Assembly (NCBI RefSeq): GCF_029227915.1
Contig: NC_079882.1
Span: 18,548,501 to 18,612,500 of the forward strand
DNA from: Hydractinia symbiolongicarpus
Taxonomy: Eukaryota; Cnidaria; Hydrozoa; Anthoathecata; Hydractiniidae
Length of the DNA stretch: 64,000 nucleotides
Direction: 5' to 3'
Numbering within the stretch: the first letter of the stretch is position 1; each line of letters begins with the position of its first letter. Under the pieces are notes generated by a model. That model had not been told where the DNA came from. It saw only the letters and a program-made list of their open reading frames with translations, and did no database searches. Positions 1-64,000 of this stretch are shown piece after piece. A program made the position numbers and the translations under genes.

Positions 1-9
1 CCACCTGTA

Positions 10-195
10 CTAAGCGCTTAGTAGCCCGGTTGCATGATTAAATTTTTTTAAGTAAACTGTGGGCTCCCGACTATCACCACTGGAAACACCATAATGTCGT
101 GTGCGCTTCACTCGATTTGCGACATACTGCATACCTTTAGTAAACACCACACCTGACCGTGTTGCACAGTTGACAGCGTTTTTTAATTTCTCCAT
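10..195 (-). CDS. Possible small ORF, 61 residues, unidentified
   Basis: An open frame on the minus strand starts at an ATG at 195-193 and ends at a TAG near position 10. It is basic (many Lys/Arg) with an internal segment reading TRHYGVSSGDSREPTVYL. I do not recognise a family. The codons look reasonable, but the ORF is short, sits at the window edge and has no clear splice donor before its stop. It could be a first exon, a short protein or chance. It lies about 1 kb beyond the stop codon of RABL2 on the same strand. Confidence 0.25.
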   Translation of the reverse strand: MEKLKNAVNCATRSGVVFTKGMQYVANRVKRTRHYGVSSGDSREPTVYLKKFNHATGLLSA

Positions 196-1254
196 TGGGC
201 GTTAATGGCCGGGTAACACAGTAACTTGTGGTTTAACCCGGTGATTCGCGTTAGACCACAACATTTAAATGTTGTCGTTAAATTACTAACTCGCAAAGAA
301 AAGGCTTTCGTAATAACAAGCACAGCAGTTATAAATAAAACGTAATAATTTCTTTCTTTTATAACTTAATATTTTTGTATACAGGATAATTTCTGTAATA
401 AAAAAGCGACAGCAATATTTTAACCACAAACAGACCAACTAACAAAAATTGCAGAAAATACTCAAAAAGGGGTTATTAGATATTAAGATTCATAAGCACT
501 TGTTATCAGTGTCTCTAACTCCACTAAATAGTTAATTGATTGATCACGCAAGCTAAAAGAAAGTTCACTATAATGCAATGCAAAACGATATTATGTGAAT
601 AGCGGGAAAAACAATATCAAAAATGCGTCTAACGATAGCCAAGCCAACTATATCTCAACTGTACATTATCACAAGAGAACATAAATGTTGCTAACTGCAC
701 AATAAATGTAAAAATCGCATGCAACCAAACCTGCATATAGCGAAAATACGATATGACGGGTAGTTATTGTTGTAAATAAAATCTCTGCACTGAGTAAAAC
801 TTATCAAATAACAAGCCTGTTTAGGTCACTGCACTTAACCATAGAAATACAATAAAAGGAGAGGTTATCGTACCTTATCTCTGAGAGTTTACATCTCGCG
901 CTGCAAACTCTAGGTACTAGTCACGACCTCGCTGTTCCTATTTTCTTTAATTCAGTTTAAAGCGTCGCTTTAGCCAGGCGACGTCTGGTCTCCGATGACA
1001 ACTAACAACAAACTGTATGAGAAGAGCACAAATATTCCTTCTCGTCTTAACATTCCAAAAAACATCTAAAACTCATTTCTTATGCAAACCACGCAACAAA
1101 TAAAAAAATGCTATGACCGCATATACACTATTTGACAATTCGCTTACGCAAATAAAAAAAATGCAATCTAGAGTATTAAAATTCCGAACTGTGCATCAAC
1201 AGCGGCATGGAATCTAAGTAAGCATGAAATCGCTAAAAAAACACTATGAAAACA
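196..1254. other. Non-coding stretch downstream of RABL2
   Basis: AT-rich sequence without long ORFs in either strand. It would contain the RABL2 3' UTR on its right side and possibly the promoter of the small ORF on its left. I see no RNA gene, repeat family or mobile element in it. Confidence 0.5.
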
Positions 1255-4200
1255 TTATTTGCTAATATCAGTCTCCTCTCTTTTTGACGTTGGATCTGAT
1301 ACCGGTGATATTGACGTGGATGACGGCGTTTTACTCTCCAAATTCATGTCTTCAAAATTCTAAAGAAAAGATTTAAATTAGCAAAAAAAAAACGTTATAC
1401 TTTAGACAAAGCGAGTAATTTCTAATACACTGACTTCTAGTTCTTTAAGTACTTCGTCAACGAAGTCTGTTGCGTTTTCTTTATAATTTAGTGCTAGGCG
1501 GATGGCTTCACGAAAGACCTAGAGAAATATACATTTTAAATTTCTAATAACCTTTTACAGAGTAAGAAAGAATGCGGGAGTTTTAAATTTTATTTACCTA
1601 TTTTATTTACTTACCTATTTTTTTACCTATCAAATTTTAGAAATCTCCTTCACTAGAGTAACACAAAGTGTGAAATGAGATAAGCAAGCCCTGGGTTTAC
1701 CGGTTATTGTAAAATTAGCCAGAAACATTTATTTGCTTCAAATAGCACAAAACAGATCATTTAGACGACTGCGATAACATTTGTTTTTACACTGAATCAT
1801 ACAAAATATTATTTTTGTTCTTTTAAATAAAAGTAATAATTAAACCTAAAACCTAAAATAAGACTAAAGGTAAATACGACTTACTTTAACAACGTTCGTT
1901 CCATCTGACGCAGATACAAAATAAAACGGTAGATGATACTTTTTGGAGAAATTAAAACTTTTCTTCGTTACGTTATAATCAACTATAAGAAAAGAAAAAA
2001 GTTTTTTTTTGAAATCAGAACAACAAAAAAAATTCTATAGAATTGGCAAGGAGGTGTAATCCAAATCTAGAAAATATTACCAGTTTGTCAAAATATATGC
2101 CGATGTATAGGTATGCAATAAGGTAACGTAAAAAAAACTAGAGAACGCCAGTATCAACTGAATATAAAATATGAAAAGTTAATTATTTAAAAAGGTAAAA
2201 ACACGACATCTTACTAGGAGGCAATGTTTCATAACAGAAATATTCATGGTAATATTCATATATCAAGGTTCTCAAAGTTTTTTTCTGGAAAATGATTTTC
2301 AACGTTTTCAAATTCTGACAGACCCTGCTTAAGCAAAGTGGATTGCCTTTAAATGACACTGAGAATAAACGAAATCTGCATCTAGAAGAAATGACAATAC
2401 AAAAAGAGATTATTAGAAAACGTACAAAGCGCCGCAAAAATTTTTTGACCAAGTCTTGTTAACTTGATGTCTTGATTAGTTTTCGCTGTGACAGTATTCA
2501 GGGTGGCCACTCAAAATTAAAAAAAAATCCAAGAACTATTTAAGAACATTTCAAGAACAAAATATTGGTTTTCAAGGACAAAAATAATTTTCTAACAACT
2601 TCAACAAAAGCTAATATTTTGATCAATTCACTGACTTTATACAACAATATAGAATAATCTGTGATACTTTAAACCTTGGAGGAAAGAATACGGAAGGAGA
2701 AACAACTCTTTTAATTCTATTGAAACACTGCGTGAGGTTCTAGCAGGTGTCTGTATAGAAACTTAATTTGAAATTTTGGCGGTTGTGTGACTAAATTATT
2801 CGTGAATAACAATTCGCAACTATGATTGGTTATAAAAACAATTAGATAATTTGATGATGAATTTGATGATAATACCAAAACAAGAGGCCACATTGAAATT
2901 GGTAAAATTTCTTTTGTTCTTATGTTAACATAATTAGCGAAGAAGCACATGCTTGACACTTTTGTAAACAAAAAGAAAAAGTTTATATCTCGTTTTAAAA
3001 CGACGTTCAGTTATAAGAAGTTATTTCTTTAGTTAGAATAAAAATTATTCCAGCACACATTTTGTCGGCACTCGTCCGGCGCATATCTATCTAAATTGTT
3101 TTTCATGATCAAAGTGGTATACTCAAGCCTGCAAAATAAGTTTATATCATGGTTAAACGCTTATTTCCAAACGTATTGTTGAAGTTTTTAACAGCAATGT
3201 TTACCGACTTATATTAGGCACACTTTCCATACAAATATTATGTGCCAGCAGCGTGTTACAGTCAGATTTCAATAGAAAAAAGTTAGCCCCTATTAAAGGA
3301 GAATATGGAATTTGATCATTTTTTTGCGAAAAAAACTCGGTCGAGCACCTCACGCACTGATTCTTTTGAAATTAAAAACAATAGAAAATTCAATACATTT
3401 AACCCTATTCGGTCCGGGGTTTTTCGAACATATTATGACCGGGGGGGGGGGGGGGGGCGGATTCCGCCCCCCCTCAATAACTTTTCATAGGATTGTTCAA
3501 ATTGAATCAAACTTTGCACACTTATAGTACGTCATAAAAGGAACATAATGGCGCCATTAAACTTTTGCTTGCGTCAGCACATTTTCTGTGACGTCATCAG
3601 AAGCTTGAAAATTGTTAAAAATGCCACTATCTGCTTAAAATATAATTACTTAGGTTCTAGAGCGAATTTTTACATTCTGTTTGAAGTTTCTGAAAGCTAA
3701 ATAAAAGTTATTTAACATATCTTTCGGTTTTTACATGCATCGGATAAAAAATTGCCAAAAATTGCCCGAAAATCCGTTTTTTTCCGATTTTTGGGTGAAA
3801 TCCGAAAAAATCGGGAAATCGGATTAGTCACGTGTTCAAACTATTGACAATGATTCTTCTTGATGAAACAAAGTTGTGTTGCAAGTTTCAAGTTCTAAGG
3901 ATAATCCTAACAGGAGTTATTATATTTTCCCCATTATAAGGATTTCATAGAGATTTTTAGGGGTAGTTTCGAGTAATGGCCAATATCAAAGCCTCTGAAA
4001 GGTATGGGACCTAAAAAATTAGCATGCAGGTGTCTAATAGATAAATGTTGAAACTCAGTAAGTATCATAGCCATATAACAAAGCAATCAGGAGTTATTAA
4101 AAAAAAACCGTCAGGGGGGGCGGAATCCGCCCTCCCCCCCCGGACCGAATAGGGTTAAAGCATACAGAAATGAAGTTGTTTCTCCTTCCGTATGCTTTCC

Positions 4201-7200
4201 TCCAAGTTTAAACAAAATAAAAGAGTGTAGACATGTAGAAACCTTGATAATAAAGTTGATATCATTAGAAAACTAGAATTAAATAGTAACAAAAGTGCAA
4301 AACTAAAATTACAAATTATTACTAAATTCACAAAAATAACAAAGTTCAATAAATAGTGTTCTTCTCTTCTTCTCTGTTTTTAAAATCTATTTATCCAGTA
4401 TTATGGAAACGGTCCAAAGGATTCTATTTCTTGTGTTTTATAAAACTGTACTTCTCAATTAAAAATAGAACATATATTGTATTGTATAAGAAGATCTTCA
4501 AATTAGAAAATGAACCAGACAAAATGGCGCTAATATGAAGCTAATAAATAATCCATATATCTTGAAATAAATTAATGTCAACAAACTAAGAGTATTATGT
4601 AAAAAAATAAAATAAAAATAAAATAAAAAAATTATGTAGGTTATTAGTTTTCGAGATCTTCCTCCAGTTTTTTAATAGCCTCGTCTAAATCCACCATTGT
4701 CACTTTTTCTCCGTAATGGCTTTTCTGAATGCATTTGCTTTCAGAAACATAGCAATGTCATAGCTAACCTCACCCTCGTTCATATCTTTGTTCAATGATC
4801 GAATACATGTATCCTACCCCCATTCGTTTGCGTTTCACACTATCAATCTCATATGCTAATATTTTTCTCTTGTTATTGGCTGCTTCATTTTCTTTTGGTT
4901 GTTTGACTTCTTTAAGGGCAAATACATACCTGGAACGGCCTGTTTTACATGATGTAACCATTTTGGCAGTGATTTTAATATCATGCACATCTTTCTTGCA
5001 ACACTTTAAGGCATCATATACCAACAACTGAGCACATAGTGACTTGTTTTTAAAATTTTCGATAGTGACTTCTTTGTTGATGGCTTTGTCCATGTGAAAT
5101 AGTGAAGGCACCATGACTTTCCATAAATCTTTGTATTTATCACAACCGTTTAAATACTCGCGGTAAAAATGATCCAAACGATTATCAGAAAGACTAAGTT
5201 ATCTTTATGAGTCTTAGCTGTGCTTGAGATGGACTCCTCCAACTGCAACTTGGCATTATCTGCTTCTTTTGAAATTATGTGGTTTGTTGTTTAAAACTTG
5301 TCCACGACCTTTTCAAACTTAAGTTTCAATCATATTCTTTGGAACAAGACTAGACAAAGATCGAACAAAAATGTGTTTCAATGGAGATCGTTCTTGTAGC
5401 TTTTTAATAAGTGCAGCACATTCTCCTTTAAACTTTAACTTCTTTGTCAAACTGGCTTGAAAGGACGAAAGCAAGGTTTTGGTGGCAGTTGGTAACTTGA
5501 CTAATTCCAGTAGTAAATGATTCTCTCGTTTCTGCAAATCAATTTTAATTAAAGAACAAGCTGAATCAGCTTCATCACTAACGGTTTTCCGAATGAAAAT
5601 CTTCATTAACCGACGGATAATATTTTCTAATATTTCCGAAGCAAATGGCATCATTGGTTTTTCCGTCTTGAATTGCTTCAGATACGAAGACATCATTCTG
5701 GCTACATCAACAAAGAATAGTAACTTTACTTGCATAAACATGTCAGTGTGGTGGGTGACCAAGGTGTCATACGAACTGCTTTTTCTTGGTTGTTTTGATT
5801 TGCATAAGGTTTGATAATGCTTTATGACATTCACAACATTTTCCCAAACTTCCTTTGCTCGGATGGCAGCAGGCTCATCCTCAACCCAGCGTGTCTGGCA
5901 AAACATTATTGGAAAAACTTCTGATTTGCTTAACAGAATACATAGATCTCTTCGAGCTGGGAAATCATTGAACAGCTTCCACATGGCCTTTAAAACCTTT
6001 TCCAATTTCCATCCAGTTGCTTTTACACCAGTATGAAAGGCTCCGTGCATCACGTGTAATCCACACGAACCAACATCAATAATTTGGGGATATGCTTTCT
6101 CAGTACGATGCGATTTTAAATTTTCATAAACTTTCCAATTAGTGTTTGGTCCGTCCATGGAAAGCGTGACCATTGATTTCTGGGGTAACGCATCAGTTGC
6201 TTGAAGAATCTCATGCAAGATGTTATCTGCATTTGGGCGCCTGAAAAACCTTGAGGTTCGGTAATGTGTCTGGACTTTATAGAGATTTCCATTCCAGAAA
6301 CGAATCTGAACGTCCATTTCTTCTTTCTGTTTATAATGATTCAAACTTTCGTCAAAAAGTGTGGAATAGGTTGGCGAATTTTTAATTTCTTGGAGCAAGA
6401 TTTCCATGAAATATGGGGCTAATCCATGTACGATGTAGTACGCACATTTCGTTTTTGCTATGTCACTGTCAGGGAACATCACACAAAATAGCTAATTAAA
6501 ATTCAAGCAAGAACGAAATGAATGTGATGTTATTACTTTCAGAGCCCAACGAATTTCAGCATGAGAAAATGCTAATGTACTCATTATTAAATCAATCTTG
6601 TTAGTGGCGGGGGAGGCGTCTTTGCTTGATGATGGCTTTGGGGGGTTACTTTTGAAGAACAGAACAGAAACTGGACCATAGTTTTTCACATTCACTTGAT
6701 GCTTGTTGCCCTTTGAATGCGATGCTAAAGCACTTTTTCTCATCACAGTTATGTCTATCACTGTGTTACAAAGTCTACACAATGCTTTGTGTTTATCTGG
6801 TCCCCTTTTCAACCATATTTAAAATTGTTAATTGCTCAACCAACTTTCATTAAAAATACTTTTTCCGTGCATTCTGGTACTTTTCTTATTAGACATTTTC
6901 TAACTATTCTAACTATTCTAAAAATGTACTCAAGAACATTCAAGAACCAAGGGTGGAAAAACATACTATTTCAAGAACAATTCAAGACCAAATAAAATTC
7001 AAGAACATTCAAGAACATCCAAGGTTTTCAAGGACGAGTTGCCACCCTGGTATTGCAAGAGAACTCTGTTTCAGGGATGGACACTCATTTAAATATCGTC
7101 TACCTCTATCCTTTTCTTAGGGAATTGGCAAATTTTGAGGAAATATGTCACCTAAAAAATACACTTGATGTTTTATTAAAAATTTTTACGATTTAATTAT

Positions 7201-10200
7201 AATTTTAAAGCAGAGACATGCTAAATACTTGCAAACAAACACGTACCATCTATTTTGTTGGCCACCAATATACAAGGTATTTCAGGACGATATTCTCTCA
7301 ACTCCTTGTACCAATTGGCTAAATTTTTATATGTTGTTTTACGTGTGACATCAAATACCTAAAAAATATGCTGAAAACTGAAACAAAACATACAGTGAGA
7401 CATAACACAACCTTTTATACCGGTAAAATCCTTAACTTTGAACATTAAACTCAGTTGAAATAAGCCTTAACCTACCAATATACATGCATGTGCAGAATGA
7501 TAATATGACGGGTGCATACTGCTAAAGCGTTCCTGGCCAGCGGTGTCCCAGAATTCTATAAAAAAAATATTTTTTTGAAATGTTGATAAATGCTATCTTC
7601 TAAAACATCCTTAAAACTTTTTATCTTTTATAACCATGTTAAAACAGATAAATTTGAACAATAATTTTTCTGCCATGACTATATTAACTTGCAAGAATGT
7701 TCATACAGTAAAGCAATACATTTTGTAGACTAACCACTATATATGGCAGCGTTTTTCCCCACAGTGAATAAGTAAAAAAGCGGTGCAAATTATGACTTCT
7801 TACCAACGTTAACATCTTTGTCGTCAATTTTTGTGAAATATTTGAACAGTGTGAGTGCATACGTAGATAGTTGCTGTGGTTTGCTAATATACTGTGTGAA
7901 GGAGAAAAATGTTTGCATTTATTGCCATCACACGAAAAGTGTATATTTTTTGATAAGAAACTAAATCAAGATCATAATAGTGAAATCTGCTAATTAAGAC
8001 AGATTTCAGATAAATTCCCCCAAAAATGAAAAGCAGTATACTAATTTTTATATTGGCTTGAATTTGAATTGGTATGCATAATCTTACTGTATATATATAC
8101 ATTACTAACCTTATTTTAAAAAATAGTAACACTTGCATTACTTGTTGTAAAAAATAGCTGCTTTCATAATGGATTCTAGTTTTCACTTGAAAAAACAGAA
8201 AATTTCAAACAATCTAATTTACTTTTTCAACAAAACTTTATTATATAATACCATTATTATATATTTGAATTTTTTCCTTTTTACTAAATTAATTTTTTAT
8301 ACCAGACCTCAAAATTACAGCATATTCCTTGTTTTGTTTCTTTAGACGTTCTTATTATTACAAGAATTGGATTGTATTTTTCAGTACATACATAGAAGAT
8401 TTATTCGAAATTTTGTTTAACTAACAGTTAGTCAAAGACATTGAGATTTCAAATACATACTAATGAGTTCGGGAAATATTTGAAGAAACAGCTTTTGAAA
8501 TGCTTTAAGACACTCAAAAAGAAGACACCTTTTTATTATCCAAGGCATGTATTTCTATAGCTTCATACAGAAATCACCTTTAGAGCTAGAGATTTCTGTC
8601 CCATATCACTAGATTAAAAAAATAATTCGTTTGTGCTATGAAATAAAAAAGGGATTAATAAAATATACATAACAATACATATATTCACACGGCATGCAAT
8701 GAAAAGATACTATCCATCCATTAAAAAACGTTCAACTAACCTAAATAAAAAAATTACATGTTTACAAAAAGTGGATTAATGAGCCCTTTGTTATTTACAG
8801 TCCTAATTTTAGTTGGAGGTACTGAAAGTTTGACAATTTACATTTGTTTCCTGAAACGATATAAAAACGATTTAAAAAAATGATCTATATAATAATACAG
8901 AGCTTCTGTCTGTGACTTTTGCAAAGTGGATAAAATTTCTTTGATAAAGACTATAAAACATCGCCTATAAATTTGTTCTGTAAATTAGCAAACTTTCACG
9001 TTAGAGCAATATTGACGTCAAAGGAAAGTATATTAAGATTAGTGAAGCCATTGCATTGCAGATAGATAGATAGATAGATGTGCATATTTTACATGGCTAG
9101 CCTCACAAATATCGAGGGATATACCCTGTCTATTATTTCCAGGAGGGGCCATGGCGTAGATGGAGAGTCCTAGAGTATTTAATGCTCATTTTGAGCTACG
9201 CAGACCCATTTTGAGCTACGCAGACCCAATTAGAGCCTGCGCTCTACTAGACAATTCCCGGCAACATCCAACGGCCCACACAGTGTGCCATCTTCCCAAT
9301 TTCCCTCACATGGCTTGGGTTAACCCGGGGCTATGGTAACATTCACTCGCCCATGTTGAATCGCCGTCAAGAGGAATCGAACCCCGGTCTCCTGCACAGA
9401 GTACGAGAGCTATAACCACTAATCTACGGCGCCACAAATCTACGGCGCCACTTTTAAATTTAAGGCTAAATAACGGGTGGAAATAACTGAGGTCATCTCC
9501 TGCATGGGTAACTAGGGACTACCTGGGACCAATTTAGGTAAGTTCTCCAAACCTGGGTCCCCGAATCCCATTTTCAGGACACCTTTTAGATTTTACCACA
9601 GCAGCTCTCTTGTTTGCAAGACCCGACAAACATTCTCAGGCACATTAAAAAATAATATTTGGGGTATGTACACAAGAATGGGAATTCGCCAGTACTGTTG
9701 AAATGACCAGGCCAGTTTTTGGATACAGTAAAACCTAGTTGTAGCTTGCCCGTATTATATATTAATAGGATTTTTATACAGTTTGGAGTAGCCAAAATTT
9801 GACAATAAATTGTTTAAATATGAAGCATCAGATAAATCGTATTCAACCATATTATTGTTAGTTAGCTAGCTAGTTATAGGCAGCTAATATGGTTGAATAG
9901 CTTACTGATATAATTATTTTCTGGCCTTTTGATTAAGTTTCAATTTGCAATTTACAGTCTAAAATTTTCATTTTTCTCTGGTCTTCCACAATTGTTCTAA
10001 GATTGGACATGTACGTCCATGGATTAAACAGTCCAGTCTTAAGACTGGCCACCCATTTGTCACTGTCAGAAGATTGGCCTGGCCAGTCTCTCCAAGATTG
10101 GGCAGAACAGTACCGTTAGCTCGCCAGCTAGCTGCACCTGGCAATACGATTTTTCAGCAATGATATGTTTTAGGTTAAAAAAGAATACCTTAGAAAGGAT

Positions 10201-10493
10201 ACCTGTCTCTCTTCCCTGCTTTCGCTATTGCCCTGTATCTTTTTACGCTCCCGCAGAAAAAATATTTTGTTTAGTCTACTAGGCTGAGTTTCCCTTTCCA
10301 TTCTAGTAGGGCAAAAACAAAAATAGTGTAACAATAGAATGTAACCTCAGGATTAATACTTAAAATTACAAAAATAAAAAAAATTCTACTTTGATTTTCC
10401 AACAGCACTATCACCTAAGCATATTACTTTCACTCGCTCTGATTTCTCCATATTTACTGTTTTGTTTTTGTCCACATTCCGCTTCTCTGCCAT
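1255..10493 (-). CDS. RABL2: RABL2, Rab-like small GTPase of cilia (eight exons, complete)
   Basis: Exons on the minus strand are 10493-10390, 8740-8711, 7883-7804, 7555-7476, 7358-7247, 1982-1885, 1518-1435 and 1359-1255. All introns are GT-AG, the phases join without a break, and the sum is 693 bp, giving 230 residues. The family is about 228 residues, so this is full length. Visible GTPase motifs: P-loop GDSAVGKS (27-34), QQLSTYALTL switch-I region (48-57), DTAGQE (75-80), NKID (132-135) and SAS (159-161). The stretch YRPEIPCILVANKID and the C-terminal helix followed by a Ser/Thr-rich tail match RABL2 rather than ordinary Rabs, as does the lack of C-terminal cysteines for prenylation. In other animals RABL2 binds CEP19 and helps load intraflagellar-transport trains at the ciliary base. 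The ATG at 10493 gives the family-length N-terminus. Intron 5 (5.3 kb) carries a hAT-type element in the same orientation. Confidence 0.95.
2671..4209. repeat. 37-bp inverted repeat pair enclosing the MITE
   Basis: The segment 2671-2707 (starting AAACCTTGGAGGAAAG) is repeated in inverted form at 4174-4209 with one substitution and one single-base indel. Similarity stops abruptly outside and soon inside. They may be terminal repeats of another small element nested in the hAT copy, into which the TTAA MITE later inserted, since the MITE ends only about 20 bp inside the right arm. No target duplication could be assigned. Confidence 0.6.
3403..4154. mobile_element. TTAA-flanked MITE with G/C-rich hairpin ends (piggyBac-like)
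   Basis: Near-perfect inverted ends reading CCCTATTCGGTCCGGGG at 3403-3419 and the complement at 4138-4154 are each flanked by TTAA (3399-3402 and 4155-4158). This is the footprint of piggyBac-type transposition. Just inside each end is a G run followed by the palindrome GGGCGGATTCCGCCC (about 3454-3472) or its variant (about 4114-4132). No ORF of note lies between. The 752-bp length and lack of coding sequence fit a non-autonomous element. Confidence 0.75.
4770..6812 (-). pseudogene. hAT-like transposase remnant with BED-type zinc finger
   Basis: The N-terminal piece (6812-6492) has a C-x2-C ... H-x5-H finger starting CRLCNTVIDI. An in-frame TAG near 6492 separates it from the main body (6482-5319, same frame), which contains the stretches TLFDESLNHYKQKEEMDVQI, LSMDGPNTNWKVYENLK, DVGSCGLHVMHGAFHTG and CQTRWVEDEPAA. 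I recognise these as typical of a family of uncharacterised animal hAT-like proteins. The C-terminal piece (5177-4770) resumes in the first frame after an interval (5320-5178) with stops and apparent frameshifts. The region where the hAT dimerisation motif is expected is altered. At least one nonsense codon and two frameshifts make it inactive. The superfamily assignment rests on recall of conserved words, not on a search. Confidence 0.6.
9060..9451 (-). mobile_element. tRNA-derived SINE, copy 1 (RABL2 intron 1)
   Basis: On the minus strand this reads a tRNA-like head with an A box (complement at about 9417-9427, TAGATTAGTGG) and a perfect B box GGTTCGATTCC (complement at 9373-9383). A body shared with the copies at 14675 and 25729 follows, and it ends in a GATA-type microsatellite at 9060-9079. 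This copy has two private duplications: a 20-bp unit doubled at about 9188-9227, and the head end (ATCTACGGCGCCAC) doubled at about 9422-9451. Confidence 0.85.
9840..9899. repeat. 15-bp perfect inverted repeat (hairpin) in RABL2 intron 1
   Basis: TATTCAACCATATTA at 9840-9854 is followed after a 30-base loop by its exact complement at 9885-9899. The loop contains GTTAGTTAGCTAGCTAG. No surrounding element is recognised. Confidence 0.7.
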
Positions 10494-11212
10494 TTCCAAT
10501 AAAAATTTATTTTTTTCTTAAGTTGGCAGAGTATACGAAAACCATACTTTTGATGTAGTCAATGGTGAATGAATACACTATAGAACATGCCACACTCCGT
10601 TTGCGGTTTGAATTTATGTTGATATTTTGAATACGAAGTCTAAATTGAATATTTTTATATTTAATATTTAGTATTCATTCCTAAGACGACCTTGACTTGC
10701 AATGTACATGATTTTTTTTATAAGCATGACATTTATAAGCATCCATAGGCTTAAATTTGGTCATTTTTTAAGCATATGTCTAAGAAAATGTTGTGAAGAT
10801 TTTATGTGTTTGTTTTATGAGCAGTTTATCTTGACAACAATACAGTTTAAAAATTTTCATGCTATCAGTATTACTCACAAAAGTTTCCTATTCAAAATAT
10901 ACAGACTTATTATAAATTGATAAAATTCGATATTTTTTCAAATAAGGATATTAAGCCTAATCATGTGTTTAAATAAATCTCTTATTGTCATTAAGCATAA
11001 CCTAAGCATATCTGTAGCTCAAAAACTTTTCATAAACATCCTTAAGCCATATTTTGGAATTTCAATTGCTTATAAAAAAATGTAATTCCAAATAAAAATA
11101 TTGTGGTTAGATTTTTCTTTATAACGGCTTTCAAAAGAAAAAGAAACAAGAAGCCCTGCGGCTTAAAGATTTCCGCCATTATATAAAAATCGTGACTTAA
11201 TTGCAAAAAATT
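10494..11212. other. Upstream region of RABL2; no gene seen
   Basis: AT-rich sequence between the RABL2 start codon and the next repeat. It should contain the 5' UTR and promoter of RABL2 on the minus strand. No TATA box or other element can be assigned with confidence. Small ORFs such as that at 10702-10920 look like AT-rich chance frames. Confidence 0.4.
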
Positions 11213-11256
11213 AAGAGGCCTGGGACGAGCAAGCGAGTGTCATTTTGGCAAAAAAA
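11213..11256 (-). repeat. 44-bp dispersed repeat, copy in minus orientation
   Basis: The minus strand reads TTTTTTTGCCAAAATG followed by ACACTCGCTTGCTCGTCCCAG and GCCTC. It matches the plus-strand segment 15983-16026 at 42 of 44 positions. It truncates the polymerase-type ORF to its right, whose reading frame runs into it and stops. Confidence 0.7.
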
Positions 11257-12508
11257 TCTCTCGAACTCCGCGTATATAGCGAAAGGTACTTTAAATTGTT
11301 GCTGCCGATCCCTATAGTATAGCCATTTTTCGGCCTCTGTTGGCATTGTGATCTTGACTGCAGAGTGATCGGTGCAGTACCTGTAATGATTGTCCCTCGA
11401 TTCAACTGTGGGAAACCATGTAGGCAGTTCAAGCAAAAGTGCATTGCGTTCCTATTCCTTGAGATCTCCTTGCCCAGGAGTCTCGAGAGACTTTTGACGG
11501 ATGCGTAATGTATCTTTTTATCAATGGTGATAAGCAGCAGGGTCACTACCTTGGTACGCCAGTTGTGCACCGATCGGCGTAGGATGTTGATACTCTTTCC
11601 CTCTATTTAGAGGACGTTTACCGCAATGTCAGGGTTATTCGCCTCAAATTTGTAGATTGATTTGATAGCGATTGGGTACTCTATACCATCCCAATTATAA
11701 AGACCTACGTAGGGTCTATTTGGATTTGGATTCTTCCCTATATCCTCATGATGCAGTGATGCTATAATGGCCCATTTGAAACATTCCTCATCCTCATTTA
11801 CCGGGTTAATGACGGCCTTTTTGGATGCTACCCATTTGGGTAGGGAGATGTACGATGAGCCTCTTGTCAGGCATAGCTTGTGGAAGTCTACGTCAAGGTG
11901 TTGAATTTGACTTATTGAAAAACCACTCCAGGGTAGTGCTGGATATTCCACATGTGTTTTAACCTGGGCAAACATCCCATTCAGCATGTCATCTACATCG
12001 TTACCCTGAAATCCCGAGGCCATATTGCTATGAAGGACCTTTTTCACCTCGATGTACTCCTCCTCCTCATTAGCTCCCTCTATATTTGTTGGTTTTTTCC
12101 ACATTATCCATTATAGAATCCCATAACCGTGCGTTTAAGGGTCGCATATGCACCCTTTACCCCCTCCTTTATAGGCTTTGGGACGGCATCAACCAGCCAG
12201 TTGTACCATTCCTGCATCTTGGATTTCACGATTTCACGATTGATCATCTCTTGTTTCTCAAAAATATCCATGGCCTTCGGCGTTGGTAGTATTGTTACTA
12301 CGGCCTTTCCTTGTCCAGCCCTTCTGGGTGGCCTCTGTGGTACATCATCTAATAAGGAAACCAATTCAGCTTTACGTAGTCTATAATACCCTGTTAATCC
12401 ACGACCTTTTGCAATATCACGTAATTGTTTGACAGCGTATGAATCCATTCTCTTTATTATATAGATTTTTTTTGTTTGTCGGATGATTTCATTCTGCTCG
12501 ACTAACAC
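11257..12508 (-). pseudogene. Polinton/Maverick-type polymerase ORF fragment, N-terminal part, frameshifted
   Basis: The minus strand holds three overlapping pieces. 12508-12104 has a SAP/Rho-N-like helix pair beginning MDSYAVKQLRDIAKGRGL. 12104-11607 contains LTRGSSYISLPKWVASKKAV, DEECFKWAIIASLHHEDIG and NNPDIAVNVL. The pieces at 11570-11257 contain HFCLNCLHGF and KVPFAIYAEFE in two frames. I recognise this order from the large DNA-polymerase-B-associated ORFs of cnidarian Polinton-like elements, in which a zinc-finger-like segment and then the 3'-5' exonuclease start (YADFE in intact relatives) follow. Only the region before and at the first exonuclease motif is present. Frameshifts lie near 12105, 11590 and 11430. 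The polymerase domain and all capsid or integrase genes are absent. Confidence 0.6.
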
Positions 12509-14674
12509 AGTTATTTCACTCGGGGAATTTCCCTATCGTAGAATATTATGGTAAATTATGTTAGAAAATATTGGACCTCTTATTCTACATTGATGACGCC
12601 ATCATATTTGAATACTAGGTCTTATGTAGATTAATATGGAATGGTATCGGATGGTGCTGGATTAATAGGGACCGTGCTGTGACTTGCCGTGACGTCATTG
12701 TTGTACGCGCATACGATTGTGCCAGAAGTAACATTTCTCTAACAGCCTTTACGATTGGAATTACACTGGATTAGTTGAAGAAAATCAGGAAGAGGATGAC
12801 AGTGACGCAGATGTTGACTTTACAATTAATGGAAAAAACGACATAATTGTTTTGTACTTATTCTCTCATAGTTGTTTTTGTATGAAAAACATACATAGAA
12901 ATAAATAAATAAAATTCTACTCCCCCCTTTCCTATGTAATCAGTCGTAATCATTTAGTTGACCCTTTCCAAAATACGTCATCATCTACTTAAGCCTCCCC
13001 CCCCCCCCCCCCCTTCACAAATAAAATGCATGCAAGATATAGAAAATGGCGAATACAAAAGCTTTAGATAGTTAATATTTTTTATACTCATGATAAAATA
13101 TGCTGTTAATTTTTTTTGATTTGCTTATGTCATCAAACAACTTGAACCCTCCCCCCCTCCCCCAAAGCGTAAGCAATTTCAATGCTCCCCCCCCCTTTTT
13201 CCCAATTGATTACGTAATGTGTGAACGCTCCCTTTTACAGGAATATCAAAAATTAGTGGGGGAAAAGTGACTTATTTGAAAAATTAGTCGGGAAAAAGTG
13301 ACTTATTTTTCAACCTTGACTTAATTTTTCCCCGACTAAATTTTAACCAGATGAAATTTTTCCCCGACTTCCGATAAAGTAAGTTTATCGCATAATTGAA
13401 TAAGTTTATCGCATGTGATCAAACAAGTTTACCGCATATAATATTGGAATCTCAACACTACGATTAATGTATTTTACGGAATGTATTTAAACAGTATGAC
13501 CTAAACCCTCGTAATAATCGCAAATTAATAAACGCGACCGTGTTTGAATCTTTCACGCTGCATTTCAGAAACAAAACTTTATCCCTTTAAAATTGTAGTA
13601 CCTGGATTAAAAAGTGATATAGGTGTCTATGGGAATATCTAAATCAGTGGCATCGAGGGTAATTTATGAAACTTAGCAAAATCAGTTTTAAAAAACACAA
13701 TGCCTTTTGCGAGACAAAGAAAATTTCGGTAAAGTTCCACGTTCAATAAAGATGGACGCCGCGTAGCTTACAATACAGGATTGTTTTCGTGTTTGGTTTG
13801 GTTGGATAATTTTAGTATATAAATTAAAATTAAACGCGAATATTGCTTTACAGCTAGCTAACTAGCTTGTATGTCTGAAAATCTTGCATGTAGATTTGGA
13901 GTGCCCTCCAGTCTTTTTTAAATAGGCTGTTGATTTTGCGAGATATTTTACTGCAATGCGAATTCCTGTGCTATTATACCAACTAAACCTAGCGGAATTT
14001 ATGCAAGAGCTCAGTTTTGTTGGTTTACTATCTATACTAAGCTATTGTCAACTCATTACAAATTAGCTAATAAAAGTAATATATTGCTATGTAGCTATAT
14101 TGCTTCTTTCTTCCACCCTTCTGGAACTGGAACATTGAAGTGGCATGGACAAGATTTAATTATTGTTCATTTCAGCTCTCATCACGTGGACTATTGTTTT
14201 CCAAAGAGTAGAAAGATTCATAGACAAATTTTATAGCTCTTTCATATGAAACCAACTTGTTTTTTCATGGGAAGTAGGCTATGAAAAATGACCCAAATAG
14301 CTACATGCGTTCCTTCTTGGTTGGTAGAAATTCCATTCATTGAGCCATGATTGGGATATTACTTACTTGAGTCTGTTTTGATGTATTCTTCATCTACCTA
14401 AATTGCTAATTCCGCCACTTTTAATCGTGTCCACGAAGGAGTAGGTGTATCCCGGGATTAATCGAAGAAAAATATTCAACTTTTTAAATAGTATGTGTGC
14501 CAAAATTATTACACGTGGAATCGTGATTTTTTTTCTTCCAAAATTTTATGACATTTATTTAGTGAAAATTGTTCATATTTGTTGATTTGTTAACATCAAG
14601 AGTTTGATATAGTGGCAACAAAAATTCTAACTTTCTTGCCACGCATCAAAATTTATCATTATCACGCGCGTGCA
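12509..14674. other. Gene-poor stretch with poly-C tracts and short inverted repeats
   Basis: No host gene is seen. Two poly-C runs lie at about 12994-13012 and 13150-13197. The motif TTGATTACGTAATGTGTGAACG at about 13204 recalls ends of C/G-run-bearing MITEs, but a matching partner was not found. A short hairpin made of AAAATTAGTCGGG and its complement CCCCGACTAAATTTT lies at about 13274-13350. An acidic coding-like string (ENQEEDDSDADVDF) appears on the plus strand at about 12780-12830 without a clear ORF. It may be a relic. Confidence 0.4.
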
Positions 14675-15003
14675 CCAAAATTAGTGGCTCCAGCTCTCGT
14701 ACTCTGTGCAGGAGACCAGGGTTCGATTCCTCTTGACGATGATTCAACAAACCATAGCACCGGGTTAACCCAAGCCATGTGAGGGAAATTGGGGAGATGG
14801 CACACTGTGTGGGCCCTTGGATGTTGCCAGGAGTTGTCTACAAGAGCACAGACCCGAATTGGATCTGCGTAGCTCAAAAATGAGCATTAAATAATCTAGG
14901 ACTCTCCATCTAAGCCATGGCCCTTCCTGGAAATAATAGACAGGGTATACATATCCTTCGATATTTATGAAGCTAGCCATGTAAAATATGCACATCACGA
15001 TAA
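14675..15003 (+). mobile_element. tRNA-derived SINE, copy 2
   Basis: Same family as the copies at 9060-9451 and 25729-26081. The B box GGTTCGATTCC is intact at about 14719-14729. The A-box region has decayed (AAATTAGTGGCTCC). The body follows the same order: a CGGGTTAACCCAAGCCATG segment, a GCACACTGTGTGGG segment, then a TAGGACTCTCCATCTA segment. The 3' end lacks a clear tetranucleotide tail. It abuts the 3' end of a LINE piece. Confidence 0.85.
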
Positions 15004-15039
15004 AAGTAGGGTGCGCCAAAATTTGAACGTGCCAAATTT

Positions 15040-15705
15040 TATACCAATAAAGTAGCTTTTCCAGTATACACCAAACATAAATTATTTGGTGCCTTTCTCT
15101 CCTCCTTTGTAGTGAAAATATAGATCTAAGGCTTTCAGTTGTTCCCAGTAGTTAAAAGTTCTCATACCAGTTATTTTCTTCATATAAATTTGTTGTATTG
15201 TCTCTAGATGCTGGGTTAGACCCACTCTAACAGGGGAACAGAGCCGAGAGCAATAGTTAAAGTGAGGTTAAACTAAAGCATTGTACAACGTCAGGAGTGT
15301 TTGTAGCAAGCAGAAAATATTTGAAGTATCCACCCACACACATCTCTCGTCTTTTTAACAATACCCTAATATGTGATGTAAAAGAACAGCCATTGGACAT
15401 TTTCACACCCAAGTCTTTCACCCCTGACTGTTCTTCTATTTTTTGCCATCATTTGACAGGTATACGGAGACATTTTTCAATTCAGCGTTTTTTCCATATA
15501 TACTTTACATGTACAAATTTGCTACTATTGAAATCCATTTTTTTGCCCATATATAAACTCTATTTAGATCCCTTTAAAGCATAAATATATCACACAGTGT
15601 TTTGACACCTTTTAACAGTCTTGTGTCGTCTAAATATTTGCTACTTCAGATTTGATGCCATTTACTGTTACAAATTGTTTATGGTCAGTTAGAAAGAACT
15701 TAAAG
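15040..15705 (-). pseudogene. LINE (CR1/L2-like) reverse transcriptase, C-terminal part, decayed
   Basis: The minus strand, read across several frameshifts and stops, gives in order FVTVNGIKSEVAN, IWAKKNGF (degenerate), VKDLGVKMSNGCSFTSHIR, a segment resembling the LLKRREMCVGGYF helix, and ITGMRTFNYWEQLKALDLY. These follow the order of the thumb/C-terminal part of CR1/L2-type non-LTR elements. The palm region with the catalytic aspartates is not found here. The upstream part of the same element appears to lie at 17497-17796 and 22166-23330. Confidence 0.6.
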
Positions 15706-15982
15706 GGAACCCAAGGTATAAAATGATGTTGGACTTTTATTATAGAGCTTAAGAAGTTAGCTAACAAGTCTTTTTAAATTTTTTAAAAGTTCTTTTCCTT
15801 CTCCAGATATTCACATTTAAAGAATTTCAGATTTAATTATGCTGCATGAATTATGATGTCATATTTCATTAATAGCAAATTTGGACATTTTCTTTCATCA
15901 GTAAATTTAGAACTGTTAAGGGGTGTGCATTCAAACTTTATTAATGTATAGATATTATAAAGGTTAATTGATTAACATAAAT

Positions 15983-16026
15983 TTTTTTTGCCAAAATGGC
16001 ACTCGCTTGCTCGTCCCAGGCCTCCT
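15983..16026 (+). repeat. 44-bp dispersed repeat, copy in plus orientation
   Basis: Inverted partner of 11213-11256, 42 of 44 positions identical. The sequences outside diverge, apart from a weakly similar T-rich and GACTTAAT-like continuation. The pair encloses 4.7 kb that includes the Polinton remnant, a SINE and a LINE piece. Confidence 0.7.
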
Positions 16027-16873
16027 ATTTTTTTGCTGACGACTTAATAACTCGGGATCCTCAACTTGTGTGAGGCCTTGCCTTGAGAGGTGTCAGATTG
16101 CACGCACACGCGCCCACCCACGCGTAAAACGTCTAAGGCGTGCGATTCAGCACACGCTCAAAATTGTATAAAATTTAAAGTGATTGCCTTATTACCTTGC
16201 ATTTTTATTTTTTAATCTTAGTTTTAACAGCACCACGAAAACATATTTTACATACAAGAAATTAATTTAGAACAGGGTGCAGTACCACTTAAATGTAACT
16301 TTACATGTACGCAAGTTTTATGACGTAATGTAATGTTCTCATGTCTACATAAAGAACCTTCGCATATCTTTAGTTTACATATGAACTTAATTGCTTTCTA
16401 TTGATATCGTTGTGTGCGAAACATAACCATAAGATTTGATGAATCTTTTTGTTCTAGCATGTAACCTGCATGCTATTGTTTGAAAGTGTTAACAATAACG
16501 AAAGGTATTAGAAGATATATATTTTTAAAAAAATGAATTAACATGCGTAAAGCGTTAAAGATTTTGTGTTTAATGTAAAATCATGTTTATGCGAAGAATG
16601 TAAAATCAAAGCGATCATATTAAAACGTTTTATAATAGCATTGTATCTTGTGCATTGCTACCTGTTTTTTTATTTCTATTTTGAGAACACTGTTTCGATA
16701 CTCATGTGCCTTAATTTTTGTGCATGCGGCTAAAAATAGTAGTTTCGAAATTAGTTTCGGTCGATCAAATTAAACTAACTTGATGAAGATTGAATAAATA
16801 AAGTATATAATTTGCCATTTTCGGGAATAACAAGTTTTATTAATTTTTGTTGTGTTGCGTTTTGTTGCATTGC

Positions 16874-17125
16874 AGTAGATCTTTTAAAAATGATGGAAAC
16901 AGCATCATAAAAAGCGAAAAGATCGCTGTAGATCATTTAAAAACAATGAAAACGAAATTGTAGAAAGCGAAAAGATTGCCTTAGATCGTTTAAAAATTAT
17001 AGAAATAGCATCTTAGAAATCAAAAAGGTTACCATAGATCGTTTAAAAATCATGAAAATGGGATTGTAGAAAGCAAAAAGATCACCATAGATTGTTTAAA
17101 AATTATGAAAACGGGATCTTAGAAA
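16874..17125 (+). repeat. 53-bp minisatellite, about 4.7 units
   Basis: Units follow the pattern AGATCGCYRTAGATCGTTTAAAAATCATGAAAA-CGGGATCGTAGAAAGCGAAA, with many substitutions between units. The same unit forms the arrays at 27089-27195 and 32128-32628, so this is a dispersed satellite-like family. Confidence 0.85.
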
Positions 17126-17496
17126 TGATTGAATTTGTATAAGTTGTATCTGCTCAGTTTTACATATGAACATGGTTCGCTTTGGTCAAAAATTAATGAA
17201 TTTTTTGGAACCGAATTCCCAAAGTTTAATTTAAAGATGGCAACAGGGTGCCGATGCCATGGTGACCATGTGCTCTAATATTATTCTTGTTTTGTTAGCT
17301 AGTGAATTTCTTTCAGCATCTAATATAAAGTTAATGTGGATTTTAATAACAATAACATATATTAAAGAACAAGAGAAAGCCTGGTGGAAGAAAAACATTA
17401 AATTCAGAGACTTTAAAACAAATAATAAAAAACCACACACCATCGCACACCCAGGGACTTTTGCTCGTGCGGTTTGTCACACGCTCAACTAAAACT

Positions 17497-17796
17497 CATG
17501 GCAAGGGCTGTTGTGTATGGGTGTTATATGGCTTGTTTACATCACTTCTGGTGTGATACTATTATTCAAACAATCCCTCCAGATTTTAAATAGTTGTGTA
17601 GTCAGTGATTCACTACATTTACTCGATAGCATGGCTGGGAAACCATCTGGTGCAGCTACAGCATTGTTTTTTATAGTTTTAATTTCTTCTAGAAAATTAT
17701 TTTTATCAAATACTGTTCCTCAAGATCATTTATATGGGAATAGTTTTTGTTATTGTATTCTGACGGGTCTGTTTCAATATAAGGGTTGCCGAAGAC
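17497..17796 (-). pseudogene. LINE (CR1/L2-like) reverse transcriptase, N-terminal part
   Basis: The minus strand reads NNFLEEIKTIKNNAVAAPDG, FPAMLSSKCSESLTTQLFKI and WRDCLNNSITPEVM followed by TSHITPIH. This is the start of a non-LTR reverse transcriptase (the APDG motif, then the helix with W-x2-CL, then the TPIHK region). It is interrupted at 17797 by a Copia LTR and at about 17497 by unidentified DNA, so the palm motif is missing. Confidence 0.7.
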
Positions 17797-17905
17797 TGTT
17801 AACTTCAATTTATTTACTGAGATAGATAAAACCCCCAGTCATACAACACAATTAAAAACTAATCTAAAATATAACAGTAGTAAACATAGTAAACAATCTT
17901 AAACA
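17797..17905 (-). repeat. Candidate 3' LTR of Copia 1
   Basis: 109 bp with the ends TGTTAA ... TTAAACA, beginning exactly where LINE similarity ends and stopping at a purine tract in element sense. It is shorter than the 214-bp LTR of Copia 2 but starts with the same TGTTAA. No second copy exists in the window to confirm it. Confidence 0.5.
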
Positions 17906-18087
17906 TTCTCCCATCTTTTAAGAGAGATAGCATTCTGCAATAACTGTCTTCTGAACAAAATGAAATGTTTAAAAATAAAAGAATGTAGTTTTGTTTTGTT
18001 TTCTTTTTTTGATTCGTTCAACAACAAGAATTATTGTCCCTGACATATCATCTTCCTAGGGGCTACAACAACTTGCTCATAATGTAA

Positions 18088-21000
18088 TCAATCAAACGTA
18101 ATCTTCCCATTCATTAAAACATTCATCAACCGCTGCAAGGATGCTCCTCGCTTGGTCATTCCATCTGACAATTGTAATGATGCAGGTACCCATCGAACAG
18201 AAACTTTTCCTTCATTGACCATTTGTTGAATAGCTGCTATATCGATTCTAAGACGTTTTTCTGACACCAGAGTAGTAGCATGAATATTTTCATACAAAGA
18301 TTTATTATCAATATAAGCTGTTATGGGAATACAATTCTCATTTGTTCTCTGTGAAAACAAAATCTGTGACATTAAACAGCCTATGTAGTATGCATTATCA
18401 ATACCATTAACTAAGGATAAGGCTTCAGCAGCAATGGTACTCTTAACAACCCTCTTGATCTTCTTTGAACACCAAGAAATTGGGAAACATTTCCCATCCT
18501 CCGCAACGACAATCACTATACTACCGCCAGCACTGGAGACGCCATCTGGTAAGTTTGCATATGACGCATCTGAAAAGACTACCAACTTCCACAATTCATA
18601 CTTTGGCATATTTGGAAAGATTAAGCACACATTGTTAGTGGCTTTCATTTTCTTTATAACCTTGTTAGCCACCAAAAGATGCTCTACTCTTGCGTTTTTA
18701 ATGGAAACACTTAATTCCAGCACATCGAAAGCCAAATCTGGGCGAGTTTGAGTAGCTAATCCAGTTCAATTGTCCTATTGCAGATCTAAGTTCATGTAAT
18801 TCGTCATCATTGAGTTCATCACGCTTTCTAGTGGATCGTTTGTTTGAAATCTGTATTTCCTGAATGCATTCAACATACTGCTTTTGATCCATAGTTATAT
18901 TTCCACCATCTTGAGAAATGTTTATCCCAATGTATTTAAAGTTGGTCTCTTCTATCTTACCAACCTTATAGGTCTTAATCAACTGTGACATAATAGATGC
19001 TTCAAAAATTTTATTTCCTGCAAGTACAAAATCATCTACATGCATTATAAAGATGCCACACAGATTGTTATCTGTATCTTTCCAGTAGAAAAGTGCTTTA
19101 TCTACTGTGGACTGCTCTGCCTTCAGCTTTAATAAGGTCTGACGTACACTGAAATACCAATTTCTTGGAGCATCGTTTAAGCCATAAACGACTTTTACAA
19201 GCTTCCATGTGAATCCATCTGGAACATTTGCTTCTTTGGGTGGTGTAACATAAACATCACGATCAATAGTGTGACCTTGCAGAAATGCAGACTTTACATC
19301 TAATGCCACACAATTCCAATTCTTGCAGGCTGCTATTCCAAAAAACATACGAAGAGTGTCTTTAGCTGCGGTTGGTGAGTCACGTTGCAGTTTGTGCTCT
19401 TCCTCAAATCCTCTAACAACAAGACGTGCCTTAACAACTTTAGAGGAATCCACTTCTTTTTCAGTGATAATCCATCTTGTTGATATCTTACTTTGTTTAT
19501 CATCCGGAACCTGTCGAACAACATCAAACAATTTCCAGTTGTCTAATTCCTTCTGTTTTGCTTTAACTGCCTCTACAGTATCATGTACGTGTTCTGGAAG
19601 AATAACTACATTGACACTTTCAACTTTTTTCCAATCTTCAACATCCTTAAAATCTAGGCACATTTCATCATTTGTACCTTCTTTCCTTATGTTGTACCAA
19701 CTACTGTACTTCCCTGTAGCTTTTCCACCTCTACTTATCACTTTTGCTGAAAACCATTCTGGTACATCTTTCATTTTCACTTCAACATGGTCGTTAACTT
19801 TGGGAAAATCGTGCTCTTTTCGAACAGACACCTGTTGTTCTCCTTCCAAATTCATTTCTGCTTCTGGTACATCTGAAACATTTTCCTCATGTTCACTTCT
19901 GTTACGTTGTTCCTGTTGCACAGGTGTAGCATTTGACTCTTCAACCTCTAAATCAATCACTACTTCTGATTGATGATCACCTACATCTTTGTTCTCTTTA
20001 AGATCTGTATTGTCAAGTTTGTTCTGATTAGAGCCAGAAAATTCTTGACCCACTTTAACTAATCGACAAGGTGGGACTCTGACATACACACTGCCTTGCC
20101 GAACAAAAACAACCTTGCCGTCTTGACCAATAACTTTAGCAGGACCCCTCCACTTTGGTGAATCATCACGTTTATAGTAGACTTTCTCTCCAGTGTAATA
20201 CTGTGTGTTAGTACTTCGAATCTGATGACGCAAAGCTCTTCTAACTCTTTCTGAAGCTTCAGCTTCAATAAATGCTTTACGTGCATTATGAAGGGCATTA
20301 ATATGCTTTGCAAACACATGTGATACGGTTACACCCTCTAAAGCTGGTGGATTTGCATTTAACACTGATGGCAAATTCGGATTCCGTCCGAAAACTAATT
20401 GATAGGAACTATAACCAGAATTCGTATGCAAGGAATTCTTGGCATTAAGTGCCCAGACCAAACCAACTTCCAACGATAATTTTGGGTTTTCATCAAGAAT
20501 CTTTCTCAAACAATCATCTACAATTGCATGGTTCCTTTCACACAATCCATTTTGCCATGGACTACAAGCTGCTGTGTTTAAAACTTCAATATTTAGGTTA
20601 TCACACATATCCCGGTACTCTTCATTAGCAAATTCTCCTCCATTGTCTGCTAATAAGCGTCCAGGAACACCAAATCCATTGCCAATCCACAACTGCATGG
20701 TTTTGTCAATAATAACAGAAGGTAATTTGCTTCGAATTACTGTAGCTAAAGTGAATCGAGTAGCTGCATCAATGAGGTAAAATAACCATATTTTACTTTT
20801 TACCCATTCTTTAAGATCCATTACAACACACTGATTGAAATCAGTAGCTAATGGCAGTGAGACCACTGGTCTAGGTGGTGTCTGCATGTTTCACAGTCCT
20901 GTTCAATTTGATCCAGGATTCTCTTACAGTCTTCATCATATAGTTTTGCATCAACCAACAAACTTGCTAACCGTTTTGCAGTGGGATGTCCAAATTGCTT

Positions 21001-22164
21001 GTGCAATTTTACAACTTTCTTTTCTTTTTCTTTAAACGACTCATTTATCAATATTGAGTTGGATAAACAGACTTCATCCTCTTTCAAGGGTACGCAATAA
21101 TGGCCTGATGTTGTATTCTGCAAATCAACTAATGTACCAAATATTTCAGCAGTGTCGTTTACCAGATCTAATTTCATGTCCGCTTTCTTCATAGCTGTTT
21201 TACTAAGAAGAAGAGGTATATCACATTCAACTATGTCTGTCACAATTTCACATTCCTTCCCAGCCATATTACATGGTATTTTAACTTTGCCATTGGATTT
21301 TAATCTTTCCCCACCACCGAATCGAAAAACAGTGTCACTGGGAGATCGTTGTATTTTACACTTTTGCTCTGTTGTTAGTGAATCCAAATAACACTTAAGC
21401 CAATCTTCTCCAGTAACAGTTGCTGAACAAGCACTATCTAGTACAGCACAGTTAAGAGCTTCTGACAATAAAACACTTTTGTCTTCAATTACTGCGCCCG
21501 TAAAAAGAACTGCTTTTTCCACCATATCATTTTCATCGCTTGCTTGGAACACTGGCTTGTCAAAGGTTTTATTCCCATGAGGACAAAACCGTGCAAAGTG
21601 CATAACTGACTGACAAATGTGACATCTAAGTGGTTCACTCTTTTCATCAAGTGGATTATTTCTTTTACGTAATGGTCGTTGATTGTTTCGTTCATAATTA
21701 TTTCTGTTACCATATCTGAAACGTTCATTTCGAGGTCTAACTGAATTTCCATGAGTTCCAGTAATAAATACAGGTTCAGTTTTAGTAATAGATGGTTCAA
21801 CTTTTATGCTTTCATTGCTATTAGTAGGTAATGATTGTTCTCTGAAAAACTTTTTTAATGCACTTTTCATTTGTTTAAACATAGTATTTACTTCTTCATA
21901 GTTTACACCAGTAAGTACAAGCTGTCTGTCCGAATGTTTTAAACAAGCTCCATCAAGTAATTTGAATGCTAAAACACTTTCTGGTAATGCCATATCAAAT
22001 TTCTTTGTTTTATTGTACAACTTTTCAAATTCTATTATATACGACTCCATAGTTTCATCACTTTTTCTTTTATAACGATCAAAGTTTGTGTAATGTTCAT
22101 ACATATCAGTTAATTCATCTTTCTTAAACAAGTTGTCATTCTTTGTCATTCTTGTCACTGTCAT
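18088..22164 (-). pseudogene. Copia 1 gag-pol, two frameshifts
   Basis: The first piece (22164-20848) holds a gag fragment, a zinc knuckle of form C-x2-C-x4-H-x4-C (CHICQSVMHFARFC), a protease with LDSACSATVTG, and the integrase HHCC finger (KLHKQFGHP ... CETC). The second piece (20887-18698) holds the integrase core, with MDLKEW, ADNGGEF and NGLCERNHAI supplying the D, D and E residues. It then has a small domain with AKVISRGGKATGKYSSWYNI, and the reverse transcriptase with VVYGLNDAPRNWY and HVDD in place of YVDD. The third piece (18735-18088) is RNase H (FSDASYANLPDG, AAEALSLVNG, RLRIDIAAIQQMV). Frameshifts lie near 20880 and 18750. All catalytic residues I looked for are otherwise present, so decay is modest. 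Confidence 0.85.
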
Positions 22165-22165
22165 T

Positions 22166-23330
22166 CTTTGCTATAATTCATATTTCCATCTATCAATATT
22201 TTTCTTAGCATATGAGAAAAAGTATTTTATAGTAATTCTTGATGGCTGAGGTTGCTCTACTGTCATCTAGCTGTTTTGTCTTTCTGTAGGAGTCTTGCAG
22301 CTTTTTTTTTAATATCTACTAGCTTATTCTTCAAACTCGTTATTTGTATTTTTTTTGTTATTTTACATCTTTCTTTCTTCAAAATTCTTCTCTCTCTTAG
22401 AACTTTTCTAATGCATTTTTTTATTAATTCTTCTAACAGGAACATGCAATTCTGATAGTTCTTGACATATCGATATAAGTTTATCAAATTTTTTGTGCAC
22501 ATCATTACCCTCAAACTCAGTATCCCAATCTATCTTGTCTTCATTCTGTTTTTTCCAATTGACTGAATCATAAAAATATTTTTTTATATAAAAGTTGTAT
22601 TTAAAAATCTTTTCATTTGGTAGAAAGGAACATAGACGGATGTAGTGTAATCTTACTTCTATGGTTGCCTGGTGTGATAAAGAGTTGAAAATTGGTATAC
22701 AACAACAACTATTCTTTGTTGTTTGTTAAAAATAATTCCAAAATATTTCCGTCTTTGTGTGTCGGATTCTGTACATATTGTTGTAATTGATATCTATTAC
22801 AGAAATTGAATAATCTTGCATACATCATTTTTTTCTTTTTTGAAGTGCATTTTGCTGTAGTCCAATAAAACCAGGAAATGTTTAGTAGGTTAAAATTGCC
22901 AAGGACAAAGATGTCCGGTGTTTCAGATTCACTACACTGATTTTCAAGTACCAACCTGAGCCTTGTCACATTTGAAACCGTGACTAGAACCATCAGGCTG
23001 TCGATAGACTACAGTGAGAATTATATTTTCTCTCTTAGAATAAACCACAAGGACTTCACTAACATTGTTTGAATATTGTATTAATACTTTTAATTATGAT
23101 GCGATAACGTCTCTGATATATACAGTAACACCACCACCTGATCTACCTCTTATTATTTTTTTTCTAATCCTATCACTTCTTAACACAGAGTATCCAGGAA
23201 TTTGAATCTCTGCATATTTATGATCTCTCAACAATGTCTCAGTAAGGGCTATGAATAGTTGATTCTTTTCATGGAGCACTTCTGGGATGAAAGGAACAGA
23301 GGACAGTACAGTCATTGGCTTCAAGCCTTA
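22166..23330 (-). pseudogene. LINE (CR1/L2-like) endonuclease and linker, decayed
   Basis: The minus strand from 23324 contains LFIALTETLLRDHK, IQIPGYSVLRSDRI and GGGVTVYIRD, the start of an exonuclease-endonuclease-phosphatase fold. 22993-22709 contains DIFVLGNFNLLNISW, where GNFN replaces the family's GDFN, then YVQNPTHKDGNILELFLTNN. 22514-22200 is the basic linker (ERRILKKERCKITKK, then the KYFFSYAKKNID region). Several frameshifts separate them. The linker is cut at about 22165 by Copia 1, and the RT resumes at 17796. The substituted Asp in GDFN and the frameshifts make it inactive. Confidence 0.7.
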
Positions 23331-25487
23331 AAAATTAAGTGAAGGTCTCGTAGGTAGTAAGACACTATGGTTGGTTGATACTGGGGCACAGCCCAATTAG
23401 TTGGTATTGGTTGACCTGTTGTTCTCACAGGATCTTGAACATGCATATTTTGAAGTGGTTGAGCCGTTGCCAAATTGAAAATTTTGTTGTCTATTTCTTT
23501 TTAGTATTTCTGCCTTGAAATTGTGAAGTAGTATAAAAAAATCCTTATTTATACATTTGTTTTCTCACCTGTGTTTGTCACCATGTTTTTTTGAATTCAG
23601 CAAATCTATGTTGGTTTGTTTTTCTCTTTCTGTGCCCTTCATATAGACATATATTACACTTCTCATTATATAGCATGCACCTCTGTTTATTGAGTTATTA
23701 CATATTCTGTAGTGATAAACAACACAATTTTCTTCCATATTACAGTCGTGCCTGGCTTTGTTTCTGTGTTGCATCAATTTTCTACAAGGTTTGGGATGTT
23801 CATAGGGACACCCTTCGCCTTTCCTTCCATACTTACAATCTTCATGTTTGTAAAAATTACGGATTCTTTTGTTTAGAAATTTTTTGTCTCTGTTTTATTT
23901 TCATTTATTTTCCTCGGCTGCCAGAGAGGTGAGTTGAATATTTTGTTCTTTTTAAAATTAATTCTTTTGTGCATAAATTCTATTCTATAATTCTTTTTAT
24001 CAATTTGAGTGAGATACATTGTGCTTGACTATAACATCAGGCTCAATAGCACTATCTTTCTTACAAGCATCAGTATAAGCTTCCTCTATTGATAAATCCT
24101 GAGAAGCCATGCTATCTCCATTTTATTGGTTACTTATTCACCGAGTCTACCAATTTCAATGATTGTATCTGATTCACACCGACCAAATAATGGAAGCCTG
24201 GCAATGTTTTCCAAAATATATTGATAATTCCATCTTCAGCTATCATTGACAAATCAGATAGTTTTTCTAAGTAACATTTTTGATATTTCTTTTTATTATT
24301 TCGCCAACAGGAAGATCAGATATATCCCAATCCCAGGTGATGTTATATATATACTTATCATGATTTTCATAATGTTTGTATCAAACATATACATTTCAGG
24401 CCTCACCAAGAAGAAGATGACGCTGTGGGGTTGTTTAAACGTCTAAACTAGCAACTTTCTTAGTCTTACGTTTCTTTCATCTGATAGCCGAATTAATGTT
24501 CAAATGAAAATAAATGTTCAAATGAAAATAATTTTGTTAAACTGTTTTACATTCCAAAACAAATAATAAAAAGCAGTTTTGTTCACTACCTGCTGTGAAG
24601 CATTGTTAATTAAACACCAGCAAAATTTTTTTTGATCTTTTCGTAAAATATACAAATTTAACTGCTTGTGGAACAAACAATATTTAATGTGAAAATAAAA
24701 TTACGGAAGGTGGAACAGCAGCTGATGGCAATATTTAACTTCACGACACTAAAAACGCATCATTAAATTGATTACTTCAAATAATTTCTGTTAAGAAATT
24801 TTTTTTGATTTTTTATATTTATTTTATTTTATTTAGTTATATAGTTATTTTTTTTAAGGTTTAATTTTCCAAAAGACTGTAAAAAGATTGTATTATCATA
24901 GCAAATTTTTATAGATAAAGCTTGAATTAAAAAATCACAAAAATGCTACTGAACGGAACATATAAATATTGGCGTATTCCTTTAACAATATTTATAATAA
25001 TCAGTGAACAAAAGAGCACCGAAATCGAGCTCACACCTAAAGAACATTTCCTCTTTTTTGCTTATGTATTTTGCGATTGATATAAATTAGGTAATTAATC
25101 AAAGTTTTGTGTAAGAATGTAAAGAATAAAACAGCGGTAGTTAAATTCATTCATTTTAAGCATAAATGACCTGCATATTGATCAGTTTATATGCTAAAAA
25201 ATGCAGTAACGTGCCTGATAACTTACCTTATTACACAAAAACAACAAAGGAATGCTATCAAAAATTAACACGCTTTTCAAATTTGGTTTTTAAGGTGTTT
25301 GATAATTAACAGGAATCAACGAATTTTAAACTTTTAGATGGTATTAAAGTAATGTGTCCAGAAAGGTAGACACTTTTTTACAGATTCATACTGAGAGAAT
25401 AAAAAAGAAATAATGAAATCTCGTCACACATATTTTATCTTTCTGTCTAAGGTACTGAAAAAAGATTACTGAAAATCTCTAGGGTTT
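23331..25487. other. No recognisable gene; AT-rich
   Basis: No family was recognised. On the minus strand at about 24008-24110 a short frame MASQDLSIEEAYTDACKKDS looks coding-like, and upstream of it is ARLPLFGRCESD in another frame (24120-24220). These may be a relic of an unidentified mobile-element protein. The rest is low-complexity A+T sequence without long repeats. Confidence 0.35.
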
Positions 25488-25682
25488 TCATTTTTTACAG
25501 GCAGTTGTCAAGTTATCTGTGATAACTGCTGCTTTCCATCCTGTTTGGTTATCTCCTTTCCTGTTTAATTTATGGTGCAATTCAGTCATTAACTTGGCAT
25601 GCAGAGGTTTTAAAGTTGACAAGCTAAGGTCTACCTTTATGGTTGTGACATCTCGATCAAGGTCAAAATAAAGCACTTCCAT
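25488..25682 (-). pseudogene. Possible C-terminal fragment of a DDE-type transposase
   Basis: A 64-residue frame contains VDLSLSTLKPLHAKLMTEL and NQTGWKAAVITD. I recall similar strings at the C-terminal side of cnidarian pogo/jerky-type DDE transposase proteins, in which a segment like LSLSxLKPLHAxW precedes GWxAAGI. No catalytic residue is within the fragment. The assignment is tentative. Confidence 0.3.
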
Positions 25683-25728
25683 AATACAAATTTGGGCTTC
25701 ATTACTCCAATGTTTCTTTGTAAGCTTT

Positions 25729-26081
25729 GTGGCGCCGTAGATTAGTGGTTATAGCTCTCGTACTCTGTGCGGGAGACCGGGGTTCGATTCCTCTTGACGG
25801 CGATTCAACATGGGCGAGTGAATGTTACCATAGCCCCGGGTTAACCCAAGCCATGTGAGGGAAATTGGGAAGATGGCACACTGTGTGGGCCGTTGGATGT
25901 TGCCGGGAGTTGTCTAGTAGAGCGCTGGGTTTTAATTGGGTCTGCGTAGCTCAAAATGAGCATTAAATACTCTAGGACTCTCCATCTACACCATGGCCCC
26001 TCCTGGAAATAATAGACAGGGTATATCCCTCAATATTTGTGAGGCTAGCCATGTAAAATATGAACATCTATCTCTCTATCT
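25729..26081 (+). mobile_element. tRNA-derived SINE, copy 3 (best preserved)
   Basis: The head GTGGCGCCGTAGATTAGTGG carries the A box TAGATTAGTGG (25738-25748) and the B box GGTTCGATTCC (25781-25791), 32 bases apart. Both are RNA polymerase III promoter elements. The body is about 260 bp and the end is CTATCTCTCTATCT, a degenerate tetranucleotide tail. This copy is closest to the consensus of the three. Confidence 0.9.
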
Positions 26082-26716
26082 AAAACCAGGAGCAAATTTG
26101 ACGTTTGGTAAGGATTTTGGTGTTTTCCTGGTATAAATGAGCTGGAAAGGTGGAATGTTACCATCTAGGGACTCGCAGAGTGTAAGTTATGGCTATTTTA
26201 TCTGTTGCCCCAAAACAAGCAATATGTTTTCCCCTTTAGCAGCAATTGTAACATTACCAGTGGCAGCAGACATTGGTGATATCTGATCTGCATTGATGAT
26301 AGGCTTATCTGAAATATTGTGTTGAGAGCTTTGTTGATAACCTGATCTAGTAATTATTGGTCTTGATGTTGTGACTGTACAGCATGAAGTTCTCATTTGC
26401 TGATACAATGATGGAGTTCATGATAAATTTGAGGTTGCTGGTAAGGTTTTAATGAGGGAAAAGATTGGCCTAATTCTTGTCAGGCATGTGCCAAGAGAAC
26501 TCTCCCGTCTTATCTGGTATACGATTTGAGAAGGAAAAAAATATGATATGGAGGTTCTTAAAAAAACCCATGGCATCTCCTTTATTACAAGGTGCTTTAG
26601 AGATCCCAATCAAAGTTTCCATTACCATTGAACTATCCTAATAAATTATCCATCTTAATAGCAAAAGTGAACGGAAGTAGAGTACTCTATGACTGGTGAA
26701 TATATTGAGAGATTTT
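26082..26716. other. No recognisable gene
   Basis: Minus-strand frames at 26193-26408 and 26418-26609 have no recognised motif and no shared gene context. The first is rich in Thr/Ser/Gln (TTSRPIITRSGYQQSSQH). They may be relics of a mobile element or chance. Confidence 0.3.
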
Positions 26717-27088
26717 AGGGACTGTCTCATAATGTTCATACGTAGTTCGTATAATTTGTATAAAAAACTTCGTATCGATTTATTAGATTTTTCGTATTAT
26801 TTTATTTTTAATACGAACTTTTTCGTATCATCAAAATTACAAGTTTGTATAAAGTTCGTATCATTTAAAATAAAGTTTGTATGTTGTTCGTATCATTTTT
26901 GAAGAAGTTCGTATAAAAAATTGCTTATACGAAGTTCGTTTATTATAATTGGACTATTATCTATAGTCTTTATATTGAAATTTTTTCAACAATTATAACA
27001 TTCATTTCTATATATGAACTTCGTTTATTTTAAGTGGATTTATTATCTAAGGTCTTAAGGGATCATCTCCACGACATTGTATAAAACC

Positions 27089-27195
27089 AAAAGATCGCTG
27101 TAGATCGTTTAAAAATCATGAAAATGGGATTGTAGAAAGTGAAAAGATCGCAGTAGGTTAAAAATCATGAAAATGGGATCGTAGAAAGCGAAAAG
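27089..27195 (+). repeat. 53-bp minisatellite, left part (about 2 units)
   Basis: Two units of the family described at 16874-17125, ending with AAAAG, which is the left copy of the Copia 2 target duplication. The array resumes at 32128 in register, showing that Copia 2 inserted within it. Confidence 0.85.
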
Positions 27196-27409
27196 TGTTA
27201 AGTAACAATAATGACTTACTTTGATTGTCTCACTTGATTACTCAGCGGTATCACAAACACAACCAGCAGGAACACAACAACACAACTTGATCCGTAACAC
27301 AACAACACAACTGGATATCAACACAACTGCACAACCACTTGAGGCCCCACCAAGAACATTCACTATTGTTTACAGTCTATATTATGGAGACAACATATTA
27401 ATATCAACA
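27196..27409 (-). repeat. 3' LTR of Copia 2
   Basis: 214 bp beginning TGTTAAGTAACAATAATG and ending AATATCAACA on the plus strand. It contains repeated AACACAACAACACAAC words. Identical to the other LTR except for one base. Confidence 0.95.
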
Positions 27410-27428
27410 ATCTCCCTTCTCTTTCTTC
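27410..27428 (-). other. Polypurine tract of Copia 2
   Basis: On the minus strand GAAGAAAGAGAAGGGAGAT abuts the 3' LTR directly, the standard site for plus-strand DNA priming in LTR elements. Confidence 0.8.
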
Positions 27429-27543
27429 AATTAGTGAATGTTGGTGAGAATCTGTGTCTTCTCATTTTTATTAGTCTTTTTCATTTACTGTAAATTAACT
27501 CAATCATATGTACACTATTTACAAACTTCTTCACTTTCTCAGC

Positions 27544-30500
27544 TTATAGCCGAGCCTCAGCAATTGCTTGCAAAAGTCGACTTGACAAAGCTCCATTCTT
27601 TGTCATTGGATCTGCTATTTGGTCTTTTGTTGTTATCCAACTAAGTTTTGAAATTTCTTTCTTTTCTATCATTTCTTTCAAGATGGCAATGTCGACTCTT
27701 AATCTTCTGTCCAAAATACCTTTACTGGAATGTGCAGCATCTACCAAAGACTTGCAATCCGTATAACATTCCATCGCAATCTGGAGTCCTTTGCCATCAA
27801 AGAGAACATCTCGAATAATACTCGATAACCAGTATGACGATTCTGCAGCTTCTATAAGAGCTAATGTTTCTGCTGATAGTGTACTTTTGACAACTCGTCT
27901 AACTCTTTTTGACTGCCAAGCTAAGGGGATGGTAATTGACTTATCTTTGTTACTTAGGAAGATAACATAACCGCCTTGTGAACCTCCATCACTCAAATTC
28001 CCATACGAAGCATCACTATAACAAATAAGTTTGGTTTCTTCAATATTGCCTACGCTTGGAAAGTGGAGTGCAACATCATTTTTCTTCACTTTACATATAA
28101 CTTTGTTTAAATACGTCAGGTCACCAATAGTAGCTTTGTTTACAATTCCCATCAGCTGACAACAATCAAACAATATGTCTGGTCTTGTCTGAGTAGCTAC
28201 CCAATTTAATTGACTAATTAATTGCCTCATCTTTGTCTTTTCCTCATCACTTAAACCGTCTGATTTGGACAATAATCTCTTTTTAGGTAGGTGAATTTCT
28301 TGGATACTATTTACATATGATATCTGATCTAACATTATCTCGTTATCTTTACAACTGAGGTTTATACCAAGGTATTTGAACGCAACTGATTTTTCTACAC
28401 CAACTTGAAAGATTTTTCTTATCTCTTCAATAACCTCTCTCTCAAAATATTCGCTCCCTCCCCAACAAAAATCATCAACATGTGTAGAAATAATACCTGC
28501 TAGTTTACCATTGTGGTGCCAATAAAATAAACCAGGGTCATATTTACATACTTTAACATTCAATTTGGTAAGTTCTTTATAAACCTTAAGATACCAAGTC
28601 CTTGAAGCATCGTTTAATCCATAAACACATGTCTTTAATTTCCATACTGTTCCCTCTTTGTAGGCTTCCTTGGGTGGACGTATATACAATTCTCTGTCAA
28701 TAGGCTTTCCTTGAAGAAATGCTGCTTTAATGTCAATAGAATGGCATGTCCAATTCATGACAGACATAATAGCAAACATAATCCTAAGTGACTCTTTGCA
28801 GCAGGTCCGAGAATCTATTTGTACATCTGCTTTATCTTCAAATCCTCTTGCTACTAACCTTGCTTTAAATTTGACCAAACCAGACTGGTCACATTTCTTG
28901 GTAATCACCCATCTTGTCGATATCAATGATTGCTTAGATACTGGAACCTCTTCATAAACATTGTTTTTGATCCAATTTTCCAGCTCATTCGTTTTTGCTT
29001 GCTTAATTAATTCAGTCTCTGTGCTGCAAACTAACAGTATCTCTTCACTATTTGATGGACTAATTTCTTCATTTATTCTTTCTATTTTTGATATTCCCTT
29101 TTTCATATCAATACATTCTGTAGAGCCATCTTTATGGCGAACATTCCAAAAATCTTTATATTTTCCTCCCTGAGCCTTTCCAACTTTTCCAGCTCTTGAA
29201 ATTACTTCAACTTCTTCAATTGCAAATCTTCATTTGTTGCAATGCGTATTTTCATCTTTGGTTTTAATTTAACAACATCATTTTCAGCATCATCATTTTT
29301 ATTGTTAGCATTGACATTCTGCTGTTCGCTTGCATCTTTATTGTGTTTCACATTTTCTAATTTGCTTACTTCATCAATAGGATTTATACTATCAAAGTCA
29401 TCATCATTTCTCCTCATTTCTTCTTCTTCAATAGTATTTTCAGTATCTTCAAAGTATACATTGTCCTCTTCTAGTGTAACAGCATCTACATCATCCTCAT
29501 CATTTTCACTGTATTAATCATCATTTTCTGGTGCAAGATGTTTCATAAACTGTTCTGTTTTTTTTTAGGTTTCGGTGTGTCATCAAAAACTATTCTCTCT
29601 TGACCTTTCTCATGCATTAAATTGCATGGATGCACACGAATGTATCGACTTCCATGTTTTACCAAAACTTGTTGACTTTCAAAACCTATAACTGTACCTG
29701 GGCCATGCCAATGTTTGTCGTCTTTTCTCCGATAATAGACTTTATCGCCATTCATGTATTTCACATTTCCAGAAGGTCTAATTTGATGTCTCAAAGCTCG
29801 TCGTATCTTTTCTGATGACTCGTTTTCGATATATGCCCGTCTTGCTGCATGCGTAGCATTTAAATTTTTCGCTACTACTTGACTAGCAGTTTTACTTTCC
29901 ATTGCAGGTGGCTTATTTGTCAATATGCATGGTATATTGGGGTTCTTGCCAAAAAGTAATTGGTTTGGACTGTAGCCATTGTAATTTGCAAGTGAGTTCT
30001 TTGCACTAATTGCCCAACTTAAAGCCACTTCTAACTCACAGTTTTGATCATTCATAATTTTTCGAACAGTCTCTCCAATGATAGCATTATGCCTTTCAAC
30101 TATTCCGTTACTCCATGGACTCTCTGCAGCAGTGGTTACAACCCTAATGTTAAATCAATGAATTCACTGTTATCGAACTCCCCTCCATTGTCAACCATGA
30201 ACTTCCCTGCACAGCCAAATGTTCCTATCCAGATTTCAAATATCTTTTTGACAATCACTTCTTTTCGTTTGCTATGTATGACAGTAGCAGCACTATACTT
30301 TGTAAAAGTATCAATTAAATGTAAAAACCATGTTTTTGTATTGCCATCTGTCCACTCTTTTAGGTCCATTGCTACACAGTCATTAAAGTCATTGGACATA
30401 CGCAAACCCACCATAGGTCTTGGGGATAGTTTCTTGTACTTGAAACATGTCTCGCATTTCTGTGATATATGGCAATCAATGTATGTAACTTCTTATCCTT

Positions 30501-31895
30501 AACACCTGCATCCCGAAGTAACTTCTTTAAACGTTCTGGTGGCGGATGACTAAATGTCTATGAAGTTTAACAATGTCTTTTAATCTTTCAGTTTCATTTT
30601 TCATAGCGAAACTCTTTGAATACAGAACTATTTCTTCTGCATCCACACTTGAAATATCATCAAATTCAAATTTTCTTTTGCCTAAAGGGATACAATAGTG
30701 TCCTGAGGATATGAGAAACACCTTTTGCTTCATTCCCAGAATTTCTATTGTGTCCTTTGAAAAATCAATTTTTGTGCCTGCTTTCTTCATGGCATCTTTA
30801 CTAAAAAGTAGTGGCAAATCTCCTTTCACAACATCTGTTACAATATTGATATTAGTATCTCCAATTTTGGCTGGCAATTTCATTTGTTTAATAGATCTCA
30901 TTTCATTTCCAGGTCCAAACTTAAATATTGTATTACTTTGTGACTCTGTGACATGATTAAGTTCATTATCACTCAATGTCTCTAAATATTCTTTCAGCCA
31001 ACTTTCTCCACAAACAGTTTTTGAACAGCCTGAATCCAGAACAGCAGCGCTCAATGTTTCACCCATAAATACATCCATTACCTCTGTATACAATGTTACA
31101 TTCACTTCCTCTTTCTTTTTCTTTCTATTTTCGTATGAGTCTGGGCAATCTCTTTGCCAATGAAACACAGATCCACAAATGTTACATCTCGATATTTCTC
31201 CATTCATATCCACAGGATTTCTTTGACGATTATCTTTACTATTTCTGTCAGCAGTAGGTCTTGTGTAGTTGGTCGCACCTCTAAAGTATCTTCCTCTTCC
31301 TCTAAAATACTGATGACTGCTATGATAAGTCGGTTCTAACTTAATATCATTTACATTGACTCTATCTTGTTGAACTATATCACCAAAGATCCTCTTTAGT
31401 TGATTTTTCATTCCGGAAAATGTGAGTTCAGTAATAGTTGCTTTTACCAGTCGTTCTTGTTGCTCAGGTAGTCTCTGTTTACCAAAAGTTTATATGCTAA
31501 AATTCCATCCGGTAATTCCATGCCATATTGCTTAGCTTTGTTGTGTAAGCGTTCAAACTCAATTACATATTGTTTCATTGTCATTTCTTCAGTTTTGCAA
31601 AATTTTTCAAAATTATCATAGTTAGTAAAAGCTAATTGTAACGTGTCTTTTTTAAATAAGGTGTCAAGAGTTTCTATTACTTTATCAACACCATTATCTG
31701 CATTAAGAGTCTCAATGTTCATTTCAAGAACTGCATCTCTAGCTTTACCTTCAAGTGTAAGAAAAATAGCAGCAGCCTGTTTCTTTTTATCAACATTTGT
31801 AAAATTTGCCAAATTTTTATCTCCTTTTTCCAGTTTTCATATGAAATGTCCTCACTTAACGTTGGAAGGGCCTTGTAATCTTTTCTTGAAGCCAT
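27544..31895 (-). pseudogene. Copia 2 gag-pol, multiple frameshifts
   Basis: Gag starts at an ATG at 31895 and shifts frame near 31818. It continues at 31812-31444 and 31411-30527 with the zinc knuckle CNICGSVFHWQRDC and the protease LDSGCSKTVCG. Integrase pieces are 30414-30136 (MDLKEW, VDNGGEF) and 30055-29543 (SWAISAKNSLANYNG). A linker follows at 29417-29202. The longest piece, 29106-27544 (520 residues), has RT with YIRPPKEA, CVYGLNDASRTWY and HVDD, then RNase H with CYSDASYGNLSDGG and ETLALIEAAESS. There are about six breaks. The DDE glutamate region (about 30100-30056) falls at a break. Copia 1 has the same domain order and similar motifs, so they belong to related families. Confidence 0.9.
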
Positions 31896-31899
31896 TATT

Positions 31900-31911
31900 C
31901 CTTTGCTACCA
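31900..31911 (-). other. Primer-binding site of Copia 2
   Basis: Two bases inside the 5' LTR the minus strand reads TGGTAGCAAAGG. It is complementary, with one mismatch, to the 3' end of eukaryotic initiator tRNA-Met (…CCTCTGCTACCA). The gag start codon follows only a few bases later. Confidence 0.7.
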
Positions 31912-31913
31912 TT

Positions 31914-32127
31914 TGTTAAGTAACAATAATGACTTACTTTGATTGTCTCACTTGATTACTCAGCGGTATCACAAACACAACCAGCAGGAACACAACAACA
32001 CAACTTGATCTGTAACACAACAACACAACTGGATATCAACACAACTGCACAACCACTTGAGGCCCCACCAAGAACATTCACTATTGTTTACAGTCTATAT
32101 TATGGAGACAACATATTAATATCAACA
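31914..32127 (-). repeat. 5' LTR of Copia 2
   Basis: Second copy of the 214-bp LTR. In element sense it should carry the transcription start. No TATA box was assigned with confidence. Confidence 0.95.
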
Positions 32128-32628
32128 AAAAGATCGCCATAAATTGGTTAAAAATCATGAAAACGGGACCGTAGAAAGCGAAAAGATCGCCGTGGATTGG
32201 TTAAAAATCATGGAAACGGGACCGTAGAAAACGAAAAGATTGCTGTATATCGTTTAAAAATCATGAAAACGGGATCTTAGAAAACGAAAGATTGCCATAG
32301 ATCCTTTAAAAATCATGAAAACGGGACCATAGAAAGCAAAAAGATTGCCGTATAATCTATAAAAATCATGAAAATGGCATCGTAGAAAGCAAAAAGATCA
32401 CCGTAGATCGTTTAAAAATCATCCAAACGAGATCGTAGAAGCTAAGAGATCGCCGTAGATCGTTAAACAGTCATGAAAACAGGATCATAGAAGCTAAGAA
32501 ATTGCCGTGGATCATTTAAAAATCATAAAAACGGGATCGTAGAAGCAAAAAGATCGCCGTAGATTGTTTAAAAATCATAAAAATGGGATCGTAAAAAGCG
32601 AAAAGATCGCCGTAGATTGTGTAGATTA
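32128..32628 (+). repeat. 53-bp minisatellite, right part (about 9.5 units)
   Basis: Nine full units of 51-53 bp and a half unit, each starting AAAAGATYGCC and ending GTAGAAAGC(G/A). They are diverged by substitutions and single-base indels. The first five bases also serve as the right target duplication of Copia 2. With the left part, the original array had about 11.5 units. Confidence 0.9.
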
Positions 32629-33055
32629 AACCTATGAATATGCAATTTTGCTAGTTTTTTCAAAGAAGTCAACCTCGTATATTTTATTTCTTTTATTTCT
32701 GGTTTCGTTTACAGGTCGTATCATTTCTTTTAGTGTTTTAAAAAAATTTCGTTTAATTCTTTTGTTTCTGGTTTCGTATTGAAATAATTATGCGCAATTA
32801 CCCTAGTACTTTTAAAATTCGTTTCAACATCGTATAGCAATTTACTTCGTTCAAAGTTCGTATCATTTCATTTTGTATGATAAAAAAACTTTGTTTAAGT
32901 TCGTATCATGCATTAAAAAAGTTCGTATAAACTTCGCTTATATTTTTTATTTTAAACGAAGCACTTCGCATGACATTCGTTTCACGAAATGAAGTACTTC
33001 GTAGTGTTTGTATAATTATACGAAAAAACGGTACGAAAATTTTGAGATGATCCCT

Positions 33056-33603
33056 TACATTAACTTGGGGTAGAAATTTGTGAAGAAAGTGGAGATGACA
33101 ATGATTGCAATGTTGACAATATTGCTTTTTAAATGAAAATAAAGCATATAAAACTTTTGTAACAAAATGTGATTTGTCATTTTGAAAAGATTAAAGAGCT
33201 TAAAAATTTCAACGTGTTTATTCACTTTTTTTGCCAATAATCAAAACTGTGTATCCACAAGTCATTTTAAAGGCATCAAAAAATTTCTTTTAAGAATTAA
33301 GGTTAATTGGGATTTTTGTAGCGCCAGACATTAATTAACGGAGGGGAAATTTACAAGATGAATAAATTAATGGGGTTTTTTAACACAGATTTTTAAAATG
33401 TGTTATTTTTATGTAACATTTAACGAAGGTACCAAGGTTTTCCACTATTGGAGAAAAGTAGGGCTATACCCTTGTTTTTTATGTTTCCTTTTGTTAATGT
33501 TTTATGATTGTTTATTTTTGGATAGATAAACATCAAAGTAATTGTTGGCAAGTAAGCTTCACACAAATTCAGTTAATGTTACGTGCAAATAGTTCAAGTA
33601 ATC
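33056..33603. promoter_or_regulatory. Presumed 5' region of the giant coiled-coil gene
   Basis: AT-rich intergenic DNA between the composite element and the start codon at 33604. An in-frame TAA at 33574-33576 lies 30 bases before the ATG, which supports that start for an unspliced leader. No core promoter motif is assigned. Confidence 0.4.
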
Positions 33604-36600
33604 ATGTGGGGACGAATAAATCAAATGGTTTCCGGAGAGCAGCAAAAGATCGAGAGCCTTGAGTCTCAGCTAGAGGAAGAGCAGCAGCGAAATAAAGCAA
33701 TCAATGATCAATTTAAGAAGCTTTTGAAAGAAAAAGAGGTGTATATTTTTATATTTTTTTTTAAATAAATTTAAATAAATTAAACAAGTTTAAAGAAGAA
33801 TTGTTGAAACTGAATATATTTGGTAAAAGATAATGGTATTATAGCTATAAAATACATAGTCTGTAAACAGCCCTTAGTAATTAATTTTGTAATATACCTT
33901 TGTAATATACAAATACTTTTTTCAAGTTTTAAAAGAATACTGCCACCTTAGCAGTCCAAGTGGGACAAGAATTTAATGGGGGGTGGGACAACTGTCCAGG
34001 TAACTATACAAAAACAGAGGGTAGGGGATTTTCTGTATTTTAGGTAATGTTGTTAACACTCTTCGTTTTAAGTATGAGGGCTATTTCCTTTTTTCTAACT
34101 CTCAACATAGCAATGTCAGTCTTGTCAACAAAGCTGGGTGTGGTCTTTGACTTATGCTTTTGTTCAAAGAATGAATAAGAATGTATAGATGAAATATAAT
34201 TGCTTTTCTTTGTTTTGTAATATAGAAAGAAATTCAGTTGTTAAAGTCAGCCTCTGGTGGAAGTGTGGGTGAGGATACAAATAGAGCAACAGATGTAAGT
34301 AGTGTTTTTTTATTACATGCTTATGGTTTTACTTTTACAATGTTTTCTTATTATTGTTCAATATTAACATTAGGATAGAGAAGAAATTTGTGAAGAACTA
34401 GTTAGATTGCAGCGCAAAGTTGAAGAATGTCAAATTCTTAATCAGCAAAAAGATGAAAATATCAAGGTTCTCATGCAGCAGGTTCTGGAAGCAGAGGAAT
34501 TGAAAGATAAAGTTGAAGCACAGGAACGTGTGAATTCTGAGAAGCTTATGTTTGAACTTGCTACTCGAATAGAAGCCCACGAAAAAATCAGTGTCAAACT
34601 TGAAGAAATGAAACATGTATTAGAACAAAAAGACCTAGCTGTTCAAGATATGGCTGATGAGGTAATGTTGCTTTTGTTCTACACTGTATATATATGTGAT
34701 AGTTTTGGGGAAAATGGTAACAACCTATAATACTGGTATTATTTTACCACCAGTATTTTGAAGTAACCACAAATCCAGCATTTTTTTCAAAACCATTAGA
34801 AAACCGGCAGTTAATTATCAATTTTACTCCTAGCAGCAACGAGGCCCCCAAATTGTTCTGATTTTTAATGCACAAACACAACACCAATATTATAATAACA
34901 GGGCACCTAACTTTTAGGGCCTTTTTTAGATGCTTCATGTGTTTGCTGCCTTGAGTTGTTTTTACAAGGTCCAAATACATTTCGTGAAGATTAATTTTCG
35001 CAAATCAGTCATCTTGATATTATTTGCAATTTCTTTTCTTTGCAAATATAATTTGACCTTTGCTTTGTTTGCAAGAAGAAAATTTTAGACTCTCCTTTGT
35101 AATAGCGTTTTTTGTTATATTGGTGTACATCCAGATATTTAAACGCATCAGTTTGTTATTTTAGATTTCAATTTTGTTTTTGTCAATCGCGTGTGATTTT
35201 AGAATAGTATTACAGCTGGTATATGTTTTTATAAAAAGCCTTTTAGTCTTTTAATAAAATGCACAATGCCTGAATAAGGGCGTTTTTCCTTTAAGAAAAT
35301 TTAAAAGTAGGCAGTATATTTATGCTTGAAAAAATTCTGTAACTTCATCCCACTTTGTCATTTCTGTTATAGCTAGTATGAGATAAAATAAATCCAAAAC
35401 AAAACAACATGGCAGCGATTAACAATTTGCTTTTGCTGAATAGAAAATAATTTTAGTTGCGTTTATTCTTAATAAATGGAGAAATGTGAAGAAAAAAAGT
35501 GAATGAGACATTTGTTACAAAAGAGTGTTCTTAGAACTTAGAACAACTTTAATCGAAGAACTTCACATATATGATCAACACTATTTATTATTTTCAAACT
35601 TTGAGAATGAACTCGACTACTTTTAAATTACTTTTATTATGAGTTAGTCCTAAAATTTCAAGATCTTCTTTATAATAATCAGTGTTAAATTTTTACTTTT
35701 TCCCATCAACCATTTGTTTTAAGTCCTCTTGTGATTATGTAATGTTTTTGTAATCAACCAATAGAATGATTCAAGCATAGATATCTGGCCTGCCTTACAA
35801 TTACGCAAGTGGAAAACAGCCTTAACACCGTCAGAGGTATAACAATAAATGGGTTATGAACCGTTGTGTACATTGTACAATGTTGCATATTTGTGATAGT
35901 TGTTTATTTCGTTGACTGTACTTTTGTGCTAACTTAGAAAACTGCTGGTTCTCTGTTAGTTACTTCAAAATACTGGTGGTTCTCTGGTGGTTAGCTTCAA
36001 ATACTTCTGATTACTGCTGGTTATTGCAGGAAGTTAAAGTCACTATTTGTTATTTCTGATTACAACATGGTGCTTTAAATTGTGTACAGGTTGGAGCAAA
36101 AGAGCAACTTCTAAAAGCCAAGGATGAGGCTGTTAAGAAGTTGAAGGAAATGATAAAAGGTACAGCTGCAGAAGAGTTATTGGAATCTTTAGAAACCGCT
36201 GAAGCTACTTGCATTGAAAGGGAAACAGAGATTAAACATCTAAAGTCATTAGTTGAAAAGCTAAGTGATGGTAATGGCGAAGATGTCAGCAAGATAATAA
36301 ACGAGGAGAAAGACAAGGTATTGCTAGCTATTATGGAATTTCTACAAGTAAATTAGAAAATGTATCCAGTTTAACTTTCTTTAATATTAAAGTTTGTTTT
36401 GGACAAAAAGCTCTTGTCATTTGTTGTAGCATATTAAAACATTGTCAATGGAAATGAAAGAGCGTGATGATCTCATTCGTAAACTTGAAAAAGAAAGAAA
36501 TGATCTTATTGAAGAAAGCAGCAAGGTAGTTAAAGCCTTAAAACAACCTTAATAATGTTAGCTCTCTCTTTGTATGATCTTGTTTAGACCTGATTGTTTT

Positions 36601-39600
36601 TACTCTATTAACCAATACATTTTAGGAAAAAGGAGTCAGGGAGCAAGACAAAGCTGTAGAAGAACTCCAGGATCTAGTTAGAAAACTTGAAGTGGAATCT
36701 CAAGGTTTACATTCTAAACTGAGTATGTCAGACAGTGAAGTTGAAAAGTTGCAAAAAATGTTGGAAGAGTCAGAAGACAAAGCAGCATCCTTTGAAAATG
36801 AATTGCAGAAATTAAACAAGGTAAAATTTCTAACTAAGAATCGAAGTTTTAAATCTATAGGAAAAGGAAACTGAATGTCCAATAAAGGCATTTCATTAGG
36901 CTAAATTAGCATTGTCAAACTTTTATTTTATTTAAATTACAAGGTCAAAAATTACTGCATGTGCAAGCTTAATATTTTGACACTGCACAAACTAGGGAAT
37001 GAAAATATTTCCTTTTCCTGTATGTATATGTAATGCTGCAATTGTTCAACTTTTAAAGGCCTAAAGTAACTTTATCCAAATTACTTAGCAGTTTTAAGCA
37101 ACTGATAAAACATGTGCTCTATGTCAAAACAACTTAATAAAATGAATTTTAATTGAACTTGCCTTAGCTCTAACAAACTTGATAGTATGTTTTTATTTCC
37201 AGGGTATACTTTTTGCACATTAATCTGTGCATACTAGGTAATATGTACAGCTAAAATGTTGCGTCGCATAAAGATGCGACGCAACATTTTATCCTTTTTT
37301 TAGTGGTATGATTCTATATATCCAAAACGTTTACAAAGTATGCAAAATGTATATACTGTTGTCTGGGGCAGTAAAGTTTTAAATGTACCAATACTTAAAT
37401 TTAAAATCTGTCAGTTTTAGAAAATGGAATTTTAAATATGCTTGGCTCTTGTTTTAGCAACATAATTCTAGGCTTGAAGAATTGGGGAAACTGAGTGAGC
37501 GATTGTTACTTAGAGAAAAAGAAGTAGGAGAATTTTCTAACAAATATGAAAAAGCAATGTCTGAGTCTAATATTCTTAAAGATCAATTGGATAAGCTTGG
37601 ATCTGAACTCACAACGGAACTGGACAATGAAAAGAAAGAGAATGAGTCCCAGAAGGTAAACAATATGCTAGTGCGTGTTAAAGAACATAAAAGTACTTAT
37701 TTAAAATAATATGCTTCTTTATTAGGAGAAATGTGAAAAATTAGAGAAAGTGAATGAATTACAAAAAAAAGATCTTGATTCTGCTGAGCTCCAATTAGCA
37801 TCAGTTAGAAGAGAAAAAGAATTTTTACTGCAGGAAAATGAAAACCTAAAGGACGATTTATCACAAATAATGGATGGAAGTAGTAATGAACTGAGTCAGC
37901 AGTTACAAGAAAGAGATGAGAAGGAGCGAATTCTTCACGAGGAGATTGAAAAATTGAAAAACGAAAGTGATGTACTTACTAGAACAATTTCTGACCTTGA
38001 GGCAACAATTGTAAAATTGGATGAAGACGTCAATGCCTCACATGATCAGGTCAATGACTCAAAACAACGTGAGACAAAAATGGAAAAAAGCCTAGGGGAA
38101 ATGAAGGTTGAACGGGAATCTTTAGAGCTCCGAGTTTTGGAAATGGAACAGGCTTTGGATGAGTTTGTAAAATCAACAGAATCTAGAAAGAAATCCAGTG
38201 GGAGGTCTAGTGCAGAATTGCAACCTGCTTGTAAGTCTATTGTTTATATATTCACGTTAAATGCTTATAAAATGTAAGATAAAATTTCTCAAGAAATTTT
38301 TATTTTAAATTCATAATTGCTCTTTTCGACCACTAAACTATTGTAAGATTTCAATGATGCTAATGTTTATTAATGGTTCGTAAATACTCGCATTCGTTAT
38401 TTCTGTGTTCGTATATTTATCAGCATCAGATGGTGATTCTGTTCAATCTTCTCCACAACATGCTCCCACAATGAGTCCTACATTCATTGGTTCAAAAGCT
38501 TTTAGCGATATTTTGAAGGTTTTGGAGGAGGAGAGAATTGACATGGAAAAACGTTTGGAAAGTTCAGTGCAGGTAAAGAATTATTGTATATTGCCACTCT
38601 TGTTAAAAAAAACTCAGGTTTCTATGCAGTACAATGTGATGCATTTTACCAATCATTTTCTGGAAACTAACTGATATTCATTCACATGGATGTACCAATA
38701 TGTTGTATATGCTCCTTTTATTTACTGAGCTAATTTCTTTTGATAACTATCTCTTGATAGCAGCTATTTAAATAAAACTCAAAGTGATGTGTTATCTGTA
38801 ATTAAAAGCAACATAAAAACGAACCTCTTCAATTGCCTTGAAACCTGAAATACTTTTTTTTTAGGAATGCAATGACTTAAAGGAGAGTAATACAAAATTC
38901 GAAAATTTATTACAATCTGAAAAGGAAAAGTTTGATAAAGTTCTTTTGAAAACAGATGAGCTTACCTCATTGCTAGAAAGTAAGGAGGATGAAAAGAATG
39001 AACTGGTTTCCAAACTGGAAGAAGAATTAGGTTTAGTAAAGTATGTCCTTTTTTCTTTTTTTTTAGTTTTAGTTTTAGAGAATGGAACACTATGTTTTGT
39101 TATGTTTTCAGTCTGCATTTCTCTAACCCTAACCCTAACTTCATTTCTCTAATTCCCTGCCCAGAGAATTATTTTTACCTTTTTTGATCTGTTTCTGATT
39201 ATTCCTTGGTGCATTGTGATCATAAGATTGATATTACGTACAACTACCACTTCCACTCTGGACTCCATAGGACGCAACTTTGAGGTAGAACTAACGTGCA
39301 GAAGCATTTGTTCCTAAATTTTAATCATTGCATCTTTTAAAACCAATAAAGTTCCAAAATAAACATACATGGTTCCATGTTAAACAATAAAGTTTGACCT
39401 ACTTCACTTCATTTTTTTATATTTTAAAACAGAAGCACAAAAACCTCTAAATCTTTTTAAGAAAAAAACAAAAACTTGCATGAAATTTTCACACATAGAA
39501 ACATGAAAAAAAATCAAATTGTTTGAGTCGACTAGAACTGTAGAGACTATATTAGAATTTGCAAACTTCTTCCTATTATGTTTTCGGTAAAATCTGGGAA

Positions 39601-42600
39601 GGCAATTCTGGAAAAAAAAGTGAGAATAAATGAATAACATAATTGAGAATAAAAGTTGAAAATAACAACTTTTTTTTGAGTTGTCACCAAAGTTGAGAAA
39701 ATTAATATAAGTTTATATGCAACAGTTTCTGTTCCTTGAAAGCATAAATAAATTGAACAAATTCTGCCTGCTTGTTTTAACTATCACCTATATCCTATTG
39801 TGTTGTTCTGTAAAAGAGTAAGCATAACGGTCATTAGTTATATAGATTTAATTGCATAACGCTAAGGTTGAGAAACATTTAAATACTTTTATGTTATTAT
39901 TAATAAAGAAAATCAAATAGCTGGTTTCTTATTTTTTCCTTTTCCTTCCTGATTATCAGAATTTGTTAAAAAAAGAACTCAAAAGTTTCAAAAATGCTAA
40001 CATCATCAAAACACCTGTTAAATATTTCCCTTTTATCTAAAGAATAATACTGGCATGTTTAATCTCTCCAAAATTATTATTTCTGGTTTTATGAAATGAG
40101 AGAGAACACTGTTTTTCATCTTTGTCCTATTTCCTGAGTCCTAAAACGCCAAAGCTGGCAGTGAATTACCAAAGGCCCATTATGTGTTAATGTATTGTAT
40201 CACCAGTTTCCAATTGTTGCAGGTCATTGTTAAGTGCCGCAGAAGAAAACAGTAAAAATTTGAATAACAAAGAAAAAGAAATGGAAACCTTGATATCAAC
40301 ACTTCAAACAAACCTTCAAACTAAGGTGTGAATCTTCACTGTTGGTAGCAGTCTTTTTATTTTACTGCATTTTGTATTTTAAACATATATAATTGTGCAT
40401 TAGTACCTTCCAAACATAATTTATTCTTAATTGAAAATCTCTATTTCAGGATGATGAAATCAAACTACTCCAACAAAATTCTGCTAGAATTAACAGCATG
40501 TTAGATGAAACAGTCACAAGCACCAAGACAGAAAAAGATACTCTTTTAATGGAAATGACACAGCTCCAAGAAGAGAACGAAAATTTGCAAAATATAAATA
40601 GAGGTGAGAGCTTTTCCTGTGTATTCTTCTTACTGTAATAAAATGTGACTTGCAAATTAATAGAAAGTGTATGGTCAAATGACGTTTAGTGTGTTTAGAG
40701 GTGTATTTTTTTGAAATTTCAGTTTTGTTAATATCAGTTTTTATGCTGTGTAAAAATCTTTTGTTGTTTTGCTACTTCAGGGGAATACTAAAGGGTGCCA
40801 CTTTATATCGGAAAAAAATTTGTTGCCAGTTTTACACTCAACTAATTATTTCTAGTGTTGTAACTGGTTTTTGATTGAATTTTGTAAATTTCACCTTATC
40901 TTGGTTCTCATATATACTGTTGTGAAAATTAAGCCAACCTATAATCAGCCTCAAAACCCAATGTGTTCATAAAATCTATATTGCAACAAAAGAATGGTAC
41001 ACATTTTTGATATAAGAATACCGTTAATTTGTTTTATCAACATGAATATTCTTACCTTTTTGGCAAAAATCATCCTGATCTATTCTGAGTATATTCTTAG
41101 CACAGTTTAGAGTAATAGATCTCAGAATGCAAGCTGGTGTAAAAATCAAGGTGCAATTGGTTAAGCAGCCTAGCTAATTTAACTGACAGACAACCAATTA
41201 GATTTAGTGGCAAAGATAGTTCTAATAAAGTTTGAGAAAAAACAATTACATTGATTTAATCACAAAAAAGCGAACTTGTTCTTTTTTCCTTATAGTCCAT
41301 TTAGGATGCAAGCCAATAGGGTTATTTTTAGGATATCCTTAATTCTTTTTTCTAATTTCATATTAAACATTCCTACAGAGTATATTCTTATAAAAAAAAG
41401 TGCTTAATTGAAATTTCCTATCTTAAACTGGTACCACCATTAGTATTTCCCTGGCCTATTGTTATTTGTAAGTTTCAATTGTAACAAATATCACAGAATG
41501 ACCAAAGATTTCTCTGACTAACACTAAACGTCAGTTTGATGTATACCACAAAATTTTTAATTTGTCATTTACAAATAAATAGTTGACAATTGGAAAAAAC
41601 CCGACCTTTTTTTACATGACAGATCTCCATAAAACAAATGACAAACTACTTGTACAACATCAACAACTTCTTAATGATCAAGATCTCCACATTAATCAGA
41701 TTAATATACTGCAAAACAGAAATAATGAAATGAATGATTCCTGCAAAAAACTAAAATCAGAAAATGATTCCAATAAATCAACACTGTGCCAAAATAATAT
41801 AATGCTGGAAAATACAAAAGATGCTTTGGCAAAAACCTCCACAGAGCTTGAGAATATCTCTAGCGAGCTTCTTCAAACTAAATTTGCTTTGCAAGAAGGC
41901 AAAGAGGAATTGGAGGGTTTGAAATGCGACAGTAGCAAGAAAATTACCGACCTGGAGTTGCAACTTAAAGCAAGAATCGCTGAACTGTCTGAGACTAATG
42001 CTTTGTTTCAACAGACTTCAAACGAACTGGAAGAGAAGGTGTCTGCCCTGGACAACGCAAATGGTCAGATAGACACTAAAACCCAGAGGCTGGAGCAACT
42101 GACAAGGGAGTTGAAAGAAACTAAAGACAACCTAGAATCAGAGTTAGAGCAGATAAAAGCTACACTTGAGGAAAGCGAAAGAAACCTGGAAGCAACGGCC
42201 ACGGAACTGGAAGAGACCCGGGAGAGTTTTGAAAATTCAAAGGCAGAGTCTACAGCCAAAGTTACTGCTCTCGAGGACAGTTTAAGATCTTTGGAAAGCA
42301 AATTGGAAGATTTGCAGAATACTACAAGGGAATCCATCGACTTGAAGGAGCTGGAGGTTGCTTCGTTGCGTGATGAGCTCGAAGGTGCGAAAAAAGAGGT
42401 GTTGCGATTAGAAGTGTCTGCGGAGGAGAAGAGCAGGATCATTGCAGAAAAGAGCAACGAGGTGAACTCTGCTTTCGAGTCTATACAGCAGTCTTCGAAC
42501 CAAGTTGAATCCCTGCAAGAGGAGGTCTTCTTGAAAAGCGAAGACATTAAAAGGCTGGCAGCCGAAAAGTCGGATTTGGAAAACAACCTTTCTGTAGTTT

Positions 42601-45600
42601 CAGAGGAAAGAAAAGAGTTGCAATCGGAATTAGCGAAAACTAAGGCGAACCTGGATGAAAGCGAGAAGAATTTAGAAGCTACGGTCACTGAGCTTGAAGA
42701 GACGTGCAAGAATTTGGAAAGTACGACAATGGATTCTTCCAAAAAAATGGCCGAGTTGGAAAGCTGCAAACACGGCTTGGAAGAAAAAGTTAGGCTAGGG
42801 GAGGAATCCTTGTTGGCGACAAAACTTGAGCTGGAAACAAGCACGTCAGCCCTGGAAACGGCCCAGGCACAACTTCGCGATGCGAAGGATTCTTTTGCTA
42901 ACACGAGCCGTGCGCTGGAAAATACAAAAGATGCTTTGGCAAAAACTTCCACAGAGCTTGAGAATATCTCTAGCGAGCTTCTTCAAACTAAATTTGCTTT
43001 GCAAGAAGGCAAAGAGGAACTGGAGGGTTTGAAATGCGACAGTAGCAAGAAAATTACCGACCTGGAGTTGCAACTTGAAGCAAGAATCGCTGAACTGTCT
43101 GAGACTAATGCTTTGTTTCAACAGACTTCAAACGAACTGGAAGAGAAGGTGTCTGCCCTGGACAACGCAAATGGTCAGATAGACACTAAAACCCAGAGGC
43201 TGGAGCAACTGACAAGGGAGTTGAAAGAAACTAAAGACAACCTAGAATCAGAGTTAGAGCAGATAAAAGCTACACTTGAGGAAAGCGAAAGAAACCTGGA
43301 AGCAACGGCCACGGAACTGGAAGAGACCCGGGAGAGTTTTGAAAATTCAAAGGCAGAGTCTACAGCCAAAGTTACTGCTCTCGAGGACAGTTTAAGATCT
43401 TTGGAAAGCAAATTGAAAGATTTGCAGAATACTACAAGGGAATCCATCGACTTGAAGGAGCTGGAGGTTGCTTCGTTGCGTGATGAGCTCGAAGGTGCGA
43501 AAAAAGAGGTGTTGCGATTAGAAGTGTCTGCGGAGGAGAAGAGCAGGATCATTGCAGAAAAGAGCAACGAGGTGAACTCTGCTTTCGAGTCTATACAGCA
43601 GTCTTCGAACCAAGTTGAATCCCTGCAAGAGGAGGTCTTCTTGAAAAGCGAAGACATTAAAAGGCTGGCAGCCGAAAAGTCGGATTTGGAAAACAACCTT
43701 TCTGTAGTTTCAGAGGAAAGAAAAGAGTTGCAATCGGAATTAGCGAAAACTAAGGCGAACCTGGATGAAAGCGAGAAGAATTTAGAAGCTACGGTCACTG
43801 AGCTTGAAGAGACGTGCAAGAATTTGGAAAGTACGACAATGGATTCTTCCAAAAAAATGGCCGAGTTGGAAAGCTGCAAACACGGCTTGGAAGAAAAAGT
43901 TAGGCTAGGGGAGGAATCCTTGTTGGCGACAAAACTTGAGCTGGAAACAAGCACGTCAGCCCTGGAAACGGCCCAGGCACAACTTCGCGATGCGAAGGAT
44001 TCTTTTGCTAACACGAGCCGTGCGCTGGAAAATACAAAAGATGCTTTGGCAAAAACTTCCACAGAGCTTGAGAATATCTCTAGCGAGCTTCTTCAAACTA
44101 AATTTGCTTTGCAAGAAGGCAAAGAGGAACTGGAGGGTTTGAAATGCGACAGTAGCAAGAAAATTACCGACCTGGAGTTGCAACTTGAAGCAAGAATCGC
44201 TGAACTGTCTGAGACTAATGCTTTGTTTCAACAGACTTCAAACGAACTGGAAGAGAAGGTGTCTGCCCTGGACAACGCAAATGGTCAGATAGACACTAAA
44301 ACCCAGAGGCTGGAGCAACTGACAAGGGAGTTGAAAGAAACTAAAGACAACCTAGAATCAGAGTTAGAGCAGATAAAAGCTACACTTGAGGAAAGCGAAA
44401 GAAACCTGGAAGCAACGGCCACGGAACTGGAAGAGACCCGGGAGAGTTTTGAAAATTCAAAGGCAGAGTCTACAGCCAAAGTTACTGCTCTCGAGGACAG
44501 TTTAAGATCTTTGGAAAGCAAATTGGAAGATTTGCAGAATACTACAAGGGAATCCATCGACTTGAAGGAGCTGGAGGTTGCTTCGTTGCGTGATGAGCTC
44601 GAAGGTGCGAAAAAAGAGGTGTTGCGATTAGAAGTGTCTGCGGAGGAGAAGAGCAGGATCATTGCAGAAAAGAGCAACGAGGTGAACTCTGCTTTCGAGT
44701 CTATACAGCAGTCTTCGAACCAAGTTGAATCCCTGCAAGAGGAGGTCTTCTTGAAAAGCGAAGACATTAAAAGGCTGGCAGCCGAAAAGTCGGATTTGGA
44801 AAACAACCTTTCTGTAGTTTCAGAGGAAAGAAAAGAGTTGCAATCGGAATTAGCGAAAACTAAGGCGAACCTGGATGAAAGCGAGAAGAATTTAGAAGCT
44901 ACGGTCACTGAGCTTGAAGAGACGTGCAAGAATTTGGAAAGTACGACAATGGATTCTTCCAAAAAAATGGCCGAGTTGGAAAGCTGCAAACACGGCTTGG
45001 AAGAAAAAGTTAGGCTAGGGGAGGAATCCTTGTTGGCGACAAAACTTGAGCTGGAAACAAGCACGTCAGCCCTGGAAACGGCCCAGGCACAACTTCGCGA
45101 TGCGAAGGATTCTTTTGCTAACACGAGCCGTGCGCTGGAAAATACAAAAGATGCTTTGGCAAAAACTTCCACAGAGCTTGAGAATATCTCTAGCGAGCTT
45201 CTTCAAACTAAATTTGCTTTGCAAGAAGGCAAAGAGGAACTGGAGGGTTTGAAATGCGACAGTAGCAAGAAAATTACCGACCTGGAGTTGCAACTTGAAG
45301 CAAGAATCGCTGAACTGTCTGAGACTAATGCTTTGTTTCAACAGACTTCAAACGAACTGGAAGAGAAGGTGTCTGCCCTGGACAACGCAAATGGTCAGAT
45401 AGACACTAAAACCCAGAGGCTGGAGCAACTGACAAGGGAGTTGAAAGGAACTAAAGACAACCTAGAATCAGAGTTTGAGCAGATAAAAGCTACACTTGAG
45501 GAAAGCGAAAGAAACCTGGAAGCAACGGCCACGGAACTGGAAAAGACCCGGGAGAGTTTTGAAAATTCAAAGGCAGAGTCTACAGCCAAAGTTACTGCTC

Positions 45601-48600
45601 TCGAGGACAGTTTAAGATCTTTGGAAAGCAAATTGGAAGATTTGCAGAATACTACAAGGGAATCCATCGACTTGAAGGAGCTGGAGGTTGCTTCGTTGCG
45701 TGATGAGCTCGAAGGTGCGAAAAAAGAGGTGTTGCGATTAGAAGTGTCTGCGGAGGAGAAGAGCAAGATCATTGCAGAAAAGAGCAACGAGGTGAACTCT
45801 GCTTTCGAGTCTATACAGCAGTCTTCGAACCAAGTTGAATCCCTGCAAGAGGAGGTCTTCTTGAAAAGCGAAGACATTAAAAGGCTGGCAGCCGAAAAGT
45901 CGGATTTGGAAAACAACCTTTCTGTAGTTTCAGAGGAAAGAAAAGAGTTGCAATCGGAATTAGCGAAAACTAAGGCGAACCTGGATGAAAGCGAGAAGAA
46001 TTTAGAAGCTACGGTCACTGAGCTTGAAGAGACGTGCAAGAATTTGGAAAGTACGACAATGGATTCTTCCAAAAAAATGGCCGAGTTGGAAAGCTGCAAA
46101 CACGGCTTGGAAGAAAAAGTTAGGCTAGGGGAGGAATCCTTGTTGGCGACAAAACTTGAGCTGGAAACAAGCACGTCAGCCCTGGAAACGGCCCAGGCAC
46201 AACTTCGCGATGCGAAGGATTCTTTTGCTAACACGAGCCGTGCGCTGGAAAATACAAAATATGCTTTGGCAAAAACTTCCACAGAGCTTGAGAATATCTC
46301 TAGCGAGCTTCTTCAAACTAAATTTGCTTTGCAAGAAGGCAAAGAGGAACTGGAGGGTTTGAAATGCGACAGTAGCAAGAAAATTACCGACCTGGAGTTG
46401 CAACTTGAAGCAAGAATCGCTGAACTGTCTGAGACTAATGCTTTGTTTCAACAGACTTCAAACGAACTGGAAGAGAAGGTGTCTGCCCTGGACAACGCAA
46501 ATGGTCAGATAGACACTAAAACCCAGAGGCTGGAGCAACTGACAAGGGAGTTGAAAGAAACTAAAGACAACCTAGAATCAGAGTTAGAGCAGATAAAAGC
46601 TACACTTGAGGAAAGCGAAAGAAACCTGGAAGCAACGGCCACGGAACTGGAAGAGACCCGGGAGAGTTTTGGAAATTCAAAGGCAGAGTCTACAGCCAAA
46701 GTTACTGCTCTCGAGGACAGTTTAAGATCTTTGGAAAGCAAATTGGAAGATTTGCAGAATACTACAAGGGAATCCATCGACTTGAAGGAGCTGGAGGTTG
46801 CTTCGTTGCGTGATGAGCTCGAAGGTGCGAAAAAAGAGGTGTTGCGATTAGAAGTGTCTGCGGAGGAGAAGAGCAGGATCATTGCAGAAAAGAGCAACGA
46901 GGTGAACTCTGCTTTCGAGTCTATACAGCAGTCTTCGAACCAAGTTGAATCCCTGCAAGAGGAGGTCTTCTTGAAAAGCGAAGACATTAAAAGGCTGGCA
47001 GCCGAAAAGTCGGATTTGGAAAACAACCTTTCTGTAGTTTCAGAGGAAAGAAAAGAGTTGCAATCGGAATTAGCGAAAACTAAGGCGAACCTGGATGAAA
47101 GCGAGAAGAATTTAGAAGCTACGGTCACTGAGCTTGAAGAGACGTGCAAGAATTTGGAAAGTACGACAATGGATTCTTCCAAAAAAATGGCCGAGTTGGA
47201 AAGCTGCAAACACGGCTTGGAAGAAAAAGTTAGGCTAGGGGAGGAATCCTTGTTGGCGACAAAACTTGAGCTGGAAACAAGCACGTCAGCCCTGGAAACG
47301 GCCCAGGCACAACTTCGCGATGCGAAGGATTCTTTTGCTAACACGAGCCGTGCGCTGGAAAATACAAAAGATGCTTTGGCAAAAACTTCCACAGAGCTTG
47401 AGAATATCTCTAGCGAGCTTCTTCAAACTAAATTTGCTTTGCAAGAAGGCAAAGAGGAACTGGAGGGTTTGAAATGCGACAGTAGCAAGAAAATTACCGA
47501 CCTGGAGTTGCAACTTGAAGCAAGAATCGCTGAACTGTCTGAGACTAATGCTTTGTTTCAACAGACTTCAAACGAACTGGAAGAGAAGGTGTCTGCCCTG
47601 GACAACGCAAATGGTCAGATAGACACTAAAACCCAGAGGCTGGAGCAACTGACAAGGGAGTTGAAAGAAACTAAAGACAACCTAGAATCAGAGTTAGAGC
47701 AGATAAAAGCTACACTTGAGGAAAGCGAAAGAAACCTGGAAGCAACGGCCACGGAACTGGAAGAGACCCGGGAGAGTTTTGAAAATTCAAAGGCAGAGTC
47801 TACAGCCAAAGTTACTGCTCTCGAGGACAGTTTAAGATCTTTGGAAAGCAAATTGAAAGATTTGCAGAATACTACAAGGGAATCCATCGACTTGAAGGAG
47901 CTGGAGGTTGCTTCGTTGCGTGATGAGCTCGAAGGTGCGAAAAAAGAGGTGTTGCGATTAGAAGTGTCTGCGGAGGAGAAGAGCAGGATCATTGCAGAAA
48001 AGAGCAACGAGGTGAACTCTGCTTTCGAGTCTATACAGCAGTCTTCGAACCAAGTTGAATCCCTGCAAGAGGAGGTCTTCTTGAAAAGCGAAGACATTAA
48101 AAGGCTGGCAGCCGAAAAGTCGGATTTGGAAAACAACCTTTCTGTAGTTTCAGAGGAAAGAAAAGAGTTGCAATCGGAATTAGCGAAAACTAAGGCGAAC
48201 CTGGATGAAAGCGAGAAGAATTTAGAAGCTACGGTCACTGAGCTTGAAGAGACGTGCAAGAATTTGGAAAGTACGACAATGGATTCTTCCAAAAAAATGG
48301 CCGAGTTGGAAAGCTGCAAACACGGCTTGGAAGAAAAAGTTAGGCTAGGGGAGGAATCCTTGTTGGCGACAAAACTTGAGCTGGAAACAAGCACGTCAGC
48401 CCTGGAAACGGCCCAGGCACAACTTCGCGATGCGAAGGATTCTTTTGCTAACACGAGCCGTGCGCTGGAAAATACAAAAGATGCTTTGGCAAAAACTTCC
48501 ACAGAGCTTGAGAATATCTCTAGCGAGCTTCTTCAAACTAAATTTGCTTTGCAAGAAGGCAAAGAGGAACTGGAGGGTTTGAAATGCGACAGTAGCAAGA

Positions 48601-51600
48601 AAATTACCGACCTGGAGTTGCAACTTGAAGCAAGAATCGCTGAACTGTCTGAGACTAATGCTTTGTTTCAACAGACTTCAAACGAACTGGAAGAGAAGGT
48701 GTCTGCCCTGGACAACGCAAATGGTCAGATAGACACTAAAACCCAGAGGCTGGAGCAACTGACAAGGGAGTTGAAAGAAACTAAAGACAACCTAGAATCA
48801 GAGTTAGAGCAGATAAAAGCTACACTTGAGGAAAGCGAAAGAAACCTGGAAGCAACGGCCACGGAACTGGAAGAGACCCGGGAGAGTTTTGAAAATTCAA
48901 AGGCAGAGTCTACAGCCAAAGTTACTGCTCTCGAGGACAGTTTAAGATCTTTGGAAAGCAAATTGAAAGATTTGCAGAATACTACAAGGGAATCCATCGA
49001 CTTGAAGGAGCTGGAGGTTGCTTCGTTGCGTGATGAGCTCGAAGGTGCGAAAAAAGAGGTGTTGCGATTAGAAGTGTCTGCGGAGGAGAAGAGCAGGATC
49101 ATTGCAGAAAAGAGCAACGAGGTGAACTCTGCTTTCGAGTCTATACAGCAGTCTTCGAACCAAGTTGAATCCCTGCAAGAGGAGGTCTTCTTGAAAAGCG
49201 AAGACATTAAAAGGCTGGCAGCCGAAAAGTCGGATTTGGAAAACAACCTTTCTGTAGTTTCAGAGGAAAGAAAAGAGTTGCAATCGGAATTAGCGAAAAC
49301 TAAGGCGAACCTGGATGAAAGCGAGAAGAATTTAGAAGCTACGGTCACTGAGCTTGAAGAGACGTGCAAGAATTTGGAAAGTACGACAATGGATTCTTCC
49401 AAAAAAATGGCCGAGTTGGAAAGCTGCAAACACGGCTTGGAAGAAAAAGTTAGGCTAGGGGAGGAATCCTTGTTGGCGACAAAACTTGAGCTGGAAACAA
49501 GCACGTCAGCCCTGGAAACGGCCCAGGCAAAACTTCGCGATGCGAAGGATTCTTTTGCTAACACGAGCCGTGCGCTGGAAAATACAAAAGATGCTTTGGC
49601 AAAAACTTCCACAGAGCTTGAGAATATCTCTAGCGAGCTTCTTCAAACTAAATTTGCTTTGCAAGAAGGCAAAGAGGAACTGGAGGGTTTGAAATGCGAC
49701 AGTAGCAAGAAAATTACCGACCTGGAGTTGCAACTTGAAGCAAGAATCGCTGAACTGTCTGAGACTAATGCTTTGTTTCAACAGACTTCAAACGAACTGG
49801 AAGAGAAGGTGTCTGCCCTGGACAACGCAAATGGTCAGATAGACACTAAAACCCAGAGGCTGGAGCAACTGACAAGGGAGTTGAAAGAAACTAAAGACAA
49901 CCTAGAATCAGAGTTAGAGCAGATAAAAGCTACACTTGAGGAAAGCGAAAGAAACCTGGAAGCAACGGCCACGGAACTGGAAGAGACCCGGGAGAGTTTT
50001 GAAAATTCAAAGGCAGAGTCTACAGCCAAAGTTACTGCTCTCGAGGACAGTTTAAGATCTTTGGAAAGCAAATTGAAAGATTTGCAGAATACTACAAGGG
50101 AATCCATCGACTTGAAGGAGCTGGAGGTTGCTTCGTTGCGTGATGAGCTCGAAGGTGCGAAAAAAGAGGTGTTGCGATTAGAAGTGTCTGCGGAGGAGAA
50201 GAGCAGGATCATTGCAGAAAAGAGCAACGAGGTGAACTCTGCTTTCGAGTCTATACAGCAGTCTTCGAACCAAGTTGAATCCCTGCAAGAGGAGGTCTTC
50301 TTGAAAAGCGAAGACATTAAAAGGCTGGCAGCCGAAAAGTCGGATTTGGAAAACAACCTTTCTGTAGTTTCAGAGGAAAGAAAAGAGTTGCAATCGGAAT
50401 TAGCGAAAACTAAGGCGAACCTGGATGAAAGCGAGAAGAATTTAGAAGCTACGGTCACTGAGCTTGAAGAGACGTGCAAGAATTTGGAAAGTACGACAAT
50501 GGATTCTTCCAAAAAAATGGCCGAGTTGGAAAGCTGCAAACACGGCTTGGAAGAAAAAGTTAGGCTAGGGGAGGAATCCTTGTTGGCGACAAAACTTGAG
50601 CTGGAAACAAGCACGTCAGCCCTGGAAACGGCCCAGGCACAACTTCGCGATGCGAAGGATTCTTTTGCTAACACGAGCCGTGCGCTGGAAAATACAAAAG
50701 ATGCTTTGGCAAAAACTTCCACAGAGCTTGAGAATATCTCTAGCGAGCTTCTTCAAACTAAATTTGCTTTGCAAGAAGGCAAAGAGGAACTGGAGGGTTT
50801 GAAATGCGACAGTAGCAAGAAAATTACCGACCTGGAGTTGCAACTTGAAGCAAGAATCGCTGAACTGTCTGAGACTAATGCTTTGTTTCAACAGACTTCA
50901 AACGAACTGGAAGAGAAGGTGTCTGCCCTGGACAACGCAAATGGTCAGATAGACACTAAAACCCAGAGGCTGGAGCAACTGACAAGGGAGTTGAAAGAAA
51001 CTAAAGACAACCTAGAATCAGAGTTAGAGCAGATAAAAGCTACACTTGAGGAAAGCGAAAGAAACCTGGAAGCAACGGCCACGGAACTGGAAGAGACCCG
51101 GGAGAGTTTTGAAAATTCAAAGGCAGAGTCTACAGCCAAAGTTACTGCTCTCGAGGACAGTTTAAGATCTTTGGAAAGCAAATTGAAAGATTTGCAGAAT
51201 ACTACAAGGGAATCCATCGACTTGAAGGAGCTGGAGGTTGCTTCGTTGCGTGATGAGCTCGAAGGTGCGAAAAAAGAGGTGTTGCGATTAGAAGTGTCTG
51301 CGGAGGAGAAGAGCAGGATCATTGCAGAAAAGAGCAACGAGGTGAACTCTGCTTTCGAGTCTATACAGCAGTCTTCGAACCAAGTTGAATCCCTGCAAGA
51401 GGAGGTCTTCTTGAAAAGCGAAGACATTAAAAGGCTGGCAGCCGAAAAGTCGGATTTGGAAAACAACCTTTCTGTAGTTTCAGAGGAAAGAAAAGAGTTG
51501 CAATCGGAATTAGCGAAAACTAAGGCGAACCTGGATGAAAGCGAGAAGAATTTAGAAGCTACGGTCACTGAGCTTGAAGAGACGTGCAAGAATTTGGAAA

Positions 51601-54600
51601 GTACGACAATGGATTCTTCCAAAAAAATGGCCGAGTTGGAAAGCTGCAAACACGGCTTGGAAGAAAAAGTTAGGCTAGGGGAGGAATCCTTGTTGGCGAC
51701 AAAACTTGAGCTGGAAACAAGCACGTCAGCCCTGGAAACGGCCCAGGCACAACTTCGCGATGCGAAGGATTCTTTTGCTAACACGAGCCGTGCGCTGGAA
51801 AATACAAAAGATGCTTTGGCAAAAACTTCCACAGAGCTTGAGAATATCTCTAGCGAGCTTCTTCAAACTAAATTTGCTTTGCAAGAAGGCAAAGAGGAAC
51901 TGGAGGGTTTGAAATGCGACAGTAGCAAGAAAATTACCGACCTGGAGTTGCAACTTGAAGCAAGAATCGCTGAACTGTCTGAGACTAATGCTTTGTTTCA
52001 ACAGACTTCAAACGAACTGGAAGAGAAGGTGTCTGCCCTGGACAACGCAAATGGTCAGATAGACACTAAAACCCAGAGGCTGGAGCAACTGACAAGGGAG
52101 TTGAAAGGAACTAAAGACAACCTAGAATCAGAGTTAGAGCAGATAAAAGCTACACTTGAGGAAAGCGAAAGAAACCTGGAAGCAACGGCCACGGAACTGG
52201 AAAAGACCCGGGAGAGTTTTGAAAATTCAAAGGCAGAGTCTACAGCCAAAGTTACTGCTCTCGAGGACAGTTTAAGATCTTTGGAAAGCAAATTGAAAGA
52301 TTTGCAGAATACTACAAGGGAATCCATCGACTTGAAGGAGCTGGAGGTTGCTTCGTTGCGTGATGAGCTCGAAGGTGCGAAAAAAGAGGTGTTGCGATTA
52401 GAAGTGTCTGCGGAGGAGAAGAGCAGGATCATTGCAGAAAAGAGCAACGAGGTGAACTCTGCTTTCGAGTCTATACAGCAGTCTTCGAACCAAGTTGAAT
52501 CCCTGCAAGAGGAGGTCTTCTTGAAAAGCGAAGACATTAAAAGGCTGGCAGCCGAAAAGTCGGATTTGGAAAACAACCTTTCTGTAGTTTCAGAGGAAAG
52601 AAAAGAGTTGCAATCGGAATTAGCGAAAACTAAGGCGAACCTGGATGAAAGCGAGAAGAATTTAGAAGCTACGGTCACTGAGCTTGAAGAGACGTGCAAG
52701 AATTTGGAAAGTACGACAATGGATTCTTCCAAAAAAATGGCCGAGTTGGAAAGCTGCAAACACGGCTTGGAAGAAAAAGTTAGGCTAGGGGAGGAATCCT
52801 TGTTGGCGACAAAACTTGAGCTGGAAACAAGCACGTCAGCCCTGGAAACGGCCCAGGCACAACTTCGCGATGCGAAGGATTCTTTTGCTAACACGAGCCG
52901 TGCGCTGGAAAATACAAAAGATGCTTTGGCAAAAACTTCCACAGAGCTTGAGAATATCTCTAGCGAGCTTCTTCAAACTAAATTTGCTTTGCAAGAAGGC
53001 AAAGAGGAACTGGAGGGTTTGAAATGCGACAGTAGCAAGAAAATTACCGACCTGGAGTTGCAACTTGAAGCAAGAATCGCTGAACTGTCTGAGACTAATG
53101 CTTTGTTTCAACAGACTTCAAACGAACTGGAAGAGAAGGTGTCTGCCCTGGACAACGCAAATGGTCAGATAGACACTAAAACCCAGAGGCTGGAGCAACT
53201 GACAAGGGAGTTGAAAGGAACTAAAGACAACCTAGAATCAGAGTTAGAGCAGATAAAAGCTACACTTGAGGAAAGCGAAAGAAACCTGGAAGCAACGGCC
53301 ACGGAACTGGAAAAGACCCGGGAGAGTTTTGAAAATTCAAAGGCAGAGTCTACAGCCAAAGTTACTGCTCTCGAGGACAGTTTAAGATCTTTGGAAAGCA
53401 AATTGAAAGATTTGCAGAATACTACAAGGGAATCCATCGACTTGAAGGAGCTGGAGGTTGCTTCGTTGCGTGATGAGCTCGAAGGTGCGAAAAAAGAGGT
53501 GTTGCGATTAGAAGTGTCTGCGGAGGAGAAGAGCAGGATCATTGCAGAAAAGAGCAACGAGGTGAACTCTGCTTTCGAGTCTATACAGCAGTCTTCGAAC
53601 CAAGTTGAATCCCTGCAAGAGGAGGTCTTCTTGAAAAGCGAAGACATTAAAAGGCTGGCAGCCGAAAAGTCGGATTTGGAAAACAACCTTTCTGTAGTTT
53701 CAGAGGAAAGAAAAGAGTTGCAATCGGAATTAGCGAAAACTAAGGCGAACCTGGATGAAAGCGAGAAGAATTTAGAAGCTACGGTCACTGAGCTTGAAGA
53801 GACGTGCAAGAATTTGGAAAGTACGACAATGGATTCTTCCAAAAAAATGGCCGAGTTGGAAAGCTGCAAATACGGCTTGGAAGAAAAAGTTAGGCTAGGG
53901 GAGGAATCCTTGTTGGCGACAAAACTTGAGCTGGAAACAAGCACGTCAGCCCTGGAAACGGCCCAGGCACAACTTCGCGATGCGAAGGATTCTTTTGCTA
54001 ACACGAGCCGTGCGCTGGAAAATACAAAAGATGCTTTGGCAAAAACTTCCACAGAGCTTGAGAATATCTCTAGCGAGCTTCTTCAAACTAAATTTGCTTT
54101 GCAAGAAGGCAAAGAGGAACTGGAGGGTTTGAAATGCGACAGTAGCAAGAAAATTACCGACCTGGAGTTGCAACTTGAAGCAAGAATCGGTGAACTGTCT
54201 GAGACTAATGCTTTGTTTCAACAGACTTCAAACGAACTGGAAGAGAAGGTGTCTGCCCTGGACAACGCAAATGGTCAGATAGACACTAAAACCCAGAGGC
54301 TGGAGCAACTGACAAGGGAGTTGAAAGAAACTAAAGACAACCTAGAATCAGAGTTAGAGCAGATAAAAGCTACACTTGAGGAAAGCGAAAGAAACCTGGA
54401 AGCAACGGTCACGGAACTGGAAGAGACCCGGGAGAGTTTTGGAAATTCAAAGGCAGAGTCTACAGCCAAAGTTACTGCTCTCGAGGACAGTTTAAGATCT
54501 TTGGAAAGCAAATTGAAAGATTTGCAGAATACTACAAGGGAATCCATCGACTTGAAGGAGCTGGAGGTTGCTTCGTTGCGTGATGAGCTCGAAGGTGCGA

Positions 54601-57600
54601 AAAAAGAGGTGTTGCGATTAGAAGTGTCTGCGGAGGAGAAGAGCAGGATCATTGCAGAAAAGAGCAACGAGGTGAACTCTGCTTTCGAGTCTATACAGCA
54701 GTCTTCGAACCAAGTTGAATCCCTGCAAGAGGAGGTCTTCTTGAAAAGCGAAGACATTAAAAGGCTGGCAGCCGAAAAGTCGGATTTGGAAAACAACCTT
54801 TCTGTAGTTTCAGAGGAAAGAAAAGAGTTGCAATCGGAATTAGCGAAAACTAAGGCGAACCTGGATGAAAGCGAGAAGAATTTAGAAGCTACGGTCACTG
54901 AGCTTGAAGAGACGTGCAAGAATTTGGAAAGTACGACAATGGATTCTTCCAAAAAAATGGCCGAGTTGGAAAGCTGCAAACACGGCTTGGAAGAAAAAGT
55001 TAGGCTAGGGGAGGAATCCTTGTTGGCGACAAAACTTGAGCTGGAAACAAGCACGTCAGCCCTGGAAACGGCCCAGGCACAACTTCGCGATGCGAAGGAT
55101 TCTTTTGCTAACACGAGCCGTGCGCTGGAAAATACAAAAGATGCTTTGGCAAAAACTTCCACAGAGCTTGAGAATATCTCTAGCGAGCTTCTTCAAACTA
55201 AATTTGCTTTGCAAGAAGGCAAAGAGGAACTGGAGGGTTTGAAATGCGACAGTAGCAAGAAAATTACCGACCTGGAGTTGCAACTTGAAGCAAGAATCGG
55301 TGAACTGTCTGAGACTAATGCTTTGTTTCAACAGACTTCAAACGAACTGGAAGAGAAGGTGTCTGCCCTGGACAACGCAAATGGTCAGATAGACACTAAA
55401 ACCCAGAGGCTGGAGCAACTGACAAGGGAGTTGAAAGAAACTAAAGACAACCTAGAATCAGAGTTAGAGCAGATAAAAGCTACACTTGAGGAAAGCGAAA
55501 GAAACCTGGAAGCAACGGTCACGGAACTGGAAGAGACCCGGGAGAGTTTTGGAAATTCAAAGGCAGAGTCTACAGCCAAAGTTACTGCTCTCGAGGACAG
55601 TTTAAGATCTTTGGAAAGCAAATTGGAAGATTTGCAGAATACTACAAGGGAATCCATCGACTTGAAGGAGCTGGAGGTTGCTTCGTTGCGTGATGAGCTC
55701 GAAGGTGCGAAAAAAGAGGTGTTGCGATTAGAAGTGTCTGCGGAGGAGAAGAGCAAGATCATTGCAGAAAAGAGCAACGAGGTGAACTCTGCTTTCGAGT
55801 CTATACAGCAGTCTTCGAACCAAGTTGAATCCCTGCAAGAGGAGGTCTTCTTGAAAAGCGAAGACATTAAAAGGCTGGCAGCCGAAAAGTCGGATTTGGA
55901 AAACAACCTTTCTGTAGTTTCAGAGGAAAGAAAAGAGTTGCAATCGGAATTAGCGAAAACTAAGGCGAACCTGGATGAAAGCGAGAAGAATTTAGAAGCT
56001 ACGGTCACTGAGCTTGAAGAGACGTGCAAGAATTTGGAAAGTACGACAATGGATTCTTCCAAAAAAATGGCCGAGTTGGAAAGCTGCAAATACGGCTTGG
56101 AAGAAAAAGTTAGGCTAGGGGAGGAATCCTTGTTGGCGACAAAACTTGAGCTGGAAACAAGCACGTCAGCCCTGGAAACGGCCCAGGCACAACTTCGCGA
56201 TGCGAAGGATTCTTTTGCTAACACGAGCCGTGCGCTGGAAAATAAAAAAGATGCTTTGGCAAAAACTTCCACAGAGCTTGAGAATATCTCTAGCGAGCTT
56301 CTTCAAACTAAATTTGCTTTGCAAGAAGGCGAAGAGGAATTGGAGGGTTTGAAATGCGACAGTAGCAAGAAAATTACCGACCTGGAGTTGCAACTTGAAG
56401 CAAGAATCGCTGAACTGTCTGAGACTAATGCTTTGTTTCAACAGACTTCAAACGAACTGGAAGAGAAGGTGTCTGCCCTGGACAACGCAAATGGTCAGAT
56501 AGACACTAAAACCCAGAGGCTGGAGCAACTGACAAGGGAGTTGAAAGAAACTAAAGACAACCTAGAATCAGAGTTGGAGCAGATAAAAGCTACACTTGAG
56601 GAAAGCGAAAGAAACCTGGAAGCAACGGCCACGGAACTGGAAGAGACCCGGGAGAGTTTTGAAAATTCAAAGGCAGAGTCTACAGCCAAAGTTACTGCTC
56701 TCGAGGACAGTTTAAGATCTTTGGAAAGCAAATTGGAAGATTTGCAGAATACTACAAGGGAATCCATCGACTTGAAGGAGCTGGAGGTTGCTTCGTTGCG
56801 TGATGAGCTCGAAGGTGCGAAAAAAGAGGTGTTGCGATTAGAAGTGTCTGCGGAGGAGAAGAGCAGGATCATTGCAGAAAAGAGCAACGAGGTGAACTCT
56901 GCTTTCGAGTCTATACAGCAGTCTTCGAACCAAGTTGAATCCCTGCAAGAGGAGGTCTTCTTGAAAAGCGAAGACATTAAAAGGCTGGCAGCCGAAAAGT
57001 CGGATTTGGAAAACAACCTTTCTGTAGTTTCAGAGGAAAGAAAAGAGTTGCAATCGGAATTAGCGAAAACTAAGGCGAACCTGGATGAAAGCGAGAAGAA
57101 TTTAGAAGCTACGGTCACTGAGCTTGAAGAGACGTGCAAGAATTTGGAAAGTACGACAATGGATTCTTCCAAAAAAATGGCCGAGTTGGAAAGCTGCAAA
57201 CACGGCTTGGAAGAAAAAGTTAGGCTAGGGGAGGAATCCTTGTTGGCGACAAAACTTGAGCTGGAAACAAGCACGTCAGCCCTGGAAACGGCCCAGGCAC
57301 AACTTCGCGATGCGAAGGATTCTTTTGCTAACACGAGCCGTGCGCTGGAAAATACAAAAGATGCTTTGGCAAAAACTTCCACAGAGCTTGAGAATATCTC
57401 TAGCGAGCTTCTTCAAACTAAATTTGCTTTGCAAGAAGGCAAAGAGGAACTGGAGGGTTTGAAATGCGACAGTAGCAAGAAAATTACCGACCTGGAGTTG
57501 CAACTTGAAGCAAGAATCGCTGAACTGTCTGAGACTAATGCTTTGTTTCAACAGACTTCAAACGAACTGGAAGAGAAGGTGTCTGCCCTGGACAACGCAA

Positions 57601-60600
57601 ATGGTCAGATAGACACTAAAACCCAGAGGCTGGAGCAACTGACAAGGGAGTTGAAAGAAACTAAAGACAACCTAGAATCAGAGTTAGAGCAGATAAAAGC
57701 TACACTTGAGGAAAGCGAAAGAAACCTGGAAGCAACGGCCACGGAACTGGAAAAGACCCGGGAGAGTTTTGAAAATTCAAAGGCAGAGTCTACAGCCAAA
57801 GTTACTGCTCTCGAGGACAGTTTAAGATCTTTGGAAAGCAAATTGGAAGATTTGCAGAATACTACAAGGGAATCCATCGACTTGAAGGAGCTGGAGGTTG
57901 CTTCGTTGCGTGATGAGCTCGAAGGTGCGAAAAAAGAGGTGTTGCGATTAGAAGTGTCTGCGGAGGAGAAGAGCAGGATCATTGCAGAAAAGAGCAACGA
58001 GGTGAACTCTGCTTTCGAGTCTATACAGCAGTCTTCGAACCAAGTTGAATCCCTGCAAGAGGAGGTCTTCTTGAAAAGCGAAGACATTAAAAGGCTGGCA
58101 GCCGAAAAGTCGGATTTGGAAAACAACCTTTCTGTAGTTTCAGAGGAAAGAAAAGAGTTGCAATCGGAATTAGCGAAAACTAAGGCGAACCTGGATGAAA
58201 GCGAGAAGAATTTAGAAGCTACGGTCACAGAGCTTGATGAGACGTGCAAGAATTTGGAAAGGACGACAAAGCATGGTGAATTGGAATTACGCAAGTTTAA
58301 GAAAAAAGCCAACATGGGATTTTTGAAGAAAGTCGAAGCTCTTGAATCAATTAAATCGGAATTAGCAAAGAGTGCCATTAAAATTAGTGAATTGCAAGCC
58401 GAGTTGGATATGGAGATAGGTGCTAATAGAGATTCGTTGAACAAAGTTTCCTTTTTGGAGGAAAGTTTATATATTAAGCGAGATGAAATTAATAATTTAG
58501 TTAAAGAGATTAAAGAGCATGCTACAATTATTTCTCGTATTGTTTCAGGTTTTAAGAAAAAGTCCTTGCTTAATGATCATTCCGTACTGCTAGAGCAATA
58601 TGCATCTGAAATTCTGATGTTAAAGGAGCAAATTGATCTGAAAGAAAATGTAATTAATGCAGAAAGACATGATCTGGAAATCGTTAAAAGCTTATGCGAA
58701 AATATGAAGGAAGCCTTGTTGTCATCAGAGCAGATGGTGTACGATCTAAATGAAAAGTTGAAAATTAAGGAAGGTCAGTTAGATAATATTTCTTTGGAAG
58801 TTTCTTTTTTTAAAAAAAATAACGTTACTTTAGAAGATTCTAAGGACACTGTTTGTGTGTTATACGAAGAACAATTGGGTGAATCAAATACAAAATTGAG
58901 AGCATCAGTTTCTGAGTTAAAGGTTGCTGAACAAAATGTTGAGATGTTGTTAAAGGAAAGGAAATCGTTAAAAGAAGAACTTTCTGAAGTTAGTGAGAAA
59001 TCGAAAGATAGGGAGAATTATGTTGAAAAATTAGTGTTCCAGTTAAAGTCTTTAAGAGAACATCTAATGGAGAAAGATGAGTTGATTCAGAGTACAATTG
59101 AAGAATTTTGCCTTAAAACTCAAGAAACTGATGATTTAAGCAGTATTCTTGCAACACGGGATAGAGAAGTATTAGAAATCAGTCAGAACCTCGAGGAACG
59201 ACAAGTCGAGCTGCTACAAAGTAAGCAGCAAGTTGACGAGTTGACTGATCAGCTTAAAGAAGTCAATGAGCTATTAAAGAAACAAGAGAGTCGTTACGAG
59301 GCATTATTGCTTGAATGTGAGCAATACCAGGTTAAGAGCAAGGAAAACGAGTTAGAAATAACTGCACTAAACATGAATTGCAATGAAAAGGATGACGAAA
59401 TCAAAAAACTTGAAGTGAATCTACACGAGTCATCTCGCCTGATTGAAGATAAGATTAACGAAGTGAATACATCCGTTGCTGACGTAGAAAGCTCTAAGAA
59501 GGAATCTGAAGAAATAATAGATGAATTTAAGACCAAGATCGCTTTGTTAGAAAAGAAAATGGCTGAAAAAGAGGAAGTGTTGTCTGATTTAAACTTGCAA
59601 CACGAGAAAAACCAACAACTTTTGACAGATAAGAGAGAGCAAGAGTCTCTGGATAACGAAAGGATAGATACATTGAATAATCAGTTGGAAATCGTAAAAT
59701 TGAAGTTGGCTGACTTAAATAAGGAGAACGGGATCTTTAAAGAGAAGTTGGATATCCAAAACAAGGAACACCATGAATATGTCAAAAGCAAGGATAAAGA
59801 ATTATGCAGCAATATCACACAAGTAGAGAGCCTGGAAAAGGAGAATCAGGAGCAAAAGAAAACTCTGAAAGAATTTAAGAAAAAAGTCGGCAAAAGCTTT
59901 AAGAAAAAAATCACAACGATGAATGAGAAAGAGGAAAGTCTTCAAGCGGAAATTAAATCTATGAAAAAACAGTATGAGAAGACAACGAAGGATCTAGAAG
60001 TTGCAACAGAAAATTTAATCGCAGCGCGTGAAGAAGTTGGTAGTTTGAACGAAAGTCTTGCGGTACGGGATAGAGAAGCATTAGAAATCAGTCAAAACCT
60101 CGAGGAACGACAAGTTGAGCTGCTACAAAGTAAGCAGCAAGTTGACGAGTTGACTGATCAGCTTAAAGAAGTCAATGAGCTATTAAAGAAACAAGAGAGT
60201 CGTTACGAGGGATTATTGCTTGAATGTGAGCAATACCAGGTTAAGAGCAAGGAAAACGAGTTAGAAATAACTGCACTAAACATGAATTGTAATGAAAAGG
60301 ATGACGAAATCAAAAAACTTGAAGTGAATCTACACGAGTCATCTCGCCTGATTGAAGATAAGATTAACGATGTGAATACATCCGTTGCTGACGTAGAAAG
60401 CTCTAAGAAGGAATCTGAAGAAATATTAGATGAATTGTTAGAAAAGAAAATGCCTGAAAAAGAGGAAGCGTTGTCTGATTTAAACTTGCAACACGAGAAA
60501 AACCAACAACTTTTTACCTCAGGCGAAAAGCGCTTTACTTTAAATGATAAAACACTTTTCATTTCGCCCGGAGTTGGTGCTAAGGCTGATGTTGTTGATT

Positions 60601-63600
60601 CTGCTAATGAAACGGTCCTTGGAAAAGTTGTTACTGAAGATCGTAATTCTGAATTGGTGAGGGATACGCCTCGAGACAGAGATTCCGAGATTGAGGTATT
60701 GAAAACAAAGTTACGCTCATGCGAGGACGAATTGCTAATTGTTAGCGAACTATCTGTACAACAACTTTCTGAGCTAGAATCTCAAGTGTCTGCTCTTGGT
60801 GACCGTTTGCAAGCTAGTGATACCTTCATTTCACAGCGTGAACGCGAATTCCGAGACATCGAAACGAACTTGCGAGCCGATATAAATGAGTTAAGGGAAG
60901 CGTTAATTGTGAAGGACGAAACTATAAATAGTTTGCAATCGAAAATGGTTTCTGGCTTGATGAGGAGTGGTGACATGTCCGCGGATGACGTTGAGGCGTT
61001 AAAGGTGGAATTACTCACAAGGAAGAAAGTGATTGCTCAATTAAACGAAGATGTGGAGCATCGCATATTAGACATTCACGCCATGCAAGACGATAAAAAT
61101 ATTTTGGAAGATAAGGTGGACAAGTTAGAGAGAGAAATCGAAGTGCTTAACGATAGGTTGAAAATGAAAGATTCCCTTTCATTGGAAGCGGAAGCGAAAT
61201 ATGAGATCAGCTTTGCAGCATTAACGCAAGAGCTAGATTTGCTTTCTGCAAAGCATAACGAAATGCTCGAGACGGATACTAGCAAGGCTGACTTTGAAGG
61301 AAGAGCCCTTGTTCTTGAGGAGCGCTTAAAGATCAAAGAGCGTGAACTAAAAGAACAACAGGTTATGTACAGCGCAAAAATAAATAAAATTTTACAGGAA
61401 AAGGCCAAAACGGACGAGTCTCTTGCTGACTTGCAAAGTAAACTCGAAGTAATTGTTGATGGAAACAAAAAGAAGGATGAAGACTGGAAAAACATTATGA
61501 ATAAATTAGAAGAGCATAATATTTCGTTGTCTGAAGAAAGGGAAAAATTACAACAGAAAATGCTTGCACTAAAGCAATTGCATGGCGACTTAGATGAGAA
61601 AAATATAGAGATATCTTCATTGAAGCGCCATATTGATGATATGGAACGTCACAAATTGCAGGATGTGGAAGAAAAGGAAGCCTTGTTGCATGAGATTAAT
61701 GACGTCAAAACTGAACTTCAACACAAAATGGATGAGTTGGATTTAATTAATTCCGAGGTTAAAATAGTTCAACGTTTCGAGCACGAGGTGAACACATCGT
61801 TAAGTGATAGTCTGGTGCAGTCCAGCGATGAAATTCGGAAGCTTAAAGATGATTTGGAGGTTGCGATGAACGATTTGATGCTGCGTAAAAAACTAATAGC
61901 GTCAATGGAGGACGAGACCAATAATTTAAAAAAGCAACTTGCCGACAAAGACGAAAGGTATTTCGCACTTGAGGAGGAATTGAGAAGTGAAATGCGACAG
62001 TCATCGAGAGAAATAAAAGATGAATTGGAACACACTAAAGCAGAGCTGATCCGCAATGAAGGTAAGTTGGCAGATGCTAACATGGAGGTGAAAGTAAGAA
62101 AAGATACTTTTCATTTAAAGAATCTGGAAACCCAACAGTTACTTGATGATTTACATTTTCAAATTCGGTACAAAGATGAGGAGATTACTGAGTTAAAGTT
62201 AGGCAAAGAGCTACTGCAAAGTAATGTGTTTGATCTGCAGAAGAAATATGAAGAGTTATGTAGGCAAAAAGACGAAGCTGTTAACAATTTAAGCGAAGAA
62301 GCTGAAGAATTGCACAACAAAATTGAACAACTTACGCAGGAGTTGGAAATGGTAAAAGAATCCGAGGTTTCTAAAAGTGCTGCACTGCAGGAGAAACGTC
62401 TTAAACTTCAGGAGGAGCTAGAAAGCATACCACGAACGACGGACAGTGGTGTTGACACGAATGTGTTAAGGCAGTATATTGAGGACATGCTGGAGCAGAT
62501 AGTTCAACAAGATGTTGACATAAAAAGTAGAAAGAAAATGATAGCTATCAATGACGCCATGCTCAAAGATGCTGAAGATGAAATCAATGCGCTCAATGAC
62601 GTCATTAGTAATTTAAATGCGGAACTGGAAGATAAAAATGTCGAGTTGGCGAAAAATAAAACACAACTCGAAAATAAGGCGATGTATCAAGTTGGCGAGG
62701 AACGACACCGGCCTTTGAATGTGATGGAAGAATTAAACAAAGCGGATGATATTCCAGAAAAACTAACCAAAGAAACGTCTTTGGAGACGTTTAGCGCTCT
62801 CTCAAATCACGAAAGCGTTTTCACTTTAACCCCATGTGAAAAATTGGTTCAAGAAACAATTGCGTATGAGAGTTACACTGCCTGTCCAAAAGAGAAGAAA
62901 CAAATTAAAGTGTCAGCAGATCAAAATGCGCAGGAGTTACAGAACAGGATTGACAGTCTGGAACAAAGAGAAAAACAGAGTGAAGAAAAAAGCTACAGGC
63001 TGAATCAAGAAAGAGTGAAGTCCGCTCAACAGGTCCAAGTTCTGATGAAGGAAAAGAAAGAATTGGAAGGGTTTATAGTAGATTCTGAGATACGAATTAA
63101 AGAATACGAACAGCTTGTGATAAAGTTTGCTGAGGAAGCCGAAGAAGCCAAAGCAATGGTCGCGAACCTCACGTACCAACGCGATGGTTTTCACAGCGAA
63201 TTGTATCAACTACAAGAAAGTGCGGCGTGGAGAGAGAACGACCTAGCAGCCCAACTCCTACACTCGCATAATGAAATAATAGCATTGAAAGAGGCACTGC
63301 AAAAATGTTCCACAGAAAGTGATCAAAAACTAGGCGTAAAGGAAAGCAAAATAAACATTTTGCAGGATCGCTTTGAACAGCAAGAAGCACATTACACAGG
63401 TCAACAGCAATTATTGCAGTCAGAAGTGCAGAAGCTGATCATAGAGAAAAAGAAAGAGGAAGAAGAGCGAATATTGATCACTAAGAAGCTGAAGGTGAAG
63501 ACGGAAGAACACGATCGCCTTGCAGAGGAGCTGGCCCAACATCGACTCATGTACAGTCAAAATATCGATGCCCTGCAACATTGTTTCCAGGAAGTTTCGT

Positions 63601-63654
63601 TAAACAGCGCAGCCTTGGAGCAACAGCTGACAGAGTTGCAGCAAATGTTTAACG
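33604..63654 (+). CDS. Giant coiled-coil protein, golgin-like (5' part; continues past window)
   Basis: Thirteen exons: 33604-33738, 34226-34294, 34374-34661, 36090-36317, 36430-36525, 36626-36820, 37458-37655, 37726-38230, 38424-38572, 38865-39040, 40223-40325, 40450-40603 and 41623-63654. All junctions are GT-AG and keep frame. About 8,109 residues are encoded here. The last exon ends AACG|GTAAGT, so more exons follow. The product is almost all Glu/Lys/Leu/Ser heptads. Non-helical linkers occur at about residues 560-605 (SSPQHAPTMSPTF), at 60514-60690 and at 62690-62900. Residues about 827-6314 are a 370-residue tandem repeat. The start MWGRINQMVSGEQQ resembles the amphipathic N-terminus of golgin-245/golgin-97 (MFKKLKQKISEEQQ in golgin-245), so a vesicle-tethering golgin is the best guess. 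Giantin-, centrosome- or myosin-tail-like proteins remain possible. No membrane segment, GRIP domain or motor is within the window. Confidence 0.85.
34662..36089 (+). other. Intron 3 of the giant gene
   Basis: 1.4 kb of AT-rich intron. No ORF, mobile-element domain or RNA gene was recognised. The words CTGGTGGTTCTCTG and CTGCTGGTT recur near 35940-36030. Confidence 0.5.
37252..37291. repeat. 18-bp perfect hairpin in intron 6 of the giant gene
   Basis: TAAAATGTTGCGTCGCAT (37252-37269) is followed by the loop AAAG and the exact complement at 37274-37291. The centre of each arm is GC-rich (TTGCGTCGCAT), unlike the surrounding AT-rich intron. It could be a tiny palindromic element or a transcribed hairpin. 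Confidence 0.85.
39041..40222 (+). other. Intron 10 of the giant gene, with short telomere-like run
   Basis: 1.2-kb intron. Near its start is CTAACCCTAACCCTAAC (39123-39139), about three units of the TTAGGG telomere repeat in complement. No other structure was recognised. Confidence 0.5.
40604..41622 (+). other. Intron 12 of the giant gene
   Basis: About 1 kb of AT-rich intron before the giant exon. No ORF or repeat family was recognised. Confidence 0.5.
41804..58269 (+). repeat. Coding tandem array, 14.8 copies of a 1,110-bp unit
   Basis: Copies begin at 41804 plus multiples of 1,110: 14 full copies and a fifteenth of 926 bp (57344-58269). There is no insertion or deletion between copies, so each encodes exactly 370 residues. 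Copies differ by a handful of bases, mostly replacements such as ESKLEDL/ESKLKDL, ELKETKD/ELKGTKD, ELEETRES/ELEKTRES, SFENS/SFGNS, EKSRII/EKSKII, SCKHGL/SCKYGL and RIAEL/RIGEL. Within a unit the segments ATLEESERNLEATATELEE and ANLDESEKNLEATVTELEE are themselves related, so the unit is an older internal duplication. All of it is predicted long coiled coil. Confidence 0.97.
59157..60515 (+). repeat. Second coding duplication, 909-bp period, 1.5 copies
   Basis: Segment 59157-59626 recurs at 60066-60515 with few changes. Both encode ISQNLEERQVELLQSKQQVD through NLQHEKNQQL. The second copy lacks 18 bp (the FKTKIA region), so frame is kept. It also has changes such as ALLLE/GLLLE, KINEV/KINDV and MAEKE/MPEKE. 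It is independent of the 1,110-bp array and ends where a non-helical linker begins. Confidence 0.9.
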
Positions 63655-64000
63655 GTAAGTGTGTTGGCTTATTTATCTCCAGTATATTGGTCACAGGTTA
63701 ATTCAATCTTACAGTCGCCCAATTCGTATTTTAACTGAAATAAATATAACTTTATATGATTTAATATAATATAAGTCCGTAATTTAAAAACATAAAATAT
63801 ATAAGAAATGCATGTTTAAAAAAAGCCCTGGTTGTTCATCGAATTATTAGTATTTGCACACGCGTAAACGTCCTTGATGATGTTGGTTTTTTTAATAGAT
63901 TTCCATGCCATGTCACATTTTTTAAGTTCATGTATGTGTAATGATAATATAAACGTATGTAGAAAATATAATTAATAAATATTAATTATAGATAAAAAAA
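63655..64000 (+). other. Start of intron 13 of the giant gene
   Basis: Begins GTAAGT and is strongly AT-rich to the window edge. The reading frame stops at 63701 if not spliced, which would give only NGKCVGLFISSILVTG. Splicing is preferred because the donor is a full consensus and codon composition changes at it. Confidence 0.7.

Follow-up and report, generated by a model that had tools for sequence, protein, structure and literature searches.

The golgins are built from diverged heptads and are not known to contain long identical modules, and they carry lysine-rich KLKxKxKK-like stretches. According to the account given in PMC5267433, the capture of vesicles by golgins resides in short conserved terminal parts. 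For filaggrin (FLG), the number of repeats is described as varying within and between species, and birth-and-death is favoured over concerted evolution (PMC5225520); for epiplakin (EPPK1), the repeat number is described as variable among species and probably within them (PMC8782857). For cnidarians, Table 1 of PMC2805694 gives the maximal repeat length as 341 aa for Nematostella and 472 aa for Hydra. The locus described here lies in a window of 64,000 nucleotides of Hydractinia symbiolongicarpus (the whole stretch of DNA that was analysed), in which a long coding unit recurs within a single predicted exon.

Repeat array and gene model

Self-comparison at lags 20-5999 reveals a 1,110-bp unit in 14.83 tandem copies, which occupy 16,466 bp at 41804-58269 in a fixed register and correspond to approximately 5,490 aa of protein. 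Neighbouring units are 99.7% identical (lag-1110 identity 0.9968 over 41804-58269), and lags in the scan that are not multiples of 1110 never exceed 0.37 identity in the array. Slight excesses are seen at lags 486 and 624. The identity sets in at 41804, and the last unit is mismatched from 58229 and gone after 58270. Across the 14.83 units there are 0 indels and 0 stops, which bears out the first-pass annotation of a 1,110-bp unit repeated in frame, at constant spacing and with no indel. A search for an older duplication inside the unit returns nothing with blastp and merely a 13-nt match with blastn. In the organism's own genome, a protein search with one unit gives at least 16 matches, which are accounted for by the 15 units plus a 64-residue fragment located on a different chromosome; in the rest of the predicted protein, the unit is matched weakly at two places (30-31% identity, with E values of about 1e-4 and 8e-4).

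An open frame of 7,372 codons (41583..63701) spans the array, and the exon is delimited by splice sites, AG as acceptor before 41623 and GTAAGT as donor after 63654, with phases that fit the neighbouring predicted exons. The earlier proposal that the coding array lies within one exon draws its support from this open frame and these splice sites. The gene structure is a 19-exon model built by hand from the genomic sequence, and all of its exons are predicted; the features of the model and the array within the window are as follows.

33604..33738, + strand, predicted exon 1 (first ATG after an in-frame stop; protein starts MWGRINQ)
34226..34294, + strand, predicted exon 2
34374..34661, + strand, predicted exon 3
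36090..36317, + strand, predicted exon 4
36430..36525, + strand, predicted exon 5
36626..36820, + strand, predicted exon 6
37458..37655, + strand, predicted exon 7
37726..38230, + strand, predicted exon 8
38424..38572, + strand, predicted exon 9 (Pro/Ser linker, then coiled-coil-like sequence)
38865..39040, + strand, predicted exon 10
40223..40325, + strand, predicted exon 11
40450..40603, + strand, predicted exon 12
41623..63654, + strand, predicted exon 13, the array exon (22,032 nt, no stop; AG acceptor and GTAAGT donor)
41804..58269, + strand, array of 14.83 in-frame 1,110-bp units (370 aa; unit codons start at 41802 + 1110n)
58270..63654, + strand, unique 3' part of the array exon (without relatives in the protein database search)
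59122..60517, + strand, second duplication in the array exon (300 nt at 59122 / 60031, 94%; 83 nt at 59544 / 60435, 96%)

The predicted gene extends from 33604 to 79294 and runs past the end of the window, with two more giant predicted exons, of 8,522 and 5,007 nt, located downstream of it. The predicted gene is larger than the interval that was given for it in the first-pass annotation. The 18 predicted introns are uniformly GT-AG and compatible in phase, and the coding sequence of the model (38,181 nt, without an internal stop) specifies a predicted protein of 12,726 aa and 1.45 MDa, which is acidic and mostly coiled coil. The first part of the unique 3' region of exon 13 (58500-60899) has no other match in the organism's own genome, and an Rfam scan of the window gives 0 families at gathering scores.

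Coiled-coil character of the unit

A simple heptad parse of the unit places LIVMF at 62% of the 105 a/d positions, versus 7% elsewhere, and each unit requires one skip and three stutters in it. Over the whole predicted protein, a peak at a period of 3.4-3.7 is present in 401 of 452 windows of 84 aa, compared with 41 in one shuffle; the heptad parse and this periodicity agree with the initial description of the repeats as coiled coil. Prolines are absent over aa 591-7042, and the coiled coil of the predicted protein, which is very long, is interrupted by short non-coiled stretches. The AlphaFold2 model of one unit, computed with no alignment, contains helices at 2-174, 179-307 and 312-369 (mean pLDDT 81, pTM 0.24). 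The length originally estimated, approximately 55 nm per unit and approximately 0.8 micrometres for the array, stands as an upper bound; the model has two breaks and each unit contains the skip and the stutters noted above, so that the rod need not be straight.

Pfam was searched with exons 1-12, the first 1.5 units, the rest of exon 13, exons 14 and 15, and the C-terminal end. Among the matches to these predicted protein parts there is no motor, calponin-homology, plakin, FYVE or PACT domain, and no known domain that marks a cellular site. DUF1664, which matches the stretch with the first 1.5 units (58.4 bits versus a cut-off of 34.6), was set aside as a coiled-coil look-alike, and the matches to TPR_MLP1_2, CALCOCO1, Cast, Rod_CreS, ATG16, CENP-F, KIF21A-like coiled-coil models and others, which are below the cut-off or weak, were taken in the same way. 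A PDB sequence search with the unit gives no match.

Variation among units

The units differ from one another by 0-9 substitutions in a non-periodic order, and the mean pairwise difference is 0.38%. In the variant listing and the pairwise differences, the partial unit 15 was used for its first 894 nt only, and its 3' differences, such as E299D and S307R, are excluded from the variant counts; the first codon was dropped for unit 1 in the variant listing and for all units in the pairwise differences. The 17 variable sites comprise 4 synonymous and 14 nonsynonymous changes, among which the absence of stops is uninformative (P about 0.4). Over the 891 nt common to all 15 units, the mean diversity is 0.0034 at synonymous and 0.0044 at nonsynonymous sites, and this similarity gives no sign, at the level of the sequence, of selection on the residues of the array. 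The four-gamete test is failed by 17 of the 120 pairs of two-allele sites, which shows exchange among the units, and unit 13 is a mosaic whose variants recur elsewhere: A60G/A133V in unit 12, R212K in unit 4 and H324Y in unit 11.

The genome heterozygosity of H. symbiolongicarpus, for which strain 291-10 was sequenced, is given as 1.33% (PMC11067881). Because the units differ by less than this value, synonymous and nonsynonymous diversity are similar, and exchange has occurred among the units, the array is, as judged from its sequence, recently amplified and shuffled as DNA; the suggestion that near identity reflects recent expansion or continuing homogenisation is therefore supported by the low difference and by the mosaic variants. 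The units are closer to each other than two alleles of an average locus, which would imply a recent change in copy number if the mutation rates are alike.

Third-position GC is 0.50 in the array versus 0.396 in the rest of exon 13. This is suggestive only with respect to gBGC, which was not adopted: the 18 changes, with their direction counted by eye and the majority letter taken as ancestral, are unbiased (6 to GC, 9 to AT, 3 neither). The codon usage of the array correlates moderately (0.66) with that of the rest of exons 13-15. Donor-like motifs number 0 in the unit versus 2.7 expected, and 3.8% of 1000 synonymous shuffles are as low; this depletion is weak evidence because the control regions are mixed (observed versus expected: 15/19.5 in the rest of exon 13, 38/30.6 in exon 14 and 8/12.8 in exon 15).

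Conservation of exon 15

The last 770 residues of exon 15 have 8 relatives, with 31-43% identity over 89-100% of that part. In the alignment of exon 15 with these relatives, 167 of 1,836 columns are invariant in all nine sequences, including the 15-residue run TLRAMLEQEVKDHEK. At the modelled end of exon 15, (V/L)(Q/K)V is present in 8/8 relatives, as would be expected from read-through into a conserved intron donor. In the organism's own genome, exon 15 matches this locus alone. For exon 13, words from residues 5400-7300 reveal no relative at E up to 0.001 among 724 scored candidates of about 4,040-12,850 aa, and the unique part reveals none at E up to 0.01 among 7,980 scored candidates of about 990-3,140 aa; both searches scored the candidates sharing most words, with exons of approximately 3,140-4,040 aa outside their coverage. 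Since the unique part of exon 13 has no relative in this search, the conservation applies to exon 15 and not to the array exon.

A PDB search with the exon 15 profile returns 15 sequences at E up to 0.1 (including myosin rods, crescentin and CCDC40), which were taken as generic coiled coils. For the last 300 aa of exon 15, as modelled by AlphaFold2 (no alignment, mean pLDDT 71.5), Foldseek gives two matches, both with E above 7. A literature search by title or start of abstract, which did not reach supplements, finds nothing on this gene.

Proposed role and alternative explanations

These results are best explained by a real protein-coding gene for a giant, acidic, mostly coiled-coil protein, the array of which has been amplified and homogenised by exchange, with a putative function as a tether or scaffold; we regard this reading as reasonably probable. 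Tandem amplification would have brought a 370-residue segment in the middle of the protein to about 15 copies, and the units would be kept near-identical by unequal crossing over and/or gene conversion, that is, at the DNA level and not by selection on residues. The full series of units is presumed to be transcribed and translated, with each whole unit adding 370 residues, at most about 55 nm, and leaving the frame intact. The protein may be an elongated intracellular tether or scaffold in which the conserved C-terminal part (exon 15) would bind partners and the array would give length, and by analogy an array-lengthened rod or tether is its likely role. Because a 370-aa stretch recurs almost unchanged approximately 15 times, the length of the rod may well differ between individuals; the copy number of the array probably differs among alleles, and the earlier suggestion that it would vary between individuals and set a physical length is reasonable.

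A coding minisatellite, grown and homogenised through errors of replication or recombination within a coiled coil that tolerates any length, would have a copy number with no function, and this neutral instability is a possible though unlikely explanation. It is consistent with the similar synonymous and nonsynonymous diversity among units, with the 14/18 nonsynonymous changes, near the unconstrained expectation (0.68-0.73 of changes, stops apart), and with the Nematostella proteome, described as rich in repeats of which few are common to other species (PMC2805694). However, the intact frame, the lack of indels and the proline-free stretch over aa 591-7042 indicate that the rod has at least been kept translatable, and the depletion of donor-like motifs points weakly, given the mixed controls, in the same direction.

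That the protein is related to giantin or to the golgins with a GRIP domain, as a Golgi vesicle tether that the array has lengthened, appears quite improbable. A coiled coil of such great length, with its short non-coiled interruptions, would suit such a tether, and several lysine-rich KLKxKxKK-like stretches in the predicted protein recall those of golgins; however, neither GRIP nor another anchoring domain is among the Pfam matches (anchors outside Pfam would escape), and there is no transmembrane segment, the highest 19-residue Kyte-Doolittle mean being 1.06. The N terminus MWGRINQ, a predicted start upstream of which a further exon with another start is possible, fits neither the M-S-W-L/F nor the Phe2 motif described in PMC5267433, a comparison that did not extend to the GCC88 type.

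An assembly artefact, in which the true locus would have one, few or a very different number of units, is very unlikely. The HiFi read N50 is given as 13.2 kb (PMC10411563), and few reads would span the array because this is shorter than 16.5 kb; moreover, a single haplotype is represented in the assembly. However, the longest exact repeat between any two places in the array is 2,293 bp, so that accurate multi-kb reads place uniquely, which makes an artefact unlikely. The non-periodic order of the substitutions argues against it as well, as does the description of scaffold 8, matched to this chromosome by length rank, as a single contig without joins (PMC10411563). A decaying or untranscribed gene copy with an open frame, with which the similar synonymous and nonsynonymous diversity would agree, is hardly credible in view of the regular introns and stop-free coding sequence, the matches of exon 15 and of 58500-60899 to this locus alone, and the conservation of exon 15 in 8 relatives.

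For the favoured amplified rod or tether, a stronger claim would be a heritable molecular ruler, in which alleles of different unit number segregate and determine how far an intracellular rod of micrometre scale can reach, each step amounting to at most about 55 nm and the units staying interchangeable through exchange among them; this is considered improbable. If true, a length that is a count of interchangeable near-identical coiled-coil modules would offer a handle on the long-standing question of whether protein length serves cells as a ruler, and on how such a length evolves. Hydractinia is a genetic model whose HiFi reads (SRR23493933) the genome paper describes as public, which puts a count of the units within immediate reach.

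Comparison with known systems

In FLG, a single exon, exon 3, likewise contains tandem coding units, and at 972-975 bp these are close to the present unit in length, whereas the human units have a pi of 0.077, about 20 times the 0.0038 of the present array (PMC5225520), and FLG is described as a processed polyprotein (PMC5053269), not a coiled coil. EPPK1 is likewise described as a long protein with large repeats in a single exon (PMC8782857), but its repeats are plakin repeat domains, whereas the unit here is a coiled coil without a known domain. With giantin, golgin-245 and other coiled-coil tethers the predicted protein shares a length that is mostly coiled coil, and it differs from the golgins in that no GRIP, transmembrane segment or capture motif was found in it. 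Repeats are reported as abundant in the Nematostella proteome, but most span about 150 aa and have units of 5-20 aa (PMC2805694), compared with the approximately 5,490 aa of the present array. Its several long units, near-identical and joined in one frame without interruption, place the array with the known kind of single-exon coding arrays such as filaggrin, and for a coiled coil its length and uniformity are unusual.

Organization of the array and its gene

A shift by one unit (a lag of 1,110) gives 99.68% identity without a single indel across 41804-58269, and a scan of lags from 20 to 5,999 yields at most 37% identity at all values except multiples of 1,110. An open frame of 7,372 codons (41583..63701) spans the whole array, and the 1,110-bp in-frame repeat without indels that the first-pass annotation had claimed is thereby borne out; its predicted single exon corresponds to an open frame with phase-matched splice sites. 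The principal features, in window coordinates that run past the window end, are as follows.

41804-58269, plus strand: tandem array, 14.83 copies of the 1,110-bp (370-residue) unit in fixed register
41623-63654, plus strand: predicted exon 13, 22,032 nt, which contains the array
64684-73205, plus strand: predicted giant exon 14
73305-78311, plus strand: predicted giant exon 15

The gene model, which was assembled by hand on the basis of open frames and splice sites, is a prediction throughout: 19 exons from 33604 to 79294, the last six outside the window, with GT-AG boundaries and matching phases at 18 of 18 introns, and a product of 12,726 aa (1.45 MDa, pI 4.7). Eight database proteins (source ENA) align with the last 770 residues of exon 15 at 31-43% identity; in the nine sequences together, 167 of 1,836 columns are invariant, including the run TLRAMLEQEVKDHEK. 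All eight relatives carry (V/L)(Q/K)V at the modelled exon 15 end, as expected if each frame enters the same intron donor, and these sequence relatives lend independent support to exon 15 of the model.

In our searches of the organism's own genome (480.9 Mb in 76 contigs), neither exon 15 nor an 800-residue stretch of exon 13 downstream of the array (58500-60899) has a match besides the array-gene locus, and a protein-level search with the unit gives at least 16 matches, comprising the 15 units themselves and a 64-residue fragment at another site. Support for the gene and for its recent homogenised array is judged to be strong, with high confidence.

The minus strand holds a 305-codon open frame in every unit (323 codons in the last), from 42065-42982 and each 1,110 bp to 58576, which is taken to be a side effect of the codon composition of the coiled coil. 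The next large downstream frame (82778-85303; 842 codons, first methionine in MDELEWLECNETLEDIF) may belong to a CABIT/GAREM-type gene.

Homogenization of the units

The units differ pairwise by 0.38% on average and 0.81% at most, with 17 variable sites (unit 15 was compared over its first 894 nt only). Synonymous diversity (0.0034) is similar to nonsynonymous diversity (0.0044) over the 891 nt common to all units, which indicates that the uniformity belongs to the DNA and not to selection on residues. In the four-gamete test, 17 of 120 pairs of two-allele sites show all four combinations. With so few sites, recurrent mutation is an unlikely cause, and the units have therefore probably swapped stretches, via unequal crossing over or gene conversion; a few exchange events may suffice, since each of the 17 pairs includes site 505, 635 or 970. 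Adjacent units are barely closer than distant ones (0.0030 versus 0.0037). At third codon positions, GC amounts to 0.50 in the array (41805-58269), 0.396 in the rest of exon 13 (58272-63653) and 0.22 just before the array; the higher value in the array might be a trace of the kind that GC-biased gene conversion could leave.

The species-level genome heterozygosity, put at 1.33% in the available text of PMC11067881 (strain 291-10 sequenced), is 3.5 times the diversity among units, which implies, if mutation rates are alike, that the units' shared ancestors are younger than those of alleles at an average locus. Together with the four-gamete failures, this agrees with the very recent expansion or continuing homogenisation proposed at first pass, and under the same assumption alleles are likely to differ in copy number.

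According to the accessible portion of PMC10411563, the HSymV2.0 assembly of clone 291-10 comprises 84 sequences (482.9 Mb), slightly more than the genome searched here, and was built from 66x HiFi reads with an N50 of 13.2 kb. Scaffold 8 of that assembly consists of one contig, and C8, which carries the window at 18548501-18612500, fits this scaffold. The longest exact match between two array positions is 2,293 bp, so that an accurate read of several kb has one place in the array. Few HiFi reads can span 16.5 kb, and the unit number per haplotype may depart from the assembled 14.83.

Coiled-coil character and possible function

The strongest hydrophobic period lies at 3.4-3.7 in 401 of 452 84-residue windows of the predicted protein (41 in one shuffled copy), and no proline occurs from residue 591 to 7042. 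When the unit is parsed simply into heptads, which takes one skip at residue 43 and stutters at 153, 173 and 289, L/I/V/M/F occupy 62% of 105 a/d positions versus 7% of the others, and the heptad score per residue is 0.118 versus -0.020 (sd 0.012) in 20 shuffles. The period and the parse support the proposed coiled-coil unit. AlphaFold2 without an alignment models the unit as three helices, interrupted at 175-178 and 308-311; because its pTM is 0.24, this model is used for helix content alone. At 0.15 nm per residue, the maximum span is approximately 0.8 micrometre for the array, as the first-pass annotation had calculated, and 1.9 micrometre for the whole protein; both values are arithmetical upper bounds.

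DUF1664 is the only domain that reaches a Pfam cut-off; it falls on the segment that carries the initial 1.5 units and was set aside as a coiled-coil look-alike. A golgin identity is considered unlikely, as a GRIP/anchor domain, a transmembrane segment and N-terminal capture motifs were not found within reach of Pfam, hydrophobicity and the motifs published in the available part of PMC5267433. By analogy, the product may tentatively be guessed to be a long intracellular rod or tether, in which the conserved C-terminal part would serve binding and the array would supply length. The best rival explanation is a neutral array; a count of donor-like motifs in the unit relative to synonymous shuffles could have argued against it, but this test is weak because the control exons are uneven.

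Unit fragment on chromosome 1 and mobile elements

At C1:5625046-5625639 (L001:1213-1806), on chromosome 1, lies a 185-bp segment matching nt 16-200 of the array unit with one mismatch to the consensus. The surrounding region has a Tc5-type transposase domain (PF03221); the patch interrupts an element whose copies occur elsewhere and is flanked by two transposon pieces, one on each side. These pieces occur approximately 2.6-3.2 kb apart and in the opposite order at six other loci (on C12, C4, C3, C7, C1 and C2), so the order around the unit fragment is circularly permuted. An element with both pieces (C12:9876000-9881500, L025) has 125-bp direct repeats that are 99% alike and frames read as gag-like, reverse-transcriptase-like and tyrosine-recombinase-like; we take it to resemble DIRS-type retroelements, which use circular intermediates. 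Within the window, two satellite arrays whose 53-bp units resemble each other lie 15 kb apart (16876-17125 and 32128-32620), and between them are two minus-strand Ty1/copia-like stretches with RVT_2 matches (18698-20890 and 27544-29229).

Comparison with known systems

Among the literature compared, the nearest known cases are filaggrin (PMC5225520) and epiplakin (PMC8782857), which, in the available texts, likewise have large units in tandem within a single exon and vary in copy number. The difference between human filaggrin units is 7.7%, in contrast to 0.38% here, and the authors favour birth-and-death evolution for those repeats (PMC5225520, as far as its text was available). Tandem repeats are abundant in the Nematostella proteome, and the longest listed for Hydra in the accessible part of the same source is 472 aa (PMC2805694). 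What is unusual here is so long and so uniform a coiled-coil unit within so large a protein.
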